NCBI GenBank assembly: GCA_013694695.1
Contig: JACDBX010000098.1
Span: 1 to 53,263 of the forward strand
Direction: 5' to 3'
Source: Gemmatimonadales bacterium
GTDB lineage: Bacteria > Gemmatimonadota > Gemmatimonadetes > Gemmatimonadales > GWC2-71-9
Length of the DNA stretch: 53,263 bases
Shown here: one piece after another, positions 1-53,263 of the stretch
Position numbering within the stretch: position 1 is the first letter of the stretch
How the letters are laid out: every line of letters begins with the position of its first letter
The notes under the pieces: generated by a model
The model's database searches: none
The model's input: only the letters and a program-made list of their open reading frames with translations
What the model was told of the DNA's origin: nothing
Translations under genes and position numbers: made by a program

Positions 1-1
1 G

Positions 2-493
2 GCCACCCGGTTCGTGACCCTGGCGCGGCCACCGATGGCGTCCGTTTTCGTCACCGGGCGGGTGGACGTTGCCCTGGCGTGCGGTGCCGATGGCGTGATC
101 GCTCGATCCGGCGACCTCGACGCTGGCGCGGTGCGGGACGCGATCGAGCGCAGCACCGTTCCGCGCCGGCTCGTCGTGGTGCAGTCGGTACATTCCCTTC
201 CACAAGCGGAGGCCGCGGTGGCGGCCGGGGCCGACGGCCTGCTGCTCGGCACCATCTGGGAGACAGCCACCCATCCCGGCCGCACGCCCAGCGGACCGGA
301 ACTGATCGACCGGGTGGCGCGTTGTGGCGTTCCCGTCTGGGCCGTCGGGGGAGTGACGCCGGAGCACGCCGCTGAGGCCTTCGACGCCGGTGCGTGGGGC
401 GTTGCGGCAATTTCGGCCATATGGGACGCCAGCGACGTCAATCGGGGAGCGCTTGCCCTGCTCGCCCCGTGGCGTGACACCGAGGAGAAGTGA
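2..493 (+). CDS. TenI/ThiE-like TIM-barrel protein, 5' end cut off
   Basis: C-terminal part of a thiamine-phosphate-synthase-superfamily protein. The reading frame is open from base 2, so the true start lies upstream of the window; an internal GTG at 14 need not be the start. Visible family features are the strand pattern VVVQSVHS, then GADGLLLGTIW, and VPVWAVGGVTPEHA near the C-terminus, where phosphate is bound. The GADGLLLGTI segment is typical of TenI rather than of a strict ThiE. Because it is followed directly by thiS and thiG, a role as thiazole tautomerase acting on the ThiG product is more likely than thiamine-phosphate synthase, but this is inference. The stop TGA overlaps the thiS ATG. 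Confidence 0.85.
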   Translation, partial: ATRFVTLARPPMASVFVTGRVDVALACGADGVIARSGDLDAGAVRDAIERSTVPRRLVVVQSVHSLPQAEAAVAAGADGLLLGTIWETATHPGRTPSGPELIDRVARCGVPVWAVGGVTPEHAAEAFDAGAWGVAAISAIWDASDVNRGALALLAPWRDTEEK

Positions 494-696
494 TGATGCA
501 GCTGACCATCAATGGGGAACCGCGCACGCTCGATCCAGTCGATACGGTCGATGCGATGTTGCGGCAGCTCGGTCTCGACCCTCGCGGCGTGGTGGTGGAA
601 CTCAATCGTGCCATCATCAGGCGGGCAGACATCGCCGCCTCACGCGTGCAGGATGGCGACACCGTGGAGATCGTGCACTTCGTGGGAGGTGGATGA
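493..696 (+). CDS. thiS: Sulfur carrier protein ThiS
   Basis: 67-residue beta-grasp sulfur carrier for thiazole synthesis in the thiamine pathway. The C-terminus ends VHFVGGG, giving the Gly-Gly tail that is adenylated and converted to a thiocarboxylate. The start ATG at 493 overlaps the upstream TGA, and the purine-rich stretch GAGGAGAAG at 482-490 is a good ribosome binding site; ATG 496 is an in-frame alternative. The next gene, thiG, begins on the base after the stop, so the carrier and its acceptor enzyme should be made together. Confidence 0.95.
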   Translation: MMQLTINGEPRTLDPVDTVDAMLRQLGLDPRGVVVELNRAIIRRADIAASRVQDGDTVEIVHFVGGG

Positions 697-1461
697 ATGC
701 TGGAGATCGCAAGCCAGTCGTTCCGGTCGCGACTGATGGTGGGCACCGGGAAGTATCGCACCAACGACGAGATGATCCACGCGATCGACGCGTCGGGCGC
801 CGAGGTCGTGACGGTCGCGGTCCGCCGGGTCAACCTGGATCGCGGCGACGAGGAGGGAATCCTTCACCATCTGTCGAGCGAGAAGTTCTTCCTGCTGTCG
901 AACACGGCGGGATGCTTCAGCGCCGACGAGGCGGTCCGGTATGCCCGGCTCGCCCGGGAGGCAGGCTTCAACGACTTCGTGAAGCTCGAGGTGATCGGCG
1001 ACCGGGAAACCCTGCTTCCCGACACTGCGGGCCTGCTGGAGGCCACCGCCATCCTCGCGCGCGAGGGCTTCAAGGTGCTCGCGTACACCAATGACGACCT
1101 CGTCACCGCGCTCCGGCTGCAGGACGCCGGCGCCGTGGCGGTGATGCCGCTGGCGTCGCCCATCGGCTCCGGGCTCGGCCTCCTCAATCCCTACTTCATC
1201 CGCACCATCAAGTCGCGCCTCACCGTTCCGATCATTGTGGATGCCGGCGTCGGCACGGCGTCTGACGCATGCCTGGTGATGGAACAAGGTGTGGACGGCA
1301 TCCTCATGAATACCGCGCTGGCGGAGGCGAAGAATCCCGTGGGAATGGCTACCGCGATGCGGCTTGCCGTCGACGCCGGCCGCGGCGCCTATCTCGCCGG
1401 GCGGATGCCAAGGCGTGAAGTGGCCGTCCCGTCGACGCCGAGTGAGGGAATGCTGAGCTGA
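697..1461 (+). CDS. thiG: Thiazole synthase ThiG
   Basis: Cytoplasmic TIM-barrel enzyme that builds the thiazole phosphate ring from 1-deoxyxylulose 5-phosphate, dehydroglycine and ThiS thiocarboxylate. The 254-residue length is standard. The opening MVGTGKY segment, the NTAGCFSADEAV segment and Lys96 in DFVKLEVIGD (the Schiff-base lysine of the family) are all present, as are the phosphate-binding stretches PLASPIGSG and IVDAGVG. No thiO, thiH, thiC or thiF is seen nearby, so the source of dehydroglycine cannot be read from this window. The stop codon overlaps the proposed CTG start of rsmB. Confidence 0.96.
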   Translation: MLEIASQSFRSRLMVGTGKYRTNDEMIHAIDASGAEVVTVAVRRVNLDRGDEEGILHHLSSEKFFLLSNTAGCFSADEAVRYARLAREAGFNDFVKLEVIGDRETLLPDTAGLLEATAILAREGFKVLAYTNDDLVTALRLQDAGAVAVMPLASPIGSGLGLLNPYFIRTIKSRLTVPIIVDAGVGTASDACLVMEQGVDGILMNTALAEAKNPVGMATAMRLAVDAGRGAYLAGRMPRREVAVPSTPSEGMLS

Positions 1462-2762
1462 CCGACACCGGCATTGCGCCCCGCCGCGCTGCGCTCGGCA
1501 TCCTCGCCAACGTTCGTCGCGGCATGCCCTTCGACGCGGCGCTCGACCGCGGGCTGGCAGGCCTTCCCGAGGTCGATCGTCGACTCACCCATGAACTGTC
1601 CGCCGGCGTGCTGCGCCATCAGGGGTCGCTCGACGCAGTCATCACACCATTCGTGCCGCGCGGGCTGGCGTCGGTGCAGCCCACCGTGCTCGATGTCCTG
1701 CGCATCGGCGCATACCAGCTGCACCATCTCGAACGGGTGCCACCGCACGCCGCGGTGGCCACGAGCGTGGCGCTGGTGCGCGAGACGGCCGGCGAGCGCG
1801 CTACCGGCTTTGCCAATGCCGTGCTTCGTCGCGTTGCTGACGCGCCCCGCGACCGACCGGGTCACGACGGTGACTACGACGCCGCCGCGCTCGCCGCCCG
1901 CTGGTCCCATCCCGAATGGCTCGTAGCCCGATGGCTTGGGCGGTTCGGTCGTGACGGCGCCGAACGCCTGCTCGAATGGAACAACACTCATCCGGCACTG
2001 GTCGTCCAGGCGGCACGCGACGATAACGACTCGCTTCAGGCCCGCTTTGATTCCGCCGGCGTGCAGGGATTCCCGGCACCACACGGGGCCGGGATCGTCG
2101 TCACCGAAACCCGACCGGAGCAGCTTCCCGGATTCGCCGAGGGCGCGTTCTATGTGCAGGATCCCGCGCAGGCGCTGGTGCTGCGATTCGCCGGCTTCCC
2201 CGCTGGGGCAATTGTGTACGATGCCTGCGCCGCACCAGGCGGGAAGACCCTCGGGCTTGCTCGACGCGCCAGCGTCGTGATCGCGGCTGACGCATCCCGG
2301 CGCCGCATCCTCAGGTTGTGCGACAACATCGCCCGTGCCGGTCGGGGCAACGCCTTTCCCGTGGTGGCCGACGCGCTGCATCCACCCGTGGTTCAGGCTT
2401 CTGCCTACCTGTTGGACGCCCCGTGCCTGGGCACCGGAACCTTCGCGCGCCATCCGGACGCCCGGCTGCGGGTGCACCCCGATGCACTCCAGCGAATCAG
2501 TCGCGAACAGGCAGCCCTGCTGGATGCGGCGGCGGCCGTGGTGGCTCCGGGCGGCGTGCTATGTTATGCCACGTGTTCGCTGGAACCGGAGGAAGACGAG
2601 GAGCAGATCGGGGCGTTTCTCGACCGGCATCCGCAGTTCTCCCGCCAACCTCCTGCCGGCTTCCCCACCGAGCTGCTCAGCCCCGAGGGCGACCTCTTGA
2701 TCCTTCCGCAGCGTGACGGCATGGACGGCGCCTACGCCGCACGACTGGTCCGACGTCGATGA
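1458..2762 (+). CDS. rsmB: 16S rRNA m5C967 methyltransferase RsmB, probable CTG start
   Basis: RsmB/Sun-type enzyme: N-terminal NusB-like RNA-binding domain, then a Rossmann SAM methyltransferase. Motif I DACAAPGGK (about residues 255-263), DAPC (Cys323) and ATCSLEP (Cys373) give the two catalytic cysteines of RNA m5C methyltransferases; the usual PCSGTG is PCLGTG here. The first ATG in frame is 1524, but the frame stays open upstream and encodes PRRAALGILANVRRG, the first helix of the NusB-like domain. The only plausible initiator that keeps it is CTG 1458, overlapping the thiG stop (CTGA), with GAGGG at 1444-1448 nine bases upstream. If CTG is not used, the protein starts at 1524 and lacks helix 1. 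The stop overlaps the next ATG. Confidence 0.9.
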   Translation: MTDTGIAPRRAALGILANVRRGMPFDAALDRGLAGLPEVDRRLTHELSAGVLRHQGSLDAVITPFVPRGLASVQPTVLDVLRIGAYQLHHLERVPPHAAVATSVALVRETAGERATGFANAVLRRVADAPRDRPGHDGDYDAAALAARWSHPEWLVARWLGRFGRDGAERLLEWNNTHPALVVQAARDDNDSLQARFDSAGVQGFPAPHGAGIVVTETRPEQLPGFAEGAFYVQDPAQALVLRFAGFPAGAIVYDACAAPGGKTLGLARRASVVIAADASRRRILRLCDNIARAGRGNAFPVVADALHPPVVQASAYLLDAPCLGTGTFARHPDARLRVHPDALQRISREQAALLDAAAAVVAPGGVLCYATCSLEPEEDEEQIGAFLDRHPQFSRQPPAGFPTELLSPEGDLLILPQRDGMDGAYAARLVRRR

Positions 2763-3487
2763 GCCGACCATCACGACGCACCATCGTTCGCACCGCGAAC
2801 TTTGCTATCGTGCTTGTTGTCGCGACGGGCGTGGGGTATGTCGTGCTTGAAGGCCTCACGGGCTCGCCGTTGCTGCACCGCAAGGTCGAGGTGCCGGCAC
2901 TCCGCGGCATGTCAACCGACGACGCCCTGCAGCTCCTCGCCGAGCGGCACCTCCGGGGGCGCGTCGCCGACGAGGTTCCCGACACCGCGGTTGCCGCCGG
3001 CATGGTCACCACCCAGGAGCCACTCGCGAGCACCAGGGCTCGTCGCGGAGCGATGGTCAATTTTTCGGTCAGCGTCGGGCAGGTGTTTGCAGCAGTTCCG
3101 GAGGTCGCCCACTTCACCGTCGAGCGCGCCACTGCAGCGATCATCAATGCGGGCCTGCTTCCGGGCCGGGTTGACACGGCCGTCGACTCGACCTCGTTCG
3201 GCATGGTGATCGGCACGTCACCAGCCGCCGGCGCGACCGCCCGCCGGGGGAGCGCCGTCGCGATCATCGTCAGCGCTGGCGAGGCAGTCATCGCAGTACC
3301 CCAGCTCGACGGCATGACCCTCGCCGCTGCCAAAGCGCTGCTCGACTCCGCAGGCCTGGCCGTGGGGCTGGTGCGGCGCACCGACCAGGGACGTCCCGGT
3401 GTCGTGCAGGGCCAGCGGCCGGCCGCAGGCTCCATGCTCACCCGCGGAGCCAGGGTCGAACTCATCATCAGCGAGGAAACTCCATGA
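2759..3487 (+). CDS. Membrane-anchored protein with three PASTA domains
   Basis: 242 residues: a short basic N-terminus, one transmembrane helix at about residues 13-31, then three consecutive PASTA-like repeats (about 43-108, 110-176 and 178-239), each starting with a V-P-x-L/V segment and ending in a basic residue plus a hydrophobic strand. PASTA modules bind peptidoglycan fragments or act as spacers in penicillin-binding proteins and Ser/Thr kinases, but there is no transpeptidase or kinase domain attached. It is probably a periplasmic sensor or scaffold anchored in the inner membrane. It overlaps rsmB before it and rpe after it by four bases each. Confidence 0.85.
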   Translation: MSRPSRRTIVRTANFAIVLVVATGVGYVVLEGLTGSPLLHRKVEVPALRGMSTDDALQLLAERHLRGRVADEVPDTAVAAGMVTTQEPLASTRARRGAMVNFSVSVGQVFAAVPEVAHFTVERATAAIINAGLLPGRVDTAVDSTSFGMVIGTSPAAGATARRGSAVAIIVSAGEAVIAVPQLDGMTLAAAKALLDSAGLAVGLVRRTDQGRPGVVQGQRPAAGSMLTRGARVELIISEETP

Positions 3488-4149
3488 CGGTACGGATCGC
3501 GCCGAGCGTGCTGAGCGCGGATCTCGGCCGGCTCGCGGAGCAGGTGGCGGAGGCCGCGGCGGGCGGTGCGGAATGGGTGCACGTCGACGTGATGGACGGA
3601 CACTTCGTCCCGAATCTCACCTTCGGCGCGCCCATGATCCGCGCACTCCGCCGCCTCACCGACCTTCCCCTCGACGTGCACCTGATGGTGGAGCGACCGG
3701 AGCAGTACATCGTCGAGTATGCCGCTGCCGGCGCCGACGTGTTCACCTTTCATCCCGAAGCCACGGTGCACGTGCAGCGACACCTCGCCACCGCACGGGA
3801 ACACGGGATGCGTGCCGGACTCGCGCTCAACCCGGGAACACCGCTCGGCTGGCTCGAGGAGGTGGTCCAGGACGTGGACCTCGTACTGGTGATGTCCGTC
3901 AACCCGGGCTACGGGGGCCAGGGCTACCTGCCCGCCTCGACCTCGAAGATCGCGCGGGTTCGCGAGGTGCTCGATTCCGCTCGGAGCCAAGCCGTCCTTG
4001 AGGTCGATGGCGGAATCACCGTCGACACCATCGCACGGGCCCACAATGCCGGCGCCGACACATTCGTGGCGGGAACCGCCGTGTTCGGGGACAGCGATCC
4101 CGCCGAGGCAGTACGGGCCCTGAAGCGCGCCTGCCTGGCACGGGCTTGA
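3484..4149 (+). CDS. rpe: Ribulose-phosphate 3-epimerase
   Basis: 221-residue TIM-barrel metalloenzyme interconverting ribulose 5-phosphate and xylulose 5-phosphate. All hallmark segments are visible: IAPSVLSADL, the metal-binding HVDVMDGHFVPN, LDVHLMVERP, VMSVNPGYGGQ and EVDGGI (catalytic Asp and phosphate loop). The start ATG overlaps the PASTA gene stop, and its own TGA overlaps the next ATG. The epimerase next to a PASTA protein and rsmB recalls the rsmB-kinase-rpe neighbourhood of many bacteria, with a kinase-less PASTA protein in the usual kinase position. Confidence 0.96.
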   Translation: MTVRIAPSVLSADLGRLAEQVAEAAAGGAEWVHVDVMDGHFVPNLTFGAPMIRALRRLTDLPLDVHLMVERPEQYIVEYAAAGADVFTFHPEATVHVQRHLATAREHGMRAGLALNPGTPLGWLEEVVQDVDLVLVMSVNPGYGGQGYLPASTSKIARVREVLDSARSQAVLEVDGGITVDTIARAHNAGADTFVAGTAVFGDSDPAEAVRALKRACLARA

Positions 4150-4697
4150 TGCGTCGTCAATGGACGGGGGTACTGGCAGTCATCGCCGTGCTCGCGTTGA
4201 TCGTGGTGATCCTCATCCGCCGCGCGCCCGTTCCGATCGAGGTTGGCCGGATCGCGCCCGACTTCACCGCGACCGACCTGCACACCGGAACCATGAAATC
4301 GCTGCACGCTGACTACCGAGGCAGCGTGACGCTGGTGAATGTGTGGGCCACCTGGTGCGAGCCCTGCAAGCGAGAGATCCCCGCTCTCGACTCGCTCTAC
4401 CGCGCGCTCGGCCCCAGCGGGCTGCGTATCGCGGCGGTGAGCATCGATCGCGGCGACAGCGTGCCGGTCAGGAAGTTCATGGACGACTTCGGCGTGACGT
4501 TCGACGTGCTGCATGATCCCGAGGGAGTGATCCAGCAGACCTACCAGACAAGTGGTGTTCCCGAGAGCTTCCTGCTGGATCGCGATGGAAGGATCGTGCG
4601 GATCGTGTACGCCGACCATCCGTGGGCCAGCCCCAGTAACCAGCGCATCATCGGCGAGCTGCTCGCTCGACCTGCCTCGGGAGACCGCGCACCATGA
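4149..4697 (+). CDS. TlpA-like membrane-anchored thioredoxin (first of two)
   Basis: 182 residues: N-terminal transmembrane anchor (about 7-24), then a thioredoxin fold with the redox motif WCEPC (Cys70, Cys73) in the periplasm. It belongs to the TlpA/ResA/AhpC-TSA group, which reduces disulfides, often for cytochrome c maturation or oxidative defence. ATG 4149 is chosen over TTG 4146 because it overlaps the rpe stop. The adjoining gene encodes a clear paralogue with the same motif order. The cytochrome c domain of the iron permease at 7337-9433 is one possible client, which is inference. Confidence 0.9.
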   Translation: MRRQWTGVLAVIAVLALIVVILIRRAPVPIEVGRIAPDFTATDLHTGTMKSLHADYRGSVTLVNVWATWCEPCKREIPALDSLYRALGPSGLRIAAVSIDRGDSVPVRKFMDDFGVTFDVLHDPEGVIQQTYQTSGVPESFLLDRDGRIVRIVYADHPWASPSNQRIIGELLARPASGDRAP

Positions 4698-5230
4698 CAC
4701 GGCAGTGGGTGCTGGTCAGCTCGATCGTCGCAGGGCTGGCGCTCGGTGCGTGGGCCCTCACCCGCTACGCGCCTCCCCCGGAAGGTGCGTACCTCGGCGA
4801 TCGCGCCACCGACTACCGCACGTTTCGCCTCACCGACAACGACAGCGTGGCGCTGCGAACGGAGTACGCCGGTCAGGTGACGCTCATCAACGTATGGGCC
4901 ACCTGGTGTGGGCCGTGCAGGGTCGAGATGCCGTCCATGGAGCGGCTCTTCCGACTTCGCGCCGATCGCGGGTTCCGGATCGCAGCTGTGAGCATCGACC
5001 AGGGCGATCCGGAGCAGGTCCGCGCGTTCGGCCGCGAGCTCGGCCTCACCTTCGACCTCCTTCACGATCCCACCGGGCTGGTGCAGCAGGCTTACGGAGT
5101 GGTCGGTGTCCCGCAAAGCATCATCGTCGGCCGCGATGGCCGCATAGCGCACATCTCGCTTGGTGCCGAACGGTGGGACTCGCCCACCAACCTCGCGCTG
5201 ATTGATTCCCTCCTCGACTCGGACCGCTGA
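4694..5230 (+). CDS. TlpA-like membrane-anchored thioredoxin (second of two)
   Basis: 178 residues, with an N-terminal transmembrane helix (about 5-23) and a periplasmic thioredoxin domain carrying the classical WCGPC motif (Cys72, Cys75). It shares NVWATWC, RIAAVSID, LHDP and the late DGRI segment with the preceding gene, so the two are tandem duplicates that have diverged at the residue between the cysteines (Glu-Pro versus Gly-Pro), which commonly shifts redox potential. The ATG overlaps the upstream TGA. The tsaD start follows after three bases. Confidence 0.9.
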   Translation: MTRQWVLVSSIVAGLALGAWALTRYAPPPEGAYLGDRATDYRTFRLTDNDSVALRTEYAGQVTLINVWATWCGPCRVEMPSMERLFRLRADRGFRIAAVSIDQGDPEQVRAFGRELGLTFDLLHDPTGLVQQAYGVVGVPQSIIVGRDGRIAHISLGAERWDSPTNLALIDSLLDSDR

Positions 5231-5233
5231 GCG

Positions 5234-6274
5234 ATGCGTGTCCTCGCTCTCGAAACGTCCTGTGACGAAACATCCGCGGCCGTCGTGCGGCGCGACGGCG
5301 CGGTGGTCACACTGGAGTCGCTCACGATTCTTTCGCAGGACATCCATCGCATATTTGGTGGCGTTGTCCCGGAGCTCGCCTCGCGTGCCCACCTCACCAC
5401 GGTCGGACCCGTGGTCGACGCCGCACTTGCGGATGCGGGCATCGAGTCACGCGACCTCGATGGCGTTGCTGTTACCCGTGGACCGGGCCTGCTCGGTGCG
5501 CTCCTTGTCGGCGTGACGTGGGCAAAGACTGTCGCGTGGCGTGATGGCATCCCGCTGATCGGCGTGCATCACCTCGAGGGGCACCTTTTCGCACCCACGC
5601 TCGAGGACCCCGCGGTCGTCCCGCCCTTCACCGCGCTGCTGGTGAGCGGCGGGCACACCATGCTGCTCGACGTTCCTGCGTGGGGCGAGTACCACCTGCT
5701 CGGCCAGACCCGGGACGACGCTGCGGGTGAGGCCTTCGACAAGGTCGGATCCTTGCTCGGCCTCGACTACCCGGCCGGCGCTGCCATTGAGCGTCTCGCC
5801 CTGGAAGGTGACCCCCGCCGGTTCACCTTCCCGAGGCCGCTACTCCGGGCCGCGAGCGCCGGCGAGGCGTATGAGTTTTCATTCAGCGGACTCAAGACCG
5901 CGGTGCTGCGCGCGGTGCAGAAGAGTGACGACGTGACCCGTGACCGCGCCGATCTGGCGCGCGGCTTTCAGGACGCCGTCATCGAGGTTCTTGTTACGAA
6001 GACCCTCCACGCTGCGCGGCAGCACGATCGGCGCCTGGTGGTCCTCGGCGGTGGAGTGGCAAGCAGCGCCGCACTGGCAGCGCGGATGCGTGATGCAGTC
6101 GATCCTCGTACTCGGGTTGCAGTCGCGTCGCCACGCCTGAACACCGACAATGCGGCGATGATCGGCGCTGCCGGCAGCTGGCGGCTCCTCAGGGGCGAGC
6201 GGCATGGCCCCGATCTCGACGCCCGCGATTCGATTCCACTTCCCGGGCTCGTCCCGGCAGGAGCAGCAGCATGA
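5234..6274 (+). CDS. tsaD: tRNA N6-threonylcarbamoyladenosine transferase TsaD
   Basis: 346-residue cytoplasmic ASKHA-fold enzyme transferring the threonylcarbamoyl group to A37 of ANN-decoding tRNAs, working with TsaB and TsaE (neither is in this window). The N-terminal ALETSCDETSAAVV, the metal-binding HHLEGH, the LVSGGHT phosphate loop and the C-terminal NTDNAAMIG segment are all intact, and length is normal. The start ATG lies three bases after the previous stop; its own stop overlaps the lgt ATG (ATGA at 6271-6274). Confidence 0.97.
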   Translation: MRVLALETSCDETSAAVVRRDGAVVTLESLTILSQDIHRIFGGVVPELASRAHLTTVGPVVDAALADAGIESRDLDGVAVTRGPGLLGALLVGVTWAKTVAWRDGIPLIGVHHLEGHLFAPTLEDPAVVPPFTALLVSGGHTMLLDVPAWGEYHLLGQTRDDAAGEAFDKVGSLLGLDYPAGAAIERLALEGDPRRFTFPRPLLRAASAGEAYEFSFSGLKTAVLRAVQKSDDVTRDRADLARGFQDAVIEVLVTKTLHAARQHDRRLVVLGGGVASSAALAARMRDAVDPRTRVAVASPRLNTDNAAMIGAAGSWRLLRGERHGPDLDARDSIPLPGLVPAGAAA

Positions 6275-7119
6275 TTGTCGCCTACCCGCTGAACCTGACG
6301 GTGCTCGGTTTCGAGATCACCGGCTACGGCATCATGATGATGGTTGCATTCCTGGTGGGCGCGTGGATCGCTGACCGCGAACTGAAACGACTGGGCTTCG
6401 CGTCCGATTACGCCGGCGACATGCTCTGGGCTGCCGTGATCGGCGGGGTCGTTGGCGCCAAGCTCTGGTATGTCGCGCTCCACGGCACTGACGCACTCTT
6501 CACGCGCGGGGGTCTGGTGTGGTACGGCGGATTCGTCGGTGGCACCCTTGCCGTGATCCTGAACGGCTGGCGACGCGGAGTCCCGGTGCGCTGGACCGGC
6601 CACATCATCGCGCCGGTGCTCGCTGCGGCGTATGCCATTGGACGGGTCGGTTGCTACCTGGTTGGCGACGACTACGGCAAGCCGAGCAGTGCGGCGTTTG
6701 CGGTCGCATTCCCGGATGGCCTGCCTCGCACCACCGCGGGGGTGATGCGCGCCGAGTTTCCCGGACTCGACATTCCGGCGGCACTGCCTCCCGAGACGGT
6801 GATCGCCGTGCACCCGACGCAGCTCTACGAGGTCACCTTGATGCTGATCGCCTTCGCCCTGCTCTGGCGCTGGCGCACCTCGCCGCGCGGCACCGGCTGG
6901 TTGCTTGGGGCCTACCTCGTGATGGCCGGGATCGAACGGTTCGTCGTCGAGTTCTTCCGCGCCAAGGACGACCGGCTCCTGGGGGCGTTGACGATCGCGC
7001 AGGCCTTTTCCGTGTTCCTGGTGCTCCTTGGATCGTTCCTCATCGCCCGGTGGTCACGGGGCGGAACAGTGGCCCCGGGCGAGTGGCTCCAGCGGGGCGC
7101 GGCGAGCCCCGCGCGGTGA
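6271..7119 (+). CDS. lgt: Prolipoprotein diacylglyceryl transferase
   Basis: 282-residue polytopic inner-membrane enzyme that transfers diacylglycerol from phosphatidylglycerol to the lipobox cysteine of prolipoproteins. The GRVGCYLVGDDYG segment is the signature-motif region (in the GDDYG variant), the HPTQLYE motif is intact, and a WYGGFVGG segment sits where the classical HGG motif lies. Seven hydrophobic segments can be counted. It is last in the eleven-gene run. Its product should act on the lipobox proteins encoded here (binding protein at 21644, repeat lipoprotein at 33081, M48 protease, propeller lipoprotein, lipoprotein at 45639). Confidence 0.96.
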   Translation: MIVAYPLNLTVLGFEITGYGIMMMVAFLVGAWIADRELKRLGFASDYAGDMLWAAVIGGVVGAKLWYVALHGTDALFTRGGLVWYGGFVGGTLAVILNGWRRGVPVRWTGHIIAPVLAAAYAIGRVGCYLVGDDYGKPSSAAFAVAFPDGLPRTTAGVMRAEFPGLDIPAALPPETVIAVHPTQLYEVTLMLIAFALLWRWRTSPRGTGWLLGAYLVMAGIERFVVEFFRAKDDRLLGALTIAQAFSVFLVLLGSFLIARWSRGGTVAPGEWLQRGAASPAR

Positions 7120-7122
7120 CTC

Positions 7123-7151
7123 TTGACAGGTTCACGAACAAAATGTAGGAT
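7123..7151 (+). promoter_or_regulatory. Near-consensus sigma-70 promoter of a candidate sRNA
   Basis: TTGACA (7123-7128), a 17-base spacer, then TAGGAT (7146-7151, 4 of 6 bases matching TATAAT). It starts immediately after the lgt stop and points into a stretch with no convincing gene, predicting a transcript start near 7158. Confidence 0.7.
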
Positions 7152-7157
7152 TATCCC

Positions 7158-7310
7158 TAGGTGGCGCGACGTAGGGGTGCGCCTATCGAGAAAGTCCCAG
7201 GACGAAGAAGGGTGAAGCGAACACACCTGTTCGTCTTCGTTAACTCAGGGGGCGTTCTGGGACCTCCCAAACAACGCGGCCCGCCAGTGATGGCGGGCCG
7301 TGTTGCGTTC
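7158..7310 (+). ncRNA. Candidate structured small RNA of about 150 nt
   Basis: Between the lgt stop and the convergent iron permease, a strong promoter leads into a sequence with nested complementarity and a terminator. GTCCCAGGACG (7194-7204) pairs over 11 positions with CGTTCTGGGAC (7253-7263, one G-U pair); GAG 7188-7190 can extend the stem to CTC 7264-7266. Inside, an open loop (7205-7213 facing 7239-7252) precedes a second stem, GAAG plus CGAACA (7214-7223) with TGTTCG plus CTTC (7228-7238, one bulged base) and a CACC loop. A smaller 5' hairpin may form at 7159-7183. The stem-bubble-stem form resembles a compact 6S RNA, but I see no matching conserved sequence. An open plus frame from 7161 has no ribosome binding site. 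Confidence 0.5.
7272..7305. terminator. Bidirectional hairpin terminator
   Basis: CAACGCGGCCCGCCA, a GTGA loop, then TGGCGGGCCGTGTTG: a 15-bp stem with one G-U pair (on the plus transcript). It lies between the candidate RNA (plus) and the stop of the iron permease (minus) and can serve both. There is no long U run on either strand. Confidence 0.75.
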
Positions 7311-7336
7311 GGGATCCCTGAGGTGGACCCGCGGCC

Positions 7337-9433
7337 TCAGCCGGTCATCGGCGCGCTCGCCACCTGCCGCCGCAGTCGCTCGACCTCGGCCTTGAGCGCC
7401 GCCAGATCGGCCTCCAACTGCTCAAGTGAGCGGAACACCGTGCCCTCGAGCGGCACCGGCTCCACTTGGGTATCGGCTACCGCAGCGGGCATCGCCGAAG
7501 CCGCCACCGCCGCGTAGGCAAATGCCCGCTCGTCACGCCTCCGCTGCACCACGAGCACCCACCCCAGCGCAGCCGCTGCGAGTCCCAACAGCGCGGCCTG
7601 GGCAAGCATCGACTCCAGCGTCGGGTAGATCCCCAGCACCGGCAGCCGCGGCCAACCCTGCAGTACCGTGATACCCATCACCCCGCCCGCCTGCAATTCG
7701 GCCACCGCCTTGCCCGCAAACACGAAGGCGGTGTAGTAGAGGAAGGCACTTGTGACAGCAAAGAACGGCTTGAGTGGAAGGCGAACGCCGTACCGGTTCA
7801 TGGCGGTATACACGCCGGCCAGGATCACTGCCCCAACCACCATCCCGCTCACCACCGGCCAGAACGTGCCGCCCGCCGAGCCGCCGGAGACGAACAGCGC
7901 CTTGTAGAAGAGGACCGTCTCGAAGCCCTCGCGATACACCGCGAGGAATGCTGCCGATGCCAGCGCCAGAGCCGAGCCGCCGGTGACCGCCACCTGCACC
8001 CGCTCACGCACGAAGGCAGACCACTTCGCAACTTCCATCTTCGAGAGCAGCCAGTAGGAGACGTAGAACAACACGCCCACCGCGGCAACGAGGGTGAACC
8101 CTTCCATCGCCTCCTGGTGCGCCGGCGAGAGTTGGAACACCGTCTCGAGCAGCACGGCTGTCAATAGCGAGAGCACCACCGCTGCACCCACACCGATGTG
8201 GATGTCACGACGCCGCTCTGGTGCCCCGGTCTTCACCAGGAACGTCATCAGCGCACCGATGATCAGGATCGCCTCCAGCCCTTCCCGGAGCAGGATCACC
8301 AGCGACTGCACGAAGAGGTTGGTGGGCGACAGCTTGTCGGCCACCACCCGCTCGGCCTGCTCGAGGGCGGCCGCAAGATCTGCCTGGACGGCTGCCAGCT
8401 CACCGGCGGTCCCGCCCGACGTGCGAGCCCTCAGCGCCGCAAAGGCCGCCTCCAGTCGTGACGCCAGCTCGGGCTTCTTGGCGCGGACCGTTCGCTCGAC
8501 CCGCTCGAACGCGAGATAAGCGTCGAACGCGGCGGCGGTTGCCTCCTCGGGCTGTCCAGCCGCCGCAAGGTCGCTGGCGTGCCGGAGCCGCGCGCGCACC
8601 GCACCAAAGGCAGCCCCGACCTCGTCGGCCGACACACCCGCGTCCTGGAACCCACGAACCGCTCCGAGTCCGGCGCGATCTGAACCCGGCCCGAGCGCGG
8701 CCAGTACCTGGCTGTCGCTGAGTTCCGCGACCACAGGGAAGGAACGCAGCGACGCCGGCACGACACCACCCGGTGTGTCCTGTCGGAGGGTCGAGGCATA
8801 TGCGGCCACAGCCCAGCGGTCTTCGGCGCTGAGACGCGACTCGTAGGCCGGCATTGCGGTACCGGCGACGCCGATCGTGACCCGCTGATAGAACGCGAGG
8901 GGTGTGACGTCGGCGAGCGAGGCGTGGTCGGCCAGGTTCGCAGGTGCCGGCGTGAGCGCCCGGCCCGCCGGGCCATCGCCCCGTCCGCGCGAACCGTGGC
9001 AGGCTGCACACTCCCGGTTGTACACCTCCGCGCCTCGAGTCAGGGACGGCGTGGTGACGGGGATGTCCACGAGCGTGATTCGAAGGACGCTGGCGAGCTC
9101 GCCGGTGACGTCTCGCACATACAGGTCTACTGAGTCGGGGTGCGCGGTGCGGCGAACGGCGGAGAGGGCGCGTTCGAGGCCCGCAACCGCGCTGGCCGAG
9201 ACCGATACGGGCAGGGTCCGAGCGGTGCGGACTGCTTCACGCAGGAAGAGTTCCGCCTCCTCCACCTCTGCAGGCATCACGACCCGGTTACCGACCACAC
9301 CAACGCGGTATTCCTGCGCCGCTAGCTGCGCTGACGCGGCTACGCGGCGCGCAGCGGCAACCGAATCCGCGCCGGAGGTGGCCGTTGGGGCGGACAACGA
9401 TGTGATAAAGACAAGCGCACCGATGAGAATCAT
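7337..9433 (-). CDS. Cytochrome c-FTR1 fusion iron permease
   Basis: 698 residues from ATG 9433 (TTG 9439 is an alternative). A signal peptide is followed by a periplasmic helical region and a mono-haem cytochrome c domain with CAACH (about 142-146) and a probable axial Met in GTAMPAYE (about 194). After a long helical linker comes an FTR1 permease domain of about seven membrane helices with both iron-binding REGxE motifs, REGLE (383-387) and REGFE (501-505). The extreme C-terminus (about 660-690) is a short coiled coil. FTR1 proteins import ferric iron made by oxidation of ferrous iron, and the fused haem domain could receive that electron in place of a multicopper oxidase or EfeO/EfeB. Architecture is seen; the coupling is inference. 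Confidence 0.9.
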   Translation of the reverse strand: MILIGALVFITSLSAPTATSGADSVAAARRVAASAQLAAQEYRVGVVGNRVVMPAEVEEAELFLREAVRTARTLPVSVSASAVAGLERALSAVRRTAHPDSVDLYVRDVTGELASVLRITLVDIPVTTPSLTRGAEVYNRECAACHGSRGRGDGPAGRALTPAPANLADHASLADVTPLAFYQRVTIGVAGTAMPAYESRLSAEDRWAVAAYASTLRQDTPGGVVPASLRSFPVVAELSDSQVLAALGPGSDRAGLGAVRGFQDAGVSADEVGAAFGAVRARLRHASDLAAAGQPEEATAAAFDAYLAFERVERTVRAKKPELASRLEAAFAALRARTSGGTAGELAAVQADLAAALEQAERVVADKLSPTNLFVQSLVILLREGLEAILIIGALMTFLVKTGAPERRRDIHIGVGAAVVLSLLTAVLLETVFQLSPAHQEAMEGFTLVAAVGVLFYVSYWLLSKMEVAKWSAFVRERVQVAVTGGSALALASAAFLAVYREGFETVLFYKALFVSGGSAGGTFWPVVSGMVVGAVILAGVYTAMNRYGVRLPLKPFFAVTSAFLYYTAFVFAGKAVAELQAGGVMGITVLQGWPRLPVLGIYPTLESMLAQAALLGLAAAALGWVLVVQRRRDERAFAYAAVAASAMPAAVADTQVEPVPLEGTVFRSLEQLEADLAALKAEVERLRRQVASAPMTG

Positions 9434-9437
9434 TCCC
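9425..9437. promoter_or_regulatory. Possible Fur-like site at the iron permease start
   Basis: GAGAATCATTCCC matches 10 of 13 positions of the Fur-box half GATAATCATTATC, and it overlaps the start codon of the cytochrome c-FTR1 gene. The rest of the 19-base box matches poorly. Only the iron-related gene beneath it makes it worth recording. Confidence 0.25.
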
Positions 9438-9461
9438 AAACGCTTTGGTTATGGACGGAAT

Positions 9462-9490
9462 AAAGTATGGCAGCTTGGTGCGAATGACAA
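9462..9490 (-). promoter_or_regulatory. Probable promoter of the iron permease gene
   Basis: On the minus strand, TTGTCA (9490-9485), a 17-base spacer, then TACTTT (9467-9462). It sits between acpS and the permease start and would give a leader of roughly 22 bases. Confidence 0.45.
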
Positions 9491-9507
9491 CTTCGTGGGG
9501 TAACGCC

Positions 9508-9909
9508 TCAGGAAACGCCGAGTCGGGGTGCGTCCTCGAGAATGGCGACGGCGGCGGCCACGTCACGGGAGTGACTGAGGGAGAGGTGTAGCGTCAAGTC
9601 CCTGCGGCTCACGACCGCGGCGGCGTGCCCAAGGAGCACTGCCTCGGGCCGCCCGTCGCCGAGCCGGCGGACGCCGATATCCCGCCAGCCGATCGTCCGG
9701 GCCCCGTCGAACACCTGGAGAGCCTTGAACACGGCCTCCTTCGCCGCCAGGCGCGCCGCGAAGGCAGGTGCCGGGTCGCCGAGCGAATCGACGTAGAGCC
9801 GTTCTTCCGGGGTCAGGGTCCGATCGAGGATGCGATCGTGATGTCGCTCCAGGAGTCCGCGCGCCCGCGCAACTTCGACGACATCGAGCCCGATCGCGAT
9901 CACAGCCAT
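9508..9909 (-). CDS. acpS: Holo-[acyl-carrier-protein] synthase
   Basis: 133-residue phosphopantetheinyl transferase that converts apo-ACP to holo-ACP for fatty acid synthesis. The start is ATG 9909, giving the conserved beginning AVIAIGLDVVEV with the metal-binding Asp; the frame extends further upstream only through the neighbouring gene. The second signature, FAARLAAKEAVFKAL, carries the catalytic Glu-Ala-x-x-Lys region, and LSLSHSRDVAAAVAI is the C-terminal motif. It overlaps the end of the preceding gene by ten bases, last in a run of minus-strand genes. Confidence 0.95.
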   Translation of the reverse strand: MAVIAIGLDVVEVARARGLLERHHDRILDRTLTPEERLYVDSLGDPAPAFAARLAAKEAVFKALQVFDGARTIGWRDIGVRRLGDGRPEAVLLGHAAAVVSRRDLTLHLSLSHSRDVAAAVAILEDAPRLGVS

Positions 9910-10505
9910 GGCAGGCTCCACCAGGCATCGTGAAGCGGCCGGAACCATGCCGGCGCCGGGATCTGCCCACCGAGCCAACCGGCAGCCACCAGGGCAGCCG
10001 CGAACGCGATCGTCGCGAGCGCCCAGAAGGCCCGCATCGGGCGGCGCCACGCCGCGACTCGTGCCGCCGCGCTCCGCCAGCGCAGCGCATCGGTGAGTGC
10101 AATCCGCACTGCGCCACGCCAGGCCTCCTCGAGGGCGGCCCCCCGTCTCCGATCCGTCGTGGCGTCGGCTGGCTGCCCCTCAAAAGCCTCCAGGCGCATC
10201 CCCTCCGCCAGCAGGCGATGTCGCAATGCTTCGGCTGCCTCGGGATCGGGCTCGATTGCAGCGAGCCTTCTGGTCGGGTACCGGGAGTGGAGCGCCGCCG
10301 CCCGCAACGCCGTGCGGGCGTCGGCGATCACCGCATCGCGGAGCGCCGTGGCCGCCCGGTCCCACGCAGCGGCCCAAGCCTGGTGGCCGGCGGCATGTGT
10401 CCCGGCCGTCACCAGCTGGTCGAGCATGTCGAGGCGAATTGCGTCATGGGGCTGGGCGGTCGGCGGCGCGGCGAGCCTGCCCAGGGTGGCTGTGAGCGAC
10501 GTCAT
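9900..10505 (-). CDS. Unknown protein with C-terminal membrane anchor
   Basis: 201 residues, family not recognised. Residues 1-150 are Ala- and Arg-rich and predicted helical, with no obvious catalytic motif. A single hydrophobic helix at about 160-178 is followed by a short Trp-rich tail, so the bulk of the protein probably faces the cytoplasm. ATG 10505 is chosen because it overlaps the stop of the CYTH gene (ATGA); an in-frame ATG lies at 10514. CYTH proteins often sit next to CHAD proteins, but I cannot find the conserved histidines of CHAD here. Confidence 0.75.
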   Translation of the reverse strand: MTSLTATLGRLAAPPTAQPHDAIRLDMLDQLVTAGTHAAGHQAWAAAWDRAATALRDAVIADARTALRAAALHSRYPTRRLAAIEPDPEAAEALRHRLLAEGMRLEAFEGQPADATTDRRRGAALEEAWRGAVRIALTDALRWRSAAARVAAWRRPMRAFWALATIAFAAALVAAGWLGGQIPAPAWFRPLHDAWWSLPWL

Positions 10506-11098
10506 CGCGGCCAATGCGCCGGGTGCTCATCGGGAAAGTGCAGGGCCACCCGGGCAGGCCGTCCGGTCCGCCTTGCAAAGCGCGCAGTGAACGACGCCAG
10601 CCCCTCCGCCGTGAAGTTCGCCCGGGGGATGTCGAGCGTCGCGATCGCGCGCTCGATCGCATCGGCATCGCCTTCCACTTCCACCAGCGTGTCGCATTCC
10701 GGGTACCACTCGATTCGTACTGTTGCGCCCTCGATCGCGTATACCTCGACGAAGCGATCGACGGCGTGCACCGGCGAGTAGCCCAGTGCCGCGAGAAGGT
10801 CGGAGATCGACGCACCGGCGCCGAGCCGACATTCGAGCTCGGGCCTCGCCTTGTACCCCTGCGGGGAAATCGTGGTCGGCCCCTTCCAGGCCAGCTCGTC
10901 ATGCACGCTGCCGTCGTTGCTCTTGTATCGGCGCACGCGCAGTACCTCCTTGCGCTCGGCAAGCTCTCCATCGATGTCATACCGACGGTCGAAGAGGCGC
11001 CCCGCGAACACCGGCATGCCCCCGGGCCCCCGACGATGCAGGCGATGTCGGAGCGCCTCCGGGTCTGGCACGACCGCCTTCAGTTCAAGTTCAAGCAG
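10502..11098 (-). CDS. CYTH-domain protein (adenylyl cyclase class IV / thiamine triphosphatase superfamily), probable CTG start
   Basis: CYTH proteins form a beta tunnel binding triphosphates and divalent metal; activities include cAMP synthesis and tripolyphosphate or thiamine-triphosphate hydrolysis. Conserved charged strands are visible (ERKEVLRVRR, ARPELECRL, VRIEWYPECDTLVEVEG). The family-defining N-terminal ExExK motif is encoded upstream of the first GTG (11071) as LELELK; the only initiator including it is CTG 11098, and GGAGG at 11106-11110 sits exactly seven bases before it, inside the 3' end of the HAD gene. From CTG the product is 198 residues. Substrate cannot be told from sequence. 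Confidence 0.88.
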   Translation of the reverse strand: MLELELKAVVPDPEALRHRLHRRGPGGMPVFAGRLFDRRYDIDGELAERKEVLRVRRYKSNDGSVHDELAWKGPTTISPQGYKARPELECRLGAGASISDLLAALGYSPVHAVDRFVEVYAIEGATVRIEWYPECDTLVEVEGDADAIERAIATLDIPRANFTAEGLASFTARFARRTGRPARVALHFPDEHPAHWPR

Positions 11099-11787
11099 AG
11101 TATCGCCTCCATCACTCGGTCGGTGTCGGCGAGTGTCTCGAACGTCGCCGAAGCACCGGCCGCATGCAGTGCGCTGGTTGAGTACGCGCCCGTCGCGACG
11201 CCAATGGCGTGCGCGCAGATTGCCGCGCCGCAGGTGACGTCCGCCGGGGTGTCGCCGATGATCACCACGTCGCGGCCGGAGGGAACCCGACCCATGAGCT
11301 GGTCGGCCCGCGCCGCCGCCACCGCCGGCAAGTCGGGACGATGGGGACTGTCCGAACCGAACGCGCCGAGCGCGAACTGTGCGAAGGGCAGGCCGGCCGC
11401 CTCGAGCTTGATCCTGGCGCCGGGGATGACATTTCCCGTGAGCAGTCCCACGACCACGTCATCCTTGGCATGTAGGGCGGCAAGTAGCTCGGGTACGCCC
11501 ACCATCGATCGAACCTTGTGGCGACCCGCGCTGACCGCCGCATCGAGGTGGGCAAGGTAGCGATCAATCACGGCGCTGATCATCGGTGGTGTGGCGCGGT
11601 CCGGAACACCTGCGGCATCGAAAAGCTCGACGACGATTTGCGGATCGGTCTTGCCGTCAAAACGGACGGCATCGAAGAAGTCGAGATCCGTGAATTCATC
11701 GGCGAATGCAGCGCGGAGCGCAGTTCGTCCCGCCGAGCTGCTGTTGAGGAGAGTGCCGTCGATGTCGAACAGGATGAGGTGGCGCAT
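11080..11787 (-). CDS. HAD-superfamily phosphatase (phosphoglycolate-phosphatase-like)
   Basis: 235 residues. Motif I FDIDGTLLNS carries the nucleophile and acid Asp; motif II GLLTGN the Thr; a Lys in RIKLEAAG; motif IV VIIGDTPADV the metal-binding Asp. A helical cap (about 18-85) fits the C1-capped phosphoglycolate phosphatase/beta-phosphoglucomutase group. The substrate is unknown, since such enzymes are promiscuous. ATG 11787 overlaps the stop of the NlpC/P60 gene (TGATG). The 3' end contains the ribosome binding site and proposed CTG start of the CYTH gene. Confidence 0.9.
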   Translation of the reverse strand: MRHLILFDIDGTLLNSSSAGRTALRAAFADEFTDLDFFDAVRFDGKTDPQIVVELFDAAGVPDRATPPMISAVIDRYLAHLDAAVSAGRHKVRSMVGVPELLAALHAKDDVVVGLLTGNVIPGARIKLEAAGLPFAQFALGAFGSDSPHRPDLPAVAAARADQLMGRVPSGRDVVIIGDTPADVTCGAAICAHAIGVATGAYSTSALHAAGASATFETLADTDRVMEAILCLNLN

Positions 11788-12572
11788 CACCCGACGCGTC
11801 GGATGGCCACGAGTCGATCGCGCAATCGCGCAGCGCGGCTCCCGGGTTCCCACGATTCGCGGGTGACGCGGCCGGTTTCGATGGTGGCATGCACGATCGT
11901 GTCACGACTCGCCAGCATCGCCACATGGGTGATCGCATCGGTGTCCTGACCGCGGAAGAAGAGCAGGTCGTCCGGACACGCATCCTGCAGTGCGACCTCG
12001 GCGCCGTGCGCCACCTGCTGTCGTGCGTCCCGCGGCAGCGGAATGCCGCGCAGCAGGAAGGTGGTCTGCACCAGCGCGCTGCAATCGATCCCCGAGCCGG
12101 TGACGCCACCCCAGAGATAGGAGGCGCCGGCAAACTGCTGCCACGCCCAGTCCGACGCTGCCATTCCTCGGGTATGCAGGAGCACGTCATGGAACGGGCG
12201 GATTCGCCCGGACAGGATCGTGCCCGCGCTGCCATCGGGAAGGCGCACGCGCTCCGGACCCTCAAGGATGAGCCGGGCGCGGTGGGGTGCACGAAGTGCC
12301 AGCCCCGCCGTGCCCTCCACCAGCGCACCCTCGGACCACGCCGCGTTGGCCAGCCAGTGATCGGCGGTCGCGACCTCGGTGAGTCGCGCGTAGCCGCGGT
12401 GCAGCCACCCCTCATAGTCATCAAGGCGGGTCCGGATGCGCAGGTACGGTCCGTCGTCGCCGATCACCGTGGCGCCCTCGCCGAACACGACCTGCGACAC
12501 CTGCTCGGAGGCAAGGGACGGCGCGCTGAGGAGGGGGGCCACAGCGGTGGTGATCAGGACGGCAGCGCTCAC
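11787..12572 (-). CDS. Secreted NlpC/P60 peptidoglycan hydrolase with SH3-like N-terminus
   Basis: 261 residues from GTG 12572, which overlaps the stop of the zinc-ribbon gene (GTGA) and leaves a clean signal peptide (about 1-22). One or two bacterial SH3-like modules (about 25-125) are followed by a C40 cysteine-peptidase domain: Cys164 in GSGIDCSALVQ, His216 in ITHVAML and a third polar residue, His228. Such enzymes cut gamma-D-glutamyl-diaminopimelate bonds in cell-wall stem peptides. An ATG at 12596 would add eight residues but destroy the tight coupling. Confidence 0.9.
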   Translation of the reverse strand: MSAAVLITTAVAPLLSAPSLASEQVSQVVFGEGATVIGDDGPYLRIRTRLDDYEGWLHRGYARLTEVATADHWLANAAWSEGALVEGTAGLALRAPHRARLILEGPERVRLPDGSAGTILSGRIRPFHDVLLHTRGMAASDWAWQQFAGASYLWGGVTGSGIDCSALVQTTFLLRGIPLPRDARQQVAHGAEVALQDACPDDLLFFRGQDTDAITHVAMLASRDTIVHATIETGRVTRESWEPGSRAARLRDRLVAIRRVG

Positions 12573-12757
12573 GGCGTGTGCCCCCGGGTCCGGCACTCAC
12601 GGCAATGCGTCACCCCCCGGATGGTGCACACGAGGCAGACGAACGTGCCGCATTCCTCACAGGGATACCCCTCGGACGCGCGCTCTTCGCGCCCGCAGGC
12701 GCGACAGAGCATGGCATCCCGTTCGTGCACGTCGGGTGTGTCCGCGGTCCGCATCAT
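12569..12757 (-). CDS. Small zinc-ribbon protein with four CxxC pairs
   Basis: 62 residues, cytoplasmic. Four Cys-x-x-Cys knuckles (CRAC, CEEC, CLVC, CREC) are evenly spaced, enough to bind two zinc ions in a RING- or B-box-like treble-clef pair. No enzyme domain. ATG 12757 overlaps the response-regulator stop and its own stop overlaps the GTG of the hydrolase gene, so it is translationally wedged between the two. A protein-protein or nucleic-acid adaptor role is likely but unproven. Confidence 0.8.
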   Translation of the reverse strand: MMRTADTPDVHERDAMLCRACGREERASEGYPCEECGTFVCLVCTIRGVTHCRECRTRGHTP

Positions 12758-14100
12758 CAGAGCGGGATCGCGTAGCGCTTGATCTTCGCGATCAGCGTTG
12801 CGCGCGAAATGCCGAGTTCCTCGGCGCTGCGGGTGCGGTTGCCCCGGTGGTGCTTCAGCGTTCGCTCGATGTGCATGCGCTCCACCTCCTCCATCGTGAG
12901 CGGATTGTGCCGCCGGTCGAATGGACCGGTCTTGGCGCGCAGTTCGCCCGGAAGATGTTCACCCGCCACTTGTTCCTGGCCACGTGAGAGCAGGAGGGCC
13001 CTTTCGAGGACGTTTCGCATCTCGCGAACGTTCCCGGGCCACGAGTGGGCGAGCAGGCGCTCCAGCGCCTCGTCGCTCAGGCGGTTCGGCGCACCGGGCA
13101 GGGTCTGCGCGAGCTCCCGCAGCAGGCGCCGGATCAGCGCGAGCATGTCATCGCGCGTTCGCTCCCGCAGCGGCGGCATGATCACCGGCATCACGCCGAG
13201 CCGTGCATGCAGGTCGTCGCGGAAGCGCCCCTCGTCCACTGCTGACTGGAGGCGCCCAGTGGCGGCGGCGATCATCCGGACGTCCACCGGTATCTCGCGC
13301 GACCCGCCAGCTCGACGAAATGCGCGGGATTCGATCACGTTCAGCAGCCTGAGTTGGAGGTTCTGCGGCAGATCACCGATCTCATCGAGGAAAAGCGACC
13401 CGCCATCGGCCAGCTCGACCAGCGCGGGTTTCCGAGGTCCATTCCCGGGCCCGGGCTCACGACCGAAGAGCTCCGCCTCGATCGTCTCGGCATCGCCGGT
13501 TCCACACGCCAGCTCGATGAATGGCGCCTGGGAGCGGGGCGAGAGATCGTGAATCAGGCGTGCCACGAAGCGCTTCCCTGTCCCGCTCTCACCTTCGATC
13601 AGTGCCGGCGTCCGGTCGCTTCGAGCGACCAGGCTCACCTGGCGGGCGACCTCCCGCATGAACGGCGACATGCCAAGCCCCTCGAGGCCGTCCGACGTCG
13701 CCGAACTCTGTCCGATGAGTGTCCGGTTGACTCGTCGCAACCGGCCCTTTTCGGCTGCGCGTTCAGCCGCAGCGAGAAGGTGTGCCATGTCGACCGGCTT
13801 CACGATGTAGTTCTCGGCTCCGAGCTGCATGGCGTGCACGGCACTCGGGATGTCGCCATCACCGGTGAGCACGATCACGCCGGTGTCGCGGGAGCGGAGT
13901 TGCTCAAGCACGTCGAGGCCGTGGATGCCCGGCAGGTCGAGGTCGACAAGTACCACGTCAGGAAAGGTGCGCTCGAAGGTGTTCATGCCCGACTCACCGG
14001 TGAGTTCGCTGAACACGTCCCATCCCTTCTTTTCGAAGAAGGCGCCCACGGCACGCAGGACCGCAATGTCGTCATCGATCAGGAGGATGGAGTCGGTCAT
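12757..14100 (-). CDS. NtrC-type response regulator lacking the GAFTGA loop
   Basis: 447 residues: receiver domain (phospho-acceptor Asp53 in VDLDLPG, Lys101), AAA+ domain (Walker A GESGTGKR at 171-178, Walker B GSLFLDE near 235-241, arginine-finger region FRDDLHARLG, sensor PPLRER) and a Fis-type helix-turn-helix (about 401-447). The segment after ELFG, where the sigma-54-contacting GAFTGA should be, reads REPGPGNGPRKPALVE, so the loop is absent. In known cases (HupR, TyrR, Rhodobacter NtrC) this means action on sigma-70 promoters, not sigma-54. No partner histidine kinase is adjacent. Confidence 0.92.
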   Translation of the reverse strand: MTDSILLIDDDIAVLRAVGAFFEKKGWDVFSELTGESGMNTFERTFPDVVLVDLDLPGIHGLDVLEQLRSRDTGVIVLTGDGDIPSAVHAMQLGAENYIVKPVDMAHLLAAAERAAEKGRLRRVNRTLIGQSSATSDGLEGLGMSPFMREVARQVSLVARSDRTPALIEGESGTGKRFVARLIHDLSPRSQAPFIELACGTGDAETIEAELFGREPGPGNGPRKPALVELADGGSLFLDEIGDLPQNLQLRLLNVIESRAFRRAGGSREIPVDVRMIAAATGRLQSAVDEGRFRDDLHARLGVMPVIMPPLRERTRDDMLALIRRLLRELAQTLPGAPNRLSDEALERLLAHSWPGNVREMRNVLERALLLSRGQEQVAGEHLPGELRAKTGPFDRRHNPLTMEEVERMHIERTLKHHRGNRTRSAEELGISRATLIAKIKRYAIPL

Positions 14101-14135
14101 CGTGGATCCGGGCTGAGGCCAACGAATGTTACAAC

Positions 14136-15041
14136 CTAGCCCCGCTTCGGCATCACCACCCGGATCGCCCCGGGGACCACCGTGGCGGTGAAGTCGGTCT
14201 GGCCACCGGGCTCGCCATCGAGCTGGACAGGAACCGGACCCTCAGGAGAGCGGATGGTGATCTCCCGCCCCCGGGCATACCCGACGAAGGCGTCGCGCCC
14301 GTACACCCCGGGCGCGTCGCGCAGCAGATCCCAGACCGCCCGAACTCCGGTGCCGAACGAGTTGGCATGCATCGCAACGACATCGAGAAACCCGTCGTCG
14401 GGCGAGATGCCGGGACCGAGCCGGATCACCCTGGGAATCACCTCGCCGCAGTTTGCAACCAGCAGCATCGCCGCCTCGGCGTGGAACTCCTCGCCATCCA
14501 CCGTGATGTCAAACGGCACGCTGCGCAGTTCCGGGATCAGGCGCAGGGTGGTGGCGACGTACGCCATCATCCCCCATTTCTGCTTGAGCAGGGTGGGCGT
14601 CTCCACCATCACCCGGGCGTCGATGCCCGCGCCACACGCCACCGCGAAGTAGTGCACGCCATCATCACGGATGATCCGCCCCAGGTCGATCGGCCGCGGC
14701 TCCCCCCGGAGCATCGCGGCAGTCGCCCGAAGCGGGTTTGACGGCAGCCGCAGGTTGCCGGCGAGGAGGTTGCCGGTCCCGCCCGGGATCAGGCCCAGGG
14801 CGACGTCGGTGCCGACCAGCGCGGCCGCGGCCTGCATCGTGGTGCCATCACCGCCGAACACGGCCACGACATCGACACCTTGCTCAACGCCGAGCTCAGC
14901 CAGCCGGCGTGCGTCGCCGGGCCCCCCGGTTGCGAGCACGTCGAGCTGCCAGCCGCCCGCCTTGAGCATCGTGGTGATCGCCTTGACGGTCACCGACCGG
15001 GTGCGGGCTGCGGCCGGGTTGGTGATCAGCAGTGCGCGCAC
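14136..15041 (-). CDS. Diacylglycerol/sphingosine-kinase-like lipid kinase
   Basis: 301 residues of the DAGK catalytic family (YegS/DgkB-like). The nucleotide-binding GGDGT (63-67), the following IPGGTGNLLAGNL, and the C-terminal beta-sandwich with QLDGEPGG are intact. It would phosphorylate diacylglycerol or a related lipid at the inner membrane. GTG 15041 overlaps the TAG of tamB (TAGTG), making it the third member of an Omp85-TamB-lipid kinase unit. That pairing with a lipid-transport bridge suggests a role in phospholipid supply or turnover, which is inference. Confidence 0.93.
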   Translation of the reverse strand: MRALLITNPAAARTRSVTVKAITTMLKAGGWQLDVLATGGPGDARRLAELGVEQGVDVVAVFGGDGTTMQAAAALVGTDVALGLIPGGTGNLLAGNLRLPSNPLRATAAMLRGEPRPIDLGRIIRDDGVHYFAVACGAGIDARVMVETPTLLKQKWGMMAYVATTLRLIPELRSVPFDITVDGEEFHAEAAMLLVANCGEVIPRVIRLGPGISPDDGFLDVVAMHANSFGTGVRAVWDLLRDAPGVYGRDAFVGYARGREITIRSPEGPVPVQLDGEPGGQTDFTATVVPGAIRVVMPKRG

Positions 15042-18000
15042 TAGTACTCGCGTTCCCAGAGCAGGTCAGCACCGAGCTGGTATCGGCCCTGCAGGTTGGT
15101 GAGAAGATCCGATGCGCGATTCGACGAACACGCCTGCACCGGCTCGGCGGAGGCCTGCACACGCCAGTTGCGCGCAAATCGGTACTCGACCGATGCGCCG
15201 AAGTTCCGGGCGCCGAACCCGTTCGCGCGCTGGCCGAAGCAGACCCCGACGTTGCCTGTCACGTACCACTTGTCGCCGAACTGTCGTCCGATCGCGATGG
15301 TGGTGAACGACGAGCCCTGGCCCGGTACGCCACCCGGTCGGATCTGGATGGTTTCCACCCCAAGGCCGAGGTCGTTGACCAGGACGCGCTCGGTCTCGGT
15401 GGCGAGTGCGCCGATCGCGAGCTGAAGTGCCTGCGACTCGCCACTGCTCGCCACGTCGAATTCCGGCCTCCCGAACACCAGGTACGAGATCAGGTCGCGC
15501 TCGGGAATGTTGCGGCCGGGCGCAGTGAGCTTGAGGGTGGGCACCAGGATCGTTCCACCGATCTGGGCCTGGATCAGGATCTCGTCGCCGTCCTGGGTGC
15601 GCACCGTGTTGGTGGCCAGGATGTCGAGTGCGGCGTTGAGGTCTGGCGTGCCGAAGTACCGCACCGACCCACGTTGCACGTCGAAGTCGATGTTGAACGC
15701 GAGGATCTTGACCGTGTACGTTCCGCGCGGCGTGTTGAGATTGCCGATCAGCCCGTACTCCTGGCCGAGCTTCTGCGCCGTCACATCGCCCTCGAGCTGG
15801 ATGTTGGCCTCCCCGGATTTCAGCCAGACGTCGGTGCCGATCTGCACGTTGATCGGATCGATCCGGAGCGAGTCGAGGAACCGGCTCTGGAACCGTGCGC
15901 TGAGCCCCTGCGTCCGAAGGGCCAGGGTGTCGACGAAAGCGGCGTTCACGGGATCATCGAGATTGATGACGTTCTTGGTCAGCAGGTCCGCAAAGTAGAT
16001 GTCGCTGTCCTCGATGAATATCCCCGCTGGCGTCCCGCGCATCACCGGATGATTGAGGGGACCGCGAAGCGTCACCTCGCCGGTGGGTCGCATCTTCATG
16101 AACCCGACCACGTCGACGGCCAGAAATCCTCTCGACGTGATCCGCAGGTCAAGTTCGGGAGAAGCGAGGTCGCGGAAGCGGAGACTGCCGCTCACCGTCG
16201 CGAGGCCATCCCCGCTGCTCATGGCGAGGGTGTCGATCACCAGCGAATCGCCCGAGAAGCGCGCCACGCCATTGATCGGGCCGTAGCGGACCCCGAGGTC
16301 GGGGAGCGTCATCCGGCCCTCTACGATGGCGACGGTGCCATCGAGCCGCGGCGAGTCCCACGTCCCGCTCCCGTGCATGTCGACTTTCAGCACGCCTCGC
16401 GCGTTTCGGATCGACGGGGTGAACGCCTCAAGCAGCGAGAGGTCAGCAGAATCGGCAAGCGCCGTGACTTCGATCGGGCCGGGCAGACGACGAGTCGGCC
16501 GGCCGGTGAGCGCCAGGTCGAACGGCAAGGAGAGATCGATCTCGAGCACCTGCTCGCCCGTCTTCCAGAAGGCAAGGTTCGACCGGAGGCGCTGCGCGCG
16601 GTAGTCGAACGCGCCACGCAACATCGGCGGGCGCACGTCGCCCAGCACCGGCCCGGTGACCGACAGGTTCCCGCGCAGCGTCGGCAGGAGTTTTGTGCCG
16701 GCGAGCCGGAAATCAAGCGACGCGAGGCCGCTACCAAGGAGGCTGTCACTGTATAGCACGGCGAACACGTCAGCCAGGTTGAGGCCGACAATGCTCGCGC
16801 GGAGTTCTCCCTCTGATTCACCAGGAACCGTGCCGCTCGCCGTCACGGCACCACTGCCGTCGGGCGTCCGCAGCATCAGTGTATCGGAGAGCACAATCAG
16901 GCCATCGCGGATCGAAAACGTGACCGGGCGAACCAGACTCCAGTCCTGCCGCGGCAACCCCATCGTGAGCGAGTCGAGTTCGATCGTCGAGATGGTGGAC
17001 ATCGTCTCCCACCGTCCGCCGCCGCTGAATGTGGCGAGACCGACATCGGCCTTGCCCGCGAGCGCGAGCGAGTCAGACCGACCGGCGGCGGTGAAGCTGA
17101 TGTCGCGCATGAGCTGCGCGCCGGCGAGCAGGGTGTCGATCGTGGCGTCAATCGCAATGCCGCGAGCCCCGAGAGAGTCGGCGCGGATGTCACCGCTGAC
17201 ATTCGCGACGTACCAGTTGTCGAGCAGGACATGCTGCGCCGCGAACGTCCCCGAGATGTCCAGATGGTCCAGCGACCCAGTCAGCTCAAGCGATGCGGTG
17301 CCGGTGCCGTCGAACGTGCGTGCGTTGACGGTGTCGGGTGCAAAACCGGTCATCGCCCGGACCAGCGAGTCAAACGGCGCGAGTGAGGTCGTGGCGAGTT
17401 CGACAGAGAGCGTGCCGCTGCTCGGCGCGGCCCATCCGATCGATCCGCTCGCCGACGCGGTCCCGTCGGGCCAGGACACCGCAGCGGTGTCGACTCGAAC
17501 CAGCCCACCGGACGCTGCGACCGACGCCAGCACCGACGTGAACTCGATTCCCCCGACACTCGACGGCGTCAGTGCGACGTCCAGGGTTCCGATGGGCGGA
17601 GCCACCGGATCGATCACGCCCGTCGCCGTGATACGCCCGTTGAGGGAAGTCGGTTCGCCGCGGCCGAGCAGGGCGCGAAGGTCGAGTCGCTCCACGTCGA
17701 CCACCATCCCATTGGCCGACAGTCGCGGCGCGTCGAGACCGAGGCGGCCGCGCGCGTGCACCACCCCGATTTCCCCCTCCAGATCTGCGAGCAGGTCAAG
17801 GTCCGTGATCGGCCCGAACGCGGTGACCCGGCCCGCCAATGATCCGACCGGGGTGAGGCTCGGATAGCCCGTCCGAAGGCCATCGAAGGAGATAACGGGA
17901 AACGTCGCGTCGAGCGCGAGAGCGAGGACCGTGCCGCGCGCATCGAACCGGACCGAGCCATTCATTCGGCTGCGTGCGCCGTTGGGCGGCACGTGTACCG

Positions 18001-19429
18001 CGACGCCCTCGAACCGGGCGTTCAGCCACGGTCCGTCGAGGACACCGGTGAGGCGAAGGTCGCCGGGAATCACCACAGCTGGCACAAGCCGCTGCACCGT
18101 GCGGAGGTCGATGTCCGAATCGGTGAGGCGGAAGCGCTCGAACACCGCCCCGTTCGCGCCGCCGAAACGGATTGCGCCGTTGAAGATGAAACGAGATCGC
18201 GGCATCCCGGAAACCAGCGCGTCGGCAAGCACCAGGTCTCCACCCAACTCCATCCGGTCGAGGAAGCCGTCAGCCCTGATCCGCCCCGTTATCGGACCGC
18301 GAAACGGCAACGTGTCGAGATACGGCCGCGCCACATCGAGCGGCACGTTGCGCAACGTAAGGTCAAGATCCCGCATCCCCAGCCCACGCTTGTTGTCCAC
18401 GACCGCCACCAACCGTCCGACGGCCAGTGCGTCGTCTGCGCCCAGGACGAGGTTCGTCAGGGTATAGTCGGTGCGGGATCCGCTCCTCGACAGCGCCTCG
18501 ACCCGACCCTTGCCCTGCCACGCCGGGAAATCCGGTGACACCCAGCGCAGGTCGCGCAGGTCCACCGTGTCCGCATCGAGCGCAAAGTCGAAGAGGACGG
18601 TGTCGCGCGGCCACCGGATCGCCCCGCCTCCGCGCACCGATGTTCCCGGCATGTCGGCATGCGCGAAGGTGAAGCGTACCGAGTCGGCCGCCGTGATGAT
18701 TTCGCCCTCGGCGGACGTGATCGTGAGCGCTGGATCGCTGAGGTTGGTCCGAAGCTCGTCTATCCGGATGAGAAGCGGATCACGATCGGGTGTGGAGACG
18801 CGAACCAGAGACAGGCGCGCCGACGTATTGGTCAACTCGTAGACCCGCACCGGCCCGTCGACGCCCCGCTCGTTTCGCGCCTGGGCCGGTGTGCGGGCGT
18901 GTCGGGAGATCGGGGGTCTGGGGGGCCGCGGTGTCGTCGGCACGTCGATGCGGATGGTGGCGTCGCGAAGCGTGACGTCGTGCAGCTCGACAAGCTGCGG
19001 GGGGCGCGTCGCGGTCGTGTCGCCCTTCCTGACCCGGAAGATCTTCTCATAGTTCCAGTACCCGCTGCGCAGCTTCACCAGGTGGATCACCGGGCGATCC
19101 GCGCGCAACTCGCTGAACACGATGCGCCCCGCCAGGAGTTCCGGAAGGAGGTAGCGCACCTCGATCCGCGGCGCCTCCACCACAGGTGCACCCGACGAGT
19201 CGGTGATGCGCACGTTCTCGAGTACCAGGTGGTTGATCACGTTGCCCCGAATCGCACCGATCTCGACGCGCCCGTCGACACTCGCCGTGATCAGGTCGGT
19301 GGCCAGCCGTGCGCTGAGGGCTCGACCCGGCGGGGACCAGATCAATGCCGCGACCGTGCCCAGGATGGTCGCCACGATCACGGTGGGTGGGACCGCCAGG
19401 CCGGCGGTGATGCGCTTCAGCCAACGCAT
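15041..19429 (-). CDS. tamB: TamB-like translocation and assembly module protein
   Basis: 1462 residues. A single N-terminal transmembrane anchor (about 8-30) is followed by a long series of beta-rich repeats predicted to form the hydrophobic groove of AsmA/TamB/VPS13-type bridges, ending in the C-terminal TamB (DUF490) domain with features such as GLIGNLNTPRGTYTV, LISYLVFGRP and a terminal barrel-like strand. TamB spans the periplasm, pairs with an Omp85 partner and is implicated in phospholipid transport and autotransporter assembly. ATG 19429 overlaps the stop of that partner (TGATG). Confidence 0.9.
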   Translation of the reverse strand: MRWLKRITAGLAVPPTVIVATILGTVAALIWSPPGRALSARLATDLITASVDGRVEIGAIRGNVINHLVLENVRITDSSGAPVVEAPRIEVRYLLPELLAGRIVFSELRADRPVIHLVKLRSGYWNYEKIFRVRKGDTTATRPPQLVELHDVTLRDATIRIDVPTTPRPPRPPISRHARTPAQARNERGVDGPVRVYELTNTSARLSLVRVSTPDRDPLLIRIDELRTNLSDPALTITSAEGEIITAADSVRFTFAHADMPGTSVRGGGAIRWPRDTVLFDFALDADTVDLRDLRWVSPDFPAWQGKGRVEALSRSGSRTDYTLTNLVLGADDALAVGRLVAVVDNKRGLGMRDLDLTLRNVPLDVARPYLDTLPFRGPITGRIRADGFLDRMELGGDLVLADALVSGMPRSRFIFNGAIRFGGANGAVFERFRLTDSDIDLRTVQRLVPAVVIPGDLRLTGVLDGPWLNARFEGVAVHVPPNGARSRMNGSVRFDARGTVLALALDATFPVISFDGLRTGYPSLTPVGSLAGRVTAFGPITDLDLLADLEGEIGVVHARGRLGLDAPRLSANGMVVDVERLDLRALLGRGEPTSLNGRITATGVIDPVAPPIGTLDVALTPSSVGGIEFTSVLASVAASGGLVRVDTAAVSWPDGTASASGSIGWAAPSSGTLSVELATTSLAPFDSLVRAMTGFAPDTVNARTFDGTGTASLELTGSLDHLDISGTFAAQHVLLDNWYVANVSGDIRADSLGARGIAIDATIDTLLAGAQLMRDISFTAAGRSDSLALAGKADVGLATFSGGGRWETMSTISTIELDSLTMGLPRQDWSLVRPVTFSIRDGLIVLSDTLMLRTPDGSGAVTASGTVPGESEGELRASIVGLNLADVFAVLYSDSLLGSGLASLDFRLAGTKLLPTLRGNLSVTGPVLGDVRPPMLRGAFDYRAQRLRSNLAFWKTGEQVLEIDLSLPFDLALTGRPTRRLPGPIEVTALADSADLSLLEAFTPSIRNARGVLKVDMHGSGTWDSPRLDGTVAIVEGRMTLPDLGVRYGPINGVARFSGDSLVIDTLAMSSGDGLATVSGSLRFRDLASPELDLRITSRGFLAVDVVGFMKMRPTGEVTLRGPLNHPVMRGTPAGIFIEDSDIYFADLLTKNVINLDDPVNAAFVDTLALRTQGLSARFQSRFLDSLRIDPINVQIGTDVWLKSGEANIQLEGDVTAQKLGQEYGLIGNLNTPRGTYTVKILAFNIDFDVQRGSVRYFGTPDLNAALDILATNTVRTQDGDEILIQAQIGGTILVPTLKLTAPGRNIPERDLISYLVFGRPEFDVASSGESQALQLAIGALATETERVLVNDLGLGVETIQIRPGGVPGQGSSFTTIAIGRQFGDKWYVTGNVGVCFGQRANGFGARNFGASVEYRFARNWRVQASAEPVQACSSNRASDLLTNLQGRYQLGADLLWEREY

Positions 19430-21576
19430 CAGAACGCCTGTCCCACGGAGAAGTGCAGCGTCCAGCGACCACCCGTGTTGTCGCGCGAGAAATTCTCACG
19501 AATGAGGATCAGGTCGCCCTCAGGGGAGGTCGTGTACACCGGCCCGGACGCGAGGCGGTAGCGATTGTAGCCGATGTCGAAGCGGATGGGTCCGAGGGGT
19601 GAGGCAAAGCGTACCCCGGCGCCGGGGGTCACGCGGATCTCGCTCGCGCTGCGGGAATCGCCGACCGCCCCGGCGTCTACAAAGACCGCGAACCGCATCC
19701 GGTTGCTGAAGACCGGCGACGGCAGGCGCAACTCGACGTTGGCCACCGCCACCTTGTTTCCACCGGTCGCGGCTGGTCGGGCGTCCTGTTCCCGGAAGTC
19801 GAGGGGGGTGCTGTCGGTGGGCGGGATCAGCGAGTCACGCGGCACCACGTACACCACCGGGCCGAGTTCGTTGCGGTCGTAACCGCGGACGTCGTTGGGC
19901 CCACCGGCGTAGAACCGCTGATCGGGCGGGATGAAATTCGAGCCACCGCCAAGCGTCGACCGAGGCGCGAAGATGTATCCGCCGCGCACGTGGGTTGCAA
20001 GCACGATGCTCCGTGTGAGCGGCACGTACAACGCCGCCTCCGCGACCACCCGGGTGAACTGCTGCACGTCGGATGAACCCAGGATCTTGCTGGCGAGCGT
20101 CACACCGGCAGAAATCGTGCTCCCGCGAGTCGGATCGAGGACGTTGTTGACCCGCTGCCGAGTGGCGTTCAACGACAGCGTCGTGAGCCAACGTCGCTCC
20201 CGGAGCTGCACGATGTCCGCGGCAGCGCAGGCATTGAAGAATGCGCAGAACGATGCGTCGCTCGCCCGGGTCAGCCCATAGGCCGCACGGTAGCTCAGCG
20301 TCACCGGGACGCGGGACGCGGTCTCACGGGTGAGCGTGATCGATGCACCCAGCTCCTCCCGCTCGTACACGTTGAACTCGCTGCGACGCTCGAGAAACAC
20401 CGCCAGCACGCCGGTGTTGTCGGGCGACAGGAATCCGTTGCGTCGCACCGACGTATTGAGGCCGTAGTTCACCCTTCGCGAGCCGATCGAGTCATTGGCG
20501 AGCGGGCTGCAGAGCGAGCGCTCGAGGCCGAAACCAAGTGGATCACCGACGCCGATCTTGGATAGGCGTCCCGAGATGTCGAGCACGCGGCCATTTCCCA
20601 GAAAATTGCGCGCCGTCCACCCTGCCGCTGCACGCAGGCAGTCGATGGTACCATAGCCCGCCGAGGCCCGTGCGCGGTAAAAGCGCCCCTCTGTGACCGT
20701 GACCAGCATGGGCACCACCGAGTCACCCGGTGTGAACCGCGCGGTGTCGATCCCCACGGTCGCGAGCCGGAACAGCTCCGATCCGTAGAGCGAGCGTTGC
20801 GAGCGGAAGACGTCCCGATAGCGGTAGGTGTTCCCCTCGCGAGCGGTGACCAGCGAGGCGATGAAACTGGAGTCGATTTTCGAGAATCCAACCACCCGGG
20901 TGTCGCCGTACACCGCCCGGCGGCCCGGTTCGGCGCGAAGCTCCGCCGTGCGGAGATTCCTCACCGTGTCTGCGGCGCCGAAGATCAGGTCGACACTCGC
21001 GGTCGGGTACCCCGAGTTGAGGAGTCGCGTGCCGAGGGTGTCCGCCGCCGTGATCAGCACAAACTCCGAGAACGGATCGCCCTCCGCCACTGGCAGGTCT
21101 CGGCGCAGCGTCGACGCGTCCTCCAGTTTGTCGATCCCTGTCACGTCCAGCCGCGAGATGCGGATCGGTTCGCCCTCGGTGATCAGGAAGGTGAGCTTGA
21201 CGCTCTCACTGGATCGTTCAACCACCGTGTCGATCGCGACATCTGGAAAGCCACTGCGCTTGTACAGCACGCCCAGCCGAAGTACGTCGGCCTTGAAGTC
21301 ACGCTCATCGAAGTACCGCCTCTCCCCCAACCCGAGCGAACGGATCACGGGCAACCGCGCAAACGCCGCTGAGTTGGTCGTGCGAATGGACGTGGCGAGG
21401 AACTCGACGTCGATTGACTTGTTGCCCTTGAACTTGAGAGCGCGGATCACCAGCGGCCGCTGCAACTGGGCAGCGACGGGCTGCGCCCCCGAGAAGCAAA
21501 GGAACGCCATGGCAGCGACTCGCACCGCCAAGATCCGGAAATTGCCCAGGGGGCTACCCGCCAAAATTGACCGCAT
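19429..21576 (-). CDS. Omp85-family outer-membrane protein (TamA/BamA-like)
   Basis: 715 residues: signal peptide (about 1-36, ending VAAQ), about three POTRA domains (for example IRALKFKGNKSIDVEFLA and IRISRLDVTGIDKL) and a C-terminal beta barrel from about residue 300 ending in an aromatic residue (QAF). The GxFYAGGPNDVRGY segment corresponds to the conserved VRGY/F lid motif of the Omp85 barrel. With tamB directly downstream it is best called TamA-like, though POTRA count alone cannot exclude BamA. Start ATG 21576; the 67-base gap to the divergent gene at 21644 should hold its promoter, but I see no clear -35/-10 pair. Confidence 0.9.
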   Translation of the reverse strand: MRSILAGSPLGNFRILAVRVAAMAFLCFSGAQPVAAQLQRPLVIRALKFKGNKSIDVEFLATSIRTTNSAAFARLPVIRSLGLGERRYFDERDFKADVLRLGVLYKRSGFPDVAIDTVVERSSESVKLTFLITEGEPIRISRLDVTGIDKLEDASTLRRDLPVAEGDPFSEFVLITAADTLGTRLLNSGYPTASVDLIFGAADTVRNLRTAELRAEPGRRAVYGDTRVVGFSKIDSSFIASLVTAREGNTYRYRDVFRSQRSLYGSELFRLATVGIDTARFTPGDSVVPMLVTVTEGRFYRARASAGYGTIDCLRAAAGWTARNFLGNGRVLDISGRLSKIGVGDPLGFGLERSLCSPLANDSIGSRRVNYGLNTSVRRNGFLSPDNTGVLAVFLERRSEFNVYEREELGASITLTRETASRVPVTLSYRAAYGLTRASDASFCAFFNACAAADIVQLRERRWLTTLSLNATRQRVNNVLDPTRGSTISAGVTLASKILGSSDVQQFTRVVAEAALYVPLTRSIVLATHVRGGYIFAPRSTLGGGSNFIPPDQRFYAGGPNDVRGYDRNELGPVVYVVPRDSLIPPTDSTPLDFREQDARPAATGGNKVAVANVELRLPSPVFSNRMRFAVFVDAGAVGDSRSASEIRVTPGAGVRFASPLGPIRFDIGYNRYRLASGPVYTTSPEGDLILIRENFSRDNTGGRWTLHFSVGQAF

Positions 21577-21643
21577 CCTCTAAATCTGGTTTCTTGAAGG
21601 GGTTACGCCAACCTCCGGTCAACGACTCATCCCCTGGAGCAGA

Positions 21644-23173
21644 ATGGCACGAATGGCTGGGTTCCTGATCGCGGCGGCCCTCCTCGGCTGTGGCAGCGGC
21701 ATACCGCCCGGTCTCACCTACTACTTCTCGGCCGACCCGAGATCACTCGACCCTGCCCTTTCAACGGACGTCCCGACCGGGGAGTCGGTCACACTCATCT
21801 TCGACAACCTGACGCAGTTCGACCCGGAGGGGCGGCTGGTGAGCGGGATCGCGACTTCGTGGGTCCCATCGCCTGACGGCCGAACCTGGACCTTCACGAT
21901 CCGCCGCGGGGTGAGATTTCATGACGGTCGGCCGGTCGACGTGGCGGCGATACGCGCCTCCTTCATGCGGGCGCTGGAGATGGCTCGCGAGGGCGGGCGG
22001 GTGTGGCCACTCCTCCCCATCGATGGCGCCAGCGCAGTCGTGGACTCCGCCGCGACGACACTGAGGGGTCTGACGATCGTCGATGACACGACGATTTCCT
22101 TCACGCTCGTCGAACCGCTCAACATCTTTCCCAAGCTGCTCGCGATGCCAGTGGCGGCGATCGTGCCGACGCCGACTCCCGAAGATTTCGGGGAGCATCC
22201 CGTCGGGAGCGGGCCGTGGAAGTTCGTCTCGTGGTCGCACGATGACCTGCTGGTACTGGCACGTAACGACGATTGGTACGGCGGCGCACCGCTCGCCGAC
22301 ACCCTCAGGATCCGGATGATCCCCGAGACGTTCACCCAGGCCGCCGAGTATGAATCCGGGCGCCTGTCGGTGGTCGAGATTCCCGCCGGGGAAACACAGC
22401 GGTGGGAACGCGAGCACGGCGCCGAACTGCAGCGTCGCGCGGCGTTCAGGGCAGTGTACGTCGCGATCAACACCACGCGCGGGCCACTCGCCGACGTCCG
22501 GGTGCGCCGCGCGATCAATCACGCGGTCAACGTCCCCGCGATCCTCGATCGCGTGGCACAGGGGCGCGGCGTGCTCGCTGCCGGAACAATCCCGCCAGGT
22601 CTCGATGGCTTCGCCGCGCGGGAGCGTTACGCGTTCGACCCCGAGCGGGCACGAGCGCTGCTCGCCGAGGCGGGACACAAGGAGGGCCTCAAGCTCCAAC
22701 TGTGGCGAAGCCAGCGGGCGGAGTTTGCGCGGATCGCGCAGGCAATCCAGGCCGACCTCGAGCGTGTCGGCGTTGCCGTGGAGATCGTCGAGCGCGACGC
22801 GTCGACCGCTCGCGCGGCCGCCCGCAAGGGCGACGCAGACCTCTTCCTGTCCGACTGGTGGGCCGACTACCCCGACGGCGAGAACTTCACCTTTCCCCTC
22901 TTCCACTCCGCCAATGCGGGCACCGGGGGGAATTACGCCTTCGTGCGTGACAGCACCCTTGATGCAATGCTGGAGCGCGCCCGCAGCACGCCCGACTCCG
23001 CCGACAAGGTGGCACTCCTCAGGTCGATTGACGCGGCGGTCTTCGAGCGCGCGCCGTGGATCTTCCTCTGGTTCCCGACCGACCTCTGGGCGATGCGTCC
23101 CGAGGTGAGCGGTTGGGAGTTTCCCGCAGTGTTCACCGGACAGCGGTGGACCGGGGTACGCTTCACCCAATGA
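21644..23173 (+). CDS. Oligopeptide ABC transporter substrate-binding lipoprotein (family 5)
   Basis: 509 residues. The lipobox LLGC puts the lipidated Cys at residue 16. Typical family-5 (OppA/DppA) features follow: SADPRSLDPALSTD, the domain-hinge stretch VRRAINHAVN and DLFLSDWWADYPDGENFTFPLF near the C-terminus. It should capture peptides or similar ligands in the periplasm. GGAG at 21636-21639 precedes ATG 21644. Its stop overlaps the permease ATG. Confidence 0.93.
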   Translation: MARMAGFLIAAALLGCGSGIPPGLTYYFSADPRSLDPALSTDVPTGESVTLIFDNLTQFDPEGRLVSGIATSWVPSPDGRTWTFTIRRGVRFHDGRPVDVAAIRASFMRALEMAREGGRVWPLLPIDGASAVVDSAATTLRGLTIVDDTTISFTLVEPLNIFPKLLAMPVAAIVPTPTPEDFGEHPVGSGPWKFVSWSHDDLLVLARNDDWYGGAPLADTLRIRMIPETFTQAAEYESGRLSVVEIPAGETQRWEREHGAELQRRAAFRAVYVAINTTRGPLADVRVRRAINHAVNVPAILDRVAQGRGVLAAGTIPPGLDGFAARERYAFDPERARALLAEAGHKEGLKLQLWRSQRAEFARIAQAIQADLERVGVAVEIVERDASTARAAARKGDADLFLSDWWADYPDGENFTFPLFHSANAGTGGNYAFVRDSTLDAMLERARSTPDSADKVALLRSIDAAVFERAPWIFLWFPTDLWAMRPEVSGWEFPAVFTGQRWTGVRFTQ

Positions 23174-24090
23174 TCCGCTACATCCTCCTCCGCCTCGCCC
23201 TCCTCATCCCGACCCTGCTCGGCGTCCTGGCGGTCACGTTCGCCCTGCTGTACCTGGCGCCAGGCGATCCGGTCGCGGCGATTGTCGGCGAGCGCGCCGA
23301 CGCGGCAACCGTCGAGCGGGCGCGACGCGAATTGCATCTCGACGATCCGATGGTGGTACGATTTGGGCGCTACGTTGGCGGCGTGGTGCAGGGCGACCTT
23401 GGCCGCAGTTACATCACCCGCCGTCCGATCGTCGATGAGCTGGCCCAACGTTTCCCCGCGACGCTGCGACTTGCAGCCGCCGCGATGGCGATCGCCATCG
23501 TGCTCGGCCTCGCGGTCGGGATCCGCGGCGCAATGCGACCCGGTTCGCTGTCCGATCGCATCGCCACGATCGGTGCGTACCTCGGCATCTCGTTCCCGGT
23601 GTATTGGGTCGGACTGCTGATGATCCTGCTGTTTGCGGTGCAACTGCGCTGGTTCCCACCATCGGGCTACGGTGGATTGCTCTTCCTGGTCCTGCCTGCG
23701 ATCACCCTGGGAATGCGCTCGGTCGCGTTCCTTGCCAGGATGACCCGCGCCGCGATGCAGGAGGCCCTGCAGAGTGACCTGGTACGCACCGCCCGGAGCA
23801 AGGGCCTGACCGGCCGGGTCGTCGTGCTCCGCCACGCCCTCGGCAATGCCCTCATCCCGATCATCACCGTGATCGGACTCGACTTCGGGTCCTACCTCAC
23901 CGGTTCGATCCTCACCGAGACGATCTTTTCGTGGCCAGGCGTGGGACGTTACGTCCTGACCGCGATCGACAAGCGCGACCTCCCGGCTATCCAGGGGAGC
24001 ATCCTCTTCCTCTCGCTGGTGTTCGTTGTCGCCAACCTTGTTGCCGACCTGTGCTACGCCGCCGCCGACCCGAGAGTTGCGTATGACTAA
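23170..24090 (+). CDS. Oligopeptide ABC transporter permease (DppB/OppB-like)
   Basis: 306-residue inner-membrane permease of the BPD-transport family with about six helices. The EAA-loop signature that contacts the ATPase is visible as VRTARSKGLTGRVVVLRHALGN. ATG 23170 overlaps the binding-protein stop (ATGA). Normally a DppC-type permease and two ATPases follow, but here dacB follows, so the rest of the transporter must be encoded elsewhere or the complex is unusual. The C-terminal YAAADPRVAYD is typical of complete members, so the gene is not truncated. Confidence 0.93.
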   Translation: MIRYILLRLALLIPTLLGVLAVTFALLYLAPGDPVAAIVGERADAATVERARRELHLDDPMVVRFGRYVGGVVQGDLGRSYITRRPIVDELAQRFPATLRLAAAAMAIAIVLGLAVGIRGAMRPGSLSDRIATIGAYLGISFPVYWVGLLMILLFAVQLRWFPPSGYGGLLFLVLPAITLGMRSVAFLARMTRAAMQEALQSDLVRTARSKGLTGRVVVLRHALGNALIPIITVIGLDFGSYLTGSILTETIFSWPGVGRYVLTAIDKRDLPAIQGSILFLSLVFVVANLVADLCYAAADPRVAYD

Positions 24091-25600
24091 AACCTTCCCC
24101 CTGCTCGCTGCCGCTCTTGCGCTGGTGACGCCTCTGCCCGCGCAATCGTTGGCGCAACGCGTCGAAGCCCGGCTCGACGCGCCGCCGCTCGATCGGCACA
24201 TCTGGGGCGTGGCCATCACGGATCTAGACGGGCGACTGCTCTTCGGCCGGAACGCCGATCGCATGATGGTGCCTGCGAGCAACACCAAGTTGGTGGTGGC
24301 TGCAGTGGCGAGCGCACTTCTGGGACCGGAGTTCCGGGTGCAGACGTCGCTCTACGGCACTGGTCCGGTGGTGGATGGCGTGCTTCGCGGTGATCTCGTG
24401 CTGTATGGACGGGGCGACCCGACCTTCTCGAACCGCTGCTTCCAGTCAGACACTGCCGCCACGGGGGCCTGCGATCGAGATCCCATCGCCCGGTACCGGG
24501 AGCTGGCGCGGCAGCTGCGCGTGCGCGGCGTGCGCAGCGTCGCCGGCGACCTCGTCGGCGACGGATCGTACTTCACCGACGCCGTCATCCACCCGGGCTG
24601 GGAGTTCTACGATCTCTACTGGTGGTATGCCGCGCCCGTCTCGGCGCTGGGATTCAACGACAACTCTGTCGACATCACGATCACGTCACGCGACAGCGCC
24701 GGTGGGGCACCAGTGGTGACGCTGTCACCGGACATCGGGTTGGCAACGATCGACAACCGTGCCGAGATCGGGCCGCGGGGAAGCCGTCGAACGTTCGATG
24801 TCCTGCGCTCACACGATGGGATGAGTTACGTGGCAACGGGCATCGTACCCGCCGGCGCGAGTCCCCAGGTCGAAAGCGCAGCCGTGCTCGATCCAAACCG
24901 GTTTGCGGCGCTCGCGATGCGACAGGCGCTGCTCTCGGAGGGAATCACGGTCCGGGGCGGCGTGACGTCCACCAGTGATTCGCTCGCCTTTCATCATGCG
25001 CGCCATGGCATGCCGCTCGCCGAGGTGACGTCCCGGCCGCTGCGCGACTGGATCTACCCCATCCTCAACACGTCCCAGAACTGGTTCGCCGAGATGACAC
25101 TCAAGCAGCTCGGGCGGCAATTCGGTGCAACCGGGTCGTGGCAGGAGGGAATCCGGGTGGAGCGCCGCTTCCTGATCGATTCGATGCAGATCGATTCCAC
25201 CCAGTTCGCCGTGACCGACGGATCGGGACTCGCGGCCAACAACCTCGTTTCGCCGCTCGCCTTCACGCGCCTTCTCGCCTTCATGCGGCGGCACCCGAAC
25301 TATCAGATGTTCGCCGCGGCGCTGCCGCTCTCTGGTGCCGCCGGATCGCTCCGGCGCCGGTTCACCGGTACGCCGCTCGAGGGGCGGGTGCGCGCCAAGA
25401 CCGGGAGCATCTCGCGCGTCAATACGCTATCGGGATACGTGGAGCGCACCGACGGCCGGGTGCTCGTCTTCTCCATTCAGGCCAATCATCACACCCTCGG
25501 CAGCTCGCGGATGATTCCCGCGATCGACAGCGTCGTGGTCGAGTTGGGCGGGCGCCTGCCGACCGCCGACCGATCGCCACCGTTGCGTTCCCCGCGATGA
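24083..25600 (+). CDS. dacB: D-alanyl-D-alanine carboxypeptidase/endopeptidase (PBP4, DacB)
   Basis: 505 residues, peptidase family S13. Signal peptide (about 1-22), then catalytic SNTK (Ser66, Lys69), SQN in the second motif and KTG in the third (AKTGSIS), with the large inserted domain typical of PBP4. It removes terminal D-Ala or cuts 4,3 cross-links in peptidoglycan. ATG 24083 lies inside the end of the permease gene, an 8-base overlap. The peptide transporter genes upstream make uptake of released wall peptides a plausible link, which is inference. Confidence 0.94.
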   Translation: MTKTFPLLAAALALVTPLPAQSLAQRVEARLDAPPLDRHIWGVAITDLDGRLLFGRNADRMMVPASNTKLVVAAVASALLGPEFRVQTSLYGTGPVVDGVLRGDLVLYGRGDPTFSNRCFQSDTAATGACDRDPIARYRELARQLRVRGVRSVAGDLVGDGSYFTDAVIHPGWEFYDLYWWYAAPVSALGFNDNSVDITITSRDSAGGAPVVTLSPDIGLATIDNRAEIGPRGSRRTFDVLRSHDGMSYVATGIVPAGASPQVESAAVLDPNRFAALAMRQALLSEGITVRGGVTSTSDSLAFHHARHGMPLAEVTSRPLRDWIYPILNTSQNWFAEMTLKQLGRQFGATGSWQEGIRVERRFLIDSMQIDSTQFAVTDGSGLAANNLVSPLAFTRLLAFMRRHPNYQMFAAALPLSGAAGSLRRRFTGTPLEGRVRAKTGSISRVNTLSGYVERTDGRVLVFSIQANHHTLGSSRMIPAIDSVVVELGGRLPTADRSPPLRSPR

Positions 25601-26985
25601 CAAGCATGCCGTCCGCGCCGCGGATCGCGATCATCGGCGCTGGCCCGTCGGGATTCTACGCCGCGGAGGCGCTGCAAAAAACGCTGCCCGATGTCGTGAT
25701 CGACCTCTTCGACCGCCTTCCCACGCCGTTCGGCCTGGTACGGGGCGGCGTGGCGCCCGATCACCCCAAGATCAAGTCGGTGACCCGGATCTATGACCGG
25801 ATCGCGTCGCATCCCGGGTTCAGGTTCTTCGGTCATGTCACGGTGGGGCTCGACGTGACGGTCCCGGAACTGCACGCCGCCTATCACGCCGTGATCATCG
25901 CGACTGGCGCGCAAACGGATCGCCAGCTCGGGATACCCGGCGAGCAGCTCGCCGGAAGTCATGCGGCCACCGATTTCGTCGGCTGGTACAACGGACATCC
26001 CGACTTTTCCGACCGCCGCTTCGACCTCACCCAGCACGAGGCGGCCGTGATCGGGCTCGGCAATGTCGCCATCGACGTCACGAGGATCCTCGCCCGCGAC
26101 CCGGAAACCCTCGCACCGACCGACCTCGTGAGTCCGGCACTGCGGGCCCTTCACGAGTCCGCACTGACCTCCGTGCATGTCATCGGTCGGCGCGGCCCGG
26201 TTCAGGCAGCCTGCACCACTCCCGAACTCCGCGAACTGGGCGAACTCGAGGGAGTCGACGCGATCGTCGATCCCGCCGACCTGGTGCTCGACCCGGTGAG
26301 TGCGGCTCACCTGGCAACGGGCGACGACCGGACGGCGACGAAGAACATGGAGATCTTCCGCAGGTGGGCCGAGCGCGGTCCGACGGGCGCCCGCCGGAGC
26401 ATTGTCTTTCACTTTGCCGCGTCGCCGGTCGAGGTCCTCGGCGATGCGCGGGTGCAGGGCCTTCGCATCGTCCGCAATGACCTGGTGCCCGACGATAGTG
26501 GTAGTGTTCGTGCGGTCCCCACCAACCTCGTCGAGACGCTCGACGTCGGCCTCATTTTCCGCTCGGTGGGTTACCGCGGGGTGCCCATCGACGGCGTTCC
26601 GTTCGACGACCGCCGTGGCGTCATTCCCAACGCGGCCGGGCGGGTCGTTGACGATGCCGGTGAGGCGGTCCCCGGGGTGTACGTGTGCGGGTGGATCAAG
26701 CGTGGACCGAGTGGAGTGATCGGCACGAACAAGTCGTGCGCCGCCGACACCGTCGCCCTCCTGATCGATGACCTGACCACCGGCGTCATCGACGTCGCAC
26801 GGCAGCTCGGAACGGCGGTCGACGGGTTGCTGTTGGCGCGTGGCGCGCGCATTGTCGACTGGTCGGGATGGCAGGCCCTCGACCGGGCAGAAATCGAGGC
26901 TGGTGCATCTGCGGGGCGGCCGCGCGAGAAGGTCATCAGCGTGGCGGAAATGCTCGACATCGTTGCTGCCGGCAACGAAAGGTGA
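25597..26985 (+). CDS. Adrenodoxin-reductase-type ferredoxin-NADP reductase (FprA-like)
   Basis: 462 residues. N-terminal FAD-binding AIIGAGPSGFYAAEAL, PTPFGLVRGGVAPDHPK and the NADP-binding GLGNVAIDVTRIL are the hallmark segments of the mitochondrial adrenodoxin reductase/mycobacterial FprA family; the C-terminal GWIKRGPSGVIGTNKSCA completes the FAD site. It passes electrons between NADPH and a ferredoxin, none of which is encoded here. ATG 25597 overlaps the dacB stop (ATGA). Members in actinobacteria and related soil bacteria serve P450s or iron-sulfur assembly; the client here is unknown. Confidence 0.94.
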   Translation: MTSMPSAPRIAIIGAGPSGFYAAEALQKTLPDVVIDLFDRLPTPFGLVRGGVAPDHPKIKSVTRIYDRIASHPGFRFFGHVTVGLDVTVPELHAAYHAVIIATGAQTDRQLGIPGEQLAGSHAATDFVGWYNGHPDFSDRRFDLTQHEAAVIGLGNVAIDVTRILARDPETLAPTDLVSPALRALHESALTSVHVIGRRGPVQAACTTPELRELGELEGVDAIVDPADLVLDPVSAAHLATGDDRTATKNMEIFRRWAERGPTGARRSIVFHFAASPVEVLGDARVQGLRIVRNDLVPDDSGSVRAVPTNLVETLDVGLIFRSVGYRGVPIDGVPFDDRRGVIPNAAGRVVDDAGEAVPGVYVCGWIKRGPSGVIGTNKSCAADTVALLIDDLTTGVIDVARQLGTAVDGLLLARGARIVDWSGWQALDRAEIEAGASAGRPREKVISVAEMLDIVAAGNER

Positions 26986-27013
26986 TGAACCGGAGCCGGA
27001 GGGCATACCCGCC

Positions 27014-27562
27014 ATGGCAATGAAGATCTACACGCGCACCGGTGACCAGGGCGATACCGCACTTTTCGGCGGTGGCCGCGTCCGCAAGGATCACGTTCGC
27101 GTCGCGGCGTACGGCGATGTCGACGAACTCAATTCGGCGATCGGAGTGGCGCGCGCCGCCGCACCCGGCCTGCACGACGCGCTGCTCGAGGCCGTCCAGC
27201 GCGACCTGTTTGCGATTGGTGGACACTTGGCGACGCCCGATCCCGACAAGGTTCGGCGTGCCCTCGAAAAGGCGGAGCTGTCGGACACCCGGGTCGCAGA
27301 GTTCGAGGACGCGATCGATGTCGCCGACACGGAGCTCGACCCGTTGAGGGCGTTCATCCTCCCGGGCGGCACGCCCGGCGCGGCCGCGTTCCATGTCGCC
27401 CGCACGGTGTGCCGGCGTGCCGAACGCAGCGTGATTACGCTCGCCGATTCCGAGATGGTCCCGCCTGAGTTTCTGGTGTACCTCAACCGGCTGTCCGACC
27501 TGCTGTTCACGCTCGCCCGCCTCGCGAACCACCGTGCCGGTGCCAGCGACATCACCTGGTGA
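27014..27562 (+). CDS. PduO-type cob(I)alamin adenosyltransferase
   Basis: 182 residues. The ATP-binding N-terminus TRTGDQGDTALFGG, then RVAAYGDVDELNSAIG, RRAERSV and the C-terminal YLNRLSDLLFTLAR are all characteristic. The enzyme makes adenosylcobalamin from cob(I)alamin and ATP in the cytoplasm, implying at least one B12-dependent enzyme in this organism. ATG 27014 starts the conserved region and lies 28 bases after the FprA-like gene. The stop overlaps the aroB GTG. Confidence 0.95.
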   Translation: MAMKIYTRTGDQGDTALFGGGRVRKDHVRVAAYGDVDELNSAIGVARAAAPGLHDALLEAVQRDLFAIGGHLATPDPDKVRRALEKAELSDTRVAEFEDAIDVADTELDPLRAFILPGGTPGAAAFHVARTVCRRAERSVITLADSEMVPPEFLVYLNRLSDLLFTLARLANHRAGASDITW

Positions 27563-28611
27563 AAACAATCGAGGTGCGCCACGCTGGCGGTAGCTACCCG
27601 GTAACCGTGGGCACCGGGATCGGGGGCGTGCTTCGGGCCCACCTCGCGGACAAGCACGCGGGGGGGACGGTCGCGCTGATCGCCGATGAATCGGTGCTGT
27701 CAGCGCTGGCGCCGCCACTGTCGGACGTCCGGACGTTGTCGTTTCCTGCGGGGGAACGGCACAAGCAGCGCGGCACCTGGGCCCGATTGACCGACGAGCT
27801 GCTCGAGGCGGGGTTTGACCGCAGCACGGTGATTGTGGCGTTCGGGGGTGGCGTCACGACTGACCTGGCTGGTTTCGTGGCGTCAACGTTCCTCCGAGGC
27901 GTCCCCTGGGTGGCGGTGCCGACCACCACACTCGCGATGATCGACGCTGCGGTCGGCGGCAAAACCGGCGTCGACACCGACCGCGGCAAGAATCTCGTCG
28001 GGGCGTTCCATCCTCCCTCAGCAGTCATAGCCGACACGGACATGCTCCGCACCCTGCCCGATCGCGCCTTCCGCGAGGGCCTCGCAGAGGCGGTGAAGCA
28101 TGCTGCCATCCTCGACGCCGAATACGGAGCATGGATGGAGGCCAATGCCAACTCGATCCTCCAGCGCGACCCCGCAACCGTCGCGCAACTCGTCAGCCGC
28201 AGCGTCGAGCTCAAGGCAGGCGTCGTGTCGGGTGACGAACATGAATCGGGCGTACGCGCGATCCTGAACGCCGGGCACACCGTGGCCCATTCGCTCGAAA
28301 TGGCGACGGACTACGCGGTTCCGCACGGTGAGGCGGTGGCAATCGGGCTCGTTGCCGAAACGAAGCTCGCAGAGGCGATGGGGATATGCGAAGCAGGCAC
28401 CGCCGACCGGATCGCGATTCTTCTCAAGGCGCTGCATCTCCCGGTCACGATTCCCGCGTCAGTGCACCTGGACGTAATGCGGCGCGCTATGACCGCCGAC
28501 AAGAAGAATCGCGCCGGGCAGGTTCATGCTGCCCTGCTCGAACGCTTCGGGGCTTCGGCACGTGGGGACGGTCGATGGACCACCACGATAGAGCCGAATC
28601 TGGTCCACTAG
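27559..28611 (+). CDS. aroB: 3-dehydroquinate synthase
   Basis: 350-residue NAD- and metal-dependent enzyme of the shikimate pathway converting DAHP to 3-dehydroquinate. Visible hallmarks: GGGVTTDLAGFVAS, the substrate loop VPTTTLAMIDAAVGGKTG, the metal-binding NAGHTVAHSLE and a second His in VPHGEAVAIG. GTG 27559 overlaps the stop of the adenosyltransferase (GTGA). It is the last gene of the 21644-28611 run. Confidence 0.96.
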   Translation: MKTIEVRHAGGSYPVTVGTGIGGVLRAHLADKHAGGTVALIADESVLSALAPPLSDVRTLSFPAGERHKQRGTWARLTDELLEAGFDRSTVIVAFGGGVTTDLAGFVASTFLRGVPWVAVPTTTLAMIDAAVGGKTGVDTDRGKNLVGAFHPPSAVIADTDMLRTLPDRAFREGLAEAVKHAAILDAEYGAWMEANANSILQRDPATVAQLVSRSVELKAGVVSGDEHESGVRAILNAGHTVAHSLEMATDYAVPHGEAVAIGLVAETKLAEAMGICEAGTADRIAILLKALHLPVTIPASVHLDVMRRAMTADKKNRAGQVHAALLERFGASARGDGRWTTTIEPNLVH

Positions 28612-28799
28612 CATCCCCTTCCCCACAGCTCGTCCATTTATCCACATTCGGCGCTTTTGATGCGCCATCGCAACGTCAATCTGGGAAAGCGGTTGTCGTT
28701 TCCGTGCACATGCGGGTGGATATGCAGAAGTGGACAATGTGCAGGAACGGTGCAACACCATATACCGCAAGTCATTGCAATGTAGAGATTTAGGGGGTC
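28612..28799. promoter_or_regulatory. Intergenic region with a cluster of DnaA-box-like sites
   Basis: A perfect DnaA box TTATCCACA lies at 28638-28646. Around it are TTCCCCACA (28619-28627), ATATCCACC on the minus strand near 28717-28725 and TTGTCCACT on the minus strand near 28729-28737, each matching 7 of 9 positions. GGCGC/GCGCC (28650-28666) can form a short hairpin that could end the aroB transcript. No open reading frame of note. Confidence 0.4.
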
Positions 28800-28805
28800 T
28801 TGACA
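28800..28805 (+). promoter_or_regulatory. TTGACA -35 element ahead of the sigma factor gene
   Basis: A perfect -35 box. The best -10 candidate is uncertain: no clear TANNNT lies at 16-18 bases, and an alternative pair is TTGCAC (28833-28838) with TTACAT (28857-28862). Confidence 0.35.
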
Positions 28806-28883
28806 GGCGTGGCGGAGTCGCGATCTTCCGTATTGCACGACAGGTGCGCCATCCCTTTACATCCTCACATCTCACTGGCCTCA

Positions 28884-29774
28884 ATGCCCCGTATCCGCCG
28901 GACCGTCCCGCGGCCGCGCGTCCCCCTCGACGCGGCCGAGTCGTTCGAGCAATACCTGCGTGACATCAAGGACCTCCCGATGATCACCAATATCGAGGAG
29001 GAACGATCCCTCGCCCGGCTCGCTCGGGCTGGCGACAGCGCCGCAGCCGAGCGGCTGGTGACCGCGAACCTCCGATTCGTGATCGCCTTCGTCAAGCGGT
29101 ACCAGGGCCACGGCCTCGACCTGGGAGACCTCGTGGCCATCGGAAACGAGGGCCTGCTGCGGGCCGTCGGGAAGTTCGATCCCGAGCGCGGGGTCAAGTT
29201 CATTTCCTATGCGGTGTGGTGGGTGCGGCAGGCAGTGCTCAAGGCACTCGCCGAGCAGACTCGGTCAGTGCGATTCCCGCTCAACCAGAACACTGCAGTC
29301 GTCCGGTTTGCGAAAGCCCAGGGGCTCCTCGCGCAGGAGATCGGCAGGACTCCCACCGACGAAGAACTCGCAACCGCGCTTCAGATGCCCCTCGCTGATG
29401 TTCGCGAGGCGAAGCGCCTATTCGTGACCGAGGTCTCCCTCGATGCGCCGGTCGATCATGGCGACCTGCGCGCCGCAACCCTCGGAGAGCGGCTCCCGGT
29501 CGGCGAGGCGAGCGAGATCGAGACCCGCACCGACGAGGTGCTGCGGAAGGATTTCCTCGACCGCCTCTTCCGGCGATACCTCACACCCCGCGAGCGCCGC
29601 ATCCTGTCGCTCTATTACGGACTCGATCCCGACCATGAGGCCCGCACCCTCGAACAGATCGGCGAGGCGCTGGGCGTGACCCGGGAACGGATCCGCCAGC
29701 TCCGGGAGCGTGCCTTCGCCAAGCTCCGGGATTGTCCCGAGGTTCGGCACCTGGGGACGTTTCGCGCGGCGTAG
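28884..29774 (+). CDS. RNA polymerase sigma factor, sigma-70 family group 1/2
   Basis: 296 residues. Region 1.2 begins at about residue 18 (DSFEQ-like AESFEQYLRDI), region 2 contains the core-binding NLRFVIAFVKRYQ and -10-recognition FISYAVWWVRQA, region 3 follows, and region 4.2 carries TLEQIGEALGVTRERIRQLRERAF. There is no region 1.1 and no non-conserved insert, so it is shorter than a classical RpoD and may be a compact primary or a group 2 factor. ATG 28884 starts the conserved part; no Shine-Dalgarno sequence precedes it. It stops nine bases before the convergent dehydrogenase gene ends. Confidence 0.94.
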   Translation: MPRIRRTVPRPRVPLDAAESFEQYLRDIKDLPMITNIEEERSLARLARAGDSAAAERLVTANLRFVIAFVKRYQGHGLDLGDLVAIGNEGLLRAVGKFDPERGVKFISYAVWWVRQAVLKALAEQTRSVRFPLNQNTAVVRFAKAQGLLAQEIGRTPTDEELATALQMPLADVREAKRLFVTEVSLDAPVDHGDLRAATLGERLPVGEASEIETRTDEVLRKDFLDRLFRRYLTPRERRILSLYYGLDPDHEARTLEQIGEALGVTRERIRQLRERAFAKLRDCPEVRHLGTFRAA

Positions 29775-29783
29775 CGGCCGAGG

Positions 29784-31151
29784 TCAGGCGACGTAGACCG
29801 TCTTCACGTTCTGGAACTCGAGCAGCCCCTGGCGTCCGAGTTCACGCCCGTGCCCGCTCTCGCGAATGCCGCCGAACGGCAGCCGAGGGTCCGATCGCAC
29901 GTATGCGTTGACGAAGCAGGAACCGGCCTCGAGCGACTCGCTGGCAATGCGTTCGCCCAACATCGTGTCACGGGTGAACACCGCGGCTCCGAGGCCGAAG
30001 GCGGTGTCGTTCGCGACGCGAATCGCCGCCTTCATGTCGCGCACGCCGATGACTGCGGCCACCGGGCCAAAGAGTTCCTCTCCATACGCCGACATTCCCT
30101 TTTTCACGCCGCCGAGCACGGTGGGCGGATAGAACGCACCAGGCCCATCAGGCATGACGCCGCCAAGCAGCAGCCGCGCTCCCTTCGCGACGCTTTCCTT
30201 GACCTGTTCGTGCAGCGCCTCGCGCAGGTCCGCCCGAGCCTGCGGGCCTACCTCCGTACCCTCGTGCAGCGGGTTGCCCATGCGGACACGTTCCATGCGG
30301 GCCACCAGCCGCCGTTCGAACTCCTCCCGCACCGACTCGACGACCACGAAACGTTTCGCGGCAATGCAGCTTTGTCCCGAGTTGATGAGCCGACTCGTGG
30401 CACATGCCTCGACCGCCAGGTCAAGATCAGCGTCGGCAAGGATGACGTACGGATCACTCCCACCCAGCTCGAGCACGTGCTTCTTCAGGTACTGTCCCGC
30501 GTCGCGACCCACCGCCTTCCCTGCCGTGGTGCTTCCGGTGAGGGTGACCGCTGCCACGTGACGGTGGCGGATCACCCGTCGAGCCTGCTGGTGCGAGATC
30601 AGCAGGGTGCGGAACACGCCGGCGGGAAAGCCGGCATCGCGGAGCAGCGCCTCGATCGCCAACGCGCACCCCGGCACGTTCTGCGCATGCTTGAGCAGCG
30701 CCGCGTTGCCGCCCATGAGCGCGGGGGCCGCAAAGCGGATCACCTGCCAGAACGGGAAGTTCCACGGCATGACCGCGAACACGATGCCGAGCGGGCGGTG
30801 GGTCACGAAGCTCCGTGATGCGTCGGTCTCCACCGCTTCGGCTTTCAGGAATCCCGGTCCGTGCTCGGCGTAGTACTCGCACACCCAGGCACATTTCTCG
30901 ATCTCGGCCCGGCCCTGCGCGAGCGGTTTTCCCATCTCCCGCGCCATCAACTCGGCGTACTGGCCGTTTCGCTCCCGCAACAGGCCCGCCGCCCGGCGGA
31001 GTTTCTCGCCCCGTGAGTGCATCGACGTCGTGCGCCAGGCCCGAGCGGCGGTATGCGTTGCCGCGATGGCGGCACGAAGTTCCGTCGCGGTGAGCTCCTC
31101 ATGCCGGGAGATCTCAGTCCCGGTGGTGGGATCGATCGCGATGTACGGCAT
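29784..31151 (-). CDS. NAD(P)-dependent aldehyde dehydrogenase, succinate-semialdehyde type
   Basis: 455 residues of the ALDH superfamily. The oxyanion Asn in PWNFPFWQ, the general base Glu in LELGGSDP and the catalytic Cys in NSGQSCIAAKR are all in place. The ISRHEELTATELRAAI opening and overall length fit the short succinate-semialdehyde dehydrogenase (GabD/Sad-like) group. A GABA transaminase is not nearby, so substrate is a family-based guess. AGGA six bases before ATG 31151 is the likely ribosome binding site. Confidence 0.92.
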   Translation of the reverse strand: MPYIAIDPTTGTEISRHEELTATELRAAIAATHTAARAWRTTSMHSRGEKLRRAAGLLRERNGQYAELMAREMGKPLAQGRAEIEKCAWVCEYYAEHGPGFLKAEAVETDASRSFVTHRPLGIVFAVMPWNFPFWQVIRFAAPALMGGNAALLKHAQNVPGCALAIEALLRDAGFPAGVFRTLLISHQQARRVIRHRHVAAVTLTGSTTAGKAVGRDAGQYLKKHVLELGGSDPYVILADADLDLAVEACATSRLINSGQSCIAAKRFVVVESVREEFERRLVARMERVRMGNPLHEGTEVGPQARADLREALHEQVKESVAKGARLLLGGVMPDGPGAFYPPTVLGGVKKGMSAYGEELFGPVAAVIGVRDMKAAIRVANDTAFGLGAAVFTRDTMLGERIASESLEAGSCFVNAYVRSDPRLPFGGIRESGHGRELGRQGLLEFQNVKTVYVA

Positions 31152-31256
31152 CGGAAATCCTGGTTGCCGGTGAATGAAACGCCCAGATTCGGCGACGGTC
31201 CGACATGCAACTTCTCCCAGCCCGAACGGAGGCGCCAGTTCGTGACCGGGCTTCGC

Positions 31257-31262
31257 TATACT
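31257..31262 (+). promoter_or_regulatory. -10 element TATACT of a probable leaderless transcript
   Basis: TATACT ends five bases before the ATG at 31268, so transcription would begin at or next to the start codon. There is no Shine-Dalgarno sequence. One of six similar arrangements in this window. Confidence 0.55.
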
Positions 31263-31267
31263 CCATC

Positions 31268-31930
31268 ATGACCCTCCCGCTCCCTCTCTTCCCGCTCGAT
31301 GCCATCCTCTATCCGGGTACCCGGTCGGCGCTGCACATTTTCGAGCCCAGGTACCGCGCGATGCTGGCTGATATCCTCACGAGCGACCATGAGTTCGGGC
31401 TGCTGCCGCCCGGAGATGATGGGGGTGCGCCCGCCCCTGGTACCATCGGGTGCGTTGCCCGCGTGGAAGCTCACCAATCGCTCGCCGACGACCGATCGCT
31501 CATTTCCGTGGTGGGCCGCACCCGCTTCGTCCTCCAGGAAATGGTCGACACCGAGACACCGTACCTCCTCGGGACAGTAGCCGAGTTCGACGATGACCCC
31601 GATGAGCGCGACCTGCCGCCGGACGCCGAGGAGGCACTCCGGCGCCTGGGCGAACGTTGCCGCAACGCGCTCGCGGAACTCACTGACGCGGGCACCAGCG
31701 GCCCGTGGGCGGCCGACGGCGCGACTCTCACCTTCGAGGTGGCGTCTGTGATGCCATGGGACGCCGCCCAGGCGCGGCAACTCCTTGCCATGAGGTCGGC
31801 GGCCGGGCGCGCCGATGTGTTGCTACGCGTGCTCCCCCAACTCGTGCCCGAATTGGAGGGGCGCGCCGCGGTGCACAGCCGCGCGTCGACCAACGGCAAG
31901 GGTCCTCACACGCCCGACATCGCCTCGTGA
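31268..31930 (+). CDS. LON substrate-binding-domain protein
   Basis: 220 residues consisting of the Lon N-terminal (LAN/ASCH-like) domain only: LPLFPLDAILYPGTRSALHIFEPRYRAMLADI at the start is the family signature, here interrupted from any AAA or protease domain, which are absent. Stand-alone members are widespread and thought to bind unfolded or specific proteins. The start ATG is directly preceded by a -10-like TATACT with no ribosome binding site. The stop overlaps the GTG of the YgfZ-like gene. Confidence 0.88.
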   Translation: MTLPLPLFPLDAILYPGTRSALHIFEPRYRAMLADILTSDHEFGLLPPGDDGGAPAPGTIGCVARVEAHQSLADDRSLISVVGRTRFVLQEMVDTETPYLLGTVAEFDDDPDERDLPPDAEEALRRLGERCRNALAELTDAGTSGPWAADGATLTFEVASVMPWDAAQARQLLAMRSAAGRADVLLRVLPQLVPELEGRAAVHSRASTNGKGPHTPDIAS

Positions 31931-32811
31931 CCGCCGTGCCCGACTTCGTTCTCGGCGCGGACGAATTCAGGTTGCTCCGCCACGCGCTGCACGAAGCGTT
32001 GGTCCCCAGCGGCGTTTTCAGGGTGGAGGGCAGCGGCGCACTGCAATGCGTGCAGGGCGTGTACACCAACGACGTGCTCCGTCATGCCCCAAACGCCTTG
32101 ATGTGGGGGGGAGTGCTCACTCCGAAGGGAATGATCGTCTTCGACATGTGGGTGCTGCGCGATGGCGATGCGGCGTGGATGATCGTGCCCGGATCGGCGC
32201 ATGACACTGCGAGCGCGGCCTTCGCCCGCACCTTCCCGCCACGCATCGCGAAGGTCACGGATCGAACCGGCGACGTGGCCATCTCATGGATCCTTGGCCA
32301 CAACCCGCCCGCCGGCCCGGGAGTGATCGTGCCTGCGGGTCCGGCGCCGTTTTCGGCCCTCCGCATCCGAGAGGACGGGAACGACGACAGCGCCTTACCG
32401 CCGCCGGTCGCCCCCGCCGAGTGGGTGAACGCCGCGCGGCTGCTCGCCGGATGGCCTGCGCTTGGTCGCGAGATCGACGACCGCACCCTGCCGCAGGAAG
32501 TGCGTTTCGATGCGCTTGACGGGGTGCGTCACGACAAGGGGTGCTACACCGGGCAGGAAACCGTGGCGCGCCTGCACTTCCGCGGCCACCCCAACCGGAC
32601 GTTACGCGGCCTGCGATGGCACGACGCTCGGCCGACCGGGAGCGACGTGTTGATCGGGGAGAGGAATGTCGGCACCATCTCCACATGGGGACTGATCGAT
32701 GGCCGGGCACTCGGAATGGCAAAGCTTCGCCGCGAAGTGGACACCGGCGCAGATGTCGACGCCGGTGGCGCCACTGCAACGGTCGTGGAGTTGCCGTTCA
32801 ATGACGAGTGA
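31927..32811 (+). CDS. YgfZ/GcvT-like folate-binding protein
   Basis: 294 residues. The YgfZ signature KGCYTGQE (around residue 204) followed by a basic segment is intact, with the N-terminal GcvT-like fold around it (VQGVYTNDV, LTPKGMIVFDM). YgfZ uses tetrahydrofolate to help assemble or repair iron-sulfur clusters in selected enzymes such as MiaB. GTG 31927 overlaps the LON-domain gene stop (GTGA), so the two are cotranscribed. It ends at a strong hairpin. Confidence 0.92.
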   Translation: MTAVPDFVLGADEFRLLRHALHEALVPSGVFRVEGSGALQCVQGVYTNDVLRHAPNALMWGGVLTPKGMIVFDMWVLRDGDAAWMIVPGSAHDTASAAFARTFPPRIAKVTDRTGDVAISWILGHNPPAGPGVIVPAGPAPFSALRIREDGNDDSALPPPVAPAEWVNAARLLAGWPALGREIDDRTLPQEVRFDALDGVRHDKGCYTGQETVARLHFRGHPNRTLRGLRWHDARPTGSDVLIGERNVGTISTWGLIDGRALGMAKLRREVDTGADVDAGGATATVVELPFNDE

Positions 32812-32817
32812 ATACAC

Positions 32818-32847
32818 GACGCCCCGGGCATTACTGCCCGGGGCGTC
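32818..32847. terminator. Strong bidirectional hairpin terminator
   Basis: Perfect 13-bp stem GACGCCCCGGGCA / TGCCCGGGGCGTC with a TTAC loop, starting six bases after the YgfZ-like stop and 30 bases beyond the stop of the convergent repeat lipoprotein. No U run, but placement between convergent genes supports terminator function. Confidence 0.8.
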
Positions 32848-32877
32848 TGGGTGCATCAGTGTTGGTGACCTGTCAGG

Positions 32878-33081
32878 TCAGGGCTTCATCATGTTCATTG
32901 AGTCAGCCATGTGCATGCTGTCGGCCATGCGCATCGAATCTGCAACGCGCATCGAGTCCGCGAGGCGAATCGAATCAGCACTCGGCACGACCACCGTCAT
33001 GGAATCGACCATGTCGTCCGCCTTCTTGTCCCCGCACGCAGCAACTGCCACCAACGCCGCAACCATCATGACCTTCCGCAT
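32878..33081 (-). CDS. Small Met/Asp/Ser-repeat lipoprotein
   Basis: 67 residues. The signal peptide ends in the lipobox VAAC (Cys16), predicting a mature lipoprotein of only 52 residues. Residues 35-64 are five tandem hexapeptides of the form A-D-S-(M/I)-x-(M/V/L), preceded by looser DDM and DSM units. Mature methionine content is very high. A ribosome binding site GGGGAGAGG lies before ATG 33081, and a good promoter lies upstream. I recognise no family; similarity to alanine-zipper lipoproteins such as Lpp is worth considering because the repeat is predicted helical, but the six-residue period is not a heptad. Confidence 0.8.
   Translation of the reverse strand: MRKVMMVAALVAVAACGDKKADDMVDSMTVVVPSADSIRLADSMRVADSMRMADSMHMADSMNMMKP
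32890..32979 (-). repeat. Five imperfect 18-bp tandem repeats coding ADSM hexapeptides
   Basis: Five in-frame 18-base units inside the small lipoprotein gene encode A-D-S-(M/I)-x-(M/V/L). Codons vary between units (for example different Ser and Ala codons), so selection seems to keep the protein repeat rather than recent DNA slippage. Confidence 0.8.
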
Positions 33082-33159
33082 CGCCTCTCCCCTGTTGGAT
33101 GATTGGTCACCGAGGCCGGTACCGTGTATCGGCCGCTAACACTCGATGCACCGCCGTCC

Positions 33160-33187
33160 AAGTTAGGGCGTGGTACCGATCTGTCAA
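33160..33187 (-). promoter_or_regulatory. Promoter of the repeat lipoprotein gene
   Basis: On the minus strand TTGACA (33187-33182), a 16-base spacer, then TAACTT (33165-33160). The transcript would start near 33153, giving a leader of about 70 bases before the lipoprotein start at 33081. Confidence 0.6.
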
Positions 33188-33259
33188 GCACCTAACCTCT
33201 GCCCTGTCAATCGCTTCCGGCCCGTGACGACCCATTTCGTCGCCCCGACCCGCCCCGAT

Positions 33260-33263
33260 GGAG
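33260..33263 (+). promoter_or_regulatory. Ribosome binding site that fixes the AAA ATPase start
   Basis: GGAG ends six bases before ATG 33270. It overlaps the alternative upstream ATG at 33258, which has no such site. Confidence 0.6.
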
Positions 33264-33269
33264 AACGCC

Positions 33270-34736
33270 ATGTCTACCCGTGCGACCACCCTCGGAGCCC
33301 TCCGGAAGACCCCCTGGGCCCAGCCTCCACTTCTCGGCCGATCGGTCCGCGACGAGCTCCGGTCAAACCTGATCGCGCACCTGAGGGGGCCCAACGGCCG
33401 GTTTCCCGGGCTGGTCGGGTTCGATGACACCGTGTTGCCACAGGTCTACAACGCGATCCTGTCGCGGCAGCACTTCATCCTTCTCGGTACCCGGGGCCAG
33501 GCCAAGTCCCGCCTCCTGCGTTCCCTCGGAATCTTCCTCGACGAGGTTGTCCCGATGGTCGCCGGCAGCGAGCTTCGCGACGACCCATTCAATCCGATCT
33601 CCCGCGAGGCGATCGACCTCGTCGCCCGGCTCGGCGACGAGACCCCGATCGACTGGCTCGGCCGCAACGATCGGTACGTCGAGAAGCTCGCCACCCCCGA
33701 TGTCACCATCGCGGACATGATCGGAGATGTCGACCCGATCAAGGCAGCCCGTGGTGGCCATACCCTGGGCCACGAGCTGACGATGCATTTCGGGCTGCTC
33801 CCCCGTTCGAACCGGGGAATCTTCACCATCAACGAGCTCCCGGACCTGGCCGGCAAGATCCAGGTGGGCCTGTTCAACATCATGCAGGAAGGTGACGTGC
33901 AGATAAAGGGGTACCCGATCCGCCTGCCCCTCGACGTGATGCTCGCCTTCACCGCCAACCCCGAGGACTACACCGCCCGCGGAAAGATCATCACCCCACT
34001 CAAGGACCGCATCGGTTCCGAGATCCGCACGCACTACCCCAGGACTCTCGAGGAGGGAATGCGGATCACGGGGGATGAAGCGTGGACGACGCGGGCCGGA
34101 ACGGAGAGCGTCGACGTCCCTCCATTCATCGCGGAACTGGTGGAACAGGTTGCATTTCAGGCACGCGATGACAAGCGCGTGGACCGACGTTCCGGGGTGA
34201 GCCAGCGGCTACCCATCTCGCTCATGGAGCTGGTCGTCAGCAATGTCGAACGCCGGGCCATCGGAACCGGCGAGCAGGCACCGGTGGCACGCGTCAGTGA
34301 TGTCTACGCCGGCCTGCCGGCGATCACCGGCAAGATCGAGCTCGAGTACGAGGGCGAGCTGCAGGGTGGTGATGCGATTGCCCGCGAGATGATTCGCGCG
34401 GCGGCGGCGAGCGTCTTTGCGTCTCGAGCCGGCGACCTTGACGTGGAGGGCGTCGTGGAGTGGTTCGAACAGGGTAGCGCACTCAAGATCGGTGTCGACG
34501 ACAGCACTGAGGCGTGCTGGCAGGGGTTCGCGCTTGTGCCGGGCCTCATGGAGCTGGTCGAGGAGGCAGGAATGTCGGAGCGTGAGGATCACCCTCGCAC
34601 CGTGGCGGCGTGCGAACTCGTGCTGGAGGCGCTCGCCGCGACCAACCGAATCTCGCGTTCCGAGGACCAGGGATGGAGCCGGCCGAGACCCAAGCGCCGG
34701 CGCGGGCCGGCGCCCGGCGACACCTTTGGGCTATGA
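33270..34736 (+). CDS. MoxR/magnesium-chelatase-I-like AAA+ ATPase
   Basis: 488 residues. Walker A GTRGQAKS (73-80) and the Walker B position GIFTINEL (183-190), in which the usual Asp-Glu is Asn-Glu. The sequence around it ([28 protein letters not shown]) places it in the chelatase-subunit-I-like family that pairs with vWA proteins. It is a cytoplasmic chaperone-like ATPase, probably loading metal or remodelling a partner. The vWA gene at 36625 is the likely partner though two minus-strand genes lie between. The C-terminus is a basic, Pro-rich tail. The neutral Asn in Walker B is a family feature, not decay. Confidence 0.9.
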
Positions 34737-35342
34737 GCGCACTGCGCTGACGATCAGGTCGACCGCGCGCTCCATTCCCAGCCACTCAGTGTTCACCACG
34801 AGGTGGTAGTTGTGGGGGTCGTGCCAGTCGCGATCGTACCACTGGCGATGGTATCGGGCGCGGTGTGAATCGTTCTCGCGCACCCGGCGTGCGGCGTCCT
34901 CGCGACTGATCCCGTCGCGCTGCGCAATGACCCCGGCACGATGGTCCTGCGATGCCACGACCTTCACGTGCAGCGCATCGTCGCGGCGGCCGATCACCGC
35001 GACCGCCGCGCGACCGACCATGACAACGTTCGTCGCCGCACAGGAGTCGGCGACAACCTGCTCAGTGATTCGGACGAGCCGCGCCTCCTCCGCCTCGGGT
35101 GCCTCGATGTCCATCGGTGCGAGCACCTCCGGTGTGGCCGCCACCAGCGCACGGGCCAGGCGTTCGACAAACGTCGGACCCCGCTCCTCGCGCTGCGCCA
35201 CGTCGGCCGGGGTGAGACCGGCGCGGCGCGCCACCTCGGCGACCACTTCGTTGTCGATCAACTGCCAGCCGAGTCTTTCCGCTACCAGACCGGCCAGCAA
35301 CGAACCCTGTGCACCAAACTCCCGCGAGATCGTGATCAGCAT
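34731..35342 (-). CDS. Cytidylate-kinase-like family protein
   Basis: 203 residues of the cytidylate-kinase-like (AAA_26) family. [22 protein letters not shown] is the N-terminal nucleotide-loop equivalent (split here: [10 protein letters not shown] then [12 protein letters not shown]), and it lacks the GKS/T of a true P loop, as members of this family do. Other segments: [27 protein letters not shown]. True CMP kinase activity is unproven for the family. ATG 35342 overlaps the MFS stop (TGATG). Its stop overlaps the end of the convergent ATPase gene by six bases (stop region 34731-34736). Confidence 0.85.
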
Positions 35343-36598
35343 CAGGTCGTCCCCCCGTTCCAGAGCCGGCGACGCAGGATGGCGGTTGCGATGAGGCAGG
35401 TGGCGCCATTGATGGCGATGGCCCACGGTGCCCCGGCATGCTCGGCGATCCATCCGGCCTGGAACGCGCCGATTGGCGTCAAGCCGAGCACCACGAATGA
35501 ATACACCGCCATCACCCGCCCCCGGAGTTCGGCGGGTGCCGCGAGCTGGAGCGACGTCGCCGTGGCGATCCCCTGGGCCGCCATCGCCGAACCGGCAACG
35601 CCGAGGAGCAGAAGCGCGAGCGTCATCTCGCGGGAAAGCGCGAACAGGATCACCGCCACGCCGAGCACCGTCGACGCCAGCACGGCACCGCGCGCCCTCG
35701 AGATCCGCCGGTCGATCGCGCCCATGCCGATCGCACCGATCGCAGCCCCGACTCCCACCGCCGAAGTGAGAGCGCCGTAACCCGAAGCGCCTGCGCCGAG
35801 AACGTCGCGAGCGAAGACGGGCAGGATCGGGATGAAGCTTGCGGCAAATACCGACAGGACCACCATCTGGAGCGTGAGCGCGCCGAGGACCGGGCGCGAT
35901 CGGATGAAACGGATCCCGGTGAACACCGAGGGTCGCAGCCGGTTCATCGCCGCCGCGAATGGCTGGCGGATCCGGTACAGCCCGATGAGGACGGCCACGT
36001 AGCTGAGCGAGTTGACGGCAAACGCGGCGCCCGCGCCCGCGATGGCCACGACGACCCCTGCGATCGCGGGACCGACAACCCGACCGAGGTTGTACACGGT
36101 GGAATTGATCGCTGCGGCCGACACGAGATCCTCCGGCGGCACCAGTTCGACCACCATCGCCTGGCGCGCCGGCACCTCGAACGCCGTGGCGAGGCCGAAC
36201 AGGAGCGCCAACCCCCACACCCATTCGACGGTGATGAGCCCTGCCAGCGTCAGCCCTGCGAGGACGGCGGCCTCGATCATCATCACCGACTGCAACAGCA
36301 TGATGAACCGCCGCTTGTCGACCCGATCAGCGACCACACCGCCGTACAGCGTGAAGACGAGGATGGGGATCGTCGACATCGTGGTGGTGAGGCCCACGGC
36401 AAACGCCGAACCGGTGAGCTCGAGGACCAGCCATCCCTGGGCGATGATCTGCATCCACGTGCCGACCAGCGAGATCGCCTGCCCCGTGAGGAAACGGCGG
36501 AAGTCCGCATGCCGGAGCGCGCGAAAAGGACCGGTCGCCATTCCGGCGCCAAGGTCGTTCAGCGCCTGTCGGGTCCGCACGATCGGCAGCAGGGACAT
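35342..36598 (-). CDS. Major facilitator superfamily transporter (MFS_3/EntS-like)
   Basis: 418 residues with twelve predicted membrane helices. The ADRVDKRR loop between helices 2 and 3 and the EVPARQAMVVELVP segment are typical of the MFS_3 branch that includes enterobactin and macrolide exporters, so drug or siderophore efflux is likely but not proven. ATG 36598 is preferred to TTG 36607. On the minus strand TACCTT (36611-36606) ends seven bases before the ATG and there is no ribosome binding site, so the mRNA may be leaderless. The divergent vWA gene starts 26 bases away. Confidence 0.88.
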   Translation of the reverse strand: MSLLPIVRTRQALNDLGAGMATGPFRALRHADFRRFLTGQAISLVGTWMQIIAQGWLVLELTGSAFAVGLTTTMSTIPILVFTLYGGVVADRVDKRRFIMLLQSVMMIEAAVLAGLTLAGLITVEWVWGLALLFGLATAFEVPARQAMVVELVPPEDLVSAAAINSTVYNLGRVVGPAIAGVVVAIAGAGAAFAVNSLSYVAVLIGLYRIRQPFAAAMNRLRPSVFTGIRFIRSRPVLGALTLQMVVLSVFAASFIPILPVFARDVLGAGASGYGALTSAVGVGAAIGAIGMGAIDRRISRARGAVLASTVLGVAVILFALSREMTLALLLLGVAGSAMAAQGIATATSLQLAAPAELRGRVMAVYSFVVLGLTPIGAFQAGWIAEHAGAPWAIAINGATCLIATAILRRRLWNGGTT

Positions 36599-36605
36599 GA
36601 CGCTC

Positions 36606-36618
36606 AAGGTAGTAGCTT
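36606..36618. promoter_or_regulatory. Divergent -10 pair for the MFS and vWA genes
   Basis: Plus strand: TAGCTT (36613-36618) ends six bases before the vWA ATG at 36625. Minus strand: TACCTT (36611-36606) ends seven bases before the MFS ATG at 36598. With only 26 bases between the start codons there is no room for leaders, so both mRNAs are predicted leaderless. Confidence 0.5.
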
Positions 36619-36624
36619 CCGGGT

Positions 36625-37905
36625 ATGCGCTACACCACGTACGCCCGCTATTTGGAAGGCCTCGCCGGTCAGGTCAACCTCCAGTCGCTTCTCGACCAGC
36701 TGGGTGACTTCCTCCTGCAGTCGGGATTTGACGGCGTGCCGTGGTGGGGCGACCCGGGCGACGCCGACAACGGGCGCACGGTGGAGGATCTGCGCGAAGC
36801 GATCCTGCGGGCACTGATGGAATCTGGGCAGCTCACGCCGGAGATGCTGCAGCTTCTCAGCGAAGGGTCCACCGGCGACGAAGAACGCGATGCCGCAGTG
36901 ACCCGGGACCTCGCCGAGCTCCTCGACCGGATTGTCGGCAGGCTGGTGGACGAGGGCTACTTGTCGATCCCCGCCAGCCAGTCCGCCGGCGGTCCAGGCA
37001 CGATTCGCGATGCCGGCGGAACCGCCCGCGACGCCGCGCGTACCGTCCGGTTCGACGTGTCCGAGAAGGGCGCAGATTTCCTCGGTTATCGTTCGCTCAA
37101 GGCACTGCTCGGCGCACTCGGGCGGTCGGCCGTGGGCGCGCACGAGACCAGCGACCTCTCCACCGGGATCGAGGCGGAAGCAGCCAGCCGCCCGTTCGAG
37201 TTCGGTGACGTCCTCAATCTCGATGTCGCGGCGACGCTCACGAATGCCATCTCGCGTCACGGCCTCGCCTTCCCGCTCGAGCTCGATCATCGCGACTTGA
37301 TGGTGACGCAATCGGCGTATCGTTCGTCGGCTGCCACCGTGCTGATGCTCGACTGCTCTCACTCGATGATCCTCTACGGCGAGGACCGCTTCACACCGGC
37401 AAAGCGCGTGGCGCTCGCGCTCACTCACCTGATCCGCACTCATTTCCCCGGCGATTCGATCCGGGTGGTCCTCTTTCATGATGGCGCGCAGGAGATTCCG
37501 CTTGGCGCGCTCGCCAATGTGCAGGTCGGTCCGTACCACACGAACACCGCCGGCGGGCTGGCGCTGGCACGCCGCATTCTCGCGTCGCAGCGCCAGGAGA
37601 TGCAACAGATCATCATGATCACGGACGGCAAGCCGACAGCGCTGACGATGCCGGACGGTCGCACCTACATCAACTCGGGAGGCCCCGACCCGGCGATCCT
37701 CAAGGCCACATACCGCGAGGTCTCGGCGTGCCGGCGTAGTGGCATCATGATCAACACCTTCATGCTGGCGCGCGAGGCGCAGCTCGTGGAGTTCGTGAAG
37801 CAGGTGTCACGGATCTGCCGTGGCAAGGCCTACTTCGCGAACCCGGTCACTCTCGGCGAGTTCCTGCTGATGGATTTCCTGAAGGGGAAGACAAGCCGGG
37901 GGTGA
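36625..37905 (+). CDS. vWA-domain protein, partner of the AAA+ ATPase
   Basis: 426 residues, cytoplasmic. The C-terminal von Willebrand A domain has a full metal-ion-dependent adhesion site: D243-C-S245-H-S247, a downstream Thr in HTNTAGG and Asp in MITDGKPT. The N-terminal 230 residues are helical and charged. Such proteins team with MoxR/chelatase-type ATPases, where the MIDAS metal engages the ATPase or substrate. The start has no ribosome binding site and sits six bases after a TAGCTT -10-like element. A strong hairpin follows the stop. Confidence 0.9.
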   Translation: MRYTTYARYLEGLAGQVNLQSLLDQLGDFLLQSGFDGVPWWGDPGDADNGRTVEDLREAILRALMESGQLTPEMLQLLSEGSTGDEERDAAVTRDLAELLDRIVGRLVDEGYLSIPASQSAGGPGTIRDAGGTARDAARTVRFDVSEKGADFLGYRSLKALLGALGRSAVGAHETSDLSTGIEAEAASRPFEFGDVLNLDVAATLTNAISRHGLAFPLELDHRDLMVTQSAYRSSAATVLMLDCSHSMILYGEDRFTPAKRVALALTHLIRTHFPGDSIRVVLFHDGAQEIPLGALANVQVGPYHTNTAGGLALARRILASQRQEMQQIIMITDGKPTALTMPDGRTYINSGGPDPAILKATYREVSACRRSGIMINTFMLAREAQLVEFVKQVSRICRGKAYFANPVTLGEFLLMDFLKGKTSRG

Positions 37906-37907
37906 AC

Positions 37908-37946
37908 GTCAACGGCCCCGCGACATTCCGCCGCGGGGCCGTTGAC
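37908..37946. terminator. Perfect 15-bp hairpin terminator
   Basis: GTCAACGGCCCCGCG (37908-37922) and its exact complement at 37932-37946, with a nine-base loop. It lies between the convergent vWA gene and M48 protease gene and can end both. Confidence 0.85.
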
Positions 37947-37962
37947 AATGGCGCAGGCCGCC

Positions 37963-39396
37963 CTATCGGTAACCGACCGTCTTCACTCGACGGCCAGCGG
38001 GAAGCGTGACGTTTCCGTCGACACCGTTGAGGATCGCGAGCGCCTGTGTCTCGATTGCGCCACCGCTCTGCTGCGCGAGGGTCGCGATCGATGTCGCCCG
38101 CTGCAGCGTGACCACCCGAAGCGCCCGCGCCCGCTGGAAGACCTGGTTGGATGCCGTCGGGCGGAACGACCGCAGCACCGATGACACCGTGCCGCCATGC
38201 GAGCCCCAGCCCTGCGCAGTGGCATAACCAACGAACTGGAAGACCGTCCCGGCGTGCTGCACCATGAGGACTTGTCCCCGGATCTGCTGGCCCTGTTGCG
38301 GCGTCGCGGTGAACTCGGCGATGACCCCGGGCGACCCGCCGAGCGAGATGTTCTGCGCGCTGCCCATCTGGATTCCCTGCTGCTGCTGGAATGCCTGCAT
38401 CGCTGCCTGGGGCGACGACTGCTGCACGCCGCTCAACTGGATCTGGGCCTGGCCGTTCGGCTCGCCGAGGACGACGGCCGCTTTCTGGTTCACTGTCAGC
38501 CAGCTGGATGGCACGTCGAACTGAAAACGCAGCGCGGGATGCAGGAACCGGCCGTTCTCGAAATATCCCTCCGCCGGGTCGGCACCATAGAGCATGCCAT
38601 TGATCCGGGTCAGGAACTCGTCACGATCAGTCATCAGGCCGGCGTAGCTGCTCACCGTGTCTGCCCATGCCTGCGTCTTCGCGACACGATTTCCCGGGTC
38701 GGGATGGGTGGCGAGGAACGACGGTCCGGAAGCGCTGCCGCTTGCCGCGCCGATCCGCTCCAGCGTCATGAAGGTCTTCGGGATTTCCCGCACATCGTAG
38801 CGCTGGGTGAGCGCGTACCGGTGCCCGATCTGGTCGGCCTGGGTCTCCTGGTCACGCCCGTACTTGAGCGTGAACAGTGTTGCCACCGCACCGGCGCCCT
38901 GGGCCACGGCGTCGCTCTTGGAGATGATTGCGGCGGCCAGGACACCGAGCTGCGCACCCAGGCCGGTGCTCATCTGCGCAACCGAGTGCTTCGCAGTCAC
39001 GTGGGCTATCTCGTGGCCGAGCACGCCGGCCAGCTCCGCCTCGGAGTTCATCACCGCGAGTATCCCGCGGGTCACGAAGATGAAACCACCCGGTGCGGCA
39101 AAGGCGTTCACCATCGGATCGTCAACGACATGGAATTCCCACGGCAGTTGCGGACGCTCCGAGGCGCGCGCCATCTTCATGCCGATCGTGCTGACGTACG
39201 ACTGGAGCGCCGGGTCGGCGACGAAACCCATCGACTGCTGCACCGCCGGCACCTGGCTTCGGCCCATTTCGATTTCCTGTGACTCCGACACCAGCGACAA
39301 CTGACTCTGGCCCGTCACCGGGTTCGTGGCACATCCCATCACGCCCGCAGAACCCATCAGGACGCTCGCTGCAATAACCGACATGACTCCGCGCAT
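37963..39396 (-). CDS. M48-family metallopeptidase lipoprotein (BepA/YcaL-like)
   Basis: 477 residues from ATG 39396. Lipobox VMGC places the lipidated Cys at residue 22. The zinc site is HEIAHVTAKH with the third ligand Glu in ETQADQIG, as in periplasmic M48 proteases (BepA, LoiP, YcaL) that degrade misassembled outer-membrane proteins. The C-terminal 200 residues form an extra domain rich in Gln; BepA has TPR repeats there, but I cannot recognise TPRs. GGGAGG about ten bases upstream is the likely ribosome binding site, and TATGAT (39427-39422, minus) the -10. Confidence 0.9.
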   Translation of the reverse strand: MRGVMSVIAASVLMGSAGVMGCATNPVTGQSQLSLVSESQEIEMGRSQVPAVQQSMGFVADPALQSYVSTIGMKMARASERPQLPWEFHVVDDPMVNAFAAPGGFIFVTRGILAVMNSEAELAGVLGHEIAHVTAKHSVAQMSTGLGAQLGVLAAAIISKSDAVAQGAGAVATLFTLKYGRDQETQADQIGHRYALTQRYDVREIPKTFMTLERIGAASGSASGPSFLATHPDPGNRVAKTQAWADTVSSYAGLMTDRDEFLTRINGMLYGADPAEGYFENGRFLHPALRFQFDVPSSWLTVNQKAAVVLGEPNGQAQIQLSGVQQSSPQAAMQAFQQQQGIQMGSAQNISLGGSPGVIAEFTATPQQGQQIRGQVLMVQHAGTVFQFVGYATAQGWGSHGGTVSSVLRSFRPTASNQVFQRARALRVVTLQRATSIATLAQQSGGAIETQALAILNGVDGNVTLPAGRRVKTVGYR

Positions 39397-39420
39397 TGGC
39401 TTCCGCCCTCCCGTAGGTCG

Positions 39421-39427
39421 TATCATA
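39421..39427. promoter_or_regulatory. Two-way -10 element between M48 protease and ThrE-like genes
   Basis: Plus strand TATCAT (39421-39426) ends six bases before GTG 39433; the minus strand of the same bases reads TATGAT (39427-39422). One near-palindromic GTATCATAC could therefore serve both genes, leaderless on the plus side and with a leader of about 20 bases on the minus side. Confidence 0.45.
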
Positions 39428-39432
39428 CCCCT

Positions 39433-40743
39433 GTGAACAAGACGCCTCCCGAACCCGAGCCCCGCACATCGTGGGCAGGATGGACCCCCACCGGGGGGAT
39501 GGCGATCCCACCTGCGCTGCGCCAGGGCGACGATCGGATCGGCTTCGTCCTCCAGCTGGGTCGCTCGCTTCATGTCTCCGGATACGACGCGCACCGGCTC
39601 GAAGAAGCGATGGAGATGGCGAGCGACAAGCTCGGCCTGCGGGGCCAGTTCTTCTCGACGCCGACATCAATCATGTCGTCGTTCGGCGTGCAGGACGACC
39701 AGCAGACGTTCCTCATCCGGGTGCGACCGGGCGAGACCAATCTCGGCAAGCTGGCCCAGGTCGACGCCGTCACCCACGATGTTCTCGAGGGTCGCAAGAC
39801 ACCATCACAGGGCCTCAATGCGCTCGCCCGCATCGAGGCCGCACCGCCGCCCTACGGACCCGTGCTGACCACCCTTGCGTTCGGACTCTCCTCCGGCACG
39901 GTGGCACAATTCCTTGGCGGCGCCCGGAATGAGGTGATCGCCGGATTCACCATCGGGATGGTGATCGGCCTGCTATCGCTGCTCGCCGCGCGACTACCTG
40001 CGCTCGGTCGGGTGTTCGCGCCAGTCGCTGCCGCGATTGCGGCTGCGGCTGCCGCGGGAATCGCGGTCAGCGGCATGCCGATCTCGGTCTTTACCGCCAC
40101 GCTTGCCGGTGTCATCGTGCTCATCCCCGGTCTCACGCTCACCACCGCGCTGACCGAGCTCTCCAGCCAGCACCTGGCATCCGGAACGGCGCGATTCATG
40201 GGCGCGGTGGTGACCCTGCTCGGGATCGCGTTCGGGATAGCGGTGGGCGGCAAGGTGATGTCACTGCTGGTGGGCCCCGCGCCTCAACTGGCCGCCGTCG
40301 TGCCACTGCCGGGTTGGAGCGTCCCGATCGCGCTTGTGATCCTCCCGCTCGCGTTCATGGTCCTGCTCAGGGCCGAATGGCGCGATGCTCCGTGGATCAT
40401 GATGGCGTGCCTGCTGGCTTTCTTCGGCACCCGTCTCGGGGCGCGCGTGCTGGGTGCCGAGCTCGGGGCGTTCGTGGGCGCCTTCGCGACCGCACTTGGC
40501 AGCAACTGGTATGCGCGCATCACCAACCGGCCAGCACCGATCACGCTCGTTCCCGGCCTCCTCCTGATGGTGCCGGGAAGCATCGGGATCCGTTCACTCG
40601 ACGCCCTGGTCGCGAGCAGGGGCGCCGACGATGTGATCGGCGGTGTCGACAGCGCCTTCAAGATGGTGCTGATCGCGATATCGCTGGTCTCGGGAATCCT
40701 GATCGCGAACGCCGTCTCACCACGGCGCCGCCTGCTCTCGTAG
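39433..40743 (+). CDS. ThrE-family threonine/serine exporter-like protein
   Basis: 436 residues: an N-terminal soluble part (about 1-130, FVLQLGRSLHVSGYDAHRLEEAM), then about ten membrane helices. Both halves of the ThrE family (the ThrP-type domain and the smaller C-terminal domain) are fused, as in the corynebacterial exporter. It would export threonine or serine using proton motive force. GTG 39433 has no ribosome binding site. It ends six bases before the convergent propeller gene. Confidence 0.88.
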   Translation: MNKTPPEPEPRTSWAGWTPTGGMAIPPALRQGDDRIGFVLQLGRSLHVSGYDAHRLEEAMEMASDKLGLRGQFFSTPTSIMSSFGVQDDQQTFLIRVRPGETNLGKLAQVDAVTHDVLEGRKTPSQGLNALARIEAAPPPYGPVLTTLAFGLSSGTVAQFLGGARNEVIAGFTIGMVIGLLSLLAARLPALGRVFAPVAAAIAAAAAAGIAVSGMPISVFTATLAGVIVLIPGLTLTTALTELSSQHLASGTARFMGAVVTLLGIAFGIAVGGKVMSLLVGPAPQLAAVVPLPGWSVPIALVILPLAFMVLLRAEWRDAPWIMMACLLAFFGTRLGARVLGAELGAFVGAFATALGSNWYARITNRPAPITLVPGLLLMVPGSIGIRSLDALVASRGADDVIGGVDSAFKMVLIAISLVSGILIANAVSPRRRLLS

Positions 40744-40749
40744 GATCGG

Positions 40750-42474
40750 TCAGCGCATCCCAGCCAGGATCGCCGCCAATTCTCCCACCACGACCACGTC
40801 ATCCGCAGAGTTGCCACCGATGGCGAGGAGGAGCACCGGCAACCCGGATTCAACTGCCACCCATTGCTCACCTTCGCGCCGCCACGCAGTGCCGCCCTCA
40901 CCGATCACGTAGATGTATCCCTCGATCTCTCGCACCGCCCTGAGCGCACCGGGAATGGGCGGGGTCACGGTGCGCCACTGCTCACCCACGCGATGCAGGA
41001 CTACGCCCTCATCGCCCACCAGCCAGAGCTCGGTCGATGACCGCACCAAAACGCCGCGTAGCGTGGTGCTGACAGCGGTGGACACCTGCTGCCAACGCCC
41101 GCTTCGCAGCCGCAGCGCGGTGCCGTCGTCCCCGACCGCCCAGATATCACCGCCGCGCATACCATGCACGTGCCGAAGTGTGGCCGACGTCGGCGTGCTC
41201 GCTCGATCCCACGCACTGCCGTTCCATGACAGCACCGTTCCACCGGCGCCCACGATGACCTGTCGGTTGTCACTCCCCCACCACACACTCCGGAGCAGGC
41301 CGTCGAATGGCGATGCCTCCCGCCGCCATCCGCCACCGATGGCGCGGAGGATGGTGCCGCTGTCGCCAACCACCAAACGTGACGCTGCCAGCGGCCCCGC
41401 GATGCCATAGAGCGTGTTGGAGGTCGGCAGCGCCGCGCGCTGCCACCTGCCAGCGACGCGCTCGAACGCGAGCCCGCCCGAACCCACGGCCAACGCCGTA
41501 CCAGTCGCCGGGACGTGCACGTCGAACAGGAGCGCTCCGCTCCCGATCCCCTCCCAGCCGGACGAGTCGCTGAGCACGGTGCCATACCATCCTGCCGCAT
41601 GCCGCCTACCGCCGCCGCTGCTCACTGCACGAAGGTTTTCGAGCGCGCCGCGTACCGGCACCAGCGTCCAGTTGACGCCGTCGCCGGAAATGACCCGTCC
41701 GCCATCGCCGACGGCGACGAACCGCCCGGGCCCGTCACTCGTCACGGCAAAGAGGTTGACCGACGTGGGCGAAGGCACGACCCGCCAGCTTCCGCCGTCG
41801 CGCACCACGATCGTTCCTGCCGTACCCACGGCGACCACTCGTCCCGATCCGTCTCCCGCAACATCAAACAATCCATTCGTCGTCGGCGACGTGACTTGCG
41901 CCCATCGTCCGGCATCACAGCATTCGAGGATCACGCCGCTCTGGCCGACCGCCACCAGCGATTGCGCCGAGCTCCCCCAGGTGCTCCACAACTCGGCGGG
42001 CAATGGCACCGGTTGTTGTTGCCACACCGAGCCGTCGTAATACAGGATCGTGCCACCGGTGCCCACCGCCCACGCGTTCGTTGCATCGAGACCCCACACG
42101 TCAAGCAGTATCTCCGCCGACGGCACGGGCTCGTTCACCCATCCGCTGGCGAGCCGCCGGAGAAGCGTGCCACCGCTGCCACTGGCAAAGAGCGGCGTTG
42201 CGCCCGGACCCCAGATTCCGGTGAGGGTCTCCCTCGTTGGGGTCGTTTCGATGATCGCGCTTGATCCATCCCACTGACCGATGACCCCTTCCTGGCCAGC
42301 CACCCACAGCCGGCCGTCGGGAGCCGTCCAAGCGCCCAGAAACGTCGCGTTGGTCAGGCCATACCGTACCGGCCGGAGCGCGGTCACCGGGCGCGACGGC
42401 GCATCGACGGTAACCGGCGATTCATGGCAGGCGAGCATGGTAGCCAGACCCAACGTCAGCGCGACCTTCTTCAT
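40750..42474 (-). CDS. Lipoprotein with 13 YCF48-like beta-propeller repeats
   Basis: 574 residues. Signal peptide with lipobox MLAC (Cys16). From about residue 50 to the end run 13 repeats of about 40 residues, each with a G-x-x-G-T/V-(I/V/L)-L turn followed by a Trp-containing strand, as in the YCF48/BNR-type propellers. Thirteen blades could form a single large or, more likely, two propellers. No catalytic motif. The start ATG 42474 sits six bases after TAGCTT on the minus strand. Function unknown; some relatives aid photosystem or secreted-complex assembly. Confidence 0.85.
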   Translation of the reverse strand: MKKVALTLGLATMLACHESPVTVDAPSRPVTALRPVRYGLTNATFLGAWTAPDGRLWVAGQEGVIGQWDGSSAIIETTPTRETLTGIWGPGATPLFASGSGGTLLRRLASGWVNEPVPSAEILLDVWGLDATNAWAVGTGGTILYYDGSVWQQQPVPLPAELWSTWGSSAQSLVAVGQSGVILECCDAGRWAQVTSPTTNGLFDVAGDGSGRVVAVGTAGTIVVRDGGSWRVVPSPTSVNLFAVTSDGPGRFVAVGDGGRVISGDGVNWTLVPVRGALENLRAVSSGGGRRHAAGWYGTVLSDSSGWEGIGSGALLFDVHVPATGTALAVGSGGLAFERVAGRWQRAALPTSNTLYGIAGPLAASRLVVGDSGTILRAIGGGWRREASPFDGLLRSVWWGSDNRQVIVGAGGTVLSWNGSAWDRASTPTSATLRHVHGMRGGDIWAVGDDGTALRLRSGRWQQVSTAVSTTLRGVLVRSSTELWLVGDEGVVLHRVGEQWRTVTPPIPGALRAVREIEGYIYVIGEGGTAWRREGEQWVAVESGLPVLLLAIGGNSADDVVVVGELAAILAGMR

Positions 42475-42480
42475 TCAGGA

Positions 42481-42486
42481 AAGCTA
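42481..42486 (-). promoter_or_regulatory. -10 element TAGCTT of a probable leaderless transcript
   Basis: On the minus strand TAGCTT (42486-42481) ends six bases before ATG 42474, with no Shine-Dalgarno sequence. It is the same hexamer and spacing as at the vWA gene. Confidence 0.5.
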
Positions 42487-43647
42487 TCCCGTTTGGTCGA
42501 CGCTTTCTCCAAGCGCAATGATGTGATCACGCTGGCGACGGTAGAGCGTTGCGCCGAATCCTCCCGCCACCAACGCCACGATTCCGCCCGCGAGGATCGC
42601 GGATCGGTTCGTCACTGACACGATCGCGACCCAAGCCAGTCCGCTGAGCAACGCTGGCTTCGCGACCGCCACCAACCCATGCTCCGCCTGGCGACCCCGC
42701 CATTCAGCCAGCAGGTAGCCCAGCGAAGCCAGGGCGGCCACGTGTTCGAGCCATCGCAGGATGCCGACTCGTGCGTCACCACCTCCGGCGACCGAGAGCG
42801 ATCCCGGATACAACGCAAGAAGGATCAGGTAGAGCAGGACGAGCGGCACAATCACCCGAACCACCTGCGGTTCGAGGCGTCGGTCCCGGAGCACCGCCTT
42901 ACGCCAGGCCCATTGCCCCAGGCCGGCCGCGCCGACAACAACAACGAGTCCGACACCCACCATGAAGGGGTTGGTCCGGAGGGCGGGGACGGCACCGATC
43001 GCAAACCATGTCACCGCGGCAAGCACGACGTTGCGCCCCATCGCGGTGGTCGCAGCCGAGGGGACTGTTCGCGCCACCGCTGCCAGCGTGAGTGCACCCG
43101 CAGCGACGACGGGTAGCGACAGCCAGGCCCTCGCAGGAGACCCGGCAGCGCCGAGGCCGTCGAGCCACAGGAGGGGGAGAAGGAGGTAAGTCACGCCCAT
43201 CAGCGGCAGGTCGAGCATGAGTCGACCGACGAGGCGTCGCCCCGCCCCGAACCGACGATCGACAAACGTCGAGATCATGGCCCCCAGCAATGCCCCAAGT
43301 GCGTTGGCGGCCACGTCGGTAACCGTGCTGTACCGCGGGAGCAGGAAGAGCTGGAGACTCTCTATCAGCAGGCTCGCGCCGCCGGCCACGAGCACGACCG
43401 TGACCAGCCCCGATCGCATCGTCCGGTGCAACGCCAGCCCGATCGGGACGAAGAGCGCCACGTTGAGCAGGATGTCGGCGATCCACCCGCCGTCAAGCAC
43501 CAGGAGGTGAACCCGAGGGGGGTGGGGTACCGCAAAACGGAAGGGCGCGAGGGTGATGACCCCGACCACCACGGCGAGGTATCCCACAAGGAGATAACCC
43601 AGGCGGCGGCCGGTTCCGAGGGCAGGACTTGCGGGGGTAGATGTCAT
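42484..43647 (-). CDS. VanZ-like polytopic membrane protein
   Basis: 387 residues, about ten membrane helices. The N-terminal half matches the VanZ fold (ITLAPFRF, then ADILLNVALFVPIGLAL and YSTVTDVAANALGALLG, containing the conserved Asn and Asp-Asn-like positions). VanZ proteins contribute to low-level teicoplanin resistance and may act on envelope lipids; the role here is unknown. On the minus strand TATGAT ends exactly six bases before ATG 43647, inside a palindrome. Confidence 0.85.
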   Translation of the reverse strand: MTSTPASPALGTGRRLGYLLVGYLAVVVGVITLAPFRFAVPHPPRVHLLVLDGGWIADILLNVALFVPIGLALHRTMRSGLVTVVLVAGGASLLIESLQLFLLPRYSTVTDVAANALGALLGAMISTFVDRRFGAGRRLVGRLMLDLPLMGVTYLLLPLLWLDGLGAAGSPARAWLSLPVVAAGALTLAAVARTVPSAATTAMGRNVVLAAVTWFAIGAVPALRTNPFMVGVGLVVVVGAAGLGQWAWRKAVLRDRRLEPQVVRVIVPLVLLYLILLALYPGSLSVAGGGDARVGILRWLEHVAALASLGYLLAEWRGRQAEHGLVAVAKPALLSGLAWVAIVSVTNRSAILAGGIVALVAGGFGATLYRRQRDHIIALGESVDQTG

Positions 43648-43670
43648 TGTGATATCATATTGAAATCACA
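43648..43670. promoter_or_regulatory. 23-bp palindrome, candidate operator of VanZ and SPFH genes
   Basis: TGTGATATCA, three centre bases, TGAAATCACA: nine of ten arm positions are symmetric. It fills almost the whole 43-bp divergent gap and contains the vanZ -10 TATGAT (43659-43654, minus). It could be bound by the Arc-like protein encoded at 44562 or by a CRP/FNR-type regulator. Confidence 0.55.
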
Positions 43671-43690
43671 CTTCGAACGGAGCTGGAACG

Positions 43691-44557
43691 ATGATTCGCG
43701 AGATCGAGCGCAAGGGTGTCCCCGGAATCCTGGCTGTGCTCCTGCTCTTCCTCCTGACCGCTGGAGCGTTCGCCTCTGCGGTGCGTGCCGCGTGGTACGA
43801 CAACGCGGTGACCGGGATCGGGTCGGCGGTGGCAGGAGCTGTCTCGTTGATCCTCTGGTTCGGGCTCACCATGGTGCAGCCCAACCAGGCACGGGTGCTC
43901 ACCCTCTTTGGCCGGTACGTAGGCTCGCTCAAGGTTCCCGGGCTCTGGTGGGTGAATCCGCTCTACGCCAAGCGGCCGATTTCGCTCCGGGTGCACAACT
44001 TCGAGACTGCCAAGCTCAAGGTGAACGACAAGCAGTCGAACCCGATCGAGATCGGTGCGATTGTGGTCTGGCAGGTGGTCGACTCCGCCGAGGCGATGTT
44101 CGAGGTCGAGAGTTACGAGGACTATGTACGAGTGCAGAGTGAGTCCGCTGTCCGGACACTCGCCACGTCCTATCCGTACGACGCGCATTCCGAGGGGGAA
44201 ACCTCGCTGAGCCACAATGCCAACGAGATTGCCGATAAGCTCGCTGCGGAGGTGCAGGCTCGCCTGTCCCGGGCAGGGATGCGCGTGATCGAGGCGCGTA
44301 TCGCCCATCTCGCCTATGCACCCGAGATCGCGAACGCCATGCTCCGCCGGCAGCAGGCGAGCGCGATCATCGCCGCCCGTGTGCAGATTGTGGAGGGGGC
44401 GGTGTCGATGGTCGACATGGCGCTGCGATCGATCGAACAGAAGGGCATGGTTCAGCTCGACGAGGAGCGGAAGGCCGCCATGGTGTCGAACCTCCTCGTG
44501 ACGCTGTGCGCCGAGCAACCGATGCAACCGGTGGTCAACACCGGGTCGCTGTACTGA
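43691..44557 (+). CDS. SPFH/Band 7 (slipin-like) membrane protein
   Basis: 288 residues: two N-terminal hydrophobic segments (about 10-30 and 40-60) anchor it, followed by an SPFH domain with [26 protein letters not shown] and [13 protein letters not shown], then a helical region ([32 protein letters not shown], here quoted in two halves [10 protein letters not shown] and [12 protein letters not shown]). Such proteins form membrane-microdomain rings. GGAG lies eight bases before ATG 43691. The four-base gap to the tiny regulator gene suggests cotranslation. Confidence 0.9.
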
Positions 44558-44561
44558 GCCG

Positions 44562-44738
44562 ATGGGTGATCGCAAGTCGTTCCTCGTCCGGCTCGATCCC
44601 GCGCTGCATGCGGCCTTGCAGCGATGGGCGGCGGACGACCTGCGATCGCTCAATGCGCAGGTCGAGTACCTGCTCCGCTGCGCCGTGCGGGACGCCGGCC
44701 GACTCCGCGACGAATCATCCGATGATCGGCGGGTGTAG
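44562..44738 (+). CDS. Arc-like ribbon-helix-helix protein
   Basis: 58 residues. [19 protein letters not shown] shows the N-terminal beta strand and first helix of ribbon-helix-helix DNA-binding domains, and [20 protein letters not shown] the second helix. It starts four bases after the SPFH stop. This Arc-like/SPFH pairing recurs in several phyla. It is the leading candidate to bind the palindrome at 43648-43670 and autoregulate the operon. It is too short for most gene finders. Confidence 0.8.
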
Positions 44739-44751
44739 TGAGTCCAGTGAT

Positions 44752-45441
44752 TCAGCGCGCGCGGGCGGCCACCAGCGACGCGACATCCGCCGCGCTGTCC
44801 AGGATGGCATCGTGCGGATGATGCGCCAACTCTTCCCGCGAGTGCCCCCCGGTGCACACGCCAATCACCATCCCGCATCGCGCCACCGTCCCCTCCTGCA
44901 GGTCGACCGGCGTGTCGCCCACCTTGGCAACGTCGCCGGGATCCACCCCTCCGAGCTGCTCGCGAAGCCGCTCGATCATGTCGGGCCAGGGGCGACCACG
45001 CTGAACCTCATCGCTCGCCACCGCGGCGTCCACCGGGGAGTCGGGCCCCGCCCAACCCAGTCGCTCGAGCAGGACGTCGAGGACCTGACGGGACAACCCG
45101 CTGCCGAGCGCGATGCGAACATTGGCCGCGCGGAGCTCTCCGAACATCGCTGAAATCCCGGCGATGGGCTGGACGCAGGGCGCCCGCGCGATGTGTTCGG
45201 TGAGCTGGGCGGTGAACGCGGCCATGATCTCCGGAATCCGCGGGAAGAGGTCCTCGCGCCCGTGCCCCTCGAGCAGGACCCGGATCGCCATCGGCTTCGC
45301 AAGGCCCAATACGCCGGCAATGGCAGCCGGCTTGAGATCGGGGCCGACGGCGGCGATCGCATCGTGCAGCGCCGTTCGCACGACACCGCGATCGTCCCAG
45401 GTCGTCCCTGCCACGTCGAACACAACCAGCCGAATTGCCAT
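44752..45441 (-). CDS. Phosphonatase-like HAD hydrolase
   Basis: 229 residues. Motif I is FDVAGTTWDD: the second acidic residue of the usual DxD is Ala, as in phosphonoacetaldehyde hydrolase (PhnX), which uses a Schiff-base lysine elsewhere. Motif III-IV region VAKVGDTPVDLQEG is intact. The HAD family here is the phosphonatase-like group, whose substrates are mostly unknown. GGGAG before ATG 45441 is the ribosome binding site. A phosphonate transporter or PhnW is not seen. Confidence 0.85.
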   Translation of the reverse strand: MAIRLVVFDVAGTTWDDRGVVRTALHDAIAAVGPDLKPAAIAGVLGLAKPMAIRVLLEGHGREDLFPRIPEIMAAFTAQLTEHIARAPCVQPIAGISAMFGELRAANVRIALGSGLSRQVLDVLLERLGWAGPDSPVDAAVASDEVQRGRPWPDMIERLREQLGGVDPGDVAKVGDTPVDLQEGTVARCGMVIGVCTGGHSREELAHHPHDAILDSAADVASLVAARAR

Positions 45442-45638
45442 CGGTGCTCCCGTTGCCCGGCGCCGCCGCCGCCCATACGCGTGCGAGGCCGTGGCGCCCA
45501 ATCGTTCTACAGGGTAAGGACGGAGGGGATTCTGCGATCGACACCCATCCGGTAGCTTCTCGTCCCCGAGCTCTGCAAGTTCCTGACCGACGGGGGGCGG
45601 CACCATCGCCCCCTCCCATTTCCACGGAGGAAGTCCGT

Positions 45639-46109
45639 ATGTCGTACCGCCGCACGCTGATCGTTGCCGCACTGACCGTCGCCACCGTCGCCGGTTGTTC
45701 CAAGAATGACTCACCGGACGACGGTGCCCCCGATTCCGTCACGATCGTGACGCCCGACATTTCCGCCACCGCCCGCGTGGCCGCCATGGAACTCGGCCGT
45801 GCCGTCGACTCGATGAAGAACATCCTCGGTGGCGTGACCTCGAACTTCGGGGCCAACGATACGCTTTACCTGTCGGTGCGGAGCGAGAATACCGCCCCCG
45901 GATCGACGGTTGCCGTTCGGTGGATGAACGCAGCGGGGGAGACGATCGACTCGACCGCGCAACAGATCGCCGCTGGCGCCGCCTCTGCCGCGGCATCAAC
46001 CGAGTTCCACATCAAGAAGGCCACTGCATGGCCCGAGGGTAAGTACCAAGTGGAGGTGTTCCTCGACAACGTGTCACAGGGGATCAAGGAGTTCGAGGTC
46101 AAGCACTAG
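45639..46109 (+). CDS. Lipoprotein of unknown function
   Basis: 156 residues. Lipobox VAGC (lipidated Cys20) followed by Ser-Lys, then an acidic, Thr-rich linker to about residue 50 and a beta-rich domain (about 65-155, with EGKYQVEVFLDN at the end) resembling an Ig-like or FixH-type sandwich. No catalytic motif. A strong ribosome binding site GGAGG (45626-45630) lies eight bases before ATG 45639. The gene is alone, ended by a hairpin. Confidence 0.8.
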   Translation: MSYRRTLIVAALTVATVAGCSKNDSPDDGAPDSVTIVTPDISATARVAAMELGRAVDSMKNILGGVTSNFGANDTLYLSVRSENTAPGSTVAVRWMNAAGETIDSTAQQIAAGAASAAASTEFHIKKATAWPEGKYQVEVFLDNVSQGIKEFEVKH

Positions 46110-46140
46110 ACATCCCCGCCACCCCGCGAACGTGGCAACA

Positions 46141-46170
46141 GCCCCCGCAACTGGAAACGGTTGCGGGGGC
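46141..46170. terminator. Hairpin terminator
   Basis: GCCCCCGCAAC (46141-46151) pairs perfectly with GTTGCGGGGGC (46160-46170), loop of eight bases. It lies between the convergent lipoprotein and ada genes. Confidence 0.8.
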
Positions 46171-46177
46171 ACTGTCG

Positions 46178-47239
46178 TTAACGTGCCTGTCCCCCCCGCA
46201 GCGCTCCCTCGAGCTCCAGCAACCGAACCTTGCGCCAGAGCCCACCGCCGTAGCCCCCCAGCTTCCCACCGGTGTTCACCACGCGGTGACAGGGGATCAC
46301 GATCGCGATCCGGTTCCGACCGTTGGCGCTGCCAACCGCACGGACGGCGAGCGGTGATCCGATGGTCCGCGCAATGTCGGCGTACGAGCAGGTGACGCCG
46401 TGCGGGATCGCGCGCAGCGCGGTCCACACCGCAACTTCGAACGGGCTCCCACGAACAGCCAGAGGCACCCGGAATTCGGTGAGGGATCCGGCGAAGTACC
46501 GCTTCAACTCGTCGAGGAGCGAATCGAGGTGCGGGTGCGTCCCCGGCACCACCGGGCCCCGGAACCATCTCTGCAGGCGGGGTGCCTGTTGTTCCAGGCG
46601 CTCGTGGTCGCCGAATTCAAGGAGGCAGATTCCCTGGTCAACCGCGCCCGCCACGATCGGCCCGACTGGCGATTCCCATGTCGTGGTGATCACGGCTTCG
46701 CCGTCGCGTGCGCGCCCGGGCGCGTCGCCCACGACGCGCGCGAATGCATCCCGGAATCCGCTGTGAGACTCGTATCCTGACTCCACGATGACCCGGTCAA
46801 GCGCCTGCCCGGATGCCAGCCGTCGCTGCGCGCCGGCGACTCGGCGGGCCCGTGCCCACGCCTGGAACGTGGAGCCGTGGAGCCGGCGCGCGTGCCGACG
46901 TACCACCACCGGATCGAACCCGCGGTTTCGCAGATCGTCGTCAGAGAGCTTGCCGCCATGCTGATCAAGTGCGCCGACGAGAGCTGCCCACCAGTCCGGC
47001 TGGCGGTCGGATTCCGGCCGGCACCGTCGGCAGGCACGAAACCCGGCGTGCCGGGCCGCGTCCAGCGTCGCGAAGAACTCGACATTCTCGTCGCGGGCGC
47101 GGCGTGATGGGCACACCGGGCGACAGGCCACCCCGGTGGTGCGGACCGCAAAGACGAACAAGCCATCCCACGCGGGGTCGCGGTGCGCAACGGCGCGGAG
47201 CAGTGTCCGGCGTGACGGAAGACTGGCGGCGTGTGTCAT
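46178..47239 (-). CDS. ada: Ada: bifunctional DNA-repair methyltransferase and regulator
   Basis: 353 residues with all three Ada parts: N-terminal zinc domain with Cys39, Cys43, Cys70 and Cys73 (methyl phosphotriester acceptor), AraC-type helix-turn-helix (about 85-180, DRVIVESGYESHSGFRDAFARVVG), and C-terminal O6-methylguanine methyltransferase with VIPCHRVV. Methylation of the zinc Cys turns Ada into an activator of the adaptive response. On the minus strand, TAGAAT ends six bases before ATG 47239 with no ribosome binding site. An alkA gene is not adjacent. Confidence 0.95.
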   Translation of the reverse strand: MTHAASLPSRRTLLRAVAHRDPAWDGLFVFAVRTTGVACRPVCPSRRARDENVEFFATLDAARHAGFRACRRCRPESDRQPDWWAALVGALDQHGGKLSDDDLRNRGFDPVVVRRHARRLHGSTFQAWARARRVAGAQRRLASGQALDRVIVESGYESHSGFRDAFARVVGDAPGRARDGEAVITTTWESPVGPIVAGAVDQGICLLEFGDHERLEQQAPRLQRWFRGPVVPGTHPHLDSLLDELKRYFAGSLTEFRVPLAVRGSPFEVAVWTALRAIPHGVTCSYADIARTIGSPLAVRAVGSANGRNRIAIVIPCHRVVNTGGKLGGYGGGLWRKVRLLELEGALRGGQAR

Positions 47240-47245
47240 GCAGCG

Positions 47246-47251
47246 ATTCTA
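47246..47251 (-). promoter_or_regulatory. -10 element TAGAAT of a probable leaderless ada transcript
   Basis: On the minus strand TAGAAT (47251-47246, five of six bases of TATAAT) ends exactly six bases before the ada ATG (47239). No Shine-Dalgarno sequence is present. Confidence 0.6.
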
Positions 47252-47293
47252 CGTGGGCGTGTGATTACCTGCCACCGCAAAATGGACATCGAA

Positions 47294-48028
47294 TCACTCC
47301 AGGATCAGCTTCGTTCCCGCCAGCACGAGGACCAGGGCGAGCGATCGCCGAAGTGCCGGACTGCTGAGAATACCGCTCCCCAGGCGGGCCCCGATCATCC
47401 CGCCGGCCACTGCCGCCACGATCCACCATCCTATCGGCTCGGGAAGATCGCTGAGCTGACTCGCCTGGCCCGCCAGCCCCGCCACCGAGTTGACAAGGAT
47501 GAACGCCGCCGACGTGGCCGCGGTGGCACGTATGGTCGCCCAGCCCGTGAGGATCAGCAGGGGCGAGAGGAATATTCCCCCGCCCACACCGGTGAGCCCA
47601 GCCAGGAAGCCGAGCGCGGCGCCGGCCGCGAGCGCGATCGGTAACGGAGGAGATCGCCGGGCGGTATCCTCTGCCCTGAGCGACAACAGGAAACGGCCAG
47701 CCGAAAGGACGAGCACCACGCCAACCAGGACGCGGTAGGTGGTCCCCGGGAGCTCGATCCGCCCACCGAGATAAGCCGCGGGAATCGAGGTGACGGCGAA
47801 CGGGAGGAAAAGCGCCCAGCGAAAGTGGCCCGCCCGGGCGAACTGCATCGTGGCAATCGACGCAACGAATACGTTGAGCACCAGCGCCGCGGGCCGCATC
47901 TCGGTCGGCGCGGTGCCGATCAGCACCATGACCGCGAGGTAACCCGATGCCCCGCCATGTCCGACCGCGCTGTAAAGGGTTGCCGCCAGCAGGATGAGTC
48001 CAGCGCCCACCAGGTCGGGACTTGTCAC
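47294..48028 (-). CDS. TauE/SafE-family membrane protein (putative exporter)
   Basis: 244 residues with about seven hydrophobic helices. The GxGGxFLSPLL-type segment GVGGGIFLSPLLIL and the N-terminal YSAVGHGGASGYLAV are typical of TauE/SafE proteins, which move sulfite, sulfoacetate or related organosulfur anions. The substrate is unknown. GTG 48028 lies six bases after the RidA stop at 48035. Confidence 0.85.
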   Translation of the reverse strand: MTSPDLVGAGLILLAATLYSAVGHGGASGYLAVMVLIGTAPTEMRPAALVLNVFVASIATMQFARAGHFRWALFLPFAVTSIPAAYLGGRIELPGTTYRVLVGVVLVLSAGRFLLSLRAEDTARRSPPLPIALAAGAALGFLAGLTGVGGGIFLSPLLILTGWATIRATAATSAAFILVNSVAGLAGQASQLSDLPEPIGWWIVAAVAGGMIGARLGSGILSSPALRRSLALVLVLAGTKLILE

Positions 48029-48034
48029 AACTGC

Positions 48035-48421
48035 TCAGGGTCGGTCGGGAATGGCGCCGATCGCGGTGATCTCGACTCGGCAGCCCGGCTTCAGCAATGC
48101 ACCGCCGATGACGGCTCGCGCCGGCCGATGCGAACCGAAGATCGCTTCGCACGCCGCATTGACCTCCGCCCAGTCATCACGAGCCACCACGAACACCGTC
48201 ATCGACACGACGTGCTCAAGGCCACTACCCGCCTCCAGCAGCACCGCCTCGACGTTGCGGAGCGTGCGCTCGACCTGCGCAGCGACGGTGCCGTCGAGTA
48301 CCGAACCGGTCAACGGGTCGATCGGGAGCTGCCCCGACACGTGCACCAGGCCACGATACACGACCCCCTGGCTGTAGTGGCCCGCTGGAGCGGGTGCATC
48401 GCCCGTCGTGACGTACCGCAT
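48035..48421 (-). CDS. RidA-family (YjgF) enamine/imine deaminase
   Basis: 128 residues, trimeric cytoplasmic protein. HYSQGVVYRGLVHVSGQLPIDP, the middle NVEAVLLEAGSGLEHVV and GCRVEITAIGAIP (with the C-terminal Arg replaced by Gly-Cys-Arg here: Arg in GCRVEI) are typical. It clears reactive enamines from PLP enzymes. ATG 48421 overlaps the stop of the peptidase gene (TGATG). Confidence 0.9.
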   Translation of the reverse strand: MRYVTTGDAPAPAGHYSQGVVYRGLVHVSGQLPIDPLTGSVLDGTVAAQVERTLRNVEAVLLEAGSGLEHVVSMTVFVVARDDWAEVNAACEAIFGSHRPARAVIGGALLKPGCRVEITAIGAIPDRP

Positions 48422-49560
48422 CAACGACCTCCCACCCCGTGTTTCCGGAGGATGGTGCGTACCGAGTCGATTGGCAGCGCCGTCACCGTGCGCCGCGCGG
48501 AGCTCATGTCCGTTGCCCGGAAGAGCGAGTTGTAGATCGCCTCCTCCGTGGCTTCGATCGTCGCCTGGAAGATCGGCGAGATCGCATCATCGGCGAGCAT
48601 CCGTACTGCGCGAGCGGGACCCTCCCCCTGTCGACGGCGCACATCGGTGGAGGTCGAGAACGCGATTACGTAGTCGCCGGAGCCGTTGGACGCATCGGAT
48701 CCGGTGCGGCCAAGTCCCAGCATTGCCCGTGCGGCGACGCGTTCGAGCTGGTGGTCACTGAGCGGCGCATCGGTGGCCACCACGATGATCACCGATCCGT
48801 CTCCACGTTCCTGCATGAGCTGGTTGCGGTATGAGTGGCGCCCCAGCTCCTTCCCCACCGGAGCGCCGAGCACCTGGAGCACGCCGCCAAAGTTGGATTG
48901 CACGAGCACGCCCACCGTGAACCCTCCGAGTGATGCGGGCAGGCGCCTCGACGACGTGCCAATTCCGCCCTTCCACCCGAAAGCGATCGTGCCAGTGCCG
49001 GCACCCACGCTCCCCTCGGCGACCACACCGCCGCTCGCCGACTCGAGCGCCGCGACCACATGCAATGCACTGATCGGACGGGACCGTATCGCGTTCAAGC
49101 CGCCGTCGTTGGTCTCGGCCACGACCGGATTGATCGACCGGACCTGGGCCATTCCGGGCAGGGCCAGTTGCCAGGCCACCATTGCATCGGCGGCGCGCCA
49201 TACGCAAAGGGTGCAGGTGAGCAGGATCGGTGTCTCGAGCTCACCGAGTTCGGAGACCTGGGTCGAACCAATGAACTTGCCGAACCCATTGCCGACGTGA
49301 AGGCCGGCGGGAACCCGGTCGAGAAAGGGATTGCCGTCATGCGGGAGGATGGCCGTCACGCCGGTGCGAATCGAATCGCCAACCACCACGGTCGTGTGGC
49401 CGACCCGCACCCCAGCCACATCGGTGATCGCGTTGAACTCGCCCGGCGTGAAGATGCCCGGCGCGACACCCAGGTCGCGGGCGCGAGGCCGATCCTGTGC
49501 CGTCAGGTGCGCCGACGCGAGCGCCGTGACGGCTGCGAACGCCAGGACGGGGCGGATCAT
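48421..49560 (-). CDS. P1-family (DmpA/BapA-like) peptidase
   Basis: 379 residues with a signal peptide (about 1-18). The family-S58 fold matures by autocleavage before a nucleophilic Ser or Thr: NAITDVAGVRVGHTTV at the N-terminus, ETNDGGLNAIRSR in the middle, GSVGAGTGTIAFGWKGGIGTSSR before the cleavage zone and VLVQSNFGG just after. DmpA-type enzymes release N-terminal D- or beta-amino acids from peptides. ATG 49560 overlaps the stop of the membrane protein gene (ATGA). Confidence 0.9.
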   Translation of the reverse strand: MIRPVLAFAAVTALASAHLTAQDRPRARDLGVAPGIFTPGEFNAITDVAGVRVGHTTVVVGDSIRTGVTAILPHDGNPFLDRVPAGLHVGNGFGKFIGSTQVSELGELETPILLTCTLCVWRAADAMVAWQLALPGMAQVRSINPVVAETNDGGLNAIRSRPISALHVVAALESASGGVVAEGSVGAGTGTIAFGWKGGIGTSSRRLPASLGGFTVGVLVQSNFGGVLQVLGAPVGKELGRHSYRNQLMQERGDGSVIIVVATDAPLSDHQLERVAARAMLGLGRTGSDASNGSGDYVIAFSTSTDVRRRQGEGPARAVRMLADDAISPIFQATIEATEEAIYNSLFRATDMSSARRTVTALPIDSVRTILRKHGVGGR

Positions 49561-49913
49561 CGAACCGCCCCCGGGCCCGCTCCGAGGATCACGCCGACAC
49601 CCGCGAGCGACACGACGAGCACCGGGATGATCGGATCCTGCAGGTGCATGACGGCAAGCGTCGACGCAAACCCGAAGCCCACGAGTCCGCCTATGGCCCC
49701 ACCACGCTGGCGATCAGCGTCGAGCCATCCGAAGGCGGCGACGAGTCTGATCGCACCGAGCAGAGCAAGCGTGCCGCCCACCATCGCCCCGACGAACAAT
49801 GCCTTCCGGCCAAACGCACTCCCCGCGATCGATCCAGCGAAGGCACCCGTTGCGGTGATGATCCAGATGAGCAGGACGAGACGGGCATGGCGCATGGGCG
49901 GTCGATTCACCAT
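49557..49913 (-). CDS. Small membrane protein of unknown function
   Basis: 118 residues with four predicted hydrophobic helices (about 10-30, 37-60, 70-88 and 92-112), linked by short loops. No motif identifies it. It overlaps the peptidase gene by four bases, indicating coupled translation. ATG 49913 is the assumed start; a second in-frame ATG is at 49895. On the minus strand TAGCTT lies about 20 bases upstream, near 49938. Confidence 0.65.
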   Translation of the reverse strand: MVNRPPMRHARLVLLIWIITATGAFAGSIAGSAFGRKALFVGAMVGGTLALLGAIRLVAAFGWLDADRQRGGAIGGLVGFGFASTLAVMHLQDPIIPVLVVSLAGVGVILGAGPGAVR

Positions 49914-49959
49914 CGAAGGGGAAGGGAGGAAAGCTATTCGCAGGATGGCCGGAGGCGCT

Positions 49960-50370
49960 TCACGAGGCCGAGCGATCGCGGCCTGCCAGAACGGCCGCCG
50001 CCGGAACCACGACGATGCCTACGAACCACATCCACGCCGGATGCGGGAAAGCCAGCAGGTTCATCGCGCAGACGAGAGTGAATAGCGCCGCAAAGATCAT
50101 GGTCGGCCACCGACCACCCTCGCGCCCTATCCGGAGCGCCGCAGTGGCACCGACCACGGCGGCAACGACCCACCCGGCAGCCACCATCAACATGGCGCCC
50201 ATCGGAATAAGCCCGGTGCGCATCGCATTCTCGATCTGGGTGCGATCGGTCGTGTCGACGCCGGTCGCGGGAAACAACCTCGATCCCAGGAACTCGAACA
50301 CCATCACGACGGCGCTGGCGGCAACCAGCGCAGTGATCACCGCAACGACACGGCGGACCATTGGGGACAT
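49960..50370 (-). CDS. Small membrane protein of unknown function
   Basis: 136 residues. The preferred start is ATG 50370 because GGAG lies six bases upstream; GTG 50391 would add seven residues. Four hydrophobic helices are predicted (about 5-25, 50-70, 80-100 and 105-125), with an extracytoplasmic loop near 28-50. I recognise no family. The following gene starts 46 bases past the stop. Confidence 0.65.
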   Translation of the reverse strand: MSPMVRRVVAVITALVAASAVVMVFEFLGSRLFPATGVDTTDRTQIENAMRTGLIPMGAMLMVAAGWVVAAVVGATAALRIGREGGRWPTMIFAALFTLVCAMNLLAFPHPAWMWFVGIVVVPAAAVLAGRDRSAS

Positions 50371-50412
50371 GTACGCTCCGGATTGTGGCACCTTGGGGGC
50401 ACGGCGCAGCGG

Positions 50413-50442
50413 AGGCGCCGTACCCGCGAAGATACGGCGCCT
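50413..50442 (-). terminator. Hairpin terminator of the zinc metallopeptidase gene
   Basis: Perfect 10-bp stem AGGCGCCGTA / TACGGCGCCT with a ten-base loop, 31 bases after the metallopeptidase stop on the minus strand. Short outer complementarity (GGCACG/CGTGCC) can extend it. Confidence 0.7.
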
Positions 50443-50472
50443 GCGTGCCGACGGCGAGTGGCCGGCTGGTTC

Positions 50473-51312
50473 CTACTGCCGGAATGTGTCGCAGGCGGCC
50501 GGATCACCCGAACTGGCACCGCGCCGAAACCACTCAACGCGCTGCGCCGAGGACCCATGGGTCCAGCTCTCCGGGTGTACCGTGCCCTGCGATTCCCGCT
50601 GAATCCGGTCGTCGCCAACCGCAGCCGCGGCGCCGATGCCCTCCTCCATGTCGCCGGGTTCGATCTGGCCGGCCTTGGCGGCTGCGTTGGCCCACACCCC
50701 GGCGTAGCAGTCAGCCTGCAGCTCCAGGCTCACCGAGAGCGCGTTTGCCGACCCCGGGTTCTGGCGCTGTGCGGCGCGTACGTCAGCCTCGGTGCCGAGG
50801 ACTCGCTGAACGTGGTGGCCGATCTCATGCGCCAGCACGTAGGCCTGCGCGAAATCACCGGGCGCACCGAAGCGTTCCCGGAGCTCACCGAAGAAACCGA
50901 GATCGATGTACACCTTTTCGTCCCCGGGGCAGTAGAACGGCCCGCTGGCGGCTTGGGCGGACCCGCACGCCGACTGCACGCGATCGCGGAACAGCACCAG
51001 CTTGGCGTCGTGGTAACGGTCCCCAAGCTTGCGGTGCCAGGTGGCCTGGGCGCTGTCGAGCACCGACGACACGAAGAGCACCTGCTGCTCCTCGGCAGGG
51101 TCGTTGATCGGCGCCTCGGCGACTGCACCGCCGCCACCAGCACCGGCGGCGCCGAGCAGGTCGAGCGGGTTCTGCTTCGTGATCACCGCGAAGAGGACCA
51201 GAATCGCGATCCCGCCGATCCCCATCCCGCCGATCCCGCCGGGAAGCCCCATCCCGCCGCCGCCACGCCGATCCTCGAGATTCGAGGAACGCCCCCCAGG
51301 TGTCCAGCGCAT
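50473..51312 (-). CDS. Neutral zinc metallopeptidase (YpfJ/KPN_02809 family)
   Basis: 279 residues. The N-terminus has a Gly-rich cytoplasmic start and one hydrophobic helix (about 33-48). The zinc motif is LAHEIGHHVQ, with the later ELQADCYAGVWA providing the Glu/Asp ligand region. Substrates of this family are unknown. GGAG six bases before ATG 51312 is the ribosome binding site. It could be cotranscribed with lepB about 100 bases upstream. Confidence 0.92.
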   Translation of the reverse strand: MRWTPGGRSSNLEDRRGGGGMGLPGGIGGMGIGGIAILVLFAVITKQNPLDLLGAAGAGGGGAVAEAPINDPAEEQQVLFVSSVLDSAQATWHRKLGDRYHDAKLVLFRDRVQSACGSAQAASGPFYCPGDEKVYIDLGFFGELRERFGAPGDFAQAYVLAHEIGHHVQRVLGTEADVRAAQRQNPGSANALSVSLELQADCYAGVWANAAAKAGQIEPGDMEEGIGAAAAVGDDRIQRESQGTVHPESWTHGSSAQRVEWFRRGASSGDPAACDTFRQ

Positions 51313-51414
51313 CGTTCACTCCACGTTTCGGGATTCCGGGACGTCAGCGGGACCGGCACGCCACCGATGGAAAGGGACGCCTGACCGCGGCGAACCGACA
51401 CCCGCCACCAGCGC

Positions 51415-52128
51415 TCAGCGCGGTACCGTGAAGAGTCGGCTCCAGCGAACAGCCGACACGAATGGCAGCGGCCGGTAGCTTGACGCGTCCCATGAGTAAT
51501 AGATGATCACGGGCGTGCCGCGGACGTTGCCGCGGGGCACGAATCCCCAGAATCTCGAATCCCGGGAATGGTCGCGATTGTCGCCCATCATCCACAGGGA
51601 ATCCTTCGGCACAACCAGCGGACCCCAATCGTGGACATCGGGGAGGTACTGCTCGGGGGCAGGACCGACGTACTGCGCGATGTGCATCGCCCGCATCCCG
51701 GCGCGGGACATCGAATCGAGTTTCCAGTCAGGTTCGAGCGACTGCGCAGCGGGCTCGGCGAGCCGCTGCGAGTTGCGGTACAGGGCGCCGTTTCGCATCG
51801 CGACGGTGTCGCCCGGAACGCCGATCAGCCGCTTGACCAGGATTGAGTCCTCCACCGGCGACATGAAGACCACGATGTCGTCGCTGCGCGGGTCCCGCAC
51901 AGCAGGCATGTGCGCATCGACAAGCGGTAGCTTCGCGCCGTACAGGAACTTGTTGACGAAGAGCACGTCGCCCACCATCAGCGTCCGTTCCATGCTGGGC
52001 GAAGGAATGAAGTAGGCCTGACCGATGAACGTGCTAAGCACCAGCCAGAGCGCGAGTGCCCAGGCGGCGGCCTTGATCCACTCGATCGCCTTCGACTGCA
52101 CAGACCCGCCTTTTCGCGCCGTGCTCAT
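51415..52128 (-). CDS. lepB: Type I signal peptidase
   Basis: 237 residues, inner membrane, one N-terminal helix (about 18-36). Catalytic Ser45 in IPSPSMERTL and Lys99 in ILVKRLIGVPGD form the Ser/Lys dyad; the box E motif GDNRDHSRDSR is intact. It removes signal peptides from exported proteins, many of which are encoded here. ATG 52128 overlaps the stop of an upstream msrA fragment (ATGA). Confidence 0.96.
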   Translation of the reverse strand: MSTARKGGSVQSKAIEWIKAAAWALALWLVLSTFIGQAYFIPSPSMERTLMVGDVLFVNKFLYGAKLPLVDAHMPAVRDPRSDDIVVFMSPVEDSILVKRLIGVPGDTVAMRNGALYRNSQRLAEPAAQSLEPDWKLDSMSRAGMRAMHIAQYVGPAPEQYLPDVHDWGPLVVPKDSLWMMGDNRDHSRDSRFWGFVPRGNVRGTPVIIYYSWDASSYRPLPFVSAVRWSRLFTVPR

Positions 52129-52232
52129 CGCGCCGCGCCGCGCATCGCGCGGAGCACGCCGGCCACCTCCTCGAACACCGCTTCGAGGCACCAGAAACAT
52201 CCTCCGCCGAAGGTGGCGGTCTCGATCGTCAT
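52125..52232 (-). pseudogene. msrA: Truncated msrA: 35-residue N-terminal remnant
   Basis: A 35-residue frame begins MTIETATFGGGCFWCLEAV, which is the catalytic-cysteine N-terminus of peptide methionine sulfoxide reductase A (GCFWC), and continues EEVAGVLR before losing similarity (MRGAAR) and stopping at TGA, which overlaps the lepB start. Full MsrA is about 160-210 residues, so over 80 percent of the gene is missing. GGAGG immediately upstream of ATG 52232 remains, so the remnant may still be translated and couple ribosomes onto lepB. Either a deletion joined msrA to lepB, or the fragment was kept as a leader peptide. Confidence 0.75.
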
Positions 52233-52346
52233 CGTTCCTCCAGAGTCGTGCAGAACCCGCTGAAGCCTACCACCGTTACGCTTCGTATGGACCCTTGTCC
52301 CCAGCCATGCGGGCCAGGCAGGCCCTCCCCTCTTCCGGACATCTTC

Positions 52347-53263
52347 GTGCTTCGACGCCTCGCCGCCCTGTTTCTGCTTCTCCCGCTGGCCGCGCCGCTC
52401 GGCGCCCAGGGGTCAAACCGCCCCGACAACCCTGCTGCGCTTTTCTCGCAGGTGCTCGACATCGTCTCGCGCACAGCGCTCGACTCGCTGTCGCAGGCCG
52501 CGGTGTTCGAGAAGGCAGCTCGCGGACTGGTAGCCGAACTCGGCGACCCGTACGCGTCACTCCTCTCGCCTGAAGACCTGGCCCGATTCCAACGCAATAC
52601 CATCGGGAATCGCTACGGTGGTATCGGCGCCACCGTCCGCAGCCAGGCCGACCGGGTCACCCTGTTCCGGGTCAACAACGGTACCCCGGCCTGGCTCGCG
52701 GGGCTGCGCGCAGGGGACCGGATCCTGAGCGTCGACGGCGTCGTGGTTTCCGGTATGTCGGTCGATTCCGTCACCAAGCATCTGCTGGGCGAACCGGGCA
52801 CCGGGATCGATGTCGTCTTCGTGCGCGCGGGGGAATCCGCCGAAAACCAGGCGCACATCGTCCGCAACGTGATCCGCGTTCCTGCGGTTCCGTTCACCCT
52901 GATGTTCGACGAGACCGTGGGGTACATCCCCATCCAGCGCTTCAATCGCACCGCCGCGGAGGACGTGGCGGCCGCCGTGCGGACGCTGTCGCAGGCCGGC
53001 GCGCGCAGGTTCGTCCTCGACCTACGCGGAAACGGCGGCGGCGATCTCGACGCCGCAGTGGCGATGGCGGGGCTGTTCCTCAAGGGCGGCGACGAAGTCG
53101 CGCGGGTGATCCATCGCGGCCAGCAACCCGTCGTCTACACCGTGGGCGAGGTGGTCGATATCGGCAACGCACCACTTGTCGTGCTCGTCAACGGCGGTTC
53201 GGCATCGGCATCCGAGATCGTCGCCGCAGCGCTCCAAGAGACCGAACGGGGAACACTCGTCGG
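52347..53263 (+). CDS. S41-family C-terminal processing peptidase, 3' end cut off
   Basis: At least 305 residues; the gene runs off the window. GTG 52347 opens a clean signal peptide (about 1-21, ending in GAQ); ATG 52287 would add 20 residues. An N-terminal helical part is followed by a PDZ domain (about 90-170, with RYGGIGATV and GLRAGDRILSVDG) and the protease core, including FVLDLRGNGGGDLDAAV and the nucleophile region VNGGSASASEIVAAAL. The Ser in GSASASEI is the expected catalytic residue; the Lys lies beyond the edge. Confidence 0.9.
   Translation, partial: MLRRLAALFLLLPLAAPLGAQGSNRPDNPAALFSQVLDIVSRTALDSLSQAAVFEKAARGLVAELGDPYASLLSPEDLARFQRNTIGNRYGGIGATVRSQADRVTLFRVNNGTPAWLAGLRAGDRILSVDGVVVSGMSVDSVTKHLLGEPGTGIDVVFVRAGESAENQAHIVRNVIRVPAVPFTLMFDETVGYIPIQRFNRTAAEDVAAAVRTLSQAGARRFVLDLRGNGGGDLDAAVAMAGLFLKGGDEVARVIHRGQQPVVYTVGEVVDIGNAPLVVLVNGGSASASEIVAAALQETERGTLV

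Follow-up and report, generated by a model that had tools for sequence, protein, structure and literature searches.

How do genes that are preceded by a −10-like hexamer almost touching the start codon, and that lack a Shine-Dalgarno (SD) sequence, begin their transcription and translation? The question arises in the window, by which we mean the whole 53,263-nucleotide stretch of contig JACDBX010000098.1 from a Gemmatimonadales bacterium, where an earlier note had listed seven hexamers of the form TANNNT ending 5–7 bases before an initiation codon. All seven were read in the sequence at the positions and gaps claimed. On the forward strand, TATACT (31257..31262) ends 5 bases before the LON-domain gene (31268-31930; PF02190), TAGCTT (36613..36618) ends 6 bases before the vWA gene (36625-37905; PF13519, VWA_2) and TATCAT (39421..39426) ends 6 bases before the GTG start at 39433 of the ThrE gene (PF06738). 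On the reverse strand, TACCTT (36606..36611) lies 7 bases before the MFS gene (35342-36598; PF05977, MFS_3), which diverges from the vWA gene with 26 bp separating the two ATGs. At a gap of 6 bases on the same strand are TAGCTT (42481..42486) before a propeller lipoprotein gene (40750-42474), TATGAT (43654..43659) before a VanZ-like gene (42484-43647; PF04892) and TAGAAT (47246..47251) before the ada gene (46178-47239), which encodes Zn-binding, HTH and methyltransferase domains. Pfam agrees with the gene identities (LON substrate-binding, VWA_2, ThrE, VanZ, Ada domains and MFS_3), and the propeller protein has no match in Pfam or NCBIfam. The genes that had been set against these, at 33270, 45639, 51312 and 52232, do carry GGAG or GGAGG 4–8 bases before their starts.

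It is less clear that all six genes first described as leading transcription units do so. The propeller gene does not, as it starts 9 bp after the same-strand VanZ gene, and ada can be called a leader only with reservation, a same-strand TauE gene lying 54 bp upstream. Moreover, the propeller hexamer overlaps the VanZ stop codon TAG, so that its TA comes free there, and this site is a weak candidate for a leaderless promoter.

Enrichment of the hexamer six bases before start codons

If the hexamer serves these genes, is it over-represented at the same offset elsewhere in the genome (2.80 Mb in 195 contigs)? A lack of genome-wide enrichment at this offset had been named beforehand as something that would refute the reading; the enrichment is present. 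Across the whole genome, TANNNT-N6-ATG occurs 185 times where 112.6 occurrences were expected (P 2.7e-10) and TANNTT-N6-ATG occurs 60 times where 19.6 were expected, both expectations being taken from other gaps (9–45 for the former) in a hit-list-chosen sample of the genome plus the window (749 kb). For gene-based counts, genes were called with a home-made codon log-odds caller that is blind to the motif (coding density 0.91). Genes were classed as unit-leading if preceded by a divergent gene or by a same-strand gap of at least 40 bp and as internal if that gap was below 20 bp. As the contigs for this sample were picked from a list of TANNNT-N6-ATG hits, which inflates its gap-6 counts, the unbiased evidence consists of the whole-genome counts and of stretches of relatives chosen without regard to the motif.

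With that upward bias, and with the window excluded, TANNNT lies at gap 5–7 in 31 of 295 unit-leading genes (5.8 expected from control gaps 12–49) and at gap 6 alone in 19 (1.95 expected), versus 6 of 265 operon-internal genes, three of which are coincidences with stop codons. The signal thus sits on unit-leading genes, a pattern that the propeller gene in the window does not fit. It recurs in relatives: 15 of 191 leading genes in G009, of the same genus (3.4 expected), 18 of 217 in G031, of another family (3.8 expected), and 8 of 224 in G067, of another family of the class (3.7 expected, P 0.036); none of 52 leading genes carries it in G062, from the phylum's other class (2.2 expected). Expressed as an excess over control windows, which varies with the threshold, the hexamer accounts for 7%–10% of leading genes in this genome (biased upward), 3%–8% in G009, 6%–8% in G031 and 0%–2% in G067.

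Raw counts at gap 6 that bypass the gene caller give a peak in G009 (35 versus 20, P 0.001) and in our own sample (74 versus 31, inflated by hit-list selection). The peak is weak in two samples, G031 (29 versus 21.6, P 0.07) and Deinococcus deserti, which served as positive control (20 versus 14.4, P 0.09), and is absent in G067 (18 versus 21.2), in Cupriavidus and before GTG starts. With longest-ORF starts the gene-based peak is still there; substituting the next downstream start (1 of 292 at gap 6) or a random in-frame codon (0 of 295) abolishes it. TANNNT is the top over-represented pattern of the NN...N type at gaps 5–7 in this genome, G009 and G031, and is not in Cupriavidus; neither of the control patterns, TNNNAT or ATNNNA, is elevated in our own sample, and ATNNNA is also somewhat raised in G009 (6 versus 3.2).

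Among 200-kb stretches of other species, that of C. metallidurans has the hexamer at 1 of 129 leading genes (2.5 expected), that of E. coli at 5 of 130 at gap 5–7 (8.9 expected) with none at gap 6, and that of a D. deserti plasmid at 9 of 119 (2.8 expected, P 0.003). An apparent E. coli excess in a smaller 50-kb control (5 of 28 versus 1.4, none at gap 6) was small-sample noise that disappeared at 200 kb. D. gobiensis enters none of the counts. Across 101 genomes surveyed, TANNTT-N6-ATG is more frequent than a backwards control, which is not matched for composition, in 58 of 61 members of the order and, by the same unmatched control, in 14 of 40 genomes of the same phylum outside it. The boundary of the mode within the phylum appears to lie at about the order.

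Probable promoter architecture and alternative readings

What kind of signal is the hexamer? Pooling hexamer-bearing genes from this genome (five window genes included), G009, G031 and G067 gives 77 genes, 72 of them outside the window. Of the 77, 15 have a TTG 16–17 bp upstream of the hexamer, where about 1.4 were expected. This −35 signal is seen over the set taken together, and at none of the seven window sites is there a TTGACA-like hexamer at 16–18 bp. The hexamer has T as its fifth base in 49 of the 77, unlike our D. deserti sample (0 of 9), and, within this genome outside the window, in 22 of 31, versus 32 of 81 for TANNNT elsewhere upstream; in this genome, positions 7 and 8, counted from the start of the hexamer, are C/T and then C. 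Genes with the hexamer also tend to lack an SD sequence, which is found in 2 of 31 hexamer genes versus 99 of 264 others in the hit-list sample of this genome and in 0 of 15 versus 58 of 176 in G009; avoidance in G031 is not significant (1 of 18 versus 35 of 199).

With a gap of 6, transcription would be expected to start at the very first nucleotide of the initiation codon, and we consider it highly probable that the hexamers are sigma-70-type promoters that adjoin their genes and give rise to leaderless mRNA. RNA polymerase would read TANNNT, mostly TAnnTT, ending 6 bases before the ATG, accompanied at some genes by the TTG element, and would begin transcription at that nucleotide; a ribosome that carries initiator tRNA would then bind the resulting 5′-terminal AUG directly. 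The gap-6 peak, the −35 signal at its spacing and the lack of SD sequences in this genome and G009 support the leaderless interpretation put forward earlier, which is probably right in substance and is weak for the propeller gene. SD initiation is available too: although the 16S rRNA gene of this genome is truncated, two of four relatives searched yielded one, and the 3′ ends in G031 and G025 read GGATCACCTCCTT, so the anti-SD is intact in both.

Which sigma factor might recognize the element? The curated cut-off of RpoD_Cterm was reached in 4 of 61 genomes, and these belong without exception to the phylum's other class. Five best matches from within the class were read; four are 285–289 amino acids long, and the fifth has 335 from its first possible start and 286 from its first ATG. 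All are without the long N-terminal part found in the other class (554 amino acids), and it may be this short sigma factor that reads TAnnTT.

Several other explanations can be envisioned. One is that the hexamers are chance occurrences of a loose, AT-rich pattern before start codons, noticed because sites were selected. The seven sites were indeed picked by eye, one overlaps a stop codon, and the claim that the hexamer exceeds chance holds genome-wide and not for the window itself, where 5 of 25 unit-leading genes carry it, no enrichment over the rest (31 of 295, Fisher P 0.18). However, a gap-6 peak that is present in the whole genome and in the stretches of two relatives, absent in two control species, lost at shifted codons and accompanied by TTG at the right spacing makes chance very improbable as a general account and rules it out for the set; at the single sites of propeller and VanZ, chance may still be the explanation.

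The hexamers might also be genuine promoters whose genes start further downstream, leaving short leaders. For ThrE, the caller preferred a start at 39499 to that at 39433, and four same-genus loci have TATCAT 9–10 bases before their ATG, which predicts leaders of 3–4 bases. Yet moving to the next downstream start removes the peak, and alignments begin at residue 1 for several LON orthologues and for the ada orthologues from the same genus, so we regard displaced starts as highly improbable. Finally, a short motif could aid ribosomes in initiating on mRNAs that possess a leader but no SD sequence, as in Bacteroidota; Flavobacterium is SD-less yet keeps its anti-SD, and Kozak-like sequences have been reported there (PMC6847099), much as the 16S tail is intact in our two relatives. 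A translation signal of this kind is nevertheless difficult to reconcile with the −10 form of the motif, with the rank of TANNNT as top pattern in three genomes while neither control pattern is raised in our own, with its rarity at operon-internal genes or with the TTG 16–17 bp upstream, and we judge it extremely improbable.

Orthologues of the window genes

Orthologues bear on the single sites. We scored TANNNT at gap 5–7 before the nearest start, with this genome excluded and duplicate upstream sequences counted once, among the matches listed (up to 30 per search, up to 110 for vWA and the first 8 of 30 for VanZ); 1 orthologue was left out for vWA, 7 for ThrE, 0 for LON, 2 for MFS, 1 for ada and 1 for VanZ. 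Among these matches, the hexamer is present in 18 of 28 ada orthologues at the nearest start, and in 22 of 28 when any start within 20 codons is allowed (control patterns, 0–3). It is also present in 9 of 13 LON orthologues (controls, 0–3) and in 8 of 27 MFS orthologues at the nearest start (controls, 0–1). In these three genes, the orthologues carry the hexamer clearly more often than they do the control patterns. For ThrE the counts among the matches listed are 4 of 16 at the nearest start (controls, 0–1), rising to 6 of 16 (controls, 0–3) if any start within 20 codons is accepted.

The vWA orthologues are close to their control, with 10 of 96 of the matches listed bearing TANNNT versus 8 of 96 bearing TNNNAT, so the case for this gene rests on same-genus loci and on the genome-wide peak. 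In the six same-genus loci (L004–L009), TANNNT lies at gap 5–8 in all six and at gap 5–7 in two. Many other vWA relatives bear an SD-like sequence instead, which implies that orthologues differ in their mode of initiation. VanZ has the hexamer in 1 of 6 of the matches listed, and one control pattern also scores 1 of 6. Judged from sequence, ada and LON are therefore the strongest candidates for leaderless promoters; MFS and ThrE are fair ones, as is vWA within the genus only, and the VanZ site is a possible one.

The ada promoter may include a further element. CGGTGG (47272..47277, reverse strand) precedes the −10 hexamer of ada by 20 bp, at about the −35 position. In 22 of 23 sequences, comprising the window and 22 TANNNT-bearing orthologues, an element of the form CGG(T/A)(G/A/T)(G/A), a pattern chosen after these sequences had been viewed, ends 19–22 bp upstream of the hexamer. 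We propose that this CGGTGG-type element occupies the −35 place, probably as an activator site, and it is a candidate Ada operator. A broader proposal, to which we give somewhat less than an even chance, is that TAnnTT-led leaderless initiation is a trait of the order, read by the short sigma factor, that orthologous genes switch between SD and leaderless modes and that ada has an old, damage-inducible leaderless promoter with an operator where the −35 element would otherwise be.

Relation to known leaderless systems

The leaderless mode itself is a known one. TA-led leaderless genes, in which the first T of TANNNT lies about 12 bp from the start codon and no SD sequence is present, are frequent in high-GC groups (Zheng et al., 2011; PMC3160421), and the genes described here resemble that class in the position of the hexamer, its excess over background, the lack of SD sequences and the coexistence with SD-led genes. 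Gemmatimonadetes are not among the groups named in that study, nor in its main text; its row of “Other Bacteria” (8 of 20 genomes) gives no breakdown, so that the scan may have included a member of the phylum. Another study assigns Gemmatimonadetes to an anti-SD group and, in the part available, names no leaderless genes there and mentions five further phyla in general terms (PMC10783764). In the literature within reach of our searches, we found no report of leaderless genes in Gemmatimonadota and no transcription-start map for the phylum.

The analogy first drawn was with Deinococcus and actinobacteria. The host belongs to neither, and the D. deserti plasmid shows the same peak. In Deinococcus-Thermus, experiments have found that a −10 region adjoining ORFs drives leaderless transcription and that a −35 element at 17 bp enhances it without being required (Zhong et al., 2025; PMC12340547); the motif and its place are the same as those here. 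If the leaderless reading is confirmed, annotation of start codons in the order should make use of the −10 motif, and a boundary within one phylum would offer a setting in which to study the spread or loss of leaderless initiation alongside an intact anti-SD in 16S rRNA.

Bacteroidota belong to the FCB group. NCBI taxonomy places Gemmatimonadota in the same group, and the TAnnTT core is like that of the Bacteroidota −7 box. In flavobacteria this box is TAnnTTTG, and leaderless transcripts make up 5.5% of mapped mRNAs in F. psychrophilum (PMC9723704). The full TAnnTTTG box was dropped as a description of our sites, since their positions 7 and 8 do not supply the TTTG end and the shared part is the TAnnTT core.

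The MFS/vWA divergent pair and its relatives

The MFS gene (35342-36598, minus strand) and the vWA gene (36625-37905, plus strand) diverge across 36598-36625, with 26 bp from ATG to ATG, and both of their -10 hexamers, TACCTT and TAGCTT, fall within this interval. The -35 region of MFS would sit within the vWA gene and that of vWA within MFS. Both hexamers, each with a gap of 5-8 bases, were found in 8 of 84 divergent loci.

Eight vWA orthologue loci (L036-L040, L042, L045, and L046) form a clade with a long conserved stretch 5′ of vWA in common, which reads cattgcgggaaagctcg ... gatatt ... gggtag and lacks TANNNT at the usual gap before vWA.

Stop codons that resemble the hexamer

Among TANNNT matches at operon-internal genes of the source genome (same-strand gap <20 bp to the upstream gene), half (4/8) are made by the upstream gene's TAG or TAA stop, ~12 bp before the start; such mimicry is a pitfall when scanning for the motif.

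Sigma-70 family proteins

Among 61 genomes surveyed, the RpoD_Cterm cut-off was attained only by the four that belong to the phylum's other class, not that of the source genome. The top match in the source genome (219 bits) scored below those of the same-genus genomes G009 (237) and G004 (251), perhaps because of an incomplete assembly. The window itself encodes a 296-aa sigma-70 family protein (28884-29774; regions 1.2 to 4 by Pfam), which scores 198 bits against RpoD_Cterm, below the cut-off of 354; its gene lies upstream of the region with the leaderless signature.
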